NCBI GenBank assembly: GCA_009746045.1
Contig: RPFO01002275.1
Span: 85,511-149,510 of the forward strand
DNA length: 64,000 bases
Reading direction: 5' to 3'
From: Mesostigma viride
Taxonomy: Eukaryota > Streptophyta > Mesostigmatophyceae > Mesostigmatales > Mesostigmataceae
Part shown: positions 1 to 64,000 of the stretch, one piece after another
How the letters are laid out: each line of letters starts with the position of its first letter
How positions within the stretch are numbered: position 1 is the stretch's first letter
Translations under genes and position numbers: made by a program
Notes under the pieces: generated by a model
The model's input: the letters and a program-made list of their open reading frames with translations, nothing else
What the model was told of the DNA's origin: nothing
The model's database searches: none

Positions 1-1425
1 GGCAACCCCCGAACCGCCCGACCCCACGCTAGCGGGACCGCCCTTGGAAGGTGGCAACCCAGCTTCCGGCGAAAGGGAGCGAGTAGGTTGATCAGGCCCA
101 CCCCCCTCCCTCACCCCCCCTGCAGCCCCGGGATCCCCCGCCTCACCCCCAGCCTGCACACTGGGGTCCCTAACACCTTCCTCAGCGGGTGGGTCTGGCG
201 GCCCCAGCCCGTCATAGTAGGGGCGCAGGTGTTTCCACGCTAGCAGCTTGTCGTAGCAACTGTCCTCTAGCGCTACCGAAGCAAGCATGTGATCAGGATC
301 GATCTCCTTGACCACACCGGGACCTCTCCATAGGCCCCGTTTTCCATGACTGCCCTCCGCGTAGGCCCAGACCCTGGCGTTCACGCACGGCACATAAACC
401 TGTCCACGTCGCAGGTCCATCTTTACCATGCGCACGTAACGATCGCTCAAATAATCCCTGTACTCTTCCACAGCCTCAGGTGACAACAAGCCCATCTCCA
501 CTCCCTTAGGCGTGACTGCCACCTGCCCACCCAACACCTTGACCATTACACGGTTGTTGAGACATTGCTCTATCTCATTGCAGATCACCAGCCTCTCACG
601 ATACGAGCCTGTTCTCATCTTCTCCATGCATGCCATCACCTGCTTCGATGTCTGTATGTGGCGCTCGACAAGACCCTGGTGCTCGTGGTCAGCTACCCCA
701 GCAAGTTCTATCTTCCCCACACCCGGCTCACCCACACAGCACTCAAACTGCTGATCGCACTCCAACACAGATGCCACACCAAACTTGGACCTGAGGAGAC
801 GCAATGCATCACACAAGTGCTCCTTCAGCTTGCGCTCAAGTGGCACCATGACCTTGTACCTGGAGAACCTGCCCACTGCAAGCACGTAGTCTCTGTCGTC
901 ATACATGAATACATCACACTGCACCACACCTCGCTCAAACTCTGGCCTACGTGCATGGAACTTGTGCGGTTTAGGTGCCCGCTCCTGACATTTGCGACAC
1001 CTTAACCACACCTGCTTGCACATATCCACTAAGTCTGTGAACCCTAGCATGGCTGCCCACTCCTCACCCGCATGCCCATGCCCTAGTGCTTTGTGTAACC
1101 GTGTGGCCATGTTAAGTACACTGAGCGACCCGGCTGCCTCACCGCACGCCGCACCATTCACATGTGCTGAACTAGGGTCTGGTGAGGTACCACCTACCGG
1201 CGGCCCGCCCGCTGCGGTGTGCCCCCCTGCAGCGCCTCCAACCCACTCATTCCCCATCCCCTGAGACACTGCCCTTCCCCCTTCTGCAGCTGTCCCATGC
1301 TCCAGGTGGCCCCCCTTCTCCCTAGTGCCTGCTAGCACCGCCACCTGAGCACCCAGGTAGGGTGAGTACACCTGGGGGGTCGAGCTGGCCTCCCCTGCAC
1401 CAGCCCGCATGCCAACCTCACCTAG
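1..1425 (-). CDS. Family D pol, integrase part, runs off the left edge
   Basis: Reading the minus strand from the codon after the gag UGA, the frame is open without a stop to base 1, so the 3' end is outside the window. Domains in order: a Pro/Gly/Ala-rich linker; the pre-integrase HHCC zinc site (LHKALGHGHAGE, then CRKC, about 1130-990); the integrase core with catalytic Asp in VVQCDVF (about 920), second Asp in LECDQQF (about 755) and Glu in LVERHIQ (about 680); a C-terminal GPY-like stretch GKRGLWRGPGVV (about 340-300); then a Pro/Gly-rich tail. The family catalyses insertion of the cDNA. No protease lies between gag and integrase. It could start at the in-frame ATG at 1410, but readthrough from gag is more likely because the frame is shared. 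Confidence 0.85.
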
Positions 1426-1428
1426 TCA
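1422..1428 (-). promoter_or_regulatory. Candidate stop-codon readthrough site, UGA CUAG
   Basis: The gag stop is UGA followed at once by CUAG, and the same frame continues open into integrase. UGA CUAG is an established high-readthrough context. That it works here is inference. Confidence 0.6.
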
Positions 1429-2631
1429 CCTACGGCCACCGCCCTGGGCCGCTGGGCACAGGTGAGTGTCCCTCGCAAAGTGCCCTGGCTGCCCACACCT
1501 GTGACACACCGCTGGTGCTTGCGAGTTGGCGTTGCTGCGTGCCTGGAGAGTGTCCTTGTGCCTGTGATAGCAATTGGCTGCCATGTGTCCCGACTTCCCA
1601 CACACAAAGCATGCCCCATGCACCGCCGGCTGTGCCCGCTGCTGCTGCTGTTGCTGCGAGCGCTGTTGCTGCTGATACGGCGACGCAGCTGCAGGCTGTT
1701 GTGCATGCTGCTGCTGCTGCGGGTATGGCTGCTGTCTACCTTGCTGCCATCGCTTCCCAGGCATGCGCTGCGCTCGGCTGAAGCTGCCCTTATTGCCCCT
1801 ACGCATCGGGCCCCCATTGCCCCGAGGCCCGCTGGGCCCCGCGCCGCTAGAGCCACCACCGCCCGCAATGGCGGCCACCTTGCCCCCATCCGGCGCTTTA
1901 GCAGCACCACCTTGGGCACCACCAGAAGAAGGAATGGAATTCACAGCGACAGGCGGTAATGCAGGGGAAATCAGACCCAGCTCATTGAGCTTACCTTGGG
2001 CCCGCAGTTGGGCCACCATGTCCCTCTCCTCACCCTCGACAATGCCCGTGATAACCTCAATCGCCTTATTGAGATCATCCTCGGCTTTCTCACGCTTGAG
2101 AGCTGCCATGGCATTCTGGAAATTAAGGTCCTTGGCATTGCGAACATAACGGTCCACCACCGCCAGTTCCACCACCGGAATGCCATCCTTTACACTCTCG
2201 TTTCTCGCATTTCTCAAAGCGAGAAGGTCGAGTGTGTAGGGACGCTTCGGCACCCAATTATAAATGCCAACATGACGAGACTTGGCAGATGCTTTCGATT
2301 CAAGAAGTGCTGCACGCAACCTACCTCCAATTGCAGCGCCCTCGATTTTCTCGTCACGGCAGGAGCGCAGGCAATTTACTAGAATGGCGTTGTCGGCTCT
2401 AAACATTCCGGCATCCCGGAATAGCCCATACAGATCCTCGGTTTTATCTGCATGATCCGCCACAAACGCCTCAAACCTGTCACAGAAATCCTCTACCAAT
2501 GTCACTGCCGCATCAAGAGGAATTGTCCCGACTCGTGTTTTGCACAGCTCTATCAAATTCTTCTCATTTCTTAAATCCTTCCACCCAGTACGCTTTCTCG
2601 AATCCGTCTCTTCTTGTTCTTGATCCGACAT
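1426..2631 (-). CDS. Family D Gag
   Basis: 401-residue nucleocapsid/capsid precursor of a copia-like element. The N-terminal half is charged and helical, as in capsid domains. The middle is Gly/Ala/Ser-rich, then Gln-rich with several Q runs. Two zinc knuckles follow: residues about 341-354 (CX2CX4HX4C) and about 376-392 (CX2CX4HX6C, stretched before the last Cys). The start MSDQEQEE is the first ATG of the open frame and is preceded by an AT-rich leader. No frameshift is seen, so this is one of the few intact gag genes in the window. It ends at the UGA described separately and shares the frame of pol. Gag packages the RNA in cytoplasmic particles. Confidence 0.85.
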   Translation of the reverse strand: MSDQEQEETDSRKRTGWKDLRNEKNLIELCKTRVGTIPLDAAVTLVEDFCDRFEAFVADHADKTEDLYGLFRDAGMFRADNAILVNCLRSCRDEKIEGAAIGGRLRAALLESKASAKSRHVGIYNWVPKRPYTLDLLALRNARNESVKDGIPVVELAVVDRYVRNAKDLNFQNAMAALKREKAEDDLNKAIEVITGIVEGEERDMVAQLRAQGKLNELGLISPALPPVAVNSIPSSGGAQGGAAKAPDGGKVAAIAGGGGSSGAGPSGPRGNGGPMRRGNKGSFSRAQRMPGKRWQQGRQQPYPQQQQHAQQPAAASPYQQQQRSQQQQQQRAQPAVHGACFVCGKSGHMAANCYHRHKDTLQARSNANSQAPAVCHRCGQPGHFARDTHLCPAAQGGGRR

Positions 2632-4494
2632 TGCTACGTTTTTCCTTATTAATTAACCCCGTCCTAGTACATGTTAAAATCGAGTTCGAATTTTATTAAA
2701 TGATAATTTTACGGTAATCAGGTTACAAACTCAGAGCCAAGCCCCCAGCTTAATTTACCAGCGCAACCATAGCCATTGCCAGCATAGCAGCAACAACCGT
2801 TGGACCGCCGCAACACAATGCTGGCTTTTGGATCATCATCGTCTGTCAGGCGGCTAGGCTAGCCTGCAGCGCTAGGCACCGACGCAAGCCTGGGAACGCA
2901 TCTCCGTTACACATCTCCGTTACAACACACCAGCCGAGTACCGACCAATCGACACACACCAGTATCTCGCCACTTGTCACGCCAGCCGGCAGTACCCAGA
3001 ATCCTAGTCCGCACCTCAGTACCGGACCAGTGCCTCACAGCCAAAGTCTAGGGCGTAACTCACGAGGCATAACGCACACAGCGTAACTTAAATCGTTGTG
3101 GATCACACAAGCCAAAATTCAGCCGAACCTCAAAACGGCTAAGTCCCAATGCGCCGAATTAACCCGAACGCCTCGAACCACAAAATGGCTAAGTACCGGC
3201 ACACAATCATTAATTATTTCCATGTGACTGCGAGCTGAAACCTATAATATAACATCCAGCGCTCGTAGTCCTAAAGTCAGCGACCCAGTGACTTTCTGCG
3301 AGTGCGGCCGTCTAATGTACAGCAGCACGAAGGAAAAGGTGGAACCTACCCAGACGCTAATCGTCTCTGAACAGTAATACTCCCCTATCTAAGACAGGAA
3401 ACAACCGTAAGCAGGAAAACAAGGCGAAGGACAGGCTAACTACGAAAGGATTTATCCGCTGCGAGCAGGTCTAGCATCTAGGTAGAGCGTGTCCCGAAAC
3501 GGGCAGCACTACTCTCCTAGCTTGAAGGCGACCCGCCCATTACCTATCAAGGACGTGTCGGCTTCGTATTCCTGGACGCGGAAGGGGTCTTGAAAAGGTG
3601 TATGTGGCAAGGGATAGTCGTCGCGTTCTCTACCTACTGAAGTTCCTCCGGAACCATTGTTACGCCGCGGATATCTACTTCCACCTCTACCTCTAATGGG
3701 CCTGATACTACCTAAACTGGTCAGGCCTCCTCTACTCAACCCTCTGGCGAAAGACGAACGTGACGGAGCTGATCTCAATGCATTAACGTATGTGTTACTA
3801 TAATACGCCATACAACCATTTATCAAAACCCGTTTACTCCAGGAATAGAGGAAGGAAACACAACTACACTGCCGTGACCCAAGCCTAAATGTGTTAATTC
3901 ATTTAACACACGCCGAGTGCACACACAAGGGATAGAACGCGCATAAATGGTCACCAACGGTCCAACACGCTCGGGCCGACATGGCCCTCGCCTACAGATG
4001 CACGCTGGTCCACTACATCTACTGATGCACGCTGGTCCACTACATCCTACCACAGGATCAGGACCACTAGTAAAGTACGCGGCGCGGCGCCCAACGGCAC
4101 CCAATGTACCACAGTACTGTTACGAGGACAATAATGTCCCGGTAGGAGCCTAAACGTAAACCTGGGGACAACCGAGGCAAAAGACCTAATTTACGTCCGT
4201 AACTACAACGAATTGTTACGCGACGTAACAGTGCCTAGCTCTTACAACATAATTCAAAATGCACATTCTACCAAAAATGAAAACGCTCGTCTTGACCCCC
4301 CTGACTTTGAAGGCAGTTATACATGGCCTACCCTGCATATATGTAAGGTTGTGATATACCAACCCGAAGGGCAACTCATGGACATGCTTGGCCCCCAAGG
4401 ACAGCCATTGGATATGGGTGGGTTGGATGGCATCTGGTTTGCAAAATTGTGAAGTTACAGCCGATGCATCGGCAGTATTTCTGCCCATTTAGGG
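2632..4494. other. Unassigned stretch, probably D 5' leader and LTR plus unique DNA
   Basis: The D 5' LTR should lie here on the minus strand, but no second LTR copy is in the window, so its edges cannot be set. The short minus frame at 3509-3826 (105 codons, Arg/Gly/Ser-rich) matches nothing I know. An 18-base AT/GC palindrome-like patch (ccgatgcatcgg) lies just before the truncated A2 pol. Confidence 0.4.
3997..4051. repeat. Two-copy tandem repeat, 27-bp unit
   Basis: The block gatgcacgctggtccactac followed by atctact occurs twice in a row; the second copy differs only at its end. It is too short to be informative. Confidence 0.7.
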
Positions 4495-5670
4495 GTTAAG
4501 GGTGATCAGCAGGAAGCACAGGATACTTGGCGCACAATACCCCCTTTCTTTGTTAAGGTGCCTGCAGTGTGGAGGGCAGAGCTGAAGACGAGGTATTTGA
4601 GGATTCTCAAAGGCGTGGAAGGCCTTAGATCGAGTCCCATCATCTGGAGGAAGAGCTTGGAGAAGTACCTCAGGTCTGTCTGTGGTCTCTCAGTCTCTCC
4701 AGTTGATCCTTGTCTGTTTCAGGGTAGCTATGAGGGGCTGCCAGCGTTTGCCTCCCTGCATGGTGATGATCTGCATCTCCTGGGCCATCCCACTTGGCAA
4801 GAGTTGACTCTGGCCAGGATCCAGAAACGGTTTGAACTGGGTAAGATCCAGTACATGGTTGAGAATGAGCCCATGGTGTTTTGTGGAATGCAGGCGACCT
4901 TGGTCCATCAGCAGGGTACATGGTCCATCCAGCTGGAGGGTGGTAAGGATTATCCTCAGCAGATCATAGATGCCTTGCAGGAGCCCATCACCCAGGCCAG
5001 ATGTGCAACAATACGAGGTATGTTGGCATGGCTGGCCAGCATTTGTGCTCCTGACCTGTTGGTACTGAGTCGGTTGACCGATTCCCAACTGGTTGAGGTG
5101 GGTGCTGAGAGAGTGGTAGAGGCTGTTCGCATGTCTCCCCCTCTCATGCTGGGTCCTTTGGATTTGTACAGGCCTTTTGACATGATGCTCTATGTGGACA
5201 GTTCTATGGATAGTAGGAAGGTCACAGAGGTCAGGGGCCGTGCAGCAGCATTAATATCCCTGGTGCAGGAACAGTCCTCTCTGGTCTGCTGGTACAGTCG
5301 GTTGCAGAACAGGGTAACTCCCAGCAGTGACATTGCTGAGTGCAGGGCAATCTGTGAAGGGCTTCATACTGCTCTTTACTTGAGGGAGCTATTTTACCAG
5401 CTATGTCAAGTGGCTTCCTGTCGGTTGCAGATGCACACACTGGTAAGAACTGACAGCATGGGCATGGTGCAGTTTGTGCACAGGCAGCTGGCCAGGAGCA
5501 GGGACCTTGATTATTTGTTGCTCAAGGAAATGTCTTGCTTAGCTAACATTGAACATGTGGCTGGCGTGGACAACCCTGCAGATGCTCTCACCAAGCTGGA
5601 GGAGAAGGCTGAGCTGCAATACCCTTTGCTTCGTGGGCTCATGGCCTCCAAGGGGGGAGGGCCAGAGTAG
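4495..5670 (+). CDS. Family A copy 2 (A2): RT and RNase H, 5'-truncated
   Basis: Homology to the A4 and F copies begins just after RT motif A (around KGDQ at 4501). The 5' part of the element is missing, but the remaining frame is intact to 5670 (370 codons from 4558). The RT catalytic box reads HGDD (4759-4770) within FASLHGDDLHLL, where copia elements have YVDD. RNase H follows, with the expected acidic residues in VDSSMDSRK, AECRA, TDSMGM and LDYLLL, and ends with the copia-typical NPADALTK. The protein would copy element RNA into cDNA in virus-like particles. Without gag, integrase, protease and the first RT Asp this copy is not autonomous. Confidence 0.85.
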   Translation, partial: VKGDQQEAQDTWRTIPPFFVKVPAVWRAELKTRYLRILKGVEGLRSSPIIWRKSLEKYLRSVCGLSVSPVDPCLFQGSYEGLPAFASLHGDDLHLLGHPTWQELTLARIQKRFELGKIQYMVENEPMVFCGMQATLVHQQGTWSIQLEGGKDYPQQIIDALQEPITQARCATIRGMLAWLASICAPDLLVLSRLTDSQLVEVGAERVVEAVRMSPPLMLGPLDLYRPFDMMLYVDSSMDSRKVTEVRGRAAALISLVQEQSSLVCWYSRLQNRVTPSSDIAECRAICEGLHTALYLRELFYQLCQVASCRLQMHTLVRTDSMGMVQFVHRQLARSRDLDYLLLKEMSCLANIEHVAGVDNPADALTKLEEKAELQYPLLRGLMASKGGGPE

Positions 5671-6615
5671 ACCAAACAGCCTTGCTCTAGGTGGGAGGCA
5701 TCCCAGTGGGCTGGGCAGCCACGTGGTGGCTGACAGCAGGTCCTTCAGAGTTCAGACACACTCTGCTGGACAGGGGTCAGGGTGGAGTCACTCCCCTGGC
5801 TGAGAATTTCGCCTGGCTCTGTCATGGAGCTGCAGAAGAGTCTTAAGGACTTTGTAATGGGCCTTGGGTCTTCATGGAATGGACCCTGCAAGGGCAGCCC
5901 AAGTGTTGGCTCTAACAGGTTGTTGTACATTTGTATATCATGATTCTCTGTAACCAACCTGTTGCATGCTAATAAAATCCCTGGTTGTGTGACCATGTTG
6001 GACGTGGTTGCCAGGGGCCTCACTATGGGTTATACTCCTTTATAATAAAACATAATCTTGTTATTGTCATGTCTTGTTGTTTGTAATGCTCAGTTCCAGG
6101 AGCTGATCCAAACCTGGAGGATATGGGGTGGGGTTCGATTCCCCAGCTGACCTCTGACAGCCTGGCATGTATGAATCCTGAGTTTATCCCTCAGTGAGGA
6201 CATGGGCTCCCCATGTGTTGGCTAACATTTGTCAGGGCTCTCTCAGTCTTTGGAAGGATTTAAACGATAAAGGAGGCTCCGTGGCGGGCGCCATATGAAC
6301 GGGCGCCTGTGATAACTGGATGACCAGGAACTCACAATAGTGCGTTCATGGACTCCTCTATCCAAACTCCTCTGACTAAGTGAAGACCTAACTTTAATCT
6401 ACACCAGGTTCCCAAAGAAAGGGTTGGGATGTCATGTGGGTCAGAGGGCAACCTTTGAACCAATGAGCAGGCCTAGCTAATATTTGGAGGCACCTCAGGT
6501 TCCAAAAGAAAAGGCAGGTCTGGTCTCTGGGAGGGATCAGATGTCTGAAGGCTTGTGGGGACAGTGGCTGATAGGTTCTCAGGCTGGTCCAAGCTCCAAA
6601 ACAAGAAAGGGTTGG
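5671..6615 (+). other. A2 3' untranslated region and polypurine tract
   Basis: About 0.95 kb non-coding, also present in A1 (34126-36540). It contains AATAAA-like sites (about 5970 and 6045). A purine-rich tract, aagaaagggttgg, abuts the LTR and is the likely plus-strand primer. Confidence 0.7.
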
Positions 6616-7254
6616 AGTTAGCATATTGGGGCACCAATGTGCTAGATGGATGCAGGTTGAGGAGACCTTTCCAACGCCGTGTCAACCGCCTAGAACAGAC
6701 AAGGGACTAGAAAGATATCAAGTCCCGAAGTACTGCCGACCGGTGGGCGAGGGCGGGGCACACTCAGGGCATAGTGGACAGGACACGTGGCAGGCCGTGC
6801 CTGCACAGGCTTAGCCTGTACTCTCACGTGACTGGGACACAGTGTACTGAGGGCTCAACGGTACTGTGGCTAGTAGAAGCCAGTAACCAGCCAGCAGGTC
6901 TGCAAGGATGTAAGTCCTTGCAGGACTGTGGCAGGTCCTGTGCTGTCCTAGACACAGGATAGCCAGAGATTCCTGTATGCTGCCTGCAACAAGGATGCAG
7001 GGCAGCGATACGAGGCTCTGGCAATGTAGCGTTGCCCAGCGTTGCTCATGACCGAGGAACAAGGATGGAACGAGGTTGCATATAGCTCGAGGCTCAACGA
7101 GGCAACGAGCGTCTTCACACACGAACCTTGGTCGTCACGACGAGTGGCGAGCCTATCGAGGGTCGTAGGCCTGGTGTGAGGATAAAGGTTGCTAGCCAGC
7201 AGCCTAGGGTCATTCCAGCCGGCAAGGACCAGGAGCTCACAAGCTCTGCTGACG
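6616..7254 (+). repeat. A2 3' LTR
   Basis: Starts AGTTAGCATATTGGG and aligns with the A LTRs at 15133, 36541 and 57109. The end is diverged (GCTGACG instead of GCTAACT), so it is placed to within a few bases. Downstream sequence is RT of family F, so A2 was inserted in F. Confidence 0.75.
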
Positions 7255-7255
7255 A

Positions 7256-8332
7256 ATTGCTGCGCAAATCCTGGAAGGACTCAGGTCGAGCCCAATCATC
7301 TGGAGACTCACGCTGCAGGAAGCTCTGATCAGTGAGTGTGGCTTGAGAGTGTCTTCAGTTGATCCCTGTTTGCTGCTGGCCCAATGGGAGGGTCTGCCAG
7401 TGTATGCTAGTTTGCATGGAGATGATCTGCATTTGCTAGCCCCCACGACCTGGCTGAAGAAGTTTATTCCTGTCATCAGTGGCAAGTTTTCACTGGGCAA
7501 GGAGCTGTGGCAGGAGCCCAACAAGCCTGTAGTGTTCTGTGGAATGCAGGCTACCCTGTTCAGGAGGGATGGGGAGTGGAGTATCAGGCTTCAGGCTGGA
7601 GGAGATTATAAACAGACCATTGTGAAGGCCTTGCCAGAGAAGATCACCCAGGCTGCAGGACCTGAGTTGAGAGGCATGTGGGCCTGGTTTGCCAGCATCT
7701 GTGGTCCGTCTTTGATGGTCCATAGCAGAATGCCTGATGAGGTGCTTGAGGATGAGAAGCCTCGAGTCATAGCCCGGTTGGTGGAGAGTACCCCTGATCT
7801 GATTTTGTCTGGGATTGACTTTGCCCAGCCTATCACCTTGGAGATCTTTGTTGACAGTTCCATGGATGCTCGCCAGGTTACCAAGGTCAGGGGGAGATCT
7901 GCTGCTCTGTTTGCTTTTTATCAGAGCAGGGCAAGTTTGTTCAGCTGGTACAGCAGACTGCAGAAGAGGGTCTGTATCAGTTCAGATGTGGCAGAATGCA
8001 GGGCCATATGCGAGGGGATCCAGTCCAGCTTGTACATAAAGGAGTTAATGCTGGAGCTGGCTTCAGTTACCCCTTGGACCTTGCAGATGGAGACGTTGTT
8101 GCTAACAGACAGCATGGGTATGGTCCAGTTTGTTCACAAGCAGCTGGCCAGAAGCCGGGACCTGGATTATTTGTTGCTGAAGGAGTTGGCCAGTTTGGTT
8201 GACTTGAAGCATATCCCTGGCGAGGAGAACCCTGCTGATGCATTAACAAAGCTGCCACACAAGGCCCCAGCCCAGTACAATGTACTGAGGAAGCTCATGA
8301 ATGCTGACTGTCAAGTCGGTCTATCTGTCTAA
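7256..8332 (+). CDS. Family F RT and RNase H, 5' end cut by A2
   Basis: The frame is open from 7257 (AAQILEGL) to 8332, the first residues lying directly against the A2 LTR. It is a relative of family A but clearly diverged in sequence. The RT box is HGDD (7415-7426, SLHGDDLHLL). The RNase H acidic residues lie in VDSSMDARQ, AECRA, TDSMGM and LDYLLL, and it ends with NPADALTK. There is no frameshift, so the surviving part looks functional, but the first half of RT and everything upstream is missing from this window. Confidence 0.82.
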   Translation: MAAQILEGLRSSPIIWRLTLQEALISECGLRVSSVDPCLLLAQWEGLPVYASLHGDDLHLLAPTTWLKKFIPVISGKFSLGKELWQEPNKPVVFCGMQATLFRRDGEWSIRLQAGGDYKQTIVKALPEKITQAAGPELRGMWAWFASICGPSLMVHSRMPDEVLEDEKPRVIARLVESTPDLILSGIDFAQPITLEIFVDSSMDARQVTKVRGRSAALFAFYQSRASLFSWYSRLQKRVCISSDVAECRAICEGIQSSLYIKELMLELASVTPWTLQMETLLLTDSMGMVQFVHKQLARSRDLDYLLLKELASLVDLKHIPGEENPADALTKLPHKAPAQYNVLRKLMNADCQVGLSV

Positions 8333-9083
8333 AAGCTGAGAGCTGGGTGCTTAAGTCTCTGGATATCAGGCTGGGAGCTTGATTGTACATAATCCTGAGC
8401 ACACCTTGAGGGGTGAGACATGTCTCTGGTGTGGGAATGTCTGACATTGTCTCTGATGGAGAGATGTCTATCTGGGGTTTTCATCTCAGTCTGAGGTTTC
8501 CCCAGATCTGTGGTTTGTGGGCGGGGTTCGATTCCCTGGTGCCGTCTTAAGGCGGAGTTTCACGGACTGGCTGACCCATCCACCATGCTGGTGAGGTGGC
8601 GACAGGTCCCCTGATTTTCCACGGTTGGAACGAGTATAGGAGCTTGTGTTTTGCATGTGCTTCGCGTAGATGTTGTGTCTGGTTCGATAAGGGGCAGCAG
8701 ACCGGCGCCGACTCCCGTCTGGGGGTCAGCAATGTTTTCTGATGAGCTGTTGTGGGTGATCTGTGGGGTTTCGCCTATGTAAGGTCCTGAAGGTTGTACA
8801 TACTTCTCAAGTTCTTAGCTGAACACCTATGGGCTGCCACAGTTGGCCAACCTCTTGTACATGGGTAACACAACGAGCCTCCCGTGAAGGGATAGGGACT
8901 CATTGTAATTTGTTTGTGCTCCTGAACCAGTATGGGTGCTATGTACATATAATAAGGAATCCAAGCTGACTGTCATGCCCAGCGGGTTGTGACTTGTAGT
9001 CGGGGAGGATGTCCAGTACCCATTGTGTGTGTTTGTATGTAGACTTGTGTGAGCTGCTACAGCTCAAGAAAAGAAAGGATTGG
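8333..9083 (+). other. F 3' untranslated region with polypurine tract
   Basis: Non-coding 0.75 kb. It ends with the tract aagaaaagaaaggattgg (about 9066-9083) directly before AGTTAACGC, matching the tract before the A LTRs. Confidence 0.7.
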
Positions 9084-9782
9084 AGTTAACGCCAAGCGCA
9101 TTTGCGTGATCCTGATTCGGCATTTATCTGCGATTCCAGCGGCACCGGAACGAGTTCATTCCGACAAGTATCAAGAAAGTTATGGCGTTCCGACTTCCCG
9201 GTCGCGCGCGAGCGCGAGCCGGCTGTTCGTCTAAGTCGGACGTGAATATTTGCCGACGACATATGGGGTCGACAGTAATTCCTGGGCTGACAGGAATTAG
9301 GTGCTGAACCTACGACGGTATTGGGTTAATACGTCGTACACAGGAAATAGGAACCTTAACCTGTGGTCTGGTGGTACCGCAGGCCTAGTCCTGGACTTCT
9401 AGGTGCAGATGCAATAATCACTGTGGTGACTGTACTCTGTGGTCACTGTGCCTGTATGGCAGACCTACTGTATAGGAACTGGGCGCTGTACAGGTAGTGA
9501 ATACTGTACCGGGGGTGTTATTACTGAGCAGGCCTCCTAGGCTGCTCAGGACTAGCAAGCACAGTGCACAAGTATATAAAGAATAGGCCAGTGCCAATTG
9601 GGCATCTCTTGCGAGCCCGCCTCACGTGTGTTGCCTTGACTTGGCAAACTCGTGTACAAGCCTCAAGTGTGTGAGCGCTATAACATTATCCAATTTTAAC
9701 AAAGCTCCGTTTCCAACCATATTCACACATTGCTGCATTGCAACCATATCCTTTCACATTGCGTTTGCTAAGAGCGTTAACT
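9084..9782 (+). repeat. F 3' LTR
   Basis: 699 bp bounded by a perfect 9-bp inverted repeat, AGTTAACGC at the start and GCGTTAACT at the end. It holds a TATA-like box, agtatataaagaa, at about 9572. The right flank is the B1 RNase H coding sequence, so F interrupted B1. Edges come from this inverted repeat, the polypurine tract and the break in B1; the 5' LTR is not in the window. Confidence 0.75.
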
Positions 9783-10895
9783 CCTTTGCCACAAGGTAGT
9801 CCAAGTCAGTAGTAGTGGCCCTCTCGTTCTTGATAAAAGAGACCACGGGCTTATTATCACAATAAACCCTGACATCAATCACAGGTTGAGGTCTTATCTG
9901 ACTCAGACACCATAAGAGTAGCTCTCTTATGTATATGGCATCGCGAATGCACATGGCGTATGCCCTGCACTCAGCGGTGTCAATGCCAGCAAACCGCCTT
10001 CTCTGAAGGTTACTGGACCAGTATACCAACGAGGGCTGTTTGCCTTCATTCCTGATGGTGATCAGGCATCCGGCTCTGGCACCAATCTTGTTGGCAGATC
10101 TAGACTCTTGGCTAGCATCTGTATAGGCGTCTATGATGATACGCCCATGCCAGTCTACACCGGACAACACCAAGTCAGGAGATTCATTGAGGCAGCTCTC
10201 CAGGCGCCTCCTTCCTTCTCCTACAACAACAGAGTCTGGCATCCTACTCTGTACTGCCAGGTCAGGGTTAGTTGTGGCAGCCAGCCAACCCAATTGACCT
10301 TTAACCGTAGGGGCATTCTCCTCAGTTACTCTCTTGGGCAACTGAGTTATCACTTTTTCTTTATACCCCTTCGCCGATTGCAGCTTAAGATGCCATCCTT
10401 TGTCATCTTGGAAAAGGGTACAGCCAATGCCACAGTAAGGTACCTGGCTGTTTTTAGTAAACCATGCTCTGGTACCAATAGGGGACTTGTCATTGAGCCT
10501 TTTATAGGTCTCATTCAACCATCCCTTGGGACCAATGCGTTGCATGTCATCTCCATGTAAGGTAGCCCAGGTGGGTTGTCCCTTGGATTGCCCCACAAAG
10601 AGACAATAAGCAAGATGAGATTGTTGCATCTGACATCTCTCCTGGATGGCAGGAGCAATGGTTTCATACCAGATGACTGGACTGCTGACCAGTCCTTCCC
10701 AGCCCACTTTAGGCTGCATGTAGGGATGACCTACTTCAGCTATCCAGCATGCCAGCTGGGGTCTTGACACAACAGGGTCTTTGAGATTGCCAAGTGGCTC
10801 TGGCCACCTGAGGATCACCATGCAAAAAGGCCCTGGTGAAGTCATCAACTTCTGCTCCATAATCCAAGCCATAGTCCAAAGCACCAAGGTACAGA
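9783..10895 (-). pseudogene. B1 pol, second part: RT and RNase H, cut by F
   Basis: Minus-strand continuation of B1 pol in a different frame from 10896-13586. It contains RT motif A (VDDFTRAFLHGD), the HGDD box (10546-10557, TLHGDDMQ) and RNase H with DAYTDASQESR, TAECRA, CDNKPV and DLDYLVAKE. The frame break at about 10935 is caused by four extra bases (TCGATC where B2 has TC). A second small difference lies near 10868. The last approximately 40 residues, including NPADAMTK, are lost where the F LTR joins at 9783. Confidence 0.85.
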
Positions 10896-13624
10896 CTAAG
10901 AATAAGCCTGAGAACAGGATGTGACAGGCCAGGATCGAGTGTACAGCTCCTCCTTATCAAAGTCTGTAGTACCATGGAACTGGGTTACGACTGGACGTGC
11001 GTTTGGTATGGGAGGCTCACCAAGCTTGCTCTTCATCTTGCATACAAAACGCAACTGAAGCATTTGAGCATTGGGTGGAGGTTCTGAAATGCCTTCAAAA
11101 ACATCCAGCGTTTGCCACTCCTGGAGCGCACGCACCAATGCTAGTCGCCAGGCCTCAAGGCCAGCGAAAGTGTGACAATCCAGGTCTACATCATCAAAGG
11201 ACATAGGGCTATGAGCAGCAAATGACCTTTTTGTGAGACCAAGAGAAGTCACACTGAGCTGGGCAGGTTCTACCAGCTCAGAAGCTGGGGGTATATCCCT
11301 TCCCCATTCTGCTCCTTTTACTGAACCGACACAGGCGGTCTTCCAATTTGCCTTCTGGAACATTTCAAGAGGCAAGAGACATCTGAATGATTCCAGAGGA
11401 ATTGGGTCACAATGGGTTTTTAGGAGACTCTTTGTGTTATTGGGGCCATCAACGATGGTAACACCGGGAGTCACCAAGAATGGCTGGCCAATGAGAGTGG
11501 GCCCCTTATAGCCATCAACAACACAAAGTGTCAAAGACTCACCCAAGAATGGGATAGTGATATTCCCAAGAACTTGATGATCAGTGTTACCCGCAAAGTC
11601 TTGGACAATAGTCCATGGACTGGGTTCAAGGGAATACTTATTCAGCAAAGCATTAAAGGGCGAGGTGACAGAGACCTCTGCTTTGGTATCCACATCAAAG
11701 CCATCAAGGTCCTTGCCCTTCTCTAGAAGAGAAGTTATTTTGGCAATCTTTAGTGAGGGCTTGAGCTTCTTTACAATATCCCGAAGCTCTTGAGGATTGC
11801 CTCTCTTGCCGAGCTGAGTGTTCAACCTGGACAACCCCTCCTCAGCTTGTCTTCCTTGGGCTGGTATTTTCCCATCAGTCTCCAAGGGCAATGGCTTATT
11901 ACCAGGGTAATTGAATCCAAGCTTTGGCTGTTCAGACTGAAATATGTTATCCACCTGCCCAGGGGTCTCAAGCCCATGTTCCAACGGCCGGAGCTTCCGG
12001 TGCTGATCAGACACCCTATTATCCAACAAGTCAGCTTCATCCATATCATCCTGTGATATCCCAGTCAATGTCTTAGGCTGAGCTTGCTGAGTAGTAGGCT
12101 CCAGTTGATGGGAGGCCGCCCTTTCTGGTAGTTGGAGTCCAGCCTGTTCACTGGCCAAAGGTGGACAGGAAAGATTGGGAGATCCAAATGCCTCTCCAGG
12201 GGCCATATTTACCAGGGGATTTTCTTGAACGTTCATTGGATCTCTCTTCAATCTATTCCAAGCCAGATGATAAGTGGTACCATTCCAGACCACATCAGCA
12301 GTTTTCATCTCCAGGTCAACTGAGGTTATGGTCCCTGGACCCTGCCAATAACCACGTTTACCAGGAGCATTTTCTTTGTGGAAGATCACCTGGTCTCCCA
12401 CCTTAAATTTTAATGATTCTCCTCTCTGTTTATCCTTTTCACAGAGATGAGCATACTGTGCCCACCTCTGCTTACTCCATGCCTGCATGATGTCATCAGG
12501 GTAGAGGCCACCTGCTAGTCCACGAGGTGTGACCAGCCATGGAACACCACGCACTTTGAAAGTATGAAGACGGTTGTTCATGGTGTTTTCCACTTTTGCA
12601 GCACCCAAACACCTGACAGCAAAAGTTGGTTTAAACATCTCAGGATAATCCCCGGACATTACCAACTTCTTAAGCTCCTGTATATATCTGTCAACCTTGC
12701 CTTGGGCTTGGTGATCTTCACGACCCACAATCCTTAGGAAAGGCAGATCAGAGTATTTGGTCAGGCAGTTAAACTGCAAGTCCATCTGCAGCTTGTGAAT
12801 GACTGCAAACTTCTGCAGAATAACAAGAACAGCGGCATGGAGGGTATTCTCATCCCCTGCTGCCATAGGTTCAATTCCAATGTAGCCTGACCATTCATCC
12901 ACAGCCACCAAGTAAGGCAATTGCCTGTAATTGGTGAAGTAGAGGATATCAGCTTGTAGATTTCCCCTACCATCTGCAGGATGCTTTGCATGACGTTTGG
13001 AAGGCTTGTTAGCACACAATTGGCACACACAATGTTCTCTGACATCTTGATAAGCCTGCCAGAGAGCATTGTTATTAATGGCTTGAACAAGCCTAATGGC
13101 ATTGTTTCCATGGCCACAGGCATCATGCAAACTCTTAGCCAGAGTCCTAAGATTAATACAATCATTAGGCTCAGGCTCTTCAGGACATGGACGGGCGTCC
13201 ACGTTCCTGGCAGAGCAAGAGTCCAAGTTTTTATTATCAATATAACAAGGATTATTGCTCTGAGGAGCTTGACTGTTAACAATATCAATGGGTGCTTGGC
13301 TACAATCAGGAGCTGCACCACATGTATTGTTCACAGATACGTTGCTCACCTGGGCAACACCATGTGGCATCTGTCTACAACCAGGAGCAGATCCACATGT
13401 ATTATTTACAGAAAGAGTTCCCTCTGGGGTACTCTTTTCATTCCAGGCATGGATAGAAATGCCACAAACAGGGGCACTTTTACTGCTGCTCACTGGGGCA
13501 GCTTTACGGTCAGTAGGGGTTACTGCTGGAGCCCCTACCACCTGGCAGCCCTCATCTGCCATGAAACCACTCTCATCAACGTCCATGAGGACGCTGTAGG
13601 GGTTATATAAACAGAGAGGATCAT
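10896..13624 (-). CDS. B1 pol, first part: integrase, protease-like domain, RT start
   Basis: Open from the -1 frame that overlaps the end of gag; the first ATG is at 13586 (896 codons). Order of domains: Ser/Cys/Asn-rich linker with repeated VNNTCG; HHCC zinc site (LHDACGHGNN ... CVCQLC); integrase core (Asp in QADILYF, Asp in QMDLQFNC, third acidic position less clear in QAQGKVDRYIQ); GPY-like C-terminus (GKRGYWQGPGTI); protease-like domain with VDTKAEVSV (DTK at 11682-11690) and LIGQPFL; then the N-terminal RT region. The protease-like domain therefore follows integrase, not gag. Cleavage by it is inferred from the family, not shown. Confidence 0.82.
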
Positions 13625-13634
13625 CTAGTTTTTC
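13625..13634 (-). promoter_or_regulatory. Candidate -1 frameshift site, G AAA AAC UAG
   Basis: In the gag frame the last codons are CAG AAA AAC UAG. A -1 slip reads GAA AAA CUA GAU and continues open into pol. The same sequence is kept in B2 (51976-51985). A downstream pseudoknot was not tested. Confidence 0.55.
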
Positions 13635-14842
13635 TGCTGCTGCTTCCTCTTGCGGCCATGAGAGTTATTGCCACCCCGCGGCTGAGAAGCATCACCACCA
13701 CGCGGCTGAGAAGCGTCACCACCACGAAGGGCACCGCTCTTGACGGCTTGGGAGATCTGCTGCAGCAGCTTGAGGACCTCCATCTGGGTATCCTTGGCTC
13801 CAGCGCCAGCCTTACTCCTGCAGGCAGACGCAACATGACCAGAATTGCCACAAGACTTGCACTTGCGAGAGTAGCAATCCTTAGCCAGATGGTTAGTCCT
13901 ATTACAGAAAGTGCAGGGAGGGAAGGACTCAGAATTAGCGACAACCTTACCCTTACATGCGCGGCGTGTGTGCCCGGGCTGCCCGCAGTTGTAGCAGAAG
14001 ATTTCCCGTTGCTGCTCCATCACCATGGCGACACGAGGCACCTCCGCGGCACCTCCTTCTCTGGAAACACGGGTTTGGTTCGTCAGGAGCTCCTTGAGGT
14101 GAGCTCTGCATCGGTGAGTGTCGCTCAGGTAACCGCGGCAGTTGGCGACTAAATTCCGCTTCTCGGACTCGGATAATGCACAGTTTTGGATCCAGCGGAG
14201 ATTCACCGCCTCGTCAGGCCACCGGAGCCCCTGCTTCTCCAGCGTATCATAGTAAGAGTTGAGGTGCTCGATGATGGTCTGCCCGGGCTTTGGCTTTGCA
14301 TCTACAAATTCCTCGATCTCGTCGCAGGTTTTGGTAGTGACAGAACGAAGAAAAGTCTCTCTTGCTCGGCGCAGAAACTCGAATGGCGACCACCGCAGAC
14401 GCTGTGCGCGGTCCAGCAACGAAATCCACTCTGGGTGGTTCTTTTCGCGGTCTCCCAGCGGAGTTCCGCGAAGAAACTCCAGCCAGTCCGGAATGATGTC
14501 TCGGTTGCCCGCGAGCCTGCGGAAAAACGGCCCCAGCGAGGCTACAAAGCGATCCCGGTCTGCTTGAATAGCACTAGGTACCAGCGGGGCTGGAACCCAC
14601 TTCTTGATTGCCGACAACAGCTTCGCCTCCTGAAGTAAGGTCTCCCGCCGAAGCACCTTATCACGCGCACGCTGGTTGTCACTACTAGTACTTCCCTGCC
14701 CGCAGCCCTCCTCCCGGGGCTGGTCGGACATATCTTTATTGTCATCCCTGTGCTCGCCTGGGCCAGGGTATACAGAAATCTGAGCCGGTCCGTGCTCACC
14801 AGGGCCAGACCTCGTCTCTGAAAGATCGTCGTCCAAAGACAT
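13625..14842 (-). CDS. B1 Gag
   Basis: 405 residues from MSLDDDLSE; a longer frame starting upstream would begin inside the LTR, so this ATG is preferred. The body is a copia-type capsid region (IPDWLEFLRG, ERRARETFLR-like helices, then IEHLNSYYDTLEKQGLRWPDEAV). Three zinc knuckles follow: CYNCGQPGHTRRAC, CTFCNRTNHLAKDC and CKSCGNSGHVASAC. The C-terminus has GGDASQPR repeats and a basic tail. The UAG stop is overlapped by the pol frame at a slippery site. No frameshift is seen, and B2 has a homologous but broken copy. Confidence 0.87.
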   Translation of the reverse strand: MSLDDDLSETRSGPGEHGPAQISVYPGPGEHRDDNKDMSDQPREEGCGQGSTSSDNQRARDKVLRRETLLQEAKLLSAIKKWVPAPLVPSAIQADRDRFVASLGPFFRRLAGNRDIIPDWLEFLRGTPLGDREKNHPEWISLLDRAQRLRWSPFEFLRRARETFLRSVTTKTCDEIEEFVDAKPKPGQTIIEHLNSYYDTLEKQGLRWPDEAVNLRWIQNCALSESEKRNLVANCRGYLSDTHRCRAHLKELLTNQTRVSREGGAAEVPRVAMVMEQQREIFCYNCGQPGHTRRACKGKVVANSESFPPCTFCNRTNHLAKDCYSRKCKSCGNSGHVASACRSKAGAGAKDTQMEVLKLLQQISQAVKSGALRGGDASQPRGGDASQPRGGNNSHGRKRKQQQKN

Positions 14843-14855
14843 CGAAATGAATACA

Positions 14856-15132
14856 AGTTGCAAATAAATGGAATGCGATGTAAAACAGAAAGCATGAAAT
14901 GAACGTTGCGTTTATTGTTCTCGTACGTTATTGTCGTCGTTGCATAATTCGTCTTCGTTGCGCATAAGAACCTGTTGCGCTTGGCACCTTCATCAGTCTT
15001 GCTGAATATCCTACGTGGACATGCATTCCATGTAGTTCAGTGCATGCCGCGTGTTAGATACTTCTAGAATCCTCTAGGAGGTACCAAGGCAGATGCGCAT
15101 ACATGATAGGCCGATAGTCGGCTCAGTCCTCT
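14856..15132 (-). repeat. B1 5' LTR, inner half
   Basis: Reading minus, it ends GCAACT just before the gag leader. It matches the B LTRs at 37742, 39392 and 56294, and stops at CCTCT where A1 was inserted; the other half is at 37220-37428. Confidence 0.82.
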
Positions 15133-15814
15133 AGTTATAGCATATTGGGACGCCAATGTGCTAGTTGGATGCAGGATGAGGAGACCTTTCTAACGCCGTA
15201 CTGACCGCCTGAAACAGACAAGGGACGTGAGAGTTATCAGGTCCCGAAGTACTGCCGACCGGCGGCGGTGGCAGCTAGTGCACACCGAGGTCGCCGTGGA
15301 CAGGACACGTGGCAGGCAGGGCCTGCACAGGCTTAGCCTGGACCATCACGTGACTAAGGTCCACGGAGGCTGAGGACGCAACGGTCCTGTGGCTAAGTAG
15401 AGACCAGTAGGCCAGTCGCGGGCTCTGCAAGGATACGCATCCGTGCAGAGCTGTGACAGGAACTGGTGATACCTAGTCACGGGATGTCAGAGGTCCTTAA
15501 CGCTGCCTGCAGCGAGGATGCCGAAGGTAGCGGTAAGCTGAGCTCGATCTGGCAAGGTAGCGGTGCACTGTGCGAGGCCGACGGGAGATGCCTTAGGGCA
15601 CGATGGAAATGAGGTAACATAAAGCTATGGCCTAAGGCAGGTCAAGGCAGTTGATCTTTGCCGACGCACCGTCCAGTTGTCACTTGGAGTGAGCAAGCCA
15701 GCGAGAGCGTTACCTGGGGCGAGGAGCAAAGGTTGCAAGCTACGCGACCTAGGTCCTAACAGTCGCGACAAGGACCAGGAGCTCACAGCAGCTGCCTGGC
15801 CGGAGTCGCTAAAT
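15133..15814 (+). repeat. A1 5' LTR
   Basis: 682 bp, starting AGTTA and ending GCTAAAT (A4 has GCTAACT). Against the 674-bp 3' LTR I see about one base substitution but about nine short indels, several of them palindromic. Confidence 0.87.
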
Positions 15815-16708
15815 CGTATTATTGTTCCGGGTTTTTGTGAAGAGCTCCGGGAGCAGTGGTTTTGCTCTGCGACAGGCACGAGAAGCAATGACGCCAGGCC
15901 AGCTAGGCTGCAGGCGGTTGTTTTCCTCGGTGCTCGGCAGGGCGGAGACAGTGTTATAATATGATGTCGAGACGGCCAGATTGACGGGTTTGGTGGTCTT
16001 GCTACGTGCTCGGGACTTTCTTGGGCGAAGTTGCTGTGATGTCGCTAGGTGGCGCCAGGTGTTTGCTCGCGTCGTGGCTAGTTAAAGCTATGGCGAAGGG
16101 GCTTTGGTGACGCTAGCGGTAGTGAAAGCGGCAAGCGAGACAACCCGTGCGTTTCGGCAGCCAGATCTGTCCAGTCGGCGAGGAATTGAGCTTTGCCTGG
16201 ACTGGTGTGGGTTTGAGGATTTATAGCCTGTGCCCTCGTTGCTTGGCAGCATTTCCGGATGAGCGTTTTGGTCGGCATATTCGTCAGAGCCAGGAGCAGC
16301 CTGTCGTTTCCCCTGCCACGCTTGAGGTGGTAGTGGTCTGCAAGGGCTGGACGTCAAGGACGTGTATTGCGGCTTGTAGAACGACTGAGACCGGAAAGAG
16401 CAACTGCAGCTGTCAGAGTGCATGGCAGCAAGCGACTGGTAGCGGCATCGTCACGGCAGTGGTCTACAAAGAGAGCGGTGGACATTGTGGCGAAGCTTGA
16501 GACCTGTGCGGGGATCGAAATCATGCAGGGTGCGTGGTTTGGTATGAGCTCCTTCTGAGGCTTTGTCAACTGTCGAGCGCCTGGAAGAAGGGCGACCAGT
16601 AAGCCGGTGTTGGGGCTAGTTCCTCTGCTTGCAGGATCAGTTCGGCCTACGTCTCTTCGGTCCGGGCGTTGCTTTCATTGCTGCCACCTAATTGTATCTG
16701 TGTCCATA
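15815..16708 (+). other. A1 leader between LTR and gag
   Basis: About 0.9 kb with no convincing coding frame. No TGG-type tRNA primer site follows the LTR; the first bases, cgtattattg, resemble those of A4 (cgtactcttg). In A4 the same position holds a 382-codon ORF; I see no clear match to it here. Confidence 0.55.
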
Positions 16709-18049
16709 ATGCTTAAGGGCAAGAACGGGGTCGGCGGCGGGAGCAAGGCGGTTGCGACGGAGGGTGAGAGGCGGAAGCGTCAGTGCCAGCAGTCGGCCAG
16801 CCAGAAGGGGAGGCGATTCCCACGATGGAGGGCGTGGCGGGGCAAAGGACGCGGTACCGGAAGCGAAAGGAGGAAGCTCGGGGGAAGGAGCGCGCAGAAG
16901 GGCCAACGGACAGCATTGAGCTGACTGGAGGAGGCCAAGGGGAGGGGCTGCAGGCCAACGGTGGTAAGACGGCCCGTGTGGCCGAGGCAGTCGTTCCTCC
17001 TCATGTTTCTGTAGACGCTTGGGCTGGGGGTGCTCGGGCTTCTGCTGTGGGTAGTGATGCTTGCGCGTTGCCAGGAACTAGACCCCACATGAGTGCTGTA
17101 GCCGTGATGAACGGCCAGAAGCCTCTGAAGCCACCCGTGAGTCAGGAGGAGTTAGACAAGTGGTTAGAGGATATGGAGCTAGTCACCTACTCCGTAGATC
17201 CCACTGTCAATCTCGTCCAGGTGCAGTTCCATGCTTCCTCAGTGAATAGGGATTCTTCTGAGCGTGTGAGGGACAAAGCCAGGTCTGCAGTGAAGGATAA
17301 GCTCTCTTGGGAGCAGTTTCTCCTGGGCCTGCGTCAGGAGTTTTCTGACAAAGTCCTCAACCTCACTAATCACTACAAGCTGGCCTATGATACGTTTGAG
17401 ATCAGGGGCACCATAGCTGAGGAATGGCAGAGGCTCCTTCGCATTGTGGAGAAGGGGTCTACTAGCCAGGGCTTCAAGATCCCCATCAGGGCTGTGGTGG
17501 ATTATTTCATGGATCGTATGGGGCTCATTGTGGATGGTCACAATGCAGCTAGGCTGTTTGCAGATCAGACAGATGGGTCGCTGGCTGCCTTAGAGAGGGT
17601 AGTCTTGAGCATTCGCCCATCTGCCCCTGCTTGTAAAACCATTCAGACCTCAGGTGCTTCAGCCTCCGCTAGCCAGGTGCAGGGGGATGCCCCAGGGCAG
17701 GCAGCCCAGGGAGGTCCTCATCCTAGCAGGCGTCAGAGGGCTGGGAGGCGCAGGGGGGTTGGAAACCAAGGTGGCAAGGGCCAGCAGCAAGGGGCTCAGA
17801 ACAAGGGTCAGAAGCAGGCTGGTGGTCACCAAGGGGGCAGCAGGGGGGGAGGTAGCCAAGGGCAAGGCAAGAGCCAGGGCCAAGGCAACCAGAATAAGCC
17901 AGGCAACCAGAACCAGGGGGGGTCAGAGGAAGGCCCAGGCTGGGAAGGAGGATAAGTGCTTTGGCTGTGGTAAGACAGGTCACTGGCACCGTGATTGCCC
18001 TGATCTGGCCAATGCTGCAGGAGCAGGTGGTCAGTCCAGGAAGCCGTGA
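16709..18049 (+). pseudogene. A1 Gag, frameshifted
   Basis: Begins MLKGKNGVG at 16709, shifts frame near 16810 and continues as a 390-codon frame (16783-17955). The core (DKWLEDMEL ... DPTVNLVQ ... FSDKVLNLTNHYK ... EEWQRLLRI) aligns with A4 gag throughout. A Gly/Gln/Lys-rich nucleic-acid-binding tail follows. The zinc knuckle CFGCGKTGHWHRDC (about 17960-18000) is in another frame, the shift falling at a run of seven G near 17920. It is the RNA-packaging protein of the particle. Confidence 0.8.
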
Positions 18050-18591
18050 CTTAGTGCAGTGCCCCATGTAAATAGTCAGTCACCCCAGGTGGGGCAGGTG
18101 GCACTTGTAAATATGGATGATACATAGGGGTGCACCTCCTGTTCAGCAGCAGGGGGGTGGGAATACTGATGGGCTTGTTCTTCCACATGATTGCAATGTC
18201 GCTGCTGCAGCAGTGCAATTCCCTGGGCCTGTGGCAGGTACAGGGTCTTCAGTGAGTGTTGGCTCTGGGAGTCAAGCAGCTCAGCTGGAAAGTCCTGCTG
18301 GCGCCGAGGGAACCACTGTTGGCTCTGGGAGTCAAGCTGTGGAGGTCCCTGGTTCCAAGGAGCAGGAGGTGGGTCGTGCGGTCCCGCGCACACAGCCAAG
18401 TCCTAGTTCCTCCTTATGCAGTGAGACTGATAGGGGGTTGAGCTATGCAGCCGCTGGGCATACTCTATACCATGTATTTGGGCACTCTAAACAGGCAGAA
18501 ATGTTTGCTTGAAAGCTAGGTAAGCAGCCTCTGTTGGAGTCCTGCACTGCAGCTGCTGAGAACTGTGTCTGTCAGGAGAATCAGATTCACC
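18050..18591 (+). pseudogene. A1 pol start: linker and pre-integrase zinc site
   Basis: A poorly conserved linker contains two copies of gttggctctgggagtcaagc (about 18257 and 18318). The zinc site follows, read as HTLYHVFGHSKQAEM then CVCQ. In A4 the codon after MFA is TGG (Trp); here it is TGA (18510-18512), a nonsense change. The frame is then split by insertion of G after TCACC and resumes at 30202. Confidence 0.7.
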
Positions 18592-19176
18592 TGTTACGTC
18601 CCTGCCCTTTTGGCCGGACGTAACAATGGAATAAATTACTAAGGCCGTTTAGTCTATTGGACTTGGGTTTTACGGACCTTGGCTATTGTGTGAATTGGAC
18701 TAGTTATTTTGGTCCTAGGTTGTTCTTCTAGGGGCCGGTGCTGTGGCGCCGCGCCGGTTCTGAGTCTGTCAGTTGTTCTAGGCGTGGATCCTATAGTTGA
18801 GGGTCGATGTCGGCCCGGATCCTACGTGGAATGAGTGACTCGGATTGTTCTAGGGAAATTGGTGTGTATCTGCGCCGCAAGCAACCTAGGTTAAATTGGT
18901 CCGAGGACGAGAGTCTCGTCCTCTTGGTTTGATGAATGATAAGTGCGAATACGCCTACACATTGAGCCCGGGGCAATTATCCATTTGTAATTGGTATTGC
19001 TAGCCAATATAAGTGTGTACTAATTAGCTTGGCATCAAGCCGTGATGCCAGATATCTCACGACTCACGTCGTGAAGCGCAACCTACTTTAGGCTATCTTG
19101 AATTATTCCTAATTCCGGCGAGAAGGGTCTTTCGCTACGTAGCTCAGGCTAGGTGTGTCTGGGCAGGGACGTAACA
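18592..19176 (+). repeat. G 5' LTR
   Basis: 585 bp. A TATA-like box, caatataagtgtg, lies at about 19005. The terminal inverted repeat TGTTACGTCC / GGGACGTAACA is extended, and ACGTAACA also recurs just inside the start. A possible primer site, TGGTTATCGGAGG, begins one base after the LTR. Confidence 0.92.
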
Positions 19177-19285
19177 CTGGTTATCGGAGGAAATGTGCTG
19201 GAAAGGTTAGCTAACTCTCGCGGAGAGGGTTAGTGAGCCAATTAGGATACCAAGACGAAGCTTGGCGTAGGTAGAGGTTCCGGAA

Positions 19286-19489
19286 TTCAACGATTGCTGT
19301 CAGGCCGGCGGCCAGCCCGTAAAGGGATTCAACGACGACCTAGCAGCAAGCGGCCAGTCTGGGATACTCGGCGGGGCTAGCAATAGTCCTGTGGTGAGGT
19401 GCTGTCAACGATAGCGTTCAGCTCTCCTGTTTTCAACGACACCTAGTGGCGGCCAGGGCTTGCCTTCAACGACACCGGGTGGCGGCCAG
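19286..19489 (+). repeat. Four dispersed leader repeats, TTCAACGA ... CGGCCAG
   Basis: About 26-32 bp copies at 19286-19315, 19328-19357, 19432-19456 and 19465-19489. Each runs from TTCAACGA to GCGGCCAG. They lie in the untranslated leader before the first ORF. Confidence 0.75.
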
Positions 19490-19921
19490 TTCAGGAGGGA
19501 TTAACGTCATTGAAGATGGTACGTCCCCTAGTTAGAATTCTTTCTTTACAAAGCTATGCCTGCTGAAGGCTAGCTGGCGAGCTTGCTCTCTATCCGGGAA
19601 CGCGCGCGCAGGGGGTTTATGTTATATGTTGTGTCTCTATAGGTTGTAAATGTTGTTGGTGCCCATGGACGTCGCGGAGACGGACATTCGTTGTTGACCT
19701 GCAAGGGGTCGTGGGGGTGGATACCGTCTGGCTGTTGCCGACTGTGTTGACGGTGTTTACCTCCGTGTGTGCGTATAGCCCGTTCCTGCGGAAGGCTCGG
19801 GCGTGTGCTGTGTTATACTCCGTGCTCTCTCTCCTCGTTTGTTTAAGGTCACTGCATTAGAGGTAGCCTGGGTTTCCCCTTTCTCTCTTGCTTGCAAGCC
19901 GCTGCCAGACTATGATGTAAC

Positions 19922-20260
19922 ATGCCACGACGTAAAATAAACAAGGGTGGACAGTCTGGATTTCCTTACTACGCAGTAGCTCACGACGGGGATAAGGGTA
20001 GGCCTGCTATATTCTACAGCTGGAAGACTTGTGAGGAGCATATTAAAGATAAGATATTGTCCCAAGGCTCTAGTGCTAAGTGGAAAGGGTTTGATAACAT
20101 TACAGAGGCAGATAGGTTTGTTAGGGAACACATGCCATTGCCTGAGGGGATGCACACCACACGTGAATGCTCCAAGCCACCCACACTCAGCAGTCAGGGG
20201 GAGGGGACAGCAGTTACAGTGACTTTCTCTCAGCTGACCATTGGCCCTAGCAAGCAGTAG
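19922..20260 (+). CDS. Small ORF with RNase H1-type hybrid-binding domain
   Basis: 112 residues starting MPRRKINKGG. Residues about 14-70 match the hybrid-binding domain of RNase H1 (also in the caulimovirus P6 family): PYYAVAHDGDKG, FYSWKTCEEHI, then SAKWKGFDNITEADRFV. The Tyr-Ala-Val start, the Trp-x-x-Cys, the Lys-aromatic-Lys-x-Phe patch and the Glu-Ala...Phe pair are all present. The known domain binds RNA/DNA hybrids and double-stranded RNA. Here it stands alone, with no nuclease domain, before gag. A role in binding element RNA or the cDNA hybrid is inference. The frame is intact, with ATG soon after a pyrimidine-rich leader. Confidence 0.82.
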   Translation: MPRRKINKGGQSGFPYYAVAHDGDKGRPAIFYSWKTCEEHIKDKILSQGSSAKWKGFDNITEADRFVREHMPLPEGMHTTRECSKPPTLSSQGEGTAVTVTFSQLTIGPSKQ

Positions 20261-20392
20261 AGGAGACCAGTACTAGGGAGTAGTATTAGGTTCTACAGTT
20301 ATAGCTCTATAGCACGTGGTTGCTCTCTCTCTTTCTCTCTCTTCCTTCCTGGGGAGGTGTTGCCTGCAGTGTAAGGTACCGGTACGAGCACC

Positions 20393-21538
20393 ATGCCCAC
20401 ACGGTCCCAAACAAGGAACGCCAGAGATACAGAGGAAGAGGCTAGAGAACGAGATCTAGAGAATACAGAGATAGAACCGGTAGACAACCACGAGCACGGT
20501 ACAGAGGGTATGGAGGTACCACTGCACGTCCAAGCAGGGACAGATACAGGTGAGGTCATGGAGAGACCTGCGGAAGGCTCCCCACGATCCAGAGATCAGA
20601 ACCCTAGGTTCCCAGCGGATGGGGACATTATAGACGCCTTACCCAGGCAGAGAGATGACAGAAACGACCGAGAGAGGCTCCAGCAGCAACGGCAGCAGCA
20701 GCCCCAGCAGCAGCCCCAGCAGCAGCAGCAACAGCAGCAGCAGCAACAGCAGCAGCAGCAACAGCAGCGGCAGCAGCAGCAGCAACCGCAGCAGCAGCAA
20801 CAGCAGCAGCAGCATCAGCAGCAGCAACGGTCACCACAGCAGCAATGGCAACAGCAGCAACCCCAGACGCAGCAGCAACAACCCCAGACGAGACCACAAT
20901 GGCTACCACCTGATCCAGAGCAGCAGAGAGACGAGAATGAAGATACCCTGCACTACCGCCGTCAGCACCAGTCACCGGGCGGCCCACGCATCCTTGGGCA
21001 GGTCGGGGGCGGCCCCAAGGACCTCCACCGGGCCCCCACACCGGGGCAGACGCAGAGTTCCTTCGGCAGCACGTCCCTGTTACCCACGGCGTTATGGTAT
21101 TCGGACGAGGAAGGGGAAGTCCCAGGGGCAGACGGCGAGTTCGATGACCTGGAAGGGACTAACGAGGCGGACGAGGGATCTGTCACGCAGGGCCCGCCCG
21201 TTGGTACTCATAGACCACGGACCAGCCCAGAGGAGACCCGGAGCAGTGTCACCACCCGCGACGAGGAGACTCACACGCCAGCCCAGCGCCTGGCACCTCA
21301 ACCGCAGCGTCCACGGGTGCTTGACCGAAGCGCGGTCCCCTCGCCTGCGCCTGCTGGCAACCTCAGTTTCAGCAGGGTGGCACTGGATGACCCGGGTACG
21401 AACACCCCTCGTCGGTACAGGTGCGCCGGACACACGGCACACCGGACAGATCCGGATCTCTCCCGCGGTCGCAGCCTCCAGCATTCGGCTCCATCTCCTA
21501 CAGGGAGGTCGGTGGGCCTAAGCTTAACACGGTAAAGG
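20393..21538 (+). CDS. G Gag N-terminal part, Gln-rich
   Basis: 380 codons from MPTRSQTRNARD. The first 90 residues are charged; then comes a long Gln-rich tract coded by CAG/CAA repeats (20684-20890), then an acidic Pro/Thr-rich stretch. The frame stops at 21535, just before the capsid-like sequence, which lies in another frame, so it is probably the N-terminal extension of gag rather than a separate gene. The opposite-strand Leu- and Ala-rich frames are by-products of the CAG repeat. Confidence 0.65.
20684..20890 (+). repeat. Imperfect CAG/CAA trinucleotide repeat
   Basis: About 200 bp of CAG with CAA, CGG and CCC interruptions, in frame as polyglutamine within gag. Confidence 0.9.
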
Positions 21539-22785
21539 CCCCACCGATGCCTACCTTCAAGAATGTACCCAAGCTGCACGCGGATATGAAACCGCGAGAG
21601 GTCGACGAATGGGGACGCATGTGGCAACAGCAGTATACCGTTTGGTGCAATCACAACAGCTGGGAACTGGCCACCTGTGATTTGATCCCGCATGTGGTTA
21701 ACACCTGCATGGACCCCTCGGTGGTGAGCATCCTGAACTGTGAGAGCATCGCATCCCAGTCATACCCACAACCGTGGAGGAGCTGATGGACCGGGTGCGC
21801 CGCAAGCTGATACCCCCAGACGCGGAGCTCCACGAGCGGATCGCTTTCGGCAAGCTACGCCAGGGGACCACCCCATATCGCGAGTTTCTGTCCAAGTTTG
21901 AGTCCAGCGCCGCTTATCTAACCGACATGACCTGGTACGAGTACAAGATCAGATTCATCGAGGCGCTCAGCCCCGAGCTGCAGGATGAGGTATTCAAACA
22001 CTACGCTGAGGTCCCCTGGAAGGAGTGGGACATCCTGAATATCCAGAGATACCTTCTGCAGGTGGCCGACGTGGTGGCTCGCGGGCGCGCACCCTCGGTG
22101 CGCCGTTTCTTCAGGTCAGCCACTGCAGGTCCGCGACGGGTGAACCAGATGTACTCTACGGAGCTCATCGGCGAGGAGGAGGAGGAGTACCCGACGACCC
22201 TGATGATGGCTACACTGACCTTGGCGTCAACGCGATCGATGCTAGCAAGGCGCGCTGCTTCATGTGCAGTGAGGTGGGGCACCTCAAGCGCGACTGCCCC
22301 AAGCTCCGGGGCAAGAACGCCGGTCGCGGGGCTGGAGAAGGGACACCCAGCGTTCGTTTCTCCGGCCCGGCCTTCGGCAGCCGCCCCGACCCTCCGGCCT
22401 CGGGACCGACCCCGCAACGCGGGTGAGCGTGCGGCTCGCCTGCAGCACGCCAGACAGGTCCCGACGCAGTACCAGCAGCCGCGACCACCCGCGACCAACT
22501 CTACCAAGGGTGTGTTGCGCGCGGTCAACGAGATGAGGCGCGGCGACAGTCCTCCTCTTCCGGCCAAACGCAGGCAGTGGCTGGCTACGAGTATGACGAT
22601 GAGGAGGGGGCTGACGAAGAGGAGGAGGGGGGGAAGAGGGCGGGTGGTCGGGCGAGGCGGCCTCCCGTCCCACCGCTCCTCGGGAGTAGTAGCCCTGCCC
22701 ATGGGCTTGGGTCCCGGGGTAGGGGATAGGATAGAAAAATCAGATGGTAGCCCGACGCGGAGTCAACTAGAGTAGAGGTAGATGT
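21539..22785 (+). pseudogene. G Gag capsid and nucleocapsid, several frameshifts
   Basis: The capsid region starts at about 21547 (PTFKNVPKLHADMKPREVDE), shifts frame near 21770 and continues MDRVRRKLIPPDAEL ... FLSKFESSAAYLTD ... YLLQVADVVARGR, typical of Ty3/gypsy gag helices. The zinc knuckle CFMCSEVGHLKRDC (about 22257-22300) is in a third frame. An Arg/Gly-rich tail follows. At least two indels separate the parts. Confidence 0.8.
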
Positions 22786-24630
22786 TAACAACGTGGCCGC
22801 AGACGCGCCCTCCCAACCGGCGGCGCGTGCATCTCAGGGAGATTCGCGGCATCTGTTTCTTTTCAGTGGGGGTTGTTGGTCCCTCCCACCGTCCTTGATC
22901 CGTATTTGAAGGAGAAAACGATCATGGACGTGAAGTTCCTGGTGGACACCGGCGCCTCCACGTCCTTCATCAACGAGGCCCTGGTGCGTCGGCTGGGCCT
23001 GGTACCCCGGCCTCACACCACGGCAGTCTATGTCACCTACTCAGACGGTCGGCGACACCAATCGCCGGGCCTAGCAGACATCAAGGGTGTGCTGCAGGGC
23101 ACGCCGGTGGACCTGGTGGCGACTATTGCGCCGCTGGGCGCTGCCGACATCATCATTGGCGTGGACTGGCTGGACAAGCAGGATGTGGACATCAGTGTGC
23201 GCCGGCGGGTAGTTTGGTTTCCGGATGGTTCATTCTGGTGCCCTGACAGCGAGTATAGGGCACAGGCCGCGGAGGTCCATAACATTACACACGAGCGCTC
23301 GGCGGACGGGCCTCGACCAGCGTCCCAGATCCTGATGAGCAGCAAGACGCTGGCGCGCCAGCTTCGGAAGGGCAAGGAGTACGCGATGTATCGCATAGAC
23401 CTGGATAGCACTCAGGCTCTGCTTAACGAGATCGGTGCCGGATTCACACCGGATGAGCTGGCGCGGTTCAATGCCGTCCTGGAGAAGCGCACTACCCTTT
23501 TTGCGGATCGCACCCCCAGTTCCCTCCCAATCGATCGGTGTTGCACCGTGTCCAGCTCCAGGAGGGTTCTGGGCCTACTGTGTCTCCCATGTACCGCATG
23601 GGCCCAGTCGAGCTGGTGGAGCTCAAGAAGATCCTCATTTCACTGCTTGACGCTGGGCTCATTGAACCCAGCAACAGCCCCTTCTCAGCGGGCGTGCTGC
23701 TCGTTCCCAAGCCAGGAGGCAAGTGGCGTCTGGTGACGGATTACCGGAAGCTGAACGCCATCACCGTCAAGTCCCGGTATCCTCTACCGCGGATCGACGA
23801 CATCTTCAACCGTGTCCAGGGGGCCACGTGTTTCACCGTCATCGACTGTGCGGACGGGTTTTGGCAGCTGCGCATCGCGCCAGAAGACTGCCACAAGACC
23901 GCGTTCGCTACGCCCTTCGGCACTATCAGTTTCGGGTGGCGGCAATGGGGCTGTGCAATTCGCCGGCGTCCTTCCAGATGCTGATGAATGATATCCTCCG
24001 TCCGGTGATGGGTACAGCCCACTTGCCACAGGTCTCCCAGGACCTGGCGGACCCGCAGAAGGGGGCGCCCGCCCTGGACCTACAAGCGCACGTGCGCGCT
24101 GGCGTATCTGGACGACATCCTGGTGTACTCCAAGACGTTCGAGGAGCACCTAGAGGATGTGGACGCCGTGCTTCAGATCATGGAGGATGAGCACCTTTCG
24201 GCGCGGAAAGCCAAGGTGCGCGCCGGCCGCTGCGTGCCGTTTCTGGGCCATACCTTGTCCGCGACGGCATCGCGACCGACCCGGAGAAGATCGAGTCCGT
24301 CCAGCAATGGCCTGTCCCTACGGACGTGAAGGGGGTGCGCAGCTTCCTGGGCTTGGCTTCTTACTACCGACGGTTCATCCCACGGTTTGCCACCATCGCC
24401 GCCCCGATCAACGCTCTTCTCAAGAAGGGTACCCCGTTCCTCTGGGCTGAGCAGTGCCAACAGGCTTTTGAGGCGCTTAAGCGCCACCTCACCACAGCAC
24501 CAGTCCTTATCCTGCCGGACCCGGCCCTTCCTTTCGTTGTGGCTACGGACGCCAGCAAGGTGGCCATCGGGGGGTCCTCCTGCAGGACCAAGGCAAGGGT
24601 CTTCAGCCCATCGAGTATATCTCACGCACA
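22786..24630 (+). pseudogene. G Pol: protease and RT, frameshifted
   Basis: The protease has the canonical active site DTGA (22945-22956, in FLVDTGASTSFI) and IIIGVDWL. RT begins in the same frame but shifts near 23540. It shows VPKPGGKWRLVTDYRKLN, FTVIDCADGFWQ (first catalytic Asp), MGLCNSPASFQ and YLDD (24105-24116). Thumb and connection follow (FLGLASYYRRFIP; TPFLWAEQCQQAFEALK), then the start of RNase H (VATDASK). At least four 1-2 base indels break the frame. It stands in contrast to the copia-like families here: protease before RT, DTG intact and Y-x-DD RT. Confidence 0.87.
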
Positions 24631-26816
24631 ATGATTCCGGCGGAGCGGAATTACCCAGTGCATCAGCAGGAGCTTCTGGCAGTAGTCTACAGCTGCCACA
24701 CGTGGCGTCACCATCTTCTGGGGGCCCAGTTTTCGGTGGCCATTAGTGAGCAGGGGGATCTCGACCCCCACCGCCTGGTGATCCACACCGACCACCGGCC
24801 GCTCACCCACCTCCTGGTGCAGCCCAACCTGACGCCCCGCCAAGCGCGGTGGATGGAGTACTTGTCACAGTTTGCGCCATTCAAGATCCAATACGTCAAG
24901 GGCGCGGACAACGTGGTGCCAGACGCCCTTTCGCGACGGGCGGACTATTGGTTCTACGAGGACATGGATGTGCTTCATACCACTTGCGTACCAGTGGCCG
25001 CCCCGGGGACCGCCTACGGCGCGGAGCCACGGTCTCCCCGGGCCCGCCACCTGTTTCATCTGGGACACACCACCAGTGATGACTTGTCACCTCTCTTGGA
25101 GGAGACGAGTGCCCACGAGGACGTGGACGCCCCCGGGGAGGGGGAGGGATCGCATATGCGCATGCCCCTTAGCCATGTGGTGCCGCCCCAGGGAATTTTT
25201 CAGCTTCAGCCGATCGGCCCGCCCACAGTCTTCTCCGAATTCGTCAACCAGGCGAGTGCGGAGACAGACCCGGCCGCGGACGCGTTCACAGTCACGTCGG
25301 AACTGGAGACGATGATCAGTCGTTTCACGGTCACGGAGGAAGCGGCGCTTGAAGCCATCCGGGCGCATCCCCAGCAGATGGGTGCCTACCCTTGCAAGTT
25401 CCAGGAGGGACGCCTGTTCGTGAGTGTCCAGCCGGAGGAATGGCGGCTGTATGTCCCGGAGCTTTGTAGGGCCGCCTTGCTTCACGAGCTCCACGATTCG
25501 CTTCTAGGCGGACATCAAGGAAGCCACCGTCTTTATCCTCGGGCCCGCAAACATTTCTACTGGCCAGGGATGAAGGAGTATATTGAGACATATGTGCGCC
25601 AGTGCCCCTCGTGCCAGATCATGAAGTCCAGGAACACGGGCTCGCAAGCCGTCCCCAAGACGTTACCTGATCCGATGGGTCCTTGGGATTCTATCATGAT
25701 GGACTTCATCGGCCCGTTCAAGAAGACGAAGAGCGGCAACAGCATGGTCCTGGTGTTCGTGGACCGCCTGACGCGCATGTGTCACTTGGCCCCGTGTCCG
25801 GCCGACCTCACTGCGGAGGAGTGCGCCAAGATATACCTGACGCACGTGTTCCGATTCCATGGGCTCAGCCGACAGTTCATCTCTGATCGCGACAAGCTCT
25901 TCACGGCCAAATTCTGGCAGGAGTTCTTCGAGCGGTTGGGCACCAAGGTGTCGCTGGGTACGGCCTACCACAGTTCGTCGTCCATCTGGTGGAGCGGTTG
26001 AACCGTACAGTGCAAGAGACCATGCGACACTACACCGACGCGGTGGGCAGCAATTGGGAGGAACTTCTGGGCTTGGTGGAGTTCTCCCTGAACAATGCTC
26101 CCCAGGCCGCCCACGGATTTACCCCCTTTTTCCTCAACTCTGGCAGACACCCTCTCACGCCTCCCGACCTGCTTATGAGCCCTGAACGGGGAGAGGATCA
26201 GGTCAAGCTGGACACACGCCAGGGGGTTGATCGCTTGCTGCAGCGGATGCACCAGGCGCATAACAGTGCCGTCCAGGGTTACCGCGCCGCGACCGAGCGG
26301 TATCTGGAGAGGACAGCCGGCAAGCGGGATAACCGGGCGCCGTCCATTGAGGTGGGCGATTGGGTCCTGGTGGAGGGCCCACAGATCGGACGATTCTCAC
26401 ACAAGGTGGAGAAGGAGCTGAAGACTAAGCTTCGTCCCATGTTCCTGGGCCCCTACAAGGTGCTCTCCAAGTTTGACGACGTCATGTTCCAGGTGGACGT
26501 CCCGGTGTCATGGAACCTCACATCCAACCGTTTCCATCGTGACCAGCTCAAGTTGTACCACCAGAACACCATTCAGGGTAGGGTCAATCCCCCGGCCCCG
26601 TTGGAGTTCAATCCAGACACAGGGGAACAGGAGGATGAGGTGGCTGCGATCGTGGGACACCGAGATGTCAAACGAGGGCGGGGGACCCAGCGACAGTACC
26701 GCGTGCGATGGCGATTCGCGCAGCATGAGTCGGAGGACTCCTGGCGCACCCCTACTGAGTTAGCGGGTTGCGCCCGCTTATTGGAAGCATACAAGAAGAC
26801 ACACCAGTTGCATTAA
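24631..26816 (+). pseudogene. G Pol: RNase H, integrase and chromodomain
   Basis: A 456-codon frame (24631-26001) holds RNase H (RNYPVHQQELLAVV, IHTDHRPL, ADNVVPDALSR) and integrase. Integrase has the HHCC site (H..H, CPSCQ), Asp in MMDFIGP and Asp in ISDRDKLF, and shifts frame just before the Glu (VERLNRTVQE, about 25990). The second frame (25989-26816) carries FSLNNAPQAAHGFTPF, a GPY-type stretch and a C-terminal chromodomain (EVAAIVGHRDVKRG, QYRVRWRFAQHESEDSW), which in chromoviruses guides integration to marked chromatin. Confidence 0.87.
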
Positions 26817-27822
26817 TAGGCGGTATAACGGTGTACGGTGTAGGGTGAGAGTGAGGTGTGCGCCGGGTACTAGGTACACGCCAACTAACGCCTTGGCTTT
26901 GGTGTGTGGGCCGTGCAGGGACGCCGCGGAGGCGCTTCCCAGAGGCCAGACTTCTGCCAGCGCCGCGGAGGCTGTAGAGGCGGGAATCCGGGTAGTAGAC
27001 GGGGAGTCGAGTGAGGAAGATCTGGTGGATATGGACACGACAGATTACCCGGAGGCCCCTCTACCAGAACAGGTTGACAGGATGCAGACAGCTCGCGGAG
27101 AGCCTGCAGTCCGAAGGGGTGCTTCAAGGGCCGGGGGCTCGGGAGGGGGTGGTCGGCACGAGACGTCGTCCAGACCCGGAGCCCGGACGCGCGCGCGCTG
27201 CAGCTAGTGAAGGAGCTGAATGAGGAGACCTTTAACCCCCGATGTTCGTGCGCGACTATGGTCGGGAGGGTGACTTGATGGAGCGGCGTCGTCGGCGCCG
27301 GAACCAGATGCCGTCGGATGCCCGCGCTGATTCCATTTTGGCGCATGTCGGCCCCGCTAAGCTGGAGGATTTTCGATGGTTCGTGCGCAGGAATGTGGGG
27401 TTCAAGATCGAGACCCGCACTGCCGAGCGCGACGGCGTGGTGGTCGGTATCGACTGGGAAACCCATGAGCGGGAGTGCCTGTGTCATGCGTGCGTGAACA
27501 CGCTGGATGCAGGTCTGGTATTTCCACGGCTGTTGCTCCTCCTGATTCCGCCCGAGGTGCGGAAGCATCTGGAGAACTACTTTCCTCGATACCTCCCGTT
27601 GGAAGGGGCGTGCGGGGCGAGAAGTGTATGCGCGCGGGCCAGTACTCGTTACGGCAGGCTCTGGATCGCATCGTGGCGATGGACGACGAGGACCAGGATG
27701 ATGGGAGCGAGGGTGACGACTCCGACTCTGATGACTACCCTCCCCGTCCCTTCCTCGTCCCCCTTCAAGGGATCCACCTTCTGGGGGCTCCTTGGAGGGC
27801 GGCGCAGGACATCGTCCTGTGA
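26817..27822 (+). pseudogene. G 3' ORF X1, unknown, frameshifted
   Basis: Three overlapping frames after the chromodomain appear to form one broken gene: about 26845-27207 (acidic ESSEEDLVDMDTTD), 27242-27600 (basic RRRRRRNQ, then DFRWFVRRNVGF, CLCHAC) and 27600-27822 (acidic DDEDQDDGSEGDDSDSDD). I recognise no family. Long open stretches and biased composition support coding. Confidence 0.5.
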
Positions 27823-29390
27823 CGCGTTTCGAGGCGCCACCGCCGGCAATGGGCTGGGGGCGCCCCTCTGGGCGAGGGTCTCGCCCGCGGTCCACGGGTT
27901 GGGGCGGAGGCAGTCAACCAGACTCTCGGCGTGCTCCAGACCGGCCTGCACGTCGGCGCTCGCCCTCACCGTCATCGCGCTCGCGTTCCCGTTCGGACTC
28001 GGGAACGGAGGTACGCCCTGCTCGCCGAGCGTCACCACCACCTCGTCGCCCGGCGGATCGGCACTGGGAGCGCACGTGGGGGTCGGCGGTGGAATTGGAG
28101 CGAGAGGCTCGGCGACCGCGGTCGGACACGACGGGAGCTGCTCCGGTTAGGACAGAACAGCCGGCCGGGGGCGAGCCCCCGGTTGTGGCCCCCTTAGATC
28201 CTCCGACGGATGCGGGCCAGGAGGAGCCTACCTTCCTTGTCTCCTTGGAACCACCGGAGCCTACCTTCTTGGTCTCCCTGGATCCACGTCCCCGGCCTGC
28301 ACCAGCCGGCTCATCCATGCCACGTCCGGCGGAGGGACACCTCCGTCCCACTTCGTCGGGTCGACACTCGCACCCTTCCGCGGAGGATCCGCGCCTACCC
28401 ACCATGGCAGAGACGCGACCTCGGGCTGCGGAGGGCCCCAGCGGTACGGACATTCTGGTACCAGCGGAGCCCGTGATGCGCTTGGAAGCGCTCGTAGCTG
28501 CGGTACAATCCGGACAGGACCTGATACAGCGTCTGATGGTCCAGCACGGTCGTCAAGGTGATCATTCTGCTGCCACTTCAGTGGGCTATGATGCGGCCTC
28601 CAGAGCTCCTGGGTCATCTCACGAGGAGTGGTCATTGGGAGACTTCATACGGCCGGTACCGGGCAGAGTGGTGCGACATGGTGGGCCAGGACCTCGCACG
28701 GAGAAGCTTTGTGTGACATTCGAGGGGCCTCCGGCTTTTCAGGTTCCCCCGGGTACGCACTTACCTGCTCCCCTGGTGTTTCGCGCGGGTCCTTGGTTCG
28801 CTGTGGATCGCGGGGCTTACTGGGAACAGGTAGAGATCACCTTTCTGCCCCAGGTTCCTCTGCCCCTGCCGCAACCCGACGACCCTCGTTTCCCCGCCGC
28901 GGTGGGGCATGTTGTGCGATTCGGGTCCGAGGACTGGTGGGATTGGCGCTATCAGGTCGATGGGGTGAAGCACGTGGTGACGCCTCCCAAGGTGGCTCCA
29001 GCGGAGGGGAGTGCCTTTCTTAATCTGGTGGCGCCCGATATTGTAGGGGCCCGGTCGGTGTCGATCAACGATGATCACGTGCGTATGGAGGTTTTCCTGA
29101 TGGGGGTGGCCTTTGTTCGCGAGCACCGGTGTGGGGTGGTGGATCGGTCGGCGTTGACGCTCATGTTCACCCATCCCCAGTACCTCGCTGGGTTCCTGTC
29201 TCTGTGGCCCCGAGGGTCGTGGCTGGAGCTGTCCCGGCTGGGTCGGCAGAAGGTGTCCCCCTACCAGGTGGCTTTTGAGATTGACCTGTGTTCGCACCCT
29301 GGGATGATGATTTCACAGATGACCCACGCGGGGCGTAGGGCCCTCACTGAAGTCCTGGTGCAGCGACGTGCCACTAGCGGCGGACGCTAA
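27792..29390 (+). CDS. G 3' ORF X2, 532 residues, unknown
   Basis: Intact frame in the position where some elements keep env or accessory genes. Residues about 1-110 are Arg/Ser/Pro-rich with an RS stretch (SPSPSSRSRSRS) like SR-type RNA-binding proteins. Residues about 110-230 are Pro-rich with a short repeat (PTFLVSLEPPE / PTFLVSLDPR). The rest is a compact, aromatic-rich domain (EDWWDWRYQVDG, VKHVVTPPKV, MFTHPQYLAGFLSLWP) that I do not recognise. There is no signal peptide or clear membrane span, so an envelope role is unlikely. Confidence 0.6.
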   Translation: MEGGAGHRPVTRFEAPPPAMGWGRPSGRGSRPRSTGWGGGSQPDSRRAPDRPARRRSPSPSSRSRSRSDSGTEVRPARRASPPPRRPADRHWERTWGSAVELEREARRPRSDTTGAAPVRTEQPAGGEPPVVAPLDPPTDAGQEEPTFLVSLEPPEPTFLVSLDPRPRPAPAGSSMPRPAEGHLRPTSSGRHSHPSAEDPRLPTMAETRPRAAEGPSGTDILVPAEPVMRLEALVAAVQSGQDLIQRLMVQHGRQGDHSAATSVGYDAASRAPGSSHEEWSLGDFIRPVPGRVVRHGGPGPRTEKLCVTFEGPPAFQVPPGTHLPAPLVFRAGPWFAVDRGAYWEQVEITFLPQVPLPLPQPDDPRFPAAVGHVVRFGSEDWWDWRYQVDGVKHVVTPPKVAPAEGSAFLNLVAPDIVGARSVSINDDHVRMEVFLMGVAFVREHRCGVVDRSALTLMFTHPQYLAGFLSLWPRGSWLELSRLGRQKVSPYQVAFEIDLCSHPGMMISQMTHAGRRALTEVLVQRRATSGGR

Positions 29391-29611
29391 AGTGGTTAGA
29401 ATAGTTTTTCGTGACGGATAGCGGATTGATCCAGTCACCATTGGAGTCTTACTACTACGTCAGAGTTGGGCCTGTGTATCAACTTCTAGAGGAACTGGCA
29501 TTACTAACCTGTGGGTGAACCGAGGTTGGGACATAGTACTCTTATAGTAGCGTTGTTTTTCCAAATTTACCTTGTACGGTAGGGACTACCGACCCCCATG
29601 GGGGGGAGGAG
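29391..29611 (+). other. G 3' untranslated region with polypurine tract
   Basis: Short AT-rich segment ending atggggggaggag directly before the 3' LTR. Confidence 0.8.
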
Positions 29612-30196
29612 TGTTACGTCCCTGCCCTTTTGGCCGGACGTAACAATGGAATAAATTACTAAGGCCGTTTAGTCTATTGGACTTGGGTTTTACGGACCTT
29701 GGCTATTGTGTGAATTGGACTAGTTATTTTGGTCCTAGGTTGTCCTTCTAGGGGCCGGTGCTGTGGCGCCGCGCCGGTTCTGAGTCTGTCAGTTGTTCTA
29801 GGCGTGGATCCTATAGTTGAGGGTCGATGTCGGCCCGGATCCTACGTGGAATGAGTGACTCGGATTGTTCTAGGGAAATTGGTGTGTATCTGCGCCGCAA
29901 GCAACCTAGGTTAAATTGGTCCGAGGACGAGAGTCTCGTCCTCTTGGTTTGATGAATGATAAGTGCGAATACGCCTACACATTGAGCCCGGGGCAATAAT
30001 CCATTTGTAATTGGTATTGCTAGCCAATATAAGTGTGTACTAATTAGCTTGGCATCAAGCCGTGATGCCAGATATCTCACGACTCACGTCGTGAAGCGCA
30101 ACCTACTTTAGGCTATCTTGAATTATTCCTAATTCCGGCGAGAAGGGTCTTTCGCTACGTAGCTCAGGCTAGGTGTGTCTGGGCAGGGACGTAACA
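29612..30196 (+). repeat. G 3' LTR
   Basis: 585 bp, identical to the 5' LTR except about two bases. Confidence 0.93.
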
Positions 30197-30201
30197 TCAC
30201 C

Positions 30202-31196
30202 CACCACGGTCCCACGTACGCTAGAGAGCCTGCTAGAGAGCGGGGGATATCCAAGTAGATATACAGCACATGCGTGGTTTCGGTATCTGTTGGTGGGGGT
30301 GGATAGGTTCAGCCGGTATGGGCTGTTGACCATCCTGCCTGGCATGGATGAGCATCACTTGTTGTTGGGTCTCCAGTCTTTGTTGCCATGCTTTGGGGTG
30401 TACACCTTGGTGCAAGCTGACTTGCAGTTTGACTGCTTGAGAAAGCATGCTGATCAGCTTCCGTGTAAGCTGGTAGTGGTCCCTAGAGAGAGTCATGGGC
30501 AGCAGGGGCTGTAGAGAGATCTATCCGTGAGGTAAAGACAGTGGTGCTAGCAGCAAAGACTGTGCCAGTGGTAGCATCTGCTTTGGAAAAGGCAGCCTGG
30601 TGCAAGGGGATTGAGGAACAGCTTAACCACAGGGTAAACTATTACTATGATGGTGTGGCAGTCTCTCCCTTATAGCAGCGCAGTTCGGGTTGTTGTCCCC
30701 AGAGGTAGTGGGTGCCTGCCTGAGAAAGGCAGATAGAGTGTTTGCTCGGCTGAGGCGCAAGGGCAAGGGCTGGAAAAATGCTGAGGCCCCTTGTGGGAAT
30801 GGGGGTCAGGATGTGGAAGGAGCCATCAATACCAGGCAAGCGTGGCAAGTGGCAAGATGGGCTGGTAACCCAGTTGGATGAGGCCAACCATTCTTGTCTG
30901 GTAGCCTTGGACAAGGATCCTAGGCGCGTGTACAGGTTGTCCTGGGCTCATATCCGAGAGAAAAGGCCAAGTGCAATCTGGCCTGTAGACGGCCCTGAGC
31001 CTCCCTTGGAGGTTGAGGCTCAGGAGGAGAGCCAGGCAGTAGATGCTAACCCTCCATGCTTGGATGATGGTCTATCCTGGATGGACGAGGGTGAGCTGGA
31101 ATCTGCTGCATCAACTGTCACAATTAGGCCAGTAGGGGGCCAGGGCTGGACCAAAGCCCAAGGGGCTCCTCATGGCGGATCGACGTCATCCGGGCA
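30202..31196 (+). pseudogene. A1 integrase core and C-terminus
   Basis: Resumes the A1 pol frame after G. Integrase signs: VGVDRFSRYGLL, second Asp in VQADLQFDC, Glu in AVERSIREVK (a one-base loss at about 30510 puts it in another frame), and the GPY-like C-terminus GKRGKWQDG. A second break near 30671 is an extra TA (cttaTAgcagcg). The tail before the protease is acidic and Ser/Ala-rich. The frame that appears to start at 30173 begins inside the G LTR and is chimeric. Confidence 0.75.
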
Positions 31197-31968
31197 TTGA
31201 TGAGCGGCAAGCGTGATCCCAAGGTATCTAAGCTCACGGGGTGGGGGTCATGCTGGGCAGCAACATTAGAGGTGGATACCAACTCGCAGGTGTCCATTCT
31301 GAGGGCTGAGGATGCTGCAAGGTTGCAGATGTCTGTAGCCGGTTGCCCAGCCGTGTCTGATTTCTCGAGGAATGTGTCCATGAAAGTTCTGGGGGAGGTG
31401 AGTGTGCCTATTCTGGGGGTGCCCACTGTGTTCTGTGTGGTAGAGGGCTATGAGGGTCCAGCCATACTGGGGCAGAATTTCTTATGCCAGCCGGGGGTGA
31501 CGATAACCTCTGAGGAATTGGCACTAGAAGGGCAGGGTAGTTTACCCCTCCAGAGATATCGCTACTCCCAGGGACTTAGTGTGGCTGTAAGGGCTGTGAA
31601 GGGTGTTGCAGTGGAGGGGCATGATTCTAAGGAGCCCATTGCTCAGGACCTGCTGATCCTCCCTACTACGTTTGACCCACGCCAGTTGGGGGTGCAGAGG
31701 TACCAGATCCCTGGAACGAGTCCTGTACCTTGGCGCAAGCTAGTGGAGATGATGCAAAGCCCCAAGCTGGCTAAGGCATGGACTCCTGGCTTCGTTGCTT
31801 CTGGGCATGAGTGGATGATTGCCAACTGTGCAGAGCCTGTAGAGGTCCTCCCTGAGGATCACCAGCTGCTCAGATTGATGTTTGTCCTCAAGCTCAAACA
31901 GGTAGATGGTGTCGAGGTGCCACATGTCAGACCAATTGCAACCGAGTACCATGGCACTATAGACAGAT
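31197..31968 (+). CDS. A1 protease-like domain and RT N-terminus
   Basis: One open frame of 257 codons. A retropepsin-like pattern is seen: LEVDTNSQVSIL (DTN at 31275-31283), then VPILGVPTVFCVVEGYEGPAILGQNFL. The position after DT is Asn where retropepsins have Gly. It lies after integrase and before RT. The following residues (EDHQLLRLMFVLKLKQVDG, RPIATEYHGT) align with the start of RT in A4, B and E. The frame ends prematurely before motif A. Confidence 0.72.
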
Positions 31969-32196
31969 AGCAGATGAGGAGCTCTATACACCAGGGATGT
32001 TGCATGACACGTGGAGAATGTTGTTGTGTGTTTTCTTATCCTTCCTGGTCAAAGGCATTGCCTATGGCTCTGCTTTGATAGATTTCAAGGGGGCTTTTCT
32101 CAAGGGAAGAGGCTAGGGAGACATGGCGAACAATACCACCTTTCTTCGATAAGTGTGCCTGCTGTGTTCAGTGTCCCTGCAGGAGCCCATTACCCG
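31969..32196 (+). pseudogene. A1 RT motif A fragment with internal deletion
   Basis: Motif A is readable as LIDFKGAFLKG (about 32075-32107) after a frameshift. After TGCCTGCTGTGTT the sequence jumps to CAGGAGCCC; compared with A2 about 400 bp are missing, including the HGDD box. The last 8 bases (attacccg) are the hAT1 target copy. Confidence 0.75.
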
Positions 32197-33441
32197 CCAG
32201 GTTGGCAAATACGTGCGTATTGTCAAAATAAATACGGCAATACGCGTTTTTTTGGCCCCGACGTACTATACGCGTATTTTGTCAGGAATACGTGATTTGG
32301 ACTTAGAAATTTTCGAGGTTCGAGCTGGGGCAGCGCTTGGCGCCAGGCCAACCGGACCGTGGCGCGGCGCCTACCTTTACCAAGATTTTCTACTATGAAC
32401 TAGGCTTAATTCGCAAGTCCAGTGATGACTTGGCAGTTGGCAAGCTAGCTGAAATTACACGGAGAGAGTGCCAGCATGATGAAAATGCCAGCTGTGCTGG
32501 GAACGTGGTACTTGTAACACAGCCTGTACCGTGTTTATTGCATGGCTGTGTGCCATTGGATTTTGTCGCCAAGGGCAATCGTGTTTTTTCAGCCATGCCA
32601 GAAAAAGGGCCAGAGCATAATTTTGTAACGAAAAGAACTGTCTTGGTGAAGGATGCTCTGGGGAAAACGGTTTCGCAGCTGAAGTTTAGCTGCTAGTTTT
32701 GCGGCCACAATTTTACCAGTGGCGATGGCAAGCAGATTAGTGCGACCCGGATGCGCGCACATTTTGCGGGCATCGCAGGGCAGGGCATAGATGCTTGCCC
32801 TGACGCAAAGATTGGGCAGAAACGGAGGTTAGAATTCCAGGAGTTGTGGAGCAAGATGGCCGGGCTGAAGCCGGCGAGAAAGCAGCAGCACCTTAGCTTC
32901 AGGACAGTGGCGGAGAGCGGCCACGGCCTTGCTTCGGGGTCGGCAGGTGCAGGAGATCCTCGCCAGCAGACAATCACGAGGTTTGTGAGCCCCATAAACG
33001 AAGAGGCATGCCATCTCCTGGTGGCGAACTTCTTTGTTGAGAATGCTATTTCCTTTCACGCGGCTCAGAGCCGCTCTTTCAAGGCGATGATTGCCGGCCT
33101 TAGTCAGTACAAAGGGCTGATCACTGCTCCCGGACTTGGCATGCACAATAAATGCTTGCATTGAAGGAATGTGCACATATTGCATTAAAAATTTATGGCA
33201 GGCTGGTCAGGGGCTGGTAGGGAATAAGTGCAAGGAATGGTGCAGATTAAATTATGCCTTCCATCATAATTTACTGATCTCCATGCATAACTATGCCCCT
33301 AAGGCCTAAACCCTAAAGGCCCATTAATAACCATGCTGCACACTGCCACGTATTCTGGTGACGTATTCTGCCATGCTCCACGTATAATACTCGTATTTTG
33401 AGGCCGACGTATTTGACGTACCGACGTATTTGCCAACCTGG
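32197..33441 (+). mobile_element. hAT1, degenerate hAT-type DNA transposon
   Basis: 1,245 bp with terminal inverted repeats CCAGGTTGGCAAATACGT at both ends and an 8-bp target duplication ATTACCCG (32189-32196, 33442-33449). Both ends carry repeated ATACG/TACGTA motifs, as expected for hAT transposase binding. The coding remnant inside is listed separately. It is too short to be autonomous. Confidence 0.88.
32625..33164 (+). pseudogene. hAT transposase N-terminal fragment
   Basis: Frames 32337-32696 and 32697-33164 are the same frame, interrupted by TAG at 32694-32696. Across the stop a BED-type zinc finger can be read: Cys, stop, Phe, Cys, then RMRAHFAGIAGQG with His and a final Cys in DACPD. 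The stop sits between the two Cys of the CX2C. Downstream, VANFFVENAISFHAAQS and FKAMIAGLSQY match the start of the plant-type hAT catalytic region. The DDE core and dimerisation domain are absent. It binds transposon ends in intact relatives. Confidence 0.75.
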
Positions 33442-33449
33442 ATTACCCG

Positions 33450-34125
33450 GCCAAGGGGTGCTACGTGTACCATACGCGGTATGTTGGCATGGTTGGCTAG
33501 CATTTGTGCGCCTAACCTGCTGGTCTTGAGTCGGTTGACAGATTCCCAGCTGGTCGAGGTGGGTGTTGAGAGTGTGATGCAATCTGTGAGGATGTCTCCA
33601 CCTCTCATCTTGGGTCCTTTGGATTAGTACAGGCCCTTTGACATGGTTCTCTATGTGGACAGTTCTATGGATAGTAGGAAGGTCACAGAGGTCAGGGGGC
33701 GGGCAGCAGCATTAATCACCCTGGTGCAGGAACAGCCCTCTCTGGTCTGCTGGTACAGTCGGTTGCAGAATAGGGTAACCCCCAGCAGTGACATTGCTGA
33801 GTGCAGGGCAATCTGTGAGGGGCTGCACACAGCCCTTTACTTGAGGGAGCTTTTCTACCAGCTATGTAAGGTAGCTTCCTGTCGGTTGCAGATGCACACA
33901 CTGGTGAAAACTGGCAGCATGGGCATGGTGCAGTTCGTGCACAGGCAGCTGGCCAGAAGCAGGGACCTTGATTATCTGTTGCTCAAGGCACTGTCCTGCT
34001 TAGCTGACATTGAACATGTGGCTGGCCTGGATAACCCTGCAGATGCTCTCACCAAGCTTGAGGAGAAGGCCGTGCAGCAGTACCCTCTGCTCCGTGGGCT
34101 CATGGGCCCCATGGTGGGGTGCTAG
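33450..34125 (+). pseudogene. A1 RT C-terminus and RNase H
   Basis: Continues A pol after hAT1: MLAWLASICAPNLLVLSRLTD, then a TAG replacing a codon at 33625-33627 (LGPLD stop YRPFD in A2). RNase H follows with VDSSMDSRK, AECRA, TGSMGM (Asp of TDSMGM changed to Gly) and LDYLLLK, and ends NPADALTK. It is close to A2 in sequence. Dead because of the stop, the upstream deletion and the active-site change. Confidence 0.82.
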
Positions 34126-36540
34126 GGAGACCAACGCCTTGCTCTGAGGTGGGATGTGTCCCGGTGGGCTGGGTAGCCAGAAATGGCTGACAGCAGGTTC
34201 TTCAGGGTTCGTACACCCTGCTGAACAGGGGTCAGGGTGGAGTCACTCCCCTGGCTGAGAATATCGCCTGGCCCTGTCATGGGGTTGCAGAAGGGTCTTA
34301 ACAGTGTACAGCCATACGCAATACGCAGCCATACGGGGCCCTTGTGTATGGTGTATAATACGCCATACGGGGTATAATACGCAAACCATACGGGGACTCT
34401 TGAAAATGCTGTTTTTTGCATGGTTCAGGGGGTTCTTCAACATTCTGACCAATCAGGCATGTTTTTTTTGTGTTCTTGCAACACCACTTGCCTTTATTTA
34501 ACACATCATCACATAATATTGCCGTTGCCGTCGCTGCATGCCTACAAATACAAGCATTGTACATCTGTTGTTATTAATAATGTCTGTAAATAGCACAAAA
34601 TAACAAAGTTGTATGCACAATCAGTGCACACCTGAAAAGGATAATAACACAAGTAGATATGCATGCACATTGACACTTGCAGTGGTATAGAGATCGCTGC
34701 CACCATTACTGTATGTTGAAGTTAAAAAACCATGCCATCACTGCATGGAATGGCTATACTAGGACTGAAATACTGCACATGGTCAGCCGGCCAACTTGCC
34801 AAAAGTAATAAGACATTGTGCCAGAAACAGACATCTTGCCTACTCGTGGTAGGCCACCATGCAATATTGATCTACATGAAGCAAGAATCCATACGGGCTG
34901 CCAACAATGTGGCTAGCGTGCAGGATAGCATGCATGCCAGCAACCCGACCCAGCTTCCCTAAACCATTAACACATATGGTACGGTGGCTGGCTAGCAGCA
35001 GCCTGCATGGCTAAATAAGGCATTTATGTGCATCGCGAGTCACACCAAATACCCCGCAGCCTGCGACGTAATGCCTCCGGCGGTCTCTTGCACTCGCTCA
35101 CTCTTGCCTCCTTCGCATACGTAGCGCCCATGATATGGCGGGTGCTAGCCTTGCTCGGGTGGTAGAACCCGAGAATTTTGCATCCAAAAGTGTGCACGTC
35201 ACTGAGCTAGTAGTTACCTGTCGGCTGCCCTTTCTTGTTGAGAGTCTGTTTTCACGATGTGTGTCCAGACAGTCTCGAATACGGCCTGCATCTCGTCGGC
35301 CCCATTATCATCGTGTTCCATAGACCCACACCATCACCGTCGCTAGCCATGGTGCCTGGATGTCAATTGTGCTACGATTAAATGTTAGGTGCCAGATGCG
35401 CGCCCTTGTTGGCAGACAACACAACTTCGTCACCTAATTTCCTCGTCCTTCGTCTCCTAGACCCTAGTCCGACACGCAGCAATCTGCAGCAATGCACGTA
35501 CAGTCGTACATGCACGGCCAGCTTGGCACCTGCATCTAGTTCCGGCTCCACGTGCCGTCCAAAATGATGCCAGAAGCTACTTCGAACGAGGTTCATACGC
35601 AAAAAATACGCAAAAAATACGCAATACGCAAAAAATACGCAAAAAATACGCAGTGCGTATTTTTTTTCCCATTTCCATACGGAAATCTTGCGTATGGCGT
35701 ATAATACGCGCCATACGGCGTATTATACGCCGTATGGCTGTTCACTGGGTCTTAAGGACCTTGTAACCGGCCTTGGGTCTTCGTGGAATGGACCCTGAAA
35801 GGGCAGCCCAAATGTTGGCTCTTACAGGTTGCTGTACATTTGTTTATATTCTCTGTAACCAACCTGTTGCATGCTAATAAACCCCTGGTTAATTGTGTGA
35901 CCATGTTGTCCAGACGTGGTTGCCAGGGAGCCTCATTATGGGTTATTCTCTCTATATTAATAAGTCATAATCGTGTTATCTCCATTTCATGTTTGTTTGT
36001 AATGTACAGTTCCAGGAGCTGTTCCAAACCTGGAGGATATGGGGTGGGGTTCGATTCCCCAGCTGACCACAGCCTGGCATGTGTGAATCCTGAGTTTATC
36101 CCGGCTCTGACAGTGAGGACATGGGCTCCCCAGCTTGGCAAGCATTAACTGGGCTCTATCCGTGTCTGTTGAATGAAAAGGAAGGGGAATGGTTGTGAGC
36201 GGGCGCCTCTGATACGGGCGCCTGTGATAACTGGAAAGGACCAGGAACTCACAATAATACGTATCATAACTTCCTCTGTCCAAGTTCAGCTGCCTGGATG
36301 TAGAGACCTCACTTTTCTCCTCAACCAGGTTCCCAAAAGAAAGGGTTGGGGGCTGACATCTGGGTCAGGGCTGGGCAGTTGGAACCAATGTTGGCTCTGG
36401 ACTAATCTTTGGGTAAAACCTCAAGTTCCAAAAGAAGGGCAGCCCTGGCCTCTGGGAGAGGTCAGGGAGTCTGTGGCATGAGTGAGCATGGCTGATTGGA
36501 ATCTCAGGCTGGTCCAGCCTCCAAAACAAGAAAGGGTTGG
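34126..36540 (+). other. A1 3' untranslated region, split by hAT2
   Basis: Matches the A2 3' region on both sides of hAT2. It holds AATAAA-like sites and ends with the polypurine tract aagaaagggttgg before the LTR. Confidence 0.75.
34302..35747. mobile_element. hAT2, non-autonomous hAT-type element
   Basis: 1,446 bp with inverted ends CAGTG[T/A]ACAGCCATACG and an 8-bp target duplication GGTCTTAA (34294-34301, 35748-35755). Many CATACG/TACGC motifs, some in palindromes, cluster in the first and last approximately 150 bp. I see no transposase sequence inside. The ends differ from hAT1, so it is a separate family. Confidence 0.88.
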
Positions 36541-37214
36541 AGTTAGCATATTGGGACGCCAATGTGCTATAGTTGGATGCAGGATCGATGAGGAGACCTT
36601 TCTAACGCCGTACTGACCGCCTGAAACAGACAAGGGACGTGAGAGTTATCAGGTCCCGAAGTACTGCCGACCGGCGGCGGTGGCAGTGCACACCGAGGTC
36701 GCCGTGGACAGGACACGTGGCAGGCAGGGCCTGCACAGGCTTAGCCTGGACCATCACGTGACTAAGGTCCACGGAGGCTGAGGACGCAACGGTCCTGTGG
36801 CTAAGTAGAGACCAGTAGGCCAGTCGCGGGCTCTGCAAGGATACGCATCCGTGCAGAGCTGTGACAGGAACTGGTGATACCTAGTCACGGGATGTCAGAG
36901 GTCCTTAACGCTGCCTGCAGCGAGGATGCAAGGTAGCGGTAAGCTGAGCTCTGGCAAGGTAGCGGTGCACTGTGCGAGGCCGACGGGAGATGCCTTAGGG
37001 CACAATGGAAATGAGGTAACATAAAGCTATGGCCTAAGGCAGGTCAAGGCAGTTCTTTGCCGACGCACCGTGGTTGTCACTTCTTGGAGTGAGCAAGCCA
37101 GCGAGAGCGTTACCTGGGGCGAGGAGCAAAGGTTGCAAGCTACGCGACCTAGGTCCTAACAGTCGCGACAAGGACCAGGAGCTCACAGCAGCTGCCTGGC
37201 CGGAGTCGCTAAAT
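36541..37214 (+). repeat. A1 3' LTR
   Basis: 674 bp, AGTTAGC ... GCTAAAT, followed by the CCTCT target copy at 37215-37219. Confidence 0.87.
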
Positions 37215-37219
37215 CCTCT

Positions 37220-37428
37220 TGACAGGACTACACCGGCCCTTGACCAGCCGGTGACGTGCCGGAGGCCTGGGAGACGCCCACACATTCTACGTGGCGTTAT
37301 CCCATTGGCGAGTACTAGTGAAGTACAGCCATTGGCCCAATACTACAATAAAGTATATTGTAGTAATCTGTACAAGATCCTCTATCTCTGAGGACCCATG
37401 TGGACCCTAGATGGGTCTCCAACCAACT
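37220..37428 (-). repeat. B1 5' LTR, outer half
   Basis: Continues the B LTR exactly where it stopped at 15132. Reading minus, it begins AGTTGGTTGGAG, the proper LTR start. This places A1 inside the B1 LTR. Confidence 0.83.
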
Positions 37429-37741
37429 GTAACCTCCCGCGAGGTAACCTCCATGTGCCATGCGTCGTCCTTCCACCGCAGCCGCACCTTCTTCGTGCAT
37501 GCGGTCAGCGAGGGCCTTCTTCGCGTCCTCTTGTGCCAGCCGGTCCCTGCGGGCGCGAAGCTGCGCCGGGGTCAGATCGTCGTCGAGACTCCAACCCAAG
37601 CCTCGTGGTACTAAGCTTGGTGCGGTGTTGGAGAATATAGTGCTTGCCGATGGGGCGCGTAAGCACGAGCGCCACCGGCGCATCCGCGCGCCCCGGTAGG
37701 CGGCGGAGCGTTAGCTTGACTACTATCATGATACGATCACA
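37429..37741. other. Unassigned 0.3-kb segment between B LTRs
   Basis: GC-rich. The minus frame reads DDDLTPAQLRARRDRLAQED and KKALADRMHEEGAAAVEG, a helical, charged stretch with no family I recognise. It could be a piece of host gene or of another gag. Confidence 0.35.
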
Positions 37742-38220
37742 AGTTGCAAAAGAAAGGTATCTTGCTTGATGCTTTATATTGCATAAAAGAAAGACTCTTC
37801 TTTATTTCTTCACGTTGTTGTCGTTGTTCATAATTCGTCTTCGTTGCGCATAAGAACCTGTTGCGCTTGGCACCTTCATCAGTCTTGCTGAATATCCTAC
37901 GTGGACATGCATTCCATGTAGTTCAGTGCATGCCGCGTGTTAGATACTTCTAGAATCCTCTAGAAGGTTCCAAGGCATGGATGCGCATATGATTGGACGA
38001 TAGTCGGCTCAGTCCTCTTGACAGGACTACACCGGCCCTAGACCAGCCGGTGACGTGGAGGCCAGGGAGACGCCCACACATTCTACGTGGCGTTATCCCA
38101 TTGGCGAGTACTAGTGAAGTACAGCCATTGGTCCATTACTACAATAAAGTATAATATTGTAGTAATCTGTACTACTAGATCCTCTATCTCTGAGGACCCT
38201 AGATTGATCTCCAACCAACT
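37742..38220 (-). repeat. B3 LTR, minus orientation
   Basis: 479 bp, complete from AGTTGGTTGG to GCAACT on the minus strand. A TATA-like aatataaagc lies near its 3' end, as in the other B LTRs. Confidence 0.85.
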
Positions 38221-39391
38221 CCAGCCATTCTTTCCTTTGTGAAAGTGATGAGGCTTAGATGTATTCATTGATGTTCGGCCGCACCTGGCCAGTTCACTTT
38301 CACATGTGAGGGCAATGGAGACTCACTTGGGTCTTATGGAGCTTGCATCTCATCATTGCATGGTTGGTGTAACCTGCTGTAGGGAAAACCCAAATCTGAA
38401 GGAAAACCTCTTCTCCAGAGAGGACAAAACCTCCAGGGGGATAAAAACCTACAGGAGGAGCATTAGGCTCAGGCTCCCAGATTACTCCCTATGACAAGGG
38501 TTTCCCAGCCATCATGGACCGCAGCAACCCTGGTAATAAGCCATTGCCCTTGGAGACTGATGGGAAAATACCAGCCCAAGCCCCAAGGCAAGGTTGACAG
38601 ATATATACAGGAGCTTAAGAAGTTGGTAATGTCTGGGGATTATCCTGAGATGTTTAAACCAACTTTTGCTGTCAGGTGTTTGGGTGCTGCAAAAGTGGAA
38701 AACACCATGAACAACCGTCTTCATACTTTCAAAGTGCGTGGTGTTCCATGGCTGGTCTCACCTCGTGGACTAGCAGGTGGCCTCTACCCTGATGACATAA
38801 TGCAGGCATGGAGTAAGCAGAGGTGGACACAGTATGCTCACCTCTGTGAAAAGGATAAACAGAGAGGAGAATCATTAAAATTTAAGGTGGGAGACCAGGT
38901 GATCTTCCACAAAGAAAATGCTCCTGGTAAACGCGGTTATTGGCAGGGTCCAGGGACCATAACCTCAGTTGACCCGGAGATGAAAACTGCTGATGTGGTC
39001 TGGAATGGTACCACTTATCATCTGGCTTGGAATAGATTGAAGAGAGATCCAATGAACGTTCAATTTAATGAAGAAAATCCCCTGGTAAATATGGCCCCTG
39101 AAGAGGCATCTGGATCTCCCAATCTTTCCTGTCCACCTTTGGCCAGTGAACAGGCTGGACTCCAACTACCAGAAAGGGCGGCCTCCCATCAAATGGAGCC
39201 TACTACTCAGCAAGCTCAGCCTAAGACATTGACTGGGATATCACAGGATGATATATTTGAAGCTGACTTGTTGGTTAATAGGGTGTCTGATCAGCACCGG
39301 AAGCTCCGGCCGTTGGAACATGGGCTTGAGACCCCTGGGCAGGTGGATAACATATTTCAGTACGTCTGAACAGCCAAAGCTTGGATTCAAT
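38221..39391. pseudogene. B3 rearranged pol fragments
   Basis: 38221 to about 38530 is the minus-strand 3' end of B (polypurine region, 3' UTR, last pol codons). It switches to plus strand with a piece matching B2 53747-53792, then jumps back to integrase sequence matching 52925-53746, and stops exactly at the B2 LTR. The plus-strand frame 38491-39369 contains the integrase C-terminus (GKRGYWQGPGTI) and linker. It shares the GTACGT insertion of B2, so the two are sisters. Confidence 0.75.
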
Positions 39392-39867
39392 AGTTGGTTG
39401 GAGATCAATCTAGGGTCCTCAGAGATAGAGGATCTAGTATAGTACAGATTACTACAATATACTTTATTGTAGTATTGGACCAATGGTTGTACTTCACTAG
39501 TACTCGCCAATGGGATAACGCCACGTAGAATGTGTGGGCGTCTCCCTGGCCTCCACGTCACCGGCTGGTCTAGGGCCGGTGTAGTCCTGTCAAGAGGACT
39601 GAGCCGACTATCGTCCAATCATATGCGCATCCATGCCTTGGAACCTTCTAGAGGATTCTAGAAGTATCTAACACGCGGCATGCACTGAACTACATGGAAT
39701 GCATGTCCACGTAGGATTCAGCAAGACTGATGAAGGTGCCAAGCGCAACAGGTTCTTATGCGCAACAAAGACGAATTATGAACAACGACAACAACGTGAA
39801 GAAATAAAGAAGAGTCTTTCTTTTATGCAATATAAAGCATCAAGCTAGATACCTTTCTTTTGCAACT
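39392..39867 (+). repeat. B2 5' LTR
   Basis: 476 bp, AGTTGGTTGG ... TTGCAACT, with a TATA-like caatataaagc at about 39828. Confidence 0.87.
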
Positions 39868-39880
39868 TGTATACATTTCG

Positions 39881-41035
39881 ATGTCTTCGGACGACGATCT
39901 TTCAGAGCCGCGGTCTGGCCCTGGTGAGCACGGACCAGCTCAGATTTCTGTCAACCCTGGCCCAGGCGAGCACGGGGATGACAATACACATATGTCCGAC
40001 CAGCCCCGGGAAGAGGGCTGCGGACAGGGAAATACTCATAGTGACGACCAGCGTAAGCGTGATAAGGTGCTTCGGCGGGAGAGCTTGCTTCAGGAGGCGA
40101 AGTTGCTGTCGGCGATCAAGAAGTGGGTTCCAACCCCGCTGGTACCTGGTGCTATTCAAGCAGACCGGGATCGTTTTGTAGCTTCGCTTGGGCCGTTTTT
40201 CCGCAGGCTCGCGGGCAACCGAGACATTATTCCGGACTGGCTGGAGTTTCTTCGCGGAACTCCGCTGGGAGACCGCGAGAAGAACCACCCAGAGTGGATT
40301 TCGTTGCTGGATCGAGCACAACGTCTGTGGTGGTCGCCGTTTGAGTTTCTGCGTCGAGCGAGGGAGACTTTTCTCCGATCCATTACTATACCAAAACCTG
40401 CGACGAGATCGAGGAGTTTGTAGATGCAAAGCCAAAGCCCGGGCAGACCATCATCGAGCACCTCAACTTTTACTACGACACGCTGGAGAAGCAGGGGCTC
40501 CGGTGGCCTGACGAGGCGGTAAATCTCCGATGGATCCAAAACTGTGCTTTATCTGAGTCCGAGAAGCGGAATTTAGTCGCCAACTGCCGCGGTTACCTGA
40601 GCGACACTCATGATTCGATGCAGAGCTCACCTCAAGGAGCTCTTGACGAACCAAACCCGTGCTTCCAGAGAAGGAGGTGCCGCGGAGGTACCTCGTGTCG
40701 CCATGGTGATGGAGCAGCAACGGGAAATCTTCTGCTACAACTGCGGGCAGCCCGGGCACACACGCCGCGCATGTAAGGGTAAGGTTGTCGCTAATTCTGA
40801 GTCCTTCCCTCCTTGCACTTTTTGTAACAAGACTAACCATCTGGCTAAGGATTGCTACTTTCGCAAGTGCAAGTCTTGTGGCAGTCCTGGTCATGTTGCG
40901 TCTGCCTGCAGGAGTAAGGCTGGCGCTGGACCTAAGGATACCCAGATGGAAGTGCTCAAGCTGCTGCAACAGATCTCCCAAGCCGTCAAGAGCGGTGCCC
41001 TTCGTGGTGGTGACGCTTCTCAGCCGCGTGGTGGT
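39881..41035 (+). pseudogene. B2 Gag, 5' part
   Basis: MSSDDDLSE start and capsid region nearly identical to B1. The frame breaks near 40390, where B2 has an extra TA (actaTAcc against actacc), and again near 40612. The three zinc knuckles (CYNCGQPGHTRRAC and two more) are readable in 40610-41040. The GGDASQ tail is cut by the small LTR element; its remains lie at 43379-43456, then E, then the last codons at 51966-51985. Confidence 0.85.
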
Positions 41036-41822
41036 TGTCAGAAATTTTCATTTAATTCCTTGGTCGTCAAGACTGATTGAGACAATTGATAATCAGTTAA
41101 TTCATTGCATATTTAGGTTACGGACTGCCACCGTTTCACCGCCAAAGCCATGGTGCGGTTCCCGGGTGGGGACCATAGCATCCATAGCCACACTGGGCTC
41201 GGACTGCAAGGTAAGTGCAACGTAGGTGTGTCACTTCCTTATCAAGGCACATTGGGGCAGCGGTGCATGTTCTAGAATATTCTGCACAAGTTGCCAGCTG
41301 TCGATTATACAATTGACGATTAGGAGAACGCCAGATGTCAAGCAACTAACACGGCATACAATGCATCTAGAACTGGATTCAGTCATACGAAGTATCCAAC
41401 ACGGAATATTCGGCCGAGGATAGTACCGTCGGCACCTAAGGTACGCAAAGTATTGTGCCAGAATTACAACTTCGGCACTACATAACTTTTGCTATACTGC
41501 ACTGGATTCAGTGCTATAAGTTGTGCCGGAAAGCTCACGGCGGGCCCTACCAAGCCTATTTAATTATCGGCCAGAAAGACGGCAGGCGGGTGCGATTAGG
41601 GACGCAACCCTAATACCTCCGTTTACAACATGATGGCCAGACACTACAAATGTAAACAGGCAGTTGGGCACACAGGGTGAAATTCACCTCTGACACCCCC
41701 CTTGCACAATGCCTAAAGTGAAGGCACTACGCAGGTAGGGCAAACAGTCTCTCCCCCCTCAATTCAGGCAAGCTAGGGCCTAAAAGCTAGGTAGGGCAGC
41801 CAGGTATAAACATACTCTGACA
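41036..41822. repeat. Small element, LTR copy 1
   Basis: TGTCAG ... CTGACA. Carries the extra CTAG at about 41771. Confidence 0.9.
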
Positions 41823-42595
41823 CCCCCCTTACATGGCTAGCCCGTCAAAACAGTGCTACCATTGCTATCAGCACGGGGAAGAAAACACATTGCTCGTGGC
41901 AAGGGCCACGGCCAAACCATTCCTGGAAAAACGCAGCATAAAAGTTGATGTCGTCTTGGATGCATTGCCGAACTTGGCTCGATGAAGCAGCAAAGAATTC
42001 TTGGTCTTGGTGGAGTAGCACTTTGATCGTGCAGGTGGTAATGGCGGCGATACTCGGTGCAAAAAGTTGCTCCCGGCCTGAACGCCTGCTCTCGGTCTGA
42101 TCCCCTCGTTTTTGCATTGGGCATCTGCGTGGACTATGCACGTCTTATTAATCCCGCGATGAACGTCCGGTCAGCCGACCACATATTACTCCCCATACTG
42201 GCATAGGCCAGTGACAGGTTCCGGCACGAAATTCGCAGCTCCACGCTGCGTTGCCCGAAAAAATACCAAAAAATTAGCTTGCGACATCGCCGGCCGCAGG
42301 ATTTGAACCTGAGCTCATTAGATGGCTCCGGCTTCAACCAACGACGCCTGACGACATGTGAAATATTCCGGAAATTGTTTTATATAAACTTCCGCGACTG
42401 AGTCCAGACGCGACTGGTTCCAGGAAACGCGCTGGCCAGCAGGACTTCAACAAGACGCCTGACCAGCAAATATTACGCGACTCACGGCCGCGAACTTCCG
42501 AACCATAATAATGCATGAAATACATTACGTCTCTCGCCATTTTCAGGCGGGTCTCGCTAATTGACGTCCATAGGGTGAATTCTGTAATGGCTTTG

Positions 42596-43378
42596 TGTCA
42601 GAAATTTTCATTTAATTCCTTGGTCGTCAAGACTGATTGAGACAATTGATAATCAGTTAATTCATTGCATATTTAGGTTACGGACTGCCACCGTTTCACC
42701 GCCAAAGCCATGGTGCGGTTCCCGGGTGGGGACCATAGCATCCATAGCCACACTGGGCTCGGACTGCAAGGTAAGTGCAACGTAGGTGTGTCACTTCCTT
42801 ATCAAGGCACATTGGGGCAGCGGTGCATGTTCTAGAATATTCTGCACAAGTTGCCAGCTGTCGATTATACAATTGACGATTAGGAGAACGCCAGATGTCA
42901 AGCAACTAACACGGCATACAATGCATCTAGAACTGGATTCAGTCATACGAAGTATCCAACACGGAATATTCGGCCGAGGATAGTACCGTCGGCACCTAAG
43001 GTACGCAAAGTATTGTGCCGGAATTACAACTTCGGCACTACATAACTTTTGCTATACTGCACTGGATTCAGTGCTATAAGTTGTGCCGGAAAGCTCACGG
43101 CGGGCCCTACCAAGCCTATTTAATTATCGGCCAGAAAGACGGCAGGCGGGTGCGATTAGGGACGCAACCCTAATACCTCCGTTTACAACATGATGGCCAG
43201 ACACTACAAATGTAAACAGGCAGTTGGGCACACAGGGTGAAATTCACCTCTGACACCCCCCTTGCACAATGCCTAAAGTGAAGACACTACGCAGGTAGGG
43301 CAAACAGTCTCTCCCCCCTCAATTCAGGCAAGGGCCTAAAAGCTAGGTAGGGCAGCCAGGTATAAACATACTCTGACA
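42596..43378. repeat. Small element, LTR copy 2
   Basis: TGTCAG ... CTGACA, lacking the CTAG. Confidence 0.9.
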
Positions 43379-43456
43379 GTGGTGACGCTTCCTAGCCGCG
43401 TGGTGGTGACGCCTCTCAGCTGCGTGGTGGCAGTAGCTCTCATGGCCGCAAGAGGA
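43379..43456 (+). pseudogene. B2 Gag tail fragment between two insertions
   Basis: GGDAS repeats and the SHGRKRKQ basic tail, ending at the AGCAG target site of E (43457-43461). Confidence 0.8.
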
Positions 43457-43461
43457 AGCAG

Positions 43462-43869
43462 AGTTAGCTGAGATACCTCGAGGCTGACTTGTGGCCGGAG
43501 CCACACAGGGGAACATACAGTGTGACCGGAGTTATTCTGGCGGAGACAGAATAACGGTGCCGAGCGCCGGTTGTGGCGCGACGCACACACGTGTACGCAA
43601 GTTACGTAGCTAGCAACTAGTCTAGTGGACGTTGTGCGTAGTAACGTTGCTCCAGGTCTAGAAGCCTCTAGAACCTGGACACGTGGCGGACAAGTGAGCG
43701 TAGTCCAGTTGTCCTAGGGATCTCGTGTGAGTGATGTGTCCACGACATATAATGTGTGCCCACATATGGAGTGAATAATGACAAGGAACGCCCGATCCCT
43801 GGCGTTGCTGCAGCCATCATTCTCACACTGAGTCCCCAACGTCTCCGACGTACATCTATATATCTAACT
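43462..43869 (+). repeat. E 5' LTR
   Basis: 408 bp. Contains acatataatgtg and a TCTAGAAGCCTCTAGA palindrome (about 43657). ttggattagac follows the LTR, and the first ATG of ORF1 is only 10 bases downstream. Confidence 0.92.
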
Positions 43870-43879
43870 TGGATTAGAC

Positions 43880-45465
43880 ATGGCGCCGAAGAACTCGGAA
43901 GCTAAGAACAACAATGTCCGTCCCACCCTTCAGCGGGGAGGGGCAGGAAACGGTCGGGGTCGGCCTCCCGCTAACCGGGAGCCCCCCATTACCACGAGAC
44001 TGCCTTTCACGGCGTCTCAGAGGAGAATTCTCCTCGCAGTTCCCCACCGCGGGAGCGTGACGAAAATGTCACCTACCGCATGGTGGTGGCGGACACCCTC
44101 GCCGGCAGCGTGAAGCTGTCGCTGCCGAGGAGTCTGCCCCCCAGGGGAACGGGGCACCGGGACTCGCAACGAGTCCGAGGTTGCCCCGCACCTCATGCCA
44201 CCCGCCCCAGGGCGACAGGTGGAAGAGGATTCCTCCTCTATGGAGGAGGGGGAGGCTTCACCCTCTCCTAGGAGAGAGGTGACCTCCGGCCAGACGAGGT
44301 CATCGTCTGGCAATACCTCTGTCGGGAGGGCGCTGGCAGGCATGAGCCTCGGCGCGAACCCGACCCCTGCGTCCCAGGACGCAGGTGAGGTTTATGTTGA
44401 CGGTTGGGGCCAGCTCCCCTTCAAGATCCCGGTGCGTAATGCACCAAATTTTCTGCCTTTCGACGGCTGGCGACTCCGCCAGCAGAGTACCCTCCCTGGC
44501 GGCTTCGTCCTGACCAAGTTCGCGGTTCAGGCGGTGGCGGCCGAGCTCCCGGAGGACGTCCATTGTCGTTTTTCGCATGTTCAGGTTGCGATTTTGATCC
44601 GGCTGTACTTCTTGGCCGTGAGACAAGGAGTAACGGCTCTCGACATGTATTCGGAGGCTCGCCAGGTGGCAGCGGCCACGGTGGTGGCCAAGCCACCTCG
44701 GCCGGCCGAGGAGATGCCAAGGATGCCACCTGTCGTGCCAGTCGGCTGGGGACCTGCGACGGCATCCCCTGGTTCGGCAGCGACATCGACTGCGTCGCAG
44801 CAGCTGGCTGCAACTGTGTCGCCCCCGGCGTCGGCGGCGACCTTGCCGGCCGCGGCATCCAAGACTGCAGCACCGGTGGGCGCCCCGTCTTCTCCAGTGG
44901 TGGCAGCGACAGCGACAGCGACAGCGACAGCAGCAGCGACAGCGACAGCGGCAGCGACCCCTAGGCGGGCGGAGGGCAAGCGCCAGCCGCCTCCCCACGA
45001 CACACCCGCCGCTGAGTCGGCACCGTCGGCATCAGCCGACAACACCAACGCCATCACCACCCACCCCCCACGAAGGCGGGTGCTTCGGCACCCCCATCGC
45101 AGTCCCAAGCCCCCGGCAGGGCCGGCAAGGGACCTGCCACGGCCCAGGCCGTGGCAAGGGATCATCCATCTCCCCCAGGGGAGGAGGATGTGGCCATGGA
45201 GACAGCCGAGGCACGCATCCCTGGGGATGACGTCGTCTCACTCCGTGAGCCAACCCTTTGGCGCGCAGTCCAGCGCTGCGCCCAGGGTATCCAAGGGGTG
45301 GCCAGCGAGAGGCTGGACGACAGGTTGGCTGAACACACCAGCCTGTTGTGTGCGATCATCTATCATTTGCTCGATCAACCCTCGATTGAGCCGATGACCA
45401 GGAGGATGTGCGAGGCACTCCTCCCCGCCCTGCAGACCTTGCTGCGAGGCAAGAAGATCGGGTGA
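43880..45465 (+). pseudogene. E ORF1, unknown, upstream of gag
   Basis: Starts MAPKNSEAKNNN at 43880. One TGA at 44111-44113 interrupts the frame, which resumes to about 45060 and then shifts at a C-run into 45060-45465. The conserved-looking core is about 44400-44670: LPFKIPVRNAPNFLPFDGWR ... FVLTKFAVQAVAAEL ... VAILIRLYFLAVRQGV. A Thr/Ala repeat (ATATAT-type residues, 44900-44960) and Pro-rich stretches follow, then a helical end (LLCAIIYHLLDQ, MCEALLPALQTLL). No family is recognised. It might be an N-terminal gag extension or an accessory gene. Confidence 0.5.
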
Positions 45466-45580
45466 ATCTGGCCACGATGGTGGAGATGGTGCAGACGTTG
45501 CACCGGGTGTGCATGCAGCAAGCAAGTATGTATCTCCCCACTTGGTTGCGTGTACAGACAGGTAGCCAGCAGGGGGGGAC

Positions 45581-46600
45581 GTGCAGCAGACAAGCTCATC
45601 TAGCAGTGAGGATAGTGATGTTTCTCTCACCCCTACCTTTGAGCAATGGGAGGCAGCTAGGGCACGCAAGAGGCAGGCACAGAGTCAGGGTGTGCAGGGG
45701 GGCATGGACATGTCATCTTCACCAGCACATGTTGTGCAGGCACCTAACCCCCCAGTGCAACCAGCCACGCGTAGCAGGCCCTCACAGGTCTCACCTAGCA
45801 TCCCACACACTGCCAATGCTGCTACATCCCCAGGCAGGTCTTCTTCTCCCTCTCCCTCTTCACCCTCTCAGGACTGGCCAGTATATAACGAGCATAGGCC
45901 AATTGACAGGATTATGGTGAGGGGGCTGCCAGAGGGGTATACTAGGCAGCAGGGTGCTCAGCTTCTTCTCTCTCTCAAGCTGCTAGGGAGGAGCTGAATA
46001 TCAAGAACTGGTTTGGGGCACTCATGCAGGGTGATTTCTTCCACCAATCCAATCCCTCCATCCAGCACTTGGTATCCATATATCAGCAAAGATATCCCAG
46101 GTGGCAGGATACACAGGGTAGGGAGCCATGGGAGAATTTTCTGCGTGATCTGCATGACCTGCTGTCTGCTCCCACCACTGTTGACATGTACTCTGCGTTT
46201 AACTGGGTGAAAACCTATAAGGTAGAAACTCAGAACTATGTAGCAGAGATCAAGAAGTGGGAACTTGCAGTGAAGGCCCACCCCGAGGTTAGCAAGCTAG
46301 ATCACAAGTGGCTTGTTCATTCCCTGCTCGAGAAGCTTAACCTTGATCGTAACACCTTTGCCATGATCACCACAGGCTTGGCCACCCATTGGGAGTCGAT
46401 GAAAGAGGCTCTCGATTATGTTAAGTTAGCCCTGGGTCCACTGTGTCAGGACTCAGCCCCTCCCCCCTCTACCTCTTCCCCCCCTGCTGTCAAGCGGGCC
46501 GGGGGGAGGAATCAGATGAGGAGGGTAAGGCCAGGAAGGCCAAGGACAAGCGTCCTGTGACGCTAGGGGAGGTGAAGACTCTTATGAGTCAGTTTGTTAA
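45581..46600 (+). pseudogene. E Gag, two frame breaks
   Basis: Ser-rich N-terminus (MQQTSSSSSEDSD), then in the next frame the capsid-like region (IKNWFGALMQGDFF ... WLVHSLLEKLNLDRNTFAM ... ALDYVKLAL). The second break, at a run of six G near 46505, leads into the frame that carries the Lys/Gly repeat and zinc knuckle. The two breaks could be sequence errors, since the LTRs show no change. Confidence 0.7.
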
Positions 46601-47957
46601 GAGCCTCAAGGGCAAGGGCAAGGGCAAGGGCAAGGGCAAGGGCAAGGGGCAGGGGAAGGGGAAGGGTAGGTCATCCCCCCCAGGGGGGAACGCTAACAAG
46701 TCTTCTGGGGCTGGGTCCTCCACCCCCAAGAAGGATGTGAAATGTGTGCGTTGTGGGCGTCGTGGACACAGCAAGGACAAGTGCCACAAACACAAGGAGC
46801 ACCTGCCGCACCTGGAGGTGCTCTGCCACAAGTGCCTGGGACCGCCTCACGGGGACCCCGCCAAGTGCACCAAGGAGCCGTGGCAGCCCCCTAAATGTAA
46901 GTCCTCACACCCTCACACGTGTCATGATGAGTCGTGTCCCCTACACCACCCAATATCCAGCTCCACTGCCCAGGCAGGGACACAGGATGGGAGGATGTTG
47001 ACAGGATGTCAAGTTAACTCTGTTACCTCTCACTCTCCACCTTCATGCTCAGCTGTCAAGGCTGTAAGCAAGGTTGGCAAAGTGTTGAAGTATTACACAG
47101 AAACCTCTGACAGTGAACCCAGGTTCACCTCCTTGATACCCAAGGTGTCCAGGGTCATGACCCAAGCTCTTAGTAACATCAGTTATGAGGAGCTGGCATT
47201 GCAACTGCACTTACTGTATGGTCATGAGACATGTGCAGAGGTGGTAGCAGCTGCATTGGGAGGTACGGCACTCAGGAAGGCATGTCAGCTGATCAGAAAA
47301 CACTGTCAGCACTGCCAAATGTATGCACCTAAACCACCCAAGTGGCATGTAGCTACACCACCTAAGTGCAAGGGCAGAGTGGTCGGGGATGTGTTCCATA
47401 TTAAGGGACAGCCCTATCTGGCGTTAAAGGACGCATGGTCCAGGTACACAGCAATAGAACCTCTCCCTGGTATGGACAAGTCTCAGTTGCATAGAGCTAT
47501 ATTAATAGCACAAGCCAGGTACTACCCAGTAGAAGCACTGCTGTTAGATCAGCAATTTAGTTGCCTTGCTGGGGCAGAGGGCTGTGAAGCTATAGACCTG
47601 GCTGGGCTAGAAGATCATGAGAGACAAGGTATCATTGAGAGGGCAATTAGGTCTATCAAAACCTTGGTAGCCAAAGAAGGTGAGAACCTGTTAGCTGACA
47701 GTGGGTCATACGCTGATAGGGCACTGTGGGCTACTAAGATATGCCAGATACTCAATAGACGACCACTCCTGCAGACACCCTATGGTATTATCACACCAGA
47801 TGGGTTACAGGCTGGGATATACCCACCTGAGGTACTAGCTGTGTACAATGCACAGCGTGCCCACGCTGCCAGCAGATTGGCAGCCAAGGATGCCAAGCAT
47901 CCACGCCCTCCTTCAAGGAAGGGGACACAGTTCTCTTCTATAAGGAGTCAGGGCTAG
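46443..47957 (+). CDS. E nucleocapsid and integrase
   Basis: 504-codon frame. In order: a (GK)n tract coded by a ggcaag repeat (46611-46660); zinc knuckle CVRCGRRGHSKDKC; a Cys/His-rich stretch (CHKCLG, CHDESCPLHH); the pre-integrase HHCC site (LHLLYGHE, CQHC); the integrase core with Asp in GDVFHIKG, Asp in LLLDQQFSC and Glu in GIIERAIRSIK; and LNRRPLLQTPYG. Gag and integrase share one frame here, with no protease between them. The frame breaks near 47915, just before the GPY-like C-terminus. Confidence 0.83.
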   Translation: MSGLSPSPLYLFPPCCQAGRGEESDEEGKARKAKDKRPVTLGEVKTLMSQFVKSLKGKGKGKGKGKGKGQGKGKGRSSPPGGNANKSSGAGSSTPKKDVKCVRCGRRGHSKDKCHKHKEHLPHLEVLCHKCLGPPHGDPAKCTKEPWQPPKCKSSHPHTCHDESCPLHHPISSSTAQAGTQDGRMLTGCQVNSVTSHSPPSCSAVKAVSKVGKVLKYYTETSDSEPRFTSLIPKVSRVMTQALSNISYEELALQLHLLYGHETCAEVVAAALGGTALRKACQLIRKHCQHCQMYAPKPPKWHVATPPKCKGRVVGDVFHIKGQPYLALKDAWSRYTAIEPLPGMDKSQLHRAILIAQARYYPVEALLLDQQFSCLAGAEGCEAIDLAGLEDHERQGIIERAIRSIKTLVAKEGENLLADSGSYADRALWATKICQILNRRPLLQTPYGIITPDGLQAGIYPPEVLAVYNAQRAHAASRLAAKDAKHPRPPSRKGTQFSSIRSQG

Positions 47958-48995
47958 GGAAGGTTGGGACATGGTTAGGCCCAGCCACTATCCTTAAGTT
48001 TTCCAGCACAGGCAAGACTGTGCATGTGAAACACAATGACACTGGGCATGTGCACAAGTGCTCACCTCACAGGATTAAATTGTATTACACTCCACTGTCA
48101 GACGTGGCAGAGGAGGAAGAGCTGATGGTCGACAGCTCAGTACAGTTGCCTGGTATATCTGGAGTACCCAGTGAGTGGTTGTTTGGAACACACACTGGTG
48201 AGTGTGATAGCCACAACACATGTGCACCCCAGGTCACCCTCAGTGAGCCTAGCCAGCCACAGCAGGTTAGACCACCTGTCAACGAGGGCACTAACCAAGA
48301 AGGTGGTCAGCAAGACAGCACACCTTCAGCGGTACCAGCTCAACCCATACCTACCGTGTCCAAACATGGGCTAGCAGAAGCGGTCCGCATACTGCAAGCA
48401 GCGCATAGAGCCAAAGCTCACACTGCTGCAGGGTCAGCCAAAGTGAGTAGGGCAGGTCACAGCGACAACAATCCAGCTCTAGTCGCGGTTGACACCCAAG
48501 CTCAGGTTAGCATCATCAGTGCATTGGCTGTACCACACCTAGAGTTAGAGCCTTCCCCTTGGCAACGGGTGGCTGATTTCTCTGGGCAGGCTAGCTTGAC
48601 TGTTAAAGGTCAGGTTACCTTAAACATTCTTGGTATCCCCACACCTTTTCAGGTACTGGAAGGATACACAGGAAATGCTTTGTTGGGTGATCCATTTATT
48701 TCTTACCCAGGTGTCACCATCTCTTGTGATAGGCTTGAGGTACAGGGCCTGGGTGGGGTGTCACTTGATCATTTTCAGGTACCACTCCAGACTTTGGTTG
48801 ACACACAGCCAGCCACTGTCAAATTTGTTGCACCTAAGTATGCACCTGGGCACGAGCCACGTGTGGCAGATTTGGTGCACAGTCAGAAACTGCACCCCAA
48901 AGCATTTGGATTGGGAAAGTATGATGTTGCAAAAATGTCTCCCCTCTCCTATGACAGATTGTCCAGGACTGTCAAACTCAGGAAGGTTTCACTAA
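47930..48995 (+). CDS. E integrase C-terminus and protease-like domain
   Basis: The frame open from about 47930 begins GDTVLFYKESGLGKVGTWLG, the GPY-like end of integrase. An acidic linker follows, then a retropepsin-like domain: ALVAVDTQAQVSIISAL (DTQ at 48491-48499), TVKGQVTLNILGIPTPFQVL and ALLGDPFI. As in A and B it sits after integrase, and the residue after DT is not Gly. A one-base break near 48965 separates it from RT. Confidence 0.78.
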
Positions 48996-50538
48996 GTGGG
49001 TTGAAGCTTTTAGAAAGGCTATGGATGAATGGGTGGTTCCAGATCCACGTAGTCCCACCCACACACCTCCAGTCACTCCCTTAGAGCGTAAGCCCAACGG
49101 GAGCAAGCACCTAAGACTTAAGTTCGTGTGCAAGCACAAGCAAGCAGCAGATGGCTCTGTCATTTTCCATGCTAGGCCTTGTGTGACTGAGTTTAAGGGA
49201 TCCACTGATTTGACAGAGGCAGATCTGTATACACCTGGCATTCAGCAAACTTCTCTTAAAATTTTGCTGTCTGTTTTTCTAGGGCACATCAATCAAGGTG
49301 ATGATTATGTGTGCAAAGCCACTGACATTAAACGTGCATTTCTGAAAGGCTCACCTGAAATAGCTGAGCAAGTTTGGCATGGGAAGGTGTATGTGGTCAA
49401 CACACCTCAGGTGTGGTCTAAGGATATCCCACAACCATTTCTGAAAGCCAACATAGGAGTGGAAGGTCTGCAATCTGCTCCTAGAATTTTCAGAATGTCA
49501 GCTCAAGCTGTGTTTGAGAAGCTAGGTGCTCGGTATGATGACATAGACCCTTGCTTCTTTGTTGTCCCTCACCCTCATGGCATGATCATGTTTGTGTGGC
49601 ATGGGGATGATCAGCTTATTGCTGGGCCTAGGCAGGCTGTGGATGATTTTATTGCCAACGTGTCTAAGTCTTTTGAGATTGGCAAGCAGCTAGAGCTGGG
49701 CACCATTGCTATTAAGTTCTGTGGCACAATGTTGCAGCTTCAGAAGCAAGCAGATCAGTGGGTCTGTGCAATGTACTCTCCATCAGATTACATGCACAGT
49801 TGTAAGGAAGTGCTGCAGACTAAAATCAAACCTTGTGACTGTCCCACCATTAGGGGCAAGCTGGGGTGGTTGTGTTCTACTTGTGCACCACACTTGGCAG
49901 TAGTCAGCAGGGTTGATGATGCAGTTCTTATGCAGGTAGGCCACAAGGCTATCAACAAGCTCCTGCAGGCTGGTCCACCCCTTATCTTGCATTCCCTGGA
50001 ACTCTTTAAGCCCATTCACATTCAGGCTATAATGGACAGTTCCATGGAATCACGGCAGATTACTCAACTGCAGGCTAGGGAGGCTGGCTTATTTTTTGTA
50101 CAAAATGCTGACCAACCCATGTCACTCATCTCATGGTATAGCAGGCTACATAGGCGTAAAGCTGTTAGTAGCAATGCTGCTGAGTGCAGGGCAGTTGTGT
50201 CAGCTGTGCTACATGCCAGGTATCTCAATCATGTCCTGGTTTGGTTACAGAAGCAAGCAGGCAGTCAGGCTGGGGTGGTGGCTCACTTGCACACCGACAG
50301 TCAATCTCTCCTCAGTTTCCTTGACAACCCTTATGCTGTGCATACTGATTTGGACTGGGTGATCCTGAAACAGGAGTGCACCTACTGGGAGTCTACCAAT
50401 CATGTGCCGGACAAGGCCAACGCCGCGGATGCGTTGACCAAGGTGCCCCAGCTAGCACCTGAGCAGTACCAACTGCTCTATCACATGATGAACCCCTACG
50501 GCAAGCAGGCCAGCCTGCCCCCGCCGGTAGACACCTAG
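48965..50538 (+). CDS. E RT and RNase H
   Basis: Open frame (505 codons from 49021; upstream codons FTKWVEAFRKAMDEW belong to it). RT: LRLKFVCKHKQAADG, motif A ATDIKRAFLKG, GVEGLQSAPRIF, catalytic box HGDD (49600-49611, FVWHGDDQLI), KFCGTMLQL. RNase H: IMDSSMESRQ, AAECRAV, HTDSQSL and LDWVIL, ending NAADALTKV. No stop or shift, so the enzyme looks intact. It makes and matures the cDNA in the particle. Confidence 0.88.
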
Positions 50539-51557
50539 TCCACCCCTCCCCAGGGAGGGTGGCTAGTCTCCCCACCCCTACTATGGGGCAACCCCTGTCA
50601 GGGGGTAGGGGTACCCAGACCCGGGCCCAGGCCACGGGGTGTCTTATCATCAGCACTAGCTCCTGGGGAGGAGCTGAACCTGTATGCCTTGTAAGCCCTG
50701 TTTTATGGTGAATAAATTGAGTCTCTTTGACTTTGTCTCTCTCATGGAATTTCGTTAGCTCATCTCTTGGGAGGTGAGCTGTCAATCCTTCACAAGTGTG
50801 TCATTGTGTCAGTCATGGTGACAGTACTTGTACATGGCATTGTTATGTGGCTGGGTCATGTTCATGGTTACCTTGTACATGTGCATGTGCATGTGCATGT
50901 ACGTGTGACAGTCTAGTCCTGTGACTGTGCCTGTTGTGTTTATGCTGCCATCTGGTCCCAGGACCTGTGGTAGGGTGATGGGCAGTCCACCCATTCGCCA
51001 TGTGCAAATCAAGTGGAGAACCAGTTCCCACTTGTCAGTTGCCTGTGCTTACCACCATGTGGCACTCACAGGTATCTGGCTGCTCTGGCCCAGGTCAGCA
51101 GTGGCAAAACATCAGGTCCTAAGCACCTGGGGAAGACCTCTGGTTTCACTAGAGTCATCCCATTGGTTTTTGGGAAGTGGATGTTGCATGGGGTTCCATC
51201 CACAAGTGGCAATCAAGCCCCCCTTTTTCTACCATCTGCAGTGACAGATGCCAGGGAAATGACGACAATTCGCTCCTTCAAAGATGGAAACTGGGCACTC
51301 CTTATATGCTGTGACATGTGACTTGCATGACGTCCTGTGTGACGAATGGCCGCAGTACCTCATTTATGTTTTCCCCACTATTGAGGGGGAGGAACCCCCG
51401 TAGTGCTTGGCAGGGTTAAATCAGCAGTCAGCATCAGTATAGTCCGTTTCTGGGGCCCTTCTCTAATCCAGTTGTGACTGTATGGGCTCTGGTTGCCTTG
51501 CAACGGTTGGTAGGTCAGACTTGGAGCATGTTCCAATCTGAAAGAAAACATAATGGG
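50539..51557 (+). other. E 3' untranslated region
   Basis: About 1 kb. Contains AATAAA (50711), a short CATGTG repeat (about 50875-50905), and ends with a purine-rich gaaagaaaacataatggg before the LTR. Confidence 0.75.
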
Positions 51558-51965
51558 AGTTAGCTGAGATACCTCGAGGCTGACTTGTGGCCGGAGCCAC
51601 ACAGGGGAACATACAGTGTGACCGGAGTTATTCTGGCGGAGACAGAATAACGGTGCCGAGCGCCGGTTGTGGCGCGACGCACACACGTGTACGCAAGTTA
51701 CGTAGCTAGCAACTAGTCTAGTGGACGTTGTGCGTAGTAACGTTGCTCCAGGTCTAGAAGCCTCTAGAACCTGGACACGTGGCGGACAAGTGAGCGTAGT
51801 CCAGTTGTCCTAGGGATCTCGTGTGAGTGATGTGTCCACGACATATAATGTGTGCCCACATATGGAGTGAATAATGACAAGGAACGCCCGATCCCTGGCG
51901 TTGCTGCAGCCATCATTCTCACACTGAGTCCCCAACGTCTCCGACGTACATCTATATATCTAACT
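51558..51965 (+). repeat. E 3' LTR
   Basis: 408 bp, no difference seen from the 5' copy. Confidence 0.92.
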
Positions 51966-51975
51966 AGCAGCAGCA

Positions 51976-51985
51976 GAAAAACTAG
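51976..51985 (+). promoter_or_regulatory. B2 copy of the slippery site G AAA AAC UAG
   Basis: Same bases as at 13625-13634 in B1, now cut off from its gag by E. Confidence 0.55.
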
Positions 51986-54900
51986 ATGATCCTCTCTGTT
52001 TATATAACCCCTACAGCGTCCTTATGGACGTTGATGAGAGTGGTTTTATGGCAGAAGAGGCCTGCCAGGTGGTAGGGGCTCCATGCAGCAGTAACTCCTA
52101 CTGACCGTAAAGCTGCCCCAGTGAGCAGCAGTAAAAGTGCCCCTGTTTGTGGCATTCCTATCCATGCCTGGAATAAAAAGAGTACCCCAGAGGGAACTCT
52201 TTCTGTAAACAATACATGTGGATCTGCTCCTGTTTGTAGACAGATGCCACACAGTGTTGTCAATGCAGGTGCCCAAGTGAGCAACATATCTGTGAACAAT
52301 ACATGTGGTGCAGCTCCTGCTTGTAGCCAAGCACCCATTGATATTGTTAACAGTCAAGCTCCTCAGAGCAATAATCCTTGTTATATTGATAATAAAAACT
52401 TGGACTCTTGCTCTGCCAGGAACGTGGATGCCCGTCCATGTCCTGAAGAGCCATCACCTGATGATTGTATTAATCTTAGGATTTTGGCTAAGAGTTTGCA
52501 TGATGCCTGTGGCCATGGAAACAACTGGCTTGTTCAAGCCATTAATAACAAGGCTCTCTGGCACGCTTATCAAGATGTCAGAGAACACTGTGTGTGCCAA
52601 TTGTGTGCTAACAAGCCTTCCAAACGTCATATGTGCAAAGCATCCTGCAGATGGTAGTAGGGGTAATCTACAAGCTGATATCCTCTACTTCACCAATTAC
52701 AGGCAATTGCCTTACTTGGTGGCTGTGGATGAATGGTCAGGCTACATTGGAATTGAACCTATGGCAGCAGAGGATGAGAATACCCTCCATGCCGCTGTTC
52801 TTGTTATTCTGCAGAAGTTTGCAGTCATTCACAAGCTGCAGATGGACTTGCAGTTTAACTGCCTGACCAAATACTCTGATCTGCCTTTCCTAAGGATTGT
52901 GGGTCGTGAAGATCATCAAGCCCAAGCCGGCAACAAGGTTGACAGATATATACAGGAGCTTAAGAAGTTGGTAATGTCTGGGGATTATCCTGAGATGTTT
53001 AAACCAACTTTTGCTGTCAGGTGTTTGGGTGCTGCAAAAGTGGAAAACACCATGAACAACCGTCTTCATACTTTCAAAGTGCGTGGTGTTCCATGGCTGG
53101 TCTCACCTCGTGGACTAGCAGGTGGCCTCTACCCTGATGACATAATGCAGGCATGGAGTAAGCAGAGGTGGGCACAGTATGCTCATCTCTGTGAAAAGGA
53201 TAAACAGAGAGGAGAATCGTTAAAATTTAAGGTGGGAGACCAGGTGATCTTCCACAAAGAAAATGCTCCTGGTAAACGCGGTTATTGGCAGGGTCCAGGG
53301 ACCATAACCTCAGTTGACCCGGAGATGAAAACTGCTGATGTGGTCTGGAATGGTACCACTTATCATCTGGCTTGGAATAGATTGAAGAGAGATCCAATGA
53401 ACGTTCAATTTAATGAAGAAAATCCCCTGGTAAATATGGCCCCTGGAGAGGCACTTGGATCTCCCAATCTTTCCTGTCCACCTTTGGCCAGTGAACAGGC
53501 TGGACTCCAACTACCAGAAAGGGCGGCCTCCCATCAACTGGAGCCTACTACTCAGCAAGCTCAGCCTAAGACATTGACTGGGATATCACAAGATGATATA
53601 TTTGAAGCTGACTTGTTGGTTAATAGGGTGTCTGATCAGCACCGGAAGCTCCGGCCGTTGGAACATGGGCTTGAGACCCCTGGGCAGGTGGATAACATAT
53701 TTCAGTACGTCTGAACAGCCAAAGCTTGGATTCAATTACCCTGGTAATAAGCCATTGCCCTTGGAGACTGATGGGAAAATACCAGCCCAAGGAAGACAGG
53801 CTGAGGAGGGGTTGTCCAGATTGAACACTCAGCTCGGCAAGAGGGGCAATCCTCAAGAGCTTTCGGGATATTGTAAAGAAGCTCAATTATCAAGCCTTCA
53901 CTAAAGATTGCCAAAATAACTTCTCTTCTAGAGAAGGGCATGGACCTTGATGGCTTTGATGTGGATACCAAAGCAGAGGTCTCTGTCACCTCACCCTTTA
54001 ATGCTTTGCTGGATAAGTATTCCCTTGAACCCAGTCCATGGACTAATGTCCAAGACTTTGCGGGTAACACTAATCATCAAGTTCTTGGGAATATATCACT
54101 ATCCCATTCTTGGGCGAGTCTTTGACACTTTGTGTTGTTGATGGCTACAAGGGGCCCACTCTCATTGGCCAGCCATTCTTGGTGACTCCCGGTGTTACCA
54201 TTGTTGATGGCCCAATAACACAAAGAGTCTCCTAAAAACCCATTGTGACCCAATTCCTCTGGAATCATTCAGATGTTCCTTGCCTCTTGAAATATTCCAG
54301 AAGGCACATTGGAAGACCGCCTGTGTCGGTTCAGTAATAAAAGGAGCAGAATGGGGAAGGGATATGCCCCCAGCTTCTGAGCTGGTAGAACCTGCCCAGC
54401 TCAGTGTGACTTCTCTTGCATGGTCTCACAAAAAGGTCATTTGCTGCTCATAGCCCTATGTCCTTTGATGATGTAGACCTGGATTGTCACACTTTCGCTG
54501 GCCTTGAGGCCTGGCGACTAGCATTGGCGCGTGCGCTCCAGGAGTGCAAACGCTGGATGTTTTGAAGGCATTTCAGAACCTCCACCCAATGCTCATGTGC
54601 TTCAGTTGCGTTTTGTATGCAAGATGAAGAGCAGGCTGAATGAGCCTCCTATACCAAACGCACGTCCAGTCGTAACCCAGTTCCATGGTACTACAGACTT
54701 TGATAAGGAGGAGCTGTATACTCCTGGCCTGTCACATCCTGTTCTCAGGCTTATTCTTAGTCTATACCTTGGTGCTTTGGATTATGGCTTGGATTATTAT
54801 GGAGCAGAAGTTGATGACTTCACCAGGGCCTTTTTGCATGGTGATCCTCAGGTGGCCAGAGCCACTTGGCAATCTCAAAGACCCTGTTGTGTCAAGACCC

Positions 54901-56022
54901 CAGCTGGCATGCTGGTTAGCTGAAGTAGGTCATCCCTACATGCAGCCTAAAGTGGGCTGGGAAGGACTGGTCAGCAGTCCAGTCATTTGGTATGAAACCA
55001 TTGCTCCTGCCATCCAAGAGAGATGTGCCGATGCAACAATCTCATCTTGCCTATTGTCTTTTGTTAGGGCAATCCAAGGGACAACCCACTCGGGCTACCT
55101 TACATGGGATGACATGCAACGCATTGGTCCCAAGGGATGGTTGAATGAGACCTATAAAAGGCTCAATGACAAGTCCCCTATTGGTACCAGAGCATGGTTT
55201 ACTAAAAACAGCCAGGTACCTTACTGTGGCATTGGCTGTACCCTTTCCAAGATGACAAAGGATGGCACTTATTAGCTGCAATCGGCGAAGGGGTATAAAG
55301 AAAAAGTGATAACTCAGTTGCCCAAGAGAGTAACTGAGGAGAATGCCCCCTACGGTTAAAGGTCAACTAGGTTGGCTGGCTGCCACACTAACCTGACCTG
55401 GCAGTACAGAGTAGGATGCCAGACTCTGTTGTTGTAGGAGAAGGAAGGAGGCGCCTGGAGAGCTGCCTCAATGAATCTCCTGACTTGGTGTTGTCTGGTG
55501 TAGACTGGCATAGGCGATCATTATAGACGCCTACACAGATGCTAGCCAAGAGTTCTAGATCTGCCAAACAAGATTGGTGCCTGAGCCGGATGCCTGATCA
55601 CCATCAAGGAATGAAGGCAAACAGCCTCGTTGGTATACTGGTCCAGTAACCTTCAGAGGAGGCGGTTTGCTGGCATTGACACCGCTGATGGAGTGCAGGC
55701 ATACGCCATGTGCATTCGCGACGCCATATACATAAGAGAGCTACTCTTATTGGTGTCTGAGTCAGATAAGACCTCAAACCTGTGATTGATGTCAGGGTTT
55801 ATTGTTGATAATAAGCCCGTGGTCTCTTTTATCAAGAATGAGAGGGCCACTACTACTGACTTGGACTACCTTGTGGCAAAGGAGTTGTCCAGCCACTGTA
55901 TGACCATACATCTGCCAGGACATTCAAATCCTGCTGATGCTATGACCAAGCTTCCACGACTGGCCCTTAATGGTACCATGCAATTGCTGCGGTCCATGAT
56001 GGCTGGGAAACCCTTGTCATAG
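51986..56022 (+). pseudogene. B2 pol: integrase, protease-like domain, RT, RNase H
   Basis: Collinear with B1 pol but broken at many points. Readable parts: VNNTCG repeats; HHCC site (LHDACGHGNN); integrase (DILYFTNYRQL, MDLQFNC) in a 469-codon frame, 52305-53714; GKRGYWQG; protease-like VDTKAEVSV (DTK at 53964-53972); RT DDFTRAFLHGD; the catalytic box degraded to LTWDD at about 55107-55121; and RNase H remnants up to NPADAMTKLPRL. It keeps the C-terminus that B1 lost. The frame break at about 53706 is an extra ACGT shared with B3. Confidence 0.83.
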
Positions 56023-56293
56023 GGAGTAATCTGGGAGCCTGAGCCTAATGCTCCTCCTGTAGGTTTTTATCCCCCTGGAGGTTTTGTCCTCTCTGCATGG
56101 AGAAGAGGTTTTCCTTCAGATTTAGGTTTTCCCTACATCAGGTTACACCAACCAGCAATGATGAGATGCAAGCTCCATAAGACCCAAGTGAGTCTCCATT
56201 GCCCTCACATGTGAAAGTGAACTGGCCAGGTGCGGCCGAACATCAATGAATACATCTAAGCCTCATCACTTTCACAAAGGAAAGAATGGCTGG
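56023..56293 (+). other. B2 3' untranslated region and polypurine tract
   Basis: Ends aaaggaaagaatggctgg before the LTR. The same segment lies inverted at 38221-38490. Confidence 0.75.
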
Positions 56294-56767
56294 AGTTGGT
56301 TGGAGATCAATCTAGGGTCCTCAGAGATAGAGATCTAGTAGTACAGATATTACACATATATACTTTATTGTAGCATTGGACCAATGGTTTGTACTTCACT
56401 AGTACTCGCCAATGGGATAACGCCACGTAGAATGTGTGGGCGTCTCCCTGGCCTCCACGTCACTGGCTGGTCTTAGGCCGGTGTAATCCTGTCAAGAGGA
56501 CTGAGACTATCGTCCAATCATATGCGCATCCATGCCTTGGAACCTTTTAGAGGATTCTAGAAGTATCTAACACGCGGCATGCACTGAACTACATGGAATG
56601 CATGTCCACGTAGGATTCAGCAAGACTGATGAAGGTGCCAAGCGCAACAGGTTTCTTATGCGCAACGAAGACGAATTATGAACAACGACAACAACGTGAA
56701 GAAATAAAGAAGAGTCTTTCTTTTATGCAATATAAAGCATCAAGCAAGATACCTTTCTTTTGCAACT
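56294..56767 (+). repeat. B2 3' LTR
   Basis: 474 bp, AGTTGGTTGG ... TTGCAACT. Differs from the 5' LTR at numerous positions, so it is older or from another copy. Confidence 0.85.
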
Positions 56768-57108
56768 GTAACCAAACAAAACTCTAAGCAATGTGACCCC
56801 ATTCCTCGGGGGTCACCCGCACGAAGCATAAGATGCTGCATGCAGGTAGGAGAGCTCTGCAGTTAGTTGCATGGCTGGGGTGAGTACCAAGCTGCTGTTA
56901 GTTTTCTTGACTTTAAGCTTGACAAACTTGATTTACTAATCGACTGTGGGTAGTAAGCATTCCATTCCCATTTCATCATACCTCTGAGGATTATGCTGAC
57001 GTGACACAGTACGTATAATAAGAATTAATCAGTTATTTATTATAAGTTGTCTTTGATAACACGGACGCTTACCCATTAATCAATCAATAAATAAACATTG
57101 ACTAATTT
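56768..57108. other. Unassigned AT-rich spacer
   Basis: Nothing recognisable. The last five bases, AATTT, are the left flank of A4. Confidence 0.5.
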
Positions 57109-57744
57109 AGTTAGCATTTTGGGCAACCAATATGCTAAGTGGATGCAGTTTGGAAAGACCTTTCCAACGCCGTGCTGACCGCCTGACAGGGACGAGAAAG
57201 ATATGAGGTCCCGAAGTCCTAGCCGTCCGTGGCCGACTAAGGTCCTCTGGTATAGTGGACAGGACACGTGGCAGGCCGTGCCTGCACAGGCTTAGCCTGA
57301 CTATCACGTGACTGTGGTCCACGTAGACCAGAGGAGCAGCAGCCTGTGACTGGTGGACTACAGGAACTGGCACAGGTCTGCAAGGATACTAGACCTTGCA
57401 GGCTTGTGACAGGTCCTGTACTTCCTAGGTTGCAGAGTCTAGGCAAATCCAGTTCGTCCTGGCACTGCACTGATGCCAGTGGACGTTAAGGATTTGCTTG
57501 CCTGCCTGCACGTGCCTCGTCACGCCGATGGGAACGAGGAACAACGCAAAGGATATAGCTTGGTCATGGGGGATGACCAGCTATCTTGGCAAGCACGAAC
57601 CGAGGCTCCCACATTGGACGTGGAACCGCTCACCGTGGTCGTGGCTTGGTGCACGGGTTAAAAGGTTGCTGCCTTGCAACTTTGGCTCATCCCGTTGTGT
57701 GGCGTGAGAGACCAGGAACTCACAGTTCTGGCTGTTCGCTAACT
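57109..57744 (+). repeat. A4 5' LTR
   Basis: 636 bp, AGTTAGC ... GCTAACT (perfect 7-bp inverted ends). The end was placed by comparison with A1. Confidence 0.83.
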
Positions 57745-57776
57745 CGTACTCTTGCATTTCTGTTTGCAAAGGTTTC

Positions 57777-58925
57777 ATGTCGGCCGAGGCTCGGGTTACT
57801 CTACCTGAGTCATCTCCCAGGCGCGAAGCAGCTCCAGAGTTGCCGGCGCGCGAAGACGCATTCTTCCCCTATAATCACCCGTCCAACGCTTCTACATTCG
57901 TGCAAGCGGCCCACGTTGCAAGGGGCCTTGCGGAAGGAGGTTGGGTCGCTGTGTTCGGTAACGCAGCAGGGCCGTCGGCAAATGACCCTGTGGTGATGAG
58001 GATTAGGGCGACGACGTCGCCAGGGGAAACAGGACGGGTCTGCACGGAGCGCCTCGTCGCCATTCGCGACGAAATTGCTTCGTTGATCTACAGTTTAGAA
58101 GTTGCGTACCAGGGCGGGCACGTAACCATCCAGGCGCTGGACTTAGCGCGTGAAACGCTGGGCCAACTGGTGGCCATCTGTTTAGGTGGAACCAGATTGT
58201 ATAATCACTGGGTGGCGACAAGCTCGCTGGGGGAGGGGACCGACGCGTCACATATCATACGGGACGCGCAGACGCGCGGAGGCGATAGCCCGTGGGATTC
58301 GGCCGAGGTGGTGGCTCAAACGTGTGAGCACCTGGTCAACATTCTGATCCAAGAGGCGCGTGGTCACGCCGATCACTGGGTGATCACTACGCGGCCGCCG
58401 GGGATTTGGTCGACCTTGGACACTCCGAGGTTGCAGAGCAGGCCAGGGGCGACTGGGCCGACGGTGACAGTCATCACCGGTCGAGACGTCTCCGACGAGG
58501 AGTTCCACGATCAGTTCGTGGACCGGCCAACGGGAATCATAGCCCGCTCGTCACAACAGATTGACGAGGGTGACGGCACAAACGAGGGATACTCGGCCAG
58601 GCGCAGAGCAGAGTTAAACATCCCCTTTGAGCCGGAACACGATTTTGGGGAGATTGGTCGGGGCTCGCGGAACGACCGGCGAGGTGGTGGTAGTCGGTGG
58701 GTCAGAAATCTTCAGTGGTATCGCCGAGGCAGTGCGCCTAGACTGCCGGTAGAGCAGACAGCAGCCGGGAGACCGGTGAGCCGTGTGCTCGGTCCTTACA
58801 GCGCGGAGGAGGTCCGCTCAGTTCCACGCGTGGGGACACCGGTGGCACGCACAGCGCAGGAGCGTGAGGAGGAGGCCATAGCTGAAGAGCATCCAGCGGC
58901 TTCTTCCGGCAGCACCAGCGCTTGA
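57777..58925 (+). CDS. A4 ORF1, 382 residues, unknown
   Basis: Intact frame beginning MSAEARVTLPESS, 32 bases after the LTR and about 50 bases before gag. Residues about 40-200 look globular and helical (FVQAAHVARGLAEGGWVAVF, EIASLIYSLEVAYQGGHV, VVAQTCEHLVNILIQEARGH). The C-terminal third is acidic and Arg-rich and looks disordered. No zinc knuckle, catalytic motif, signal peptide or membrane span. I recognise no family. The position matches E ORF1 (43880-45465), although the sequences do not obviously align. It could be a capsid-like or accessory protein. Confidence 0.65.
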   Translation: MSAEARVTLPESSPRREAAPELPAREDAFFPYNHPSNASTFVQAAHVARGLAEGGWVAVFGNAAGPSANDPVVMRIRATTSPGETGRVCTERLVAIRDEIASLIYSLEVAYQGGHVTIQALDLARETLGQLVAICLGGTRLYNHWVATSSLGEGTDASHIIRDAQTRGGDSPWDSAEVVAQTCEHLVNILIQEARGHADHWVITTRPPGIWSTLDTPRLQSRPGATGPTVTVITGRDVSDEEFHDQFVDRPTGIIARSSQQIDEGDGTNEGYSARRRAELNIPFEPEHDFGEIGRGSRNDRRGGGSRWVRNLQWYRRGSAPRLPVEQTAAGRPVSRVLGPYSAEEVRSVPRVGTPVARTAQEREEEAIAEEHPAASSGSTSA

Positions 58926-58977
58926 GCCTGTTTTCCTTGTCTATCGCCTGTTTTGTTTTGCCATCCCACTGTATATA

Positions 58978-60320
58978 ATGCCTCGTGGCAAACCGGGAGA
59001 CGGCGACAAGGGCGAGATGGAGGCACCGGCTGGAGCAAGCCAGGAGCCTCGGCACGACAAGGAGCAGCTGGTGGGGGAGGCGATCCCAGCCAGCGAGGGC
59101 GATGGGGGAAAGAGACCAGGCAGCAAGAGAACGGCACGAAGACTCGGTGAAAGAGCGCGCAAGGCGGGCACTAGGAGCATCCGATGCCATAACGGTGGCG
59201 AATGGGCAACCTGCCGTGGAAAGCGTAAAGAGGGACCCCTCCGCTGACGGCAGTGGTTAAGAGGCCTCACGTGGATGTGCTCTCCCCTGTGCTTGCGCCC
59301 AAGTGGCGTGTTACTGTGACACCCACTGTGGTGGAGCCGGTGAAAGCGCTGCCAGGGTCGAGACCTCACATGAGTGCAGTCACGCTAATGAATGGACAAA
59401 AGCCTCTTAACCCACCACTAGCACAGGAAGCCCTAGACAAGTGGCTAGAGGACATGGAGCTGGTTGTGCTCTCCGTGGACCCCACTGTCAACCTAGTGCA
59501 AGTGTTTCACTCGTCCACATGCAACAGGGACTCGTCAGAGCGTGTCAAGGAAAAGGCTAGGACTGGTGTCAAGGATAAGCTAACCTGGGCACAGTTCCTG
59601 GATGGATTGAGGGAGGAGTTCTCTGACAAGGTTCTCAACCTCACCAACTACTATAAACATCAGTATGACACCTTTGAGATAGTGGGCCCTGTGGCAGAGG
59701 AATGGGCTAGGCTCAACCGTATCAGGGACAAGGGGGCCAAGTATGGCTTCCTGGTCACAGATAGGGCCTTGGCAGACTATTTCCTGGACCGTATGGGTTT
59801 GAGTGTGGATGGGAGGAACAGTGCCCGCATGTTTCTTAACCAGACTGATGGCTCCTTGCGTGCTCTGGAGCTTGTAATCCTCAGCATAAGGAAGCCAGAT
59901 CCTGCCTGCAAAGCTATCCAGTCCCATGGCAGCAATGCCACCTCCGCTGTGCAGGGCCAAGGTGATGTCCCCGGGTACCCAGCCCGGGATGGGGCAAGGC
60001 CCAACAAGCGTAAGCGCTTCAGGCGCCAGAGGCAGGGGGCTCAGGGTGGCCAGCAAGCTGGTGGTCAGCAGGGTAAGGGTGGCCAAGGGCAAAGCAAGGG
60101 CCAAGCTCAAGGCAACCAGGGCAAGCAGGGTGGACAGTCTCAGGGAGGCCAGGGAAAGCCTGGCAAGGGTGGGGCTGGGTCTGGGAAGAAGGGTGGAGCA
60201 TGCTTTGTGTGTGGCAAGGAAGGTCACTGGCGTCGTGAAGTTCCTGAAAGGAAGGCCAAGCCTGCTGGGGCAGGGCCAGTCGGGGCAGCAGTGACTAGCT
60301 ACATCATCCCCTGTAAATAG
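58978..60320 (+). pseudogene. A4 Gag, one early frame break
   Basis: The N-terminus MPRGKPGDGDKGEM aligns with A1 (MLKGKNGVG, EAIP). The frame shifts before 59253; from there 355 codons are open. The core SRPHMSAVTLMNGQKPL, DKWLEDMEL, DPTVNLVQVF, LNLTNYYKHQYDTFEI matches A1. The tail is Gly/Gln/Lys-rich. The zinc knuckle reads CFVCGKEGHWRREV: the last Cys of CX2CX4HX4C is Val, so this knuckle is probably dead. Confidence 0.8.
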
Positions 60321-60654
60321 TCAATCGCCCCTTGGGGAAGGTGTGTTGGATGTACATAAGGATGGGGGTGTGCCCCTTGTGCAGCACCAAGGGTGTAAAG
60401 ATGTTGTTCTTCCACTGGATTGCAATAACAATGCTGCAGCTGAATTCCCTATGCCTCATGCAGGTGGTGGGTCTCCAGCAGGTGCTGGCCTGGAGGGCCA
60501 AAGGACCTTGCTGGAAGGGCCTGGAGCGGTCCAGGGAGCAGGGACCCTGGCTTGGGAGTCAGGATGGCCTGCCAGAAGGCCCTGGAACCTCAGGAGTGGA
60601 TTCATGGTCCCCACACACGGTTCAGACGTCTCGCCAGGTCAGTACTGACAGAGT

Positions 60655-61706
60655 GCTGAGCTATGCTGAGGCTGGCCATAGACTGCCATCATATGTTTGG
60701 GCATTCTGGGCAGGCAGCAATGTTTGCTTGGAAGCTAGGTAGGGAGCCTTTGTGGGAGGCATGCCAGGCTGCTGCTGAGAACTGTAGTTGCCAGGAGAAT
60801 GCTGTTCACCCACCTCAGTCCCATGCTAGGGGCCTGCTAGGGAGCGTGGCGACATCCAGATGGATATCCAGCATATCAGGGGCTTGTATATATTGGTGGC
60901 AGTGGACAGGTTCAGCAGATATAGACTGATAGACGTTCTGCCTGGTATGCAGGAGCACCACTTGTTGTTGGGTATGAAGGCCCTGACCCAGGCTTTGGGG
61001 TGTGCAAGAGTGTGCAGGCAGACTTGCAGTTTGACTGTTTGCTCAAGCATCAGGACCAGCTGCCTTGTAAGCTGGTAGTAGTCCCCAGGGAAAGTCATGG
61101 GCAGCAAGGGGCTGTAGAGAGATCCATACGTGAGGTAAAGACAGTGGTGCTAGCAGCAGAGTCAGTGCCACTTGTGGCATCTGCCTTAGAGAGGGCAGCC
61201 TGGTGTAAGGGGATAGAAGAGCAGCTGAACCACAGGGTTAACTATTACTTTGATGGTGTGGCTGTCTCTCCCCTGGCCCTGCAGTATATAGCTTGTTACC
61301 TGAGAACGTGGTGCAGGCCAGTCTTAGGAAGGCAGATAGGTTATTTGCCCAGCTGAGACGTAAGGACAAGAACTGGAATGTGCGAGGCCTCAGGTGGGCT
61401 GAAGGTCAGGATGTGAAGGAACCCTCTATTCCAGGCAAGCGGGGGAAGTGGCAGGATGGGGTTGTCACTCGTGTGGAAGAAGCTAACAGATCTTGCCTGG
61501 TGGCTTTGGAAAAGGATCCAAGGCACGTGTACAGGTTGTCCTGGGCTCATGTCAAGGAGAGAAGGCCACATGCAATCTGGCCTGCAGACGGGCCAAGCCC
61601 TCCCAGCTGGGTTGAGGAGCCAGGCCAGAGCCAGGCAGCAGCAGCTAACACTCCTCCTGTGGTGGATGATGCTGTCCTACTGGAAGAACGAGCAGGAGGC
61701 TGCTGA
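60655..61706 (+). pseudogene. A4 integrase
   Basis: The HHCC site (CHHMFGHSGQA, CSCQ) is in frame 60663-60929. The core follows in another frame (60860 on): MDIQHIRGLYILVAVDRFSRY with the first Asp, then VQADLQFDC, then AVERSIREVK with the Glu. An extra TA in TATATA near 61290 breaks the frame before LPENVVQASLRKADRLF. The C-terminus has GKRGKWQDGVVT. Integrase joins cDNA to the genome. Confidence 0.8.
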
Positions 61707-62163
61707 AGCAACTGTCACAAGGCCAGAGGGGACGGGGCAGCCACCTAAGGCCCGGGGGCCTCTCATGGCGGACGTCACCGAAGCACTCATGCGCAGCAAA
61801 CATGATCCCAAGGTATCCAAGCTCACGGGGTGGGGGTCGTGCTGGGCGGCTACAATGGAGGTAGATACCAACTCACAGGTGTCTGTCATCAGGGAAGAGG
61901 ATGCTGTAGGCTTACAGATGTCCCATCCCAGTTGCCTTGCTGTGTCTGATTTCTCAGGAAAGGTGTCCATGAAGATCCTTGGGGAAGTGAGTGTGCCTAT
62001 CTTAGGGGTGCCCACCACGTTCTGTGTGGTAGAGGGCTATAAGGGCCTGCCATTCTGGGACAGAACTTCTTGTGCATGCCAGGGGTTACTTTGACCTCTG
62101 ATGAGTTGCACTAGAAGGCAGGGGCAGCCTCCCCCTTGAAAGATATCACTATTCCAGGGTCTT
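61707..62163 (+). pseudogene. A4 protease-like domain
   Basis: MEVDTNSQVSVIREEDA (DTN at 61864-61872), ILGEVSVPILGVPTTFCVVE, then a one-base shift just before the ILGQNFL-like motif. It lies downstream of integrase as in the other families. The Gly of the DTG signature is Asn. Whether it cuts the polyprotein is unknown. Confidence 0.72.
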
Positions 62164-63879
62164 GCAGTGGCGGTGAAGGCTGTTAGGAGTCAGCCAGCTG
62201 AGGGTCCTCAGAGTCAGGAGCCCATAGCTGAGGACTTGTTGATAATCCCAACCACCTTTGATCCAAGGCAGTTAGGGGTAAAAAGGTACCAGATAGCTGC
62301 TCACAGTCCTATTCCCTGGCGCCAGCTAGTCGAGATGATGCAAAGCCCCAAGATGGCTAAGGCATGGACTCTTGGCTTTGTTGCTTCTGGGCATGAGTGG
62401 ATAGTTTCCAACTGTGCAGAACCTGTGGATGAGCTGCCAGAAGTCACCAGCTGCTCAGATTGATGTTTGTCCTCAAGCTCAAGGAGGTTGATGGTGTCCA
62501 GGTGCCACATGTCAGACCAGTTGTAACCGAGTATCAGGCACTGGCCAGTTGTTAGATGAGGAGCTCTATACTCCAGGGATGCTGCATGAACGTGGAGGAT
62601 TCTGCTGTGTATATTTCTGTCTTTTCTGGTTAAGGGTGTGCCCTATAGCTCTGTGCTGATCGATTTCAAGAGGGCTTTTCTCAAGGGTGACCAAGATCAG
62701 GCTAGGCAGACTTGGAGAGATATCCCTCCTCTTTGTGACTGTACCTGCTGTATGGAGAGCAGAGATAAAGGCCAGTACCTGAGAATTCTGAAAGGGTTGG
62801 AAAGGTCTCAGGTCCAGTCCCATTATCTGGAGAAGAGCCTAAGAGAAATTTCTTGAAGAAATACCTGTGGGTTCTCAGTGTCTCCAGTGGATCCCTGTTT
62901 GTTCCAAGGGTCCTACAATGGTCTTCCTGTCTTTTGCCTCACTGCTGGTGATGACCTGCATCTCATAGGTCCGCCAGACTGGGTTGAGGCTGTCTTGGCT
63001 AGATCCAGAAGCGGTTTGAGCTGGGTAAGATACAGCACATGGTGGAGAATGAGCCTATGGTCTTCTGTGGCATGCAGGCTACGTTGTTCCAAGCCAAGGG
63101 CTCGTGGTTCATCAGGATGGAGGGTGTAAGGACTACCACAGCAGATTGTAGCATGCATTGCAGGAGCCCACTCACACAGGCTAGGTGTGCTACCATCAGG
63201 GGCATGCTGGCATGGCTTGCAAGTATATGTGCCCCTGACTTGCTGGTTCTGAGTCGACTTACTATTCCCAGCTGGTGAGGTGGGTGCTGAGAGTGTGGTG
63301 CAGGCTGTCATGATGTCTCCCCCTCTCATACTGGGTCCTGTGGATTTGTACAAGCCCCTTGACATGGTTCTCTATGTGGACAGTTCTATGGACAATAGGA
63401 AGGTCACAGAGGTCAGGGGCCGGGCAGCAGCATTAGTTACCCTGGAGCAAGATCACAACCTCACTTGTTACCTGGTACAGTCTGGTTGCAGAACAGGGTT
63501 ACACCCAGCAGTGATATTGCTGAGTGCAGGGCAATCTGTGAAGGGCTGCATTACTGCTCTTTACTTGAGGGAGCTCTTCTACCAGCTATGTCAAGTGGCT
63601 TCCTGTAGGTTGCAGCTGCACACACTGGTGAGGACTGATAGCATGGGCATGGTGCAATTTGTGCACAGGCAGCTGGCCAGGAGCAGGGACCTTGACTACT
63701 TGTTGCTCAAGGAGATGTCCTACCTAGCTCACATTGAACATGTGCCTGTGTTGGACAACCCTGCAGATGCCCTCACCAAGCTGGCCAGTACCCCCTGCTC
63801 CGTGGGCTCATGGACCCTTACACGGGCGGCCATAGAGACCAGGCCTTGCTTCAGCTTGGGTGCCCAGTGGGCTGCTTGA
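62164..63879 (+). pseudogene. A4 RT and RNase H, many breaks
   Basis: Readable parts: RQLGVKRYQIAAHS, motif A LIDFKRAFLKGDQDQARQTW (about 62655-62715), a box altered by two compensating indels to TAGDD (about 62941-62955) where A2 has LHGDD, VENEPMVFCGMQATLF, LAWLASICAPDLLVLSRL, then RNase H VDSSMDNRK, TDSMGM, LDYLLL and NPADALTK. At least six small indels are present. Confidence 0.82.
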
Positions 63880-64000
63880 CCAAAATACAAGTGTGACTGG
63901 TCTTACTGGTTGACAGCCGGTCCTTCAGGGTTAGGTACACCCTCCTGGACAGGAGTTGGTGTGGAATGTCACTCCTACCAGCTGAGAATCATGCCTGACC
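63880..64000 (+). other. A4 3' region, cut by the window edge
   Basis: Matches the start of the A2 3' untranslated region (about 5690-5810). The 3' LTR lies beyond the window. Confidence 0.75.

Follow-up and report, generated by a model that had tools for sequence, protein, structure and literature searches.

Integrase position is a main character for classifying LTR retroelements. The available text of Llorens et al. 2009 (PMC2774666) recognizes five integrase-position states, and gag-INT-PR-RT is absent from them. The same text places int downstream of pr in all known Ty1/Copia genomes, describes Ty1/Copia integrases as lacking the GPY/F module, and assigns an LLS motif to all Ty1/Copia proteases (PRs), with very few exceptions. 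Here, we describe LTR retrotransposons from a 64-kb window (the whole stretch of DNA that was analyzed) with a protease-like (PR-like) domain, PR*, between integrase (IN) and reverse transcriptase (RT). These elements form abundant families of a host that is photosynthetic, as 33 matches to the chlorophyll a/b-binding family show.

The window is rich in nested insertions, with element E inside B2 and a Ty3 element inside A1 (Table 1). E is an LTR retrotransposon with two LTRs (100% identical over 409 bp), the target-site duplication AGCAG, and domains from gag to RNase H (RNH). Using tblastn and motif positions within the window, we located a common PR-like domain between the integrase C terminus and RT in families A, B, and E, and the DTxxxVS and LG signature that the original prediction had reported for this interval was found there in all three. 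The tblastn matches between the domains of A1 and B1 (E = 5e-29) and of A1 and E (1e-23) show that they are homologous across families and not a chance motif. For family D, a PR-like domain after IN was predicted off-window and then found on contig C1336 (one copy), so the order is common to at least four families (A, B, D, and E).

Table 1. Features of the PR*-bearing elements and of the Ty3-type control in the 64-kb window.
Feature	Position	Strand	Remarks
E 5' LTR (AGTTAG...CTAACT)	43462..43869	+	preceded by target-site duplication AGCAG (5 bp)
E gag-like region	45902..46557	+	two frames in window copy; open frames, motifs, tblastn
E CCHC zinc knuckle	46734..46784	+	motif
E integrase	47205..47957	+	HHCC 47205-47318; D-x52-D-x29-E core, motifs at 47379, 47538, 47628
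E integrase C-terminal GPY/F-like module	47918..48118	+	profile match to Ty3 integrase C terminus
E PR-like domain	48440..48790	+	VDTQAQVSII 48488-48517; ALLGDPF 48677-48697
E reverse transcriptase	49105..49800	+	HGDD at 49600; Pfam RVT_2 E=1.2e-10
E RNase H	50029..50442	+	ends ADALTK; lineage profile matches copia RNH, P=3.5e-8
E 3' LTR	51558..51965	+	AGCAG follows
A1 integrase remains and C terminus, upstream of PR-like (approximate)	30290..31075	+	open frames, tblastn
A1 PR-like domain	31218..31571	+	VDTNSQVSIL 31272-31301; AILGQNFL 31461-31484
A4 PR-like domain, frame-broken copy	61807..62072	+	VDTNSQVSV 61861-61887
B1 gag, three zinc knuckles	13628..14911	-	Pfam zf-CCHC 1.1e-11
B1 integrase	12333..13130	-	HHCC, D-x55-D-x29-D, GPY/F-like module
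B1 PR-like domain	11391..11744	-	VDTKAEVSV 11667-11693; TLIGQPF 11478-11498
B1 reverse transcriptase (approximate)	10240..11180	-	HGDD 10537-10560; tblastn to E RT E=1.3e-60
B2 PR-like domain, in two frames (broken), between IN and RT	53955..54202	+	tblastn
D integrase, open to window edge	1..1425	-	continues off-window with PR-like, then RT, on contig C1336:80500-85600
Ty3-type protease with VDTG, upstream of RT (control in the window)	22789..23733	+	Pfam gag-asp_proteas 8.7e-10

The abundant nesting in the window favors the reading that the order is an artifact of nested or rearranged copies. The genomic copies speak against it. From 150 scored rows, we read 18 E-like copies (4 of E and 14 of subfamily E2), and all 18 keep the order of integrase C terminus, PR-like domain, and RT, so that the trait is seen in E2 as well as in E. 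An IN core match is also present in 17 of them. tblastn matched gag in 17 of these 18 regions, and 16 of the matches lie in place upstream of IN; L043 gave no match, and in L048 gag is on the opposite strand. Every window copy is frame-broken somewhere. In all seven genomic E/E2 frames examined, integrase, PR-like, and RT motifs share one stop-free frame; five of these frames extend as far as the RNH end motif, and three span the whole distance from a gag motif to it. Rearrangement is thereby refuted for E and, in family D, countered by the single copy found as predicted, which leaves an artifact very improbable. The collection of further genomic copies, as proposed with the original prediction, thus bore out its claim that the order is not the product of a single rearranged copy: GAG-IN-PR-like-RT-RNH is supported as a lineage trait by four families and by every E-like copy read. 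In family B, 71 of 150 scored rows had one identical score and 99% identity, which argues for recent mobility. No relatives were found in the viral_contigs, plasmids, and genome_contigs collections; these hold few eukaryotes, so this absence says little about distribution.

The PR-like domains of A, B, and E share the motif VDT-x-(A/S)-x-V-(S/C), followed by (L/I)(L/I)G-x-(P/N)F. The C-terminal ILG-type motif (LLG in E, ILG in A, LIG in B, and ILG in D) is present in eight of nine aligned rows, which are all those that reach it. The catalytic D-[ST]-G motif of retropepsins (clan AA) is absent from the PR-like domain of the copies read (E, E2, A, B, and D), each of which has DT-x in place of DTG: DTQ in E, DTN in A, DTK in B, and DTD in D (further genomic rows at 35 to 47% identity lie outside this set). 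Nor does a protease motif of the D[ST]G type occur in frame between gag and integrase in the copies scanned. This agrees with the earlier claim that no protease lies there, including in D, whose domain was located after IN. Among 13 open frames (E, E2, B1, D, A1, and A4), D[ST]G was limited to two occurrences per E/E2 frame, both inside IN. A three-frame scan around and upstream of PR in the window copies (A1, A4, B1, B2, D, and E) gave eight in total, of which two were the same E ones and six lay in other frames or beside stops. Motif scanning of loci sampled from the genome yielded no canonical copia protease for comparison with PR*.

We lean toward a reading in which the elements are a mosaic LTR lineage, GAG-IN-PR*-RT-RNH, and in which PR* is probably a retropepsin that has been kept in catalytically degenerate form. 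For PAG-1, the available text of PMC3335542 argues that exchanging the active-site Gly for Ala abolishes activity through a displaced catalytic water, and we count this argument, by analogy, together with the DT-x lacking Gly, for a degenerate PR*. The main rival is that PR* is an active, noncanonical retropepsin in which D and T would suffice and the third residue would be freed from Gly; we consider this possible but doubtful, and equally so its further part, that PR* forms dimers inside the particle and processes the polyprotein in the usual way. Both D and T are conserved without exception across the nine aligned rows (E, A, B, and D types) despite A, B, and D being only 36 to 42% identical to E in this domain, and they are invariant in 16 translated E/E2 loci as well. 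Such conservation across families exceeds the needs of a purely structural relic and stands against degeneracy. An active PR* would also fit the lack of any other in-frame protease motif outside IN and the textbook rule, as worded in the available part of PMC6317226, that elements are cleaved by their own protease. Against activity, the place of Gly is taken by any of four residues, Q, N, K, and D, and by the PAG-1 argument even Ala inactivates, PAG-1 being a bilobal relative and not a retropepsin.

Purifying selection, like this lack of another in-frame motif, counts for the favored reading of a retained PR* as well as for an active domain. In a single pair, E (L040) versus E2 (L052), dN/dS was 0.092 for PR, 0.082 for RT, 0.086 for RNH, and 0.050 for IN, against spacer values of 0.456 (IN-PR) and 0.404 (zinc knuckle to IN). 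The integrases of E and E2 are 85% identical. In this comparison, purifying selection acts on the E-type PR-like domain with the same strength as on RT (dN/dS of about 0.09). Under the degenerate reading, PR* would no longer cleave like a normal retropepsin and may be kept beside the RT N terminus as a folding or dimerization module of the RT-RNH part. The polyprotein could then be matured by a host protease or work with little cleavage, and the element would otherwise be mobile through ordinary reverse transcription and integration.

Both of these readings presuppose that PR* descends from a retropepsin. In Pfam, gag-asp_proteas was the best match of the PR-like domains of E (0.036) and A1 (0.069) and was matched by six of the eight rows scanned. 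No match rose above the cut-off, D and B1 alone matched nothing, and one row matched the unrelated TAP35_44 at 0.046, on par with the protease matches. The first four rows of a PDB profile search were retroviral-like aspartic protease 1 (E about 0.2), aligned in register between VD(S/T) and the C-terminal G, with an unrelated kinase just behind at 0.31; the E domain alone found no retropepsin in PDB. Against the in-window Ty3 protease, hhalign gave probabilities of 5.8 to 9.1% (P = 0.0066 and 0.0036). This protease scored above every nonfamily piece and all 60 shuffles against the PR-like profile, and two E RT pieces nearly equaled it (22.4 and 22.2 versus 23.7). Two structure models of the domain reached pLDDT values of 38.1 and 42.5, neither at usable confidence, most likely because alignment depth was insufficient, and a structure search with the better, low-confidence model returned no retropepsin and no informative fold match. 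Fold prediction thus neither confirmed nor refuted a retropepsin fold. An unrelated domain N-terminal to RT, with DT and LG merely protease-like, would account for the subthreshold matches, for D and B1 having none in Pfam, and for the low model confidence. We find this improbable, since one and the same alignment register recurs in two Pfam queries, in the PDB profile search, and with the in-window Ty3 protease. These weak but concordant sequence matches lend modest support to retropepsin descent and to that part of the original prediction which called the domain retropepsin-like; with Gly missing from DTG, Pfam scores below the cut-off, and low model confidence, its identity as a protease stays putative.

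The other domains have mixed affinities. RVT_2 was matched in Pfam by the RTs of E (1.2e-10), E2 (3.5e-10), and D (1.1e-8), with no RVT_2 match for the B1 RT frame. The lineage RT and RNH profiles matched a canonical copia element of the same genome (P = 2.3e-8 and 3.5e-8), and neither matched pieces of one in-window Ty3 element above shuffles. The E integrase C terminus scored 28.4 against the Ty3 integrase C terminus of the same window, versus 18.6 for the best of 25 shuffles, weakly supporting a Ty3-type GPY/F C terminus. The integrase core matched neither copia nor Ty3 integrase above shuffles, and the E2 relative matched Pfam rve at E = 0.0037, below the cut-off. Among the RTs, HGDD occurs in E, E2, B1, D, and two A copies (AGDD in A4); we set it aside as a special RT feature and consider it minor because a canonical copia element in this genome carries HVDD. 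We tentatively suggest that the elements may be a separate high-level LTR lineage, with copia-type RT-RNH and Ty3-type IN and PR, in which PR* would be a noncatalytic, RT-attached domain and which would multiply without its own retropepsin.

A GAG-IN-PR*-RT-RNH lineage could be misassigned or lost in pipelines that classify elements by their domain order. Should PR* be dead, the many copies of these elements would offer a natural test of LTR retrotransposon life without an own protease; should it be alive, the minimal retropepsin active site would have to be redefined.

Among known systems, PAG-1, a dead aspartic protease, is alike in its substituted active-site Gly, with the fold kept according to the available text (PMC3335542), and differs as a bilobal pepsin-type protein rather than a retroelement domain. 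The lineage resembles Ty1/copia in its RVT_2-matching RT, in RT and RNH profiles that match canonical copia, and in having RNH last. It differs in the PR-like domain after rather than before IN, in the GPY/F-like module of IN (moderate support), in an ILG-type C-terminal motif instead of LLS, and in lacking an in-frame protease DTG/DSG. With Ty3/gypsy it shares the GPY/F-like IN C terminus, the ILG-type PR motif, and PR directly before RT, whereas its IN lies upstream of PR (int is downstream of rh in most Ty3/gypsy members) and neither its RT nor its RNH matches the in-window Ty3 pieces. Gmr1-type Ty3/gypsy elements, as far as the available text of PMC2774666 describes them, provide a precedent for IN upstream of RT; there, IN follows PR, whereas here it precedes the PR-like domain, and the RT type also differs.

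The window, from a 440-Mb assembly, is crowded with nested LTR elements, and retrotransposon family E is present as a complete insertion (see the table). Between its LTRs lie gag, a CCHC knuckle, integrase (IN; HHCC plus D-x52-D-x29-E), an IN C-terminal module, a retropepsin-like (PR-like) domain, RT, and RNase H (RNH). The LTR ends differ from the usual TG...CA. The insertion lies further along the same copy of family B (B2) that carries a short element within its gag. A Ty3-type element apparently sits in A1, a copy of family A, splitting gag from integrase. The third integrase acidic residue of another B copy, B1, is D, not E, yet copies of the B type are highly abundant. The host is photosynthetic, judging from 33 chlorophyll a/b-binding family matches in its assembly.

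Positions of elements and parts of elements in the window
Feature	Position	Details
E LTRs		~408 bp each; two ends identical, 409 matching bases
E LTR	43462-43869	Termini AGTTAG...CTAACT
E target-site duplication		5 bp, AGCAG, flanking both sides
Ty3-type element	18592-30196	585-bp LTRs (TGTTACGTCC...GGGACGTAACA); TCACC duplication
A1 gag	from ~17065	
A1 integrase	from 30197	
Short element	41036-43378	LTRs ~785 bp; small interior; GTGGT duplication
B1 third integrase acidic residue	12678-12695 (-)	

A genome search with the PR-like domain of E scored 150 of 4501 candidates. Among the 150 scored rows, 56 belonged to E (95 to 100% identity, including the window copy) and 94 to a subfamily, E2 (73 to 77% identity to the E domain). 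We took 18 of the 150 with their flanks (4 E and 14 E2, picked for spread and partly for long frames). The IN C-terminus, PR-like domain, and RT followed one another in all 18 copies, 17 of which also had an upstream IN core match. HHCC, the DDE glutamate, VDTQ, and HGDD were sequential within a single stop-free frame (1369 to 2121 residues) in all seven copies examined; five of these frames reached the RNH motif ADALTK, and the gag motif was also present in three. A single rearranged copy as the source of the order in E and E2 is ruled out by the 18 copies and seven in-frame reads. In one E2 locus (L043:4-2740), ~900 residues of Gln-Gly and then Lys-Gly repeats lie in frame upstream of the zinc knuckle.

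Family D leaves the window within integrase, and an order common to the whole lineage would place its PR-like domain just beyond the window edge. In 5.1 kb of fetched sequence, the domain was found continuing the frame (LEVDTDAVVCLL...AILGLPFL), and beyond it RT with HGDD and RNH with ADALTK lie in another frame (one D copy). The order GAG-IN-PR-RT-RNH, which the original prediction had proposed as a lineage trait of A, B, and E and wished to see mapped in more genomic copies, is borne out by the 18 copies and by D. The observation is right and reaches a fourth family. The order in A and B is based on window copies. Genome searches with their domains scored 150 of 4565 (A) and 150 of 4242 (B) candidates. 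Among the 150 scored B rows, 71 had a single score in common (99% identity), and 46 of them lie in open frames of 1344 residues. Further rows of the B search, at 35 to 47% identity, point to additional families.

The PR-like motifs lie in the window where they had been predicted, and the domain is common to A and B (A1 versus B1, E = 5e-29) and to A and E (A1 versus E, E = 1e-23; tblastn, window). V-D-T, D-F, an L-G in the middle of the domain, and G-Y-x-G are among the columns that do not vary across nine aligned rows from A, B, D, E, and E2. Eight of these rows have the C-terminal (L/I)(L/I)G motif; the row of A4, a second A copy, ends before it. The predicted lack of a retropepsin signature between the gag zinc knuckles and IN also held. 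No D[ST]G occurred between zinc knuckle and IN in 13 open frames scanned, and each E/E2 frame had two, both within integrase. When A1, A4, B1, B2, D, and E of the window were scanned in three frames, from gag to the PR-like domain or beyond, eight D[ST]G turned up: the two in the E integrase and six out of frame or adjoining stops. Between E and E2, the poorly conserved zinc-knuckle-to-IN spacer had 49% identity and a dN/dS of 0.404, and the spacer before the PR-like domain had 0.456; the PR-like domain itself had 0.092, near RT (0.082) and RNH (0.086). These ratios are rough (one copy pair, Nei-Gojobori, dS near saturation).

Profile matches to the domain were individually weak. Pfam gag-asp_proteas was matched by six of eight rows below cut-off (best, 0.033), and one row matched the unrelated TAP35_44 at 0.046. 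E (0.036) and A1 (0.069), which both matched gag-asp_proteas, represent independent families; B1 and D had no Pfam match. A PDB search with E alone found no retropepsin. With the nine-row profile, the first four PDB rows were retroviral-like aspartic protease 1 (E ~0.2), the alignment spanning VD(S/T) to the C-terminal G; a kinase came next (0.31). Among 261 window pieces plus shuffles, the in-window Ty3 protease, our control, came top after ten own-family pieces (23.7 versus 17.6 for the best of 60 shuffles), its DTG facing DTQ over 85 columns, with a match probability of 9% and two E RT pieces nearly as high. Taken together, these matches make retropepsin descent of the domain very probable.

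The Ty3 protease has VDTG. The corresponding motif is VDTQ in E and all 16 translated E/E2 loci, VDTN in A1 and A4, VDTK in B1 and B2, and VDTD in D. The invariant D and T would fit an active, noncanonical retropepsin. However, in PAG-1, a bilobal relative, even Ala for the same Gly is argued to be inactivating in an in silico study (PMC3335542). Given this argument and the absent glycine, we favor a degenerate domain that would no longer cleave like a normal retropepsin. The original prediction was half right: the order stands as a lineage trait, but the domain would be at most a retropepsin minus the signature glycine.

The lineage appears mosaic. RT and RNH profiles matched a canonical copia element from this genome (P = 2.3e-8 for RT, 3.5e-8 for RNH); neither matched the Ty3 pieces. 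In comparisons against single sequences, which give weak evidence, the IN C-terminus matched the Ty3 GPY/F region (28.4 versus a maximum of 18.6 in 25 shuffles), and the IN core matched neither copia nor Ty3 integrases above shuffles. No paper naming the order IN-PR-RT was found in open-licence PMC literature, where papers naming the canonical order do occur, and the titles and abstract openings of other papers found there on these elements described no such order; an earlier account may exist elsewhere. According to Llorens et al. (2009, PMC2774666), copia integrases are without GPY/F, copia proteases have LLS with very few exceptions, and in every known Ty1/Copia element int comes after pr. 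The likeness of this lineage to Ty1/copia lies in RT and RNH; because it departs from that description in all three characters, we keep it out of Ty1/copia.
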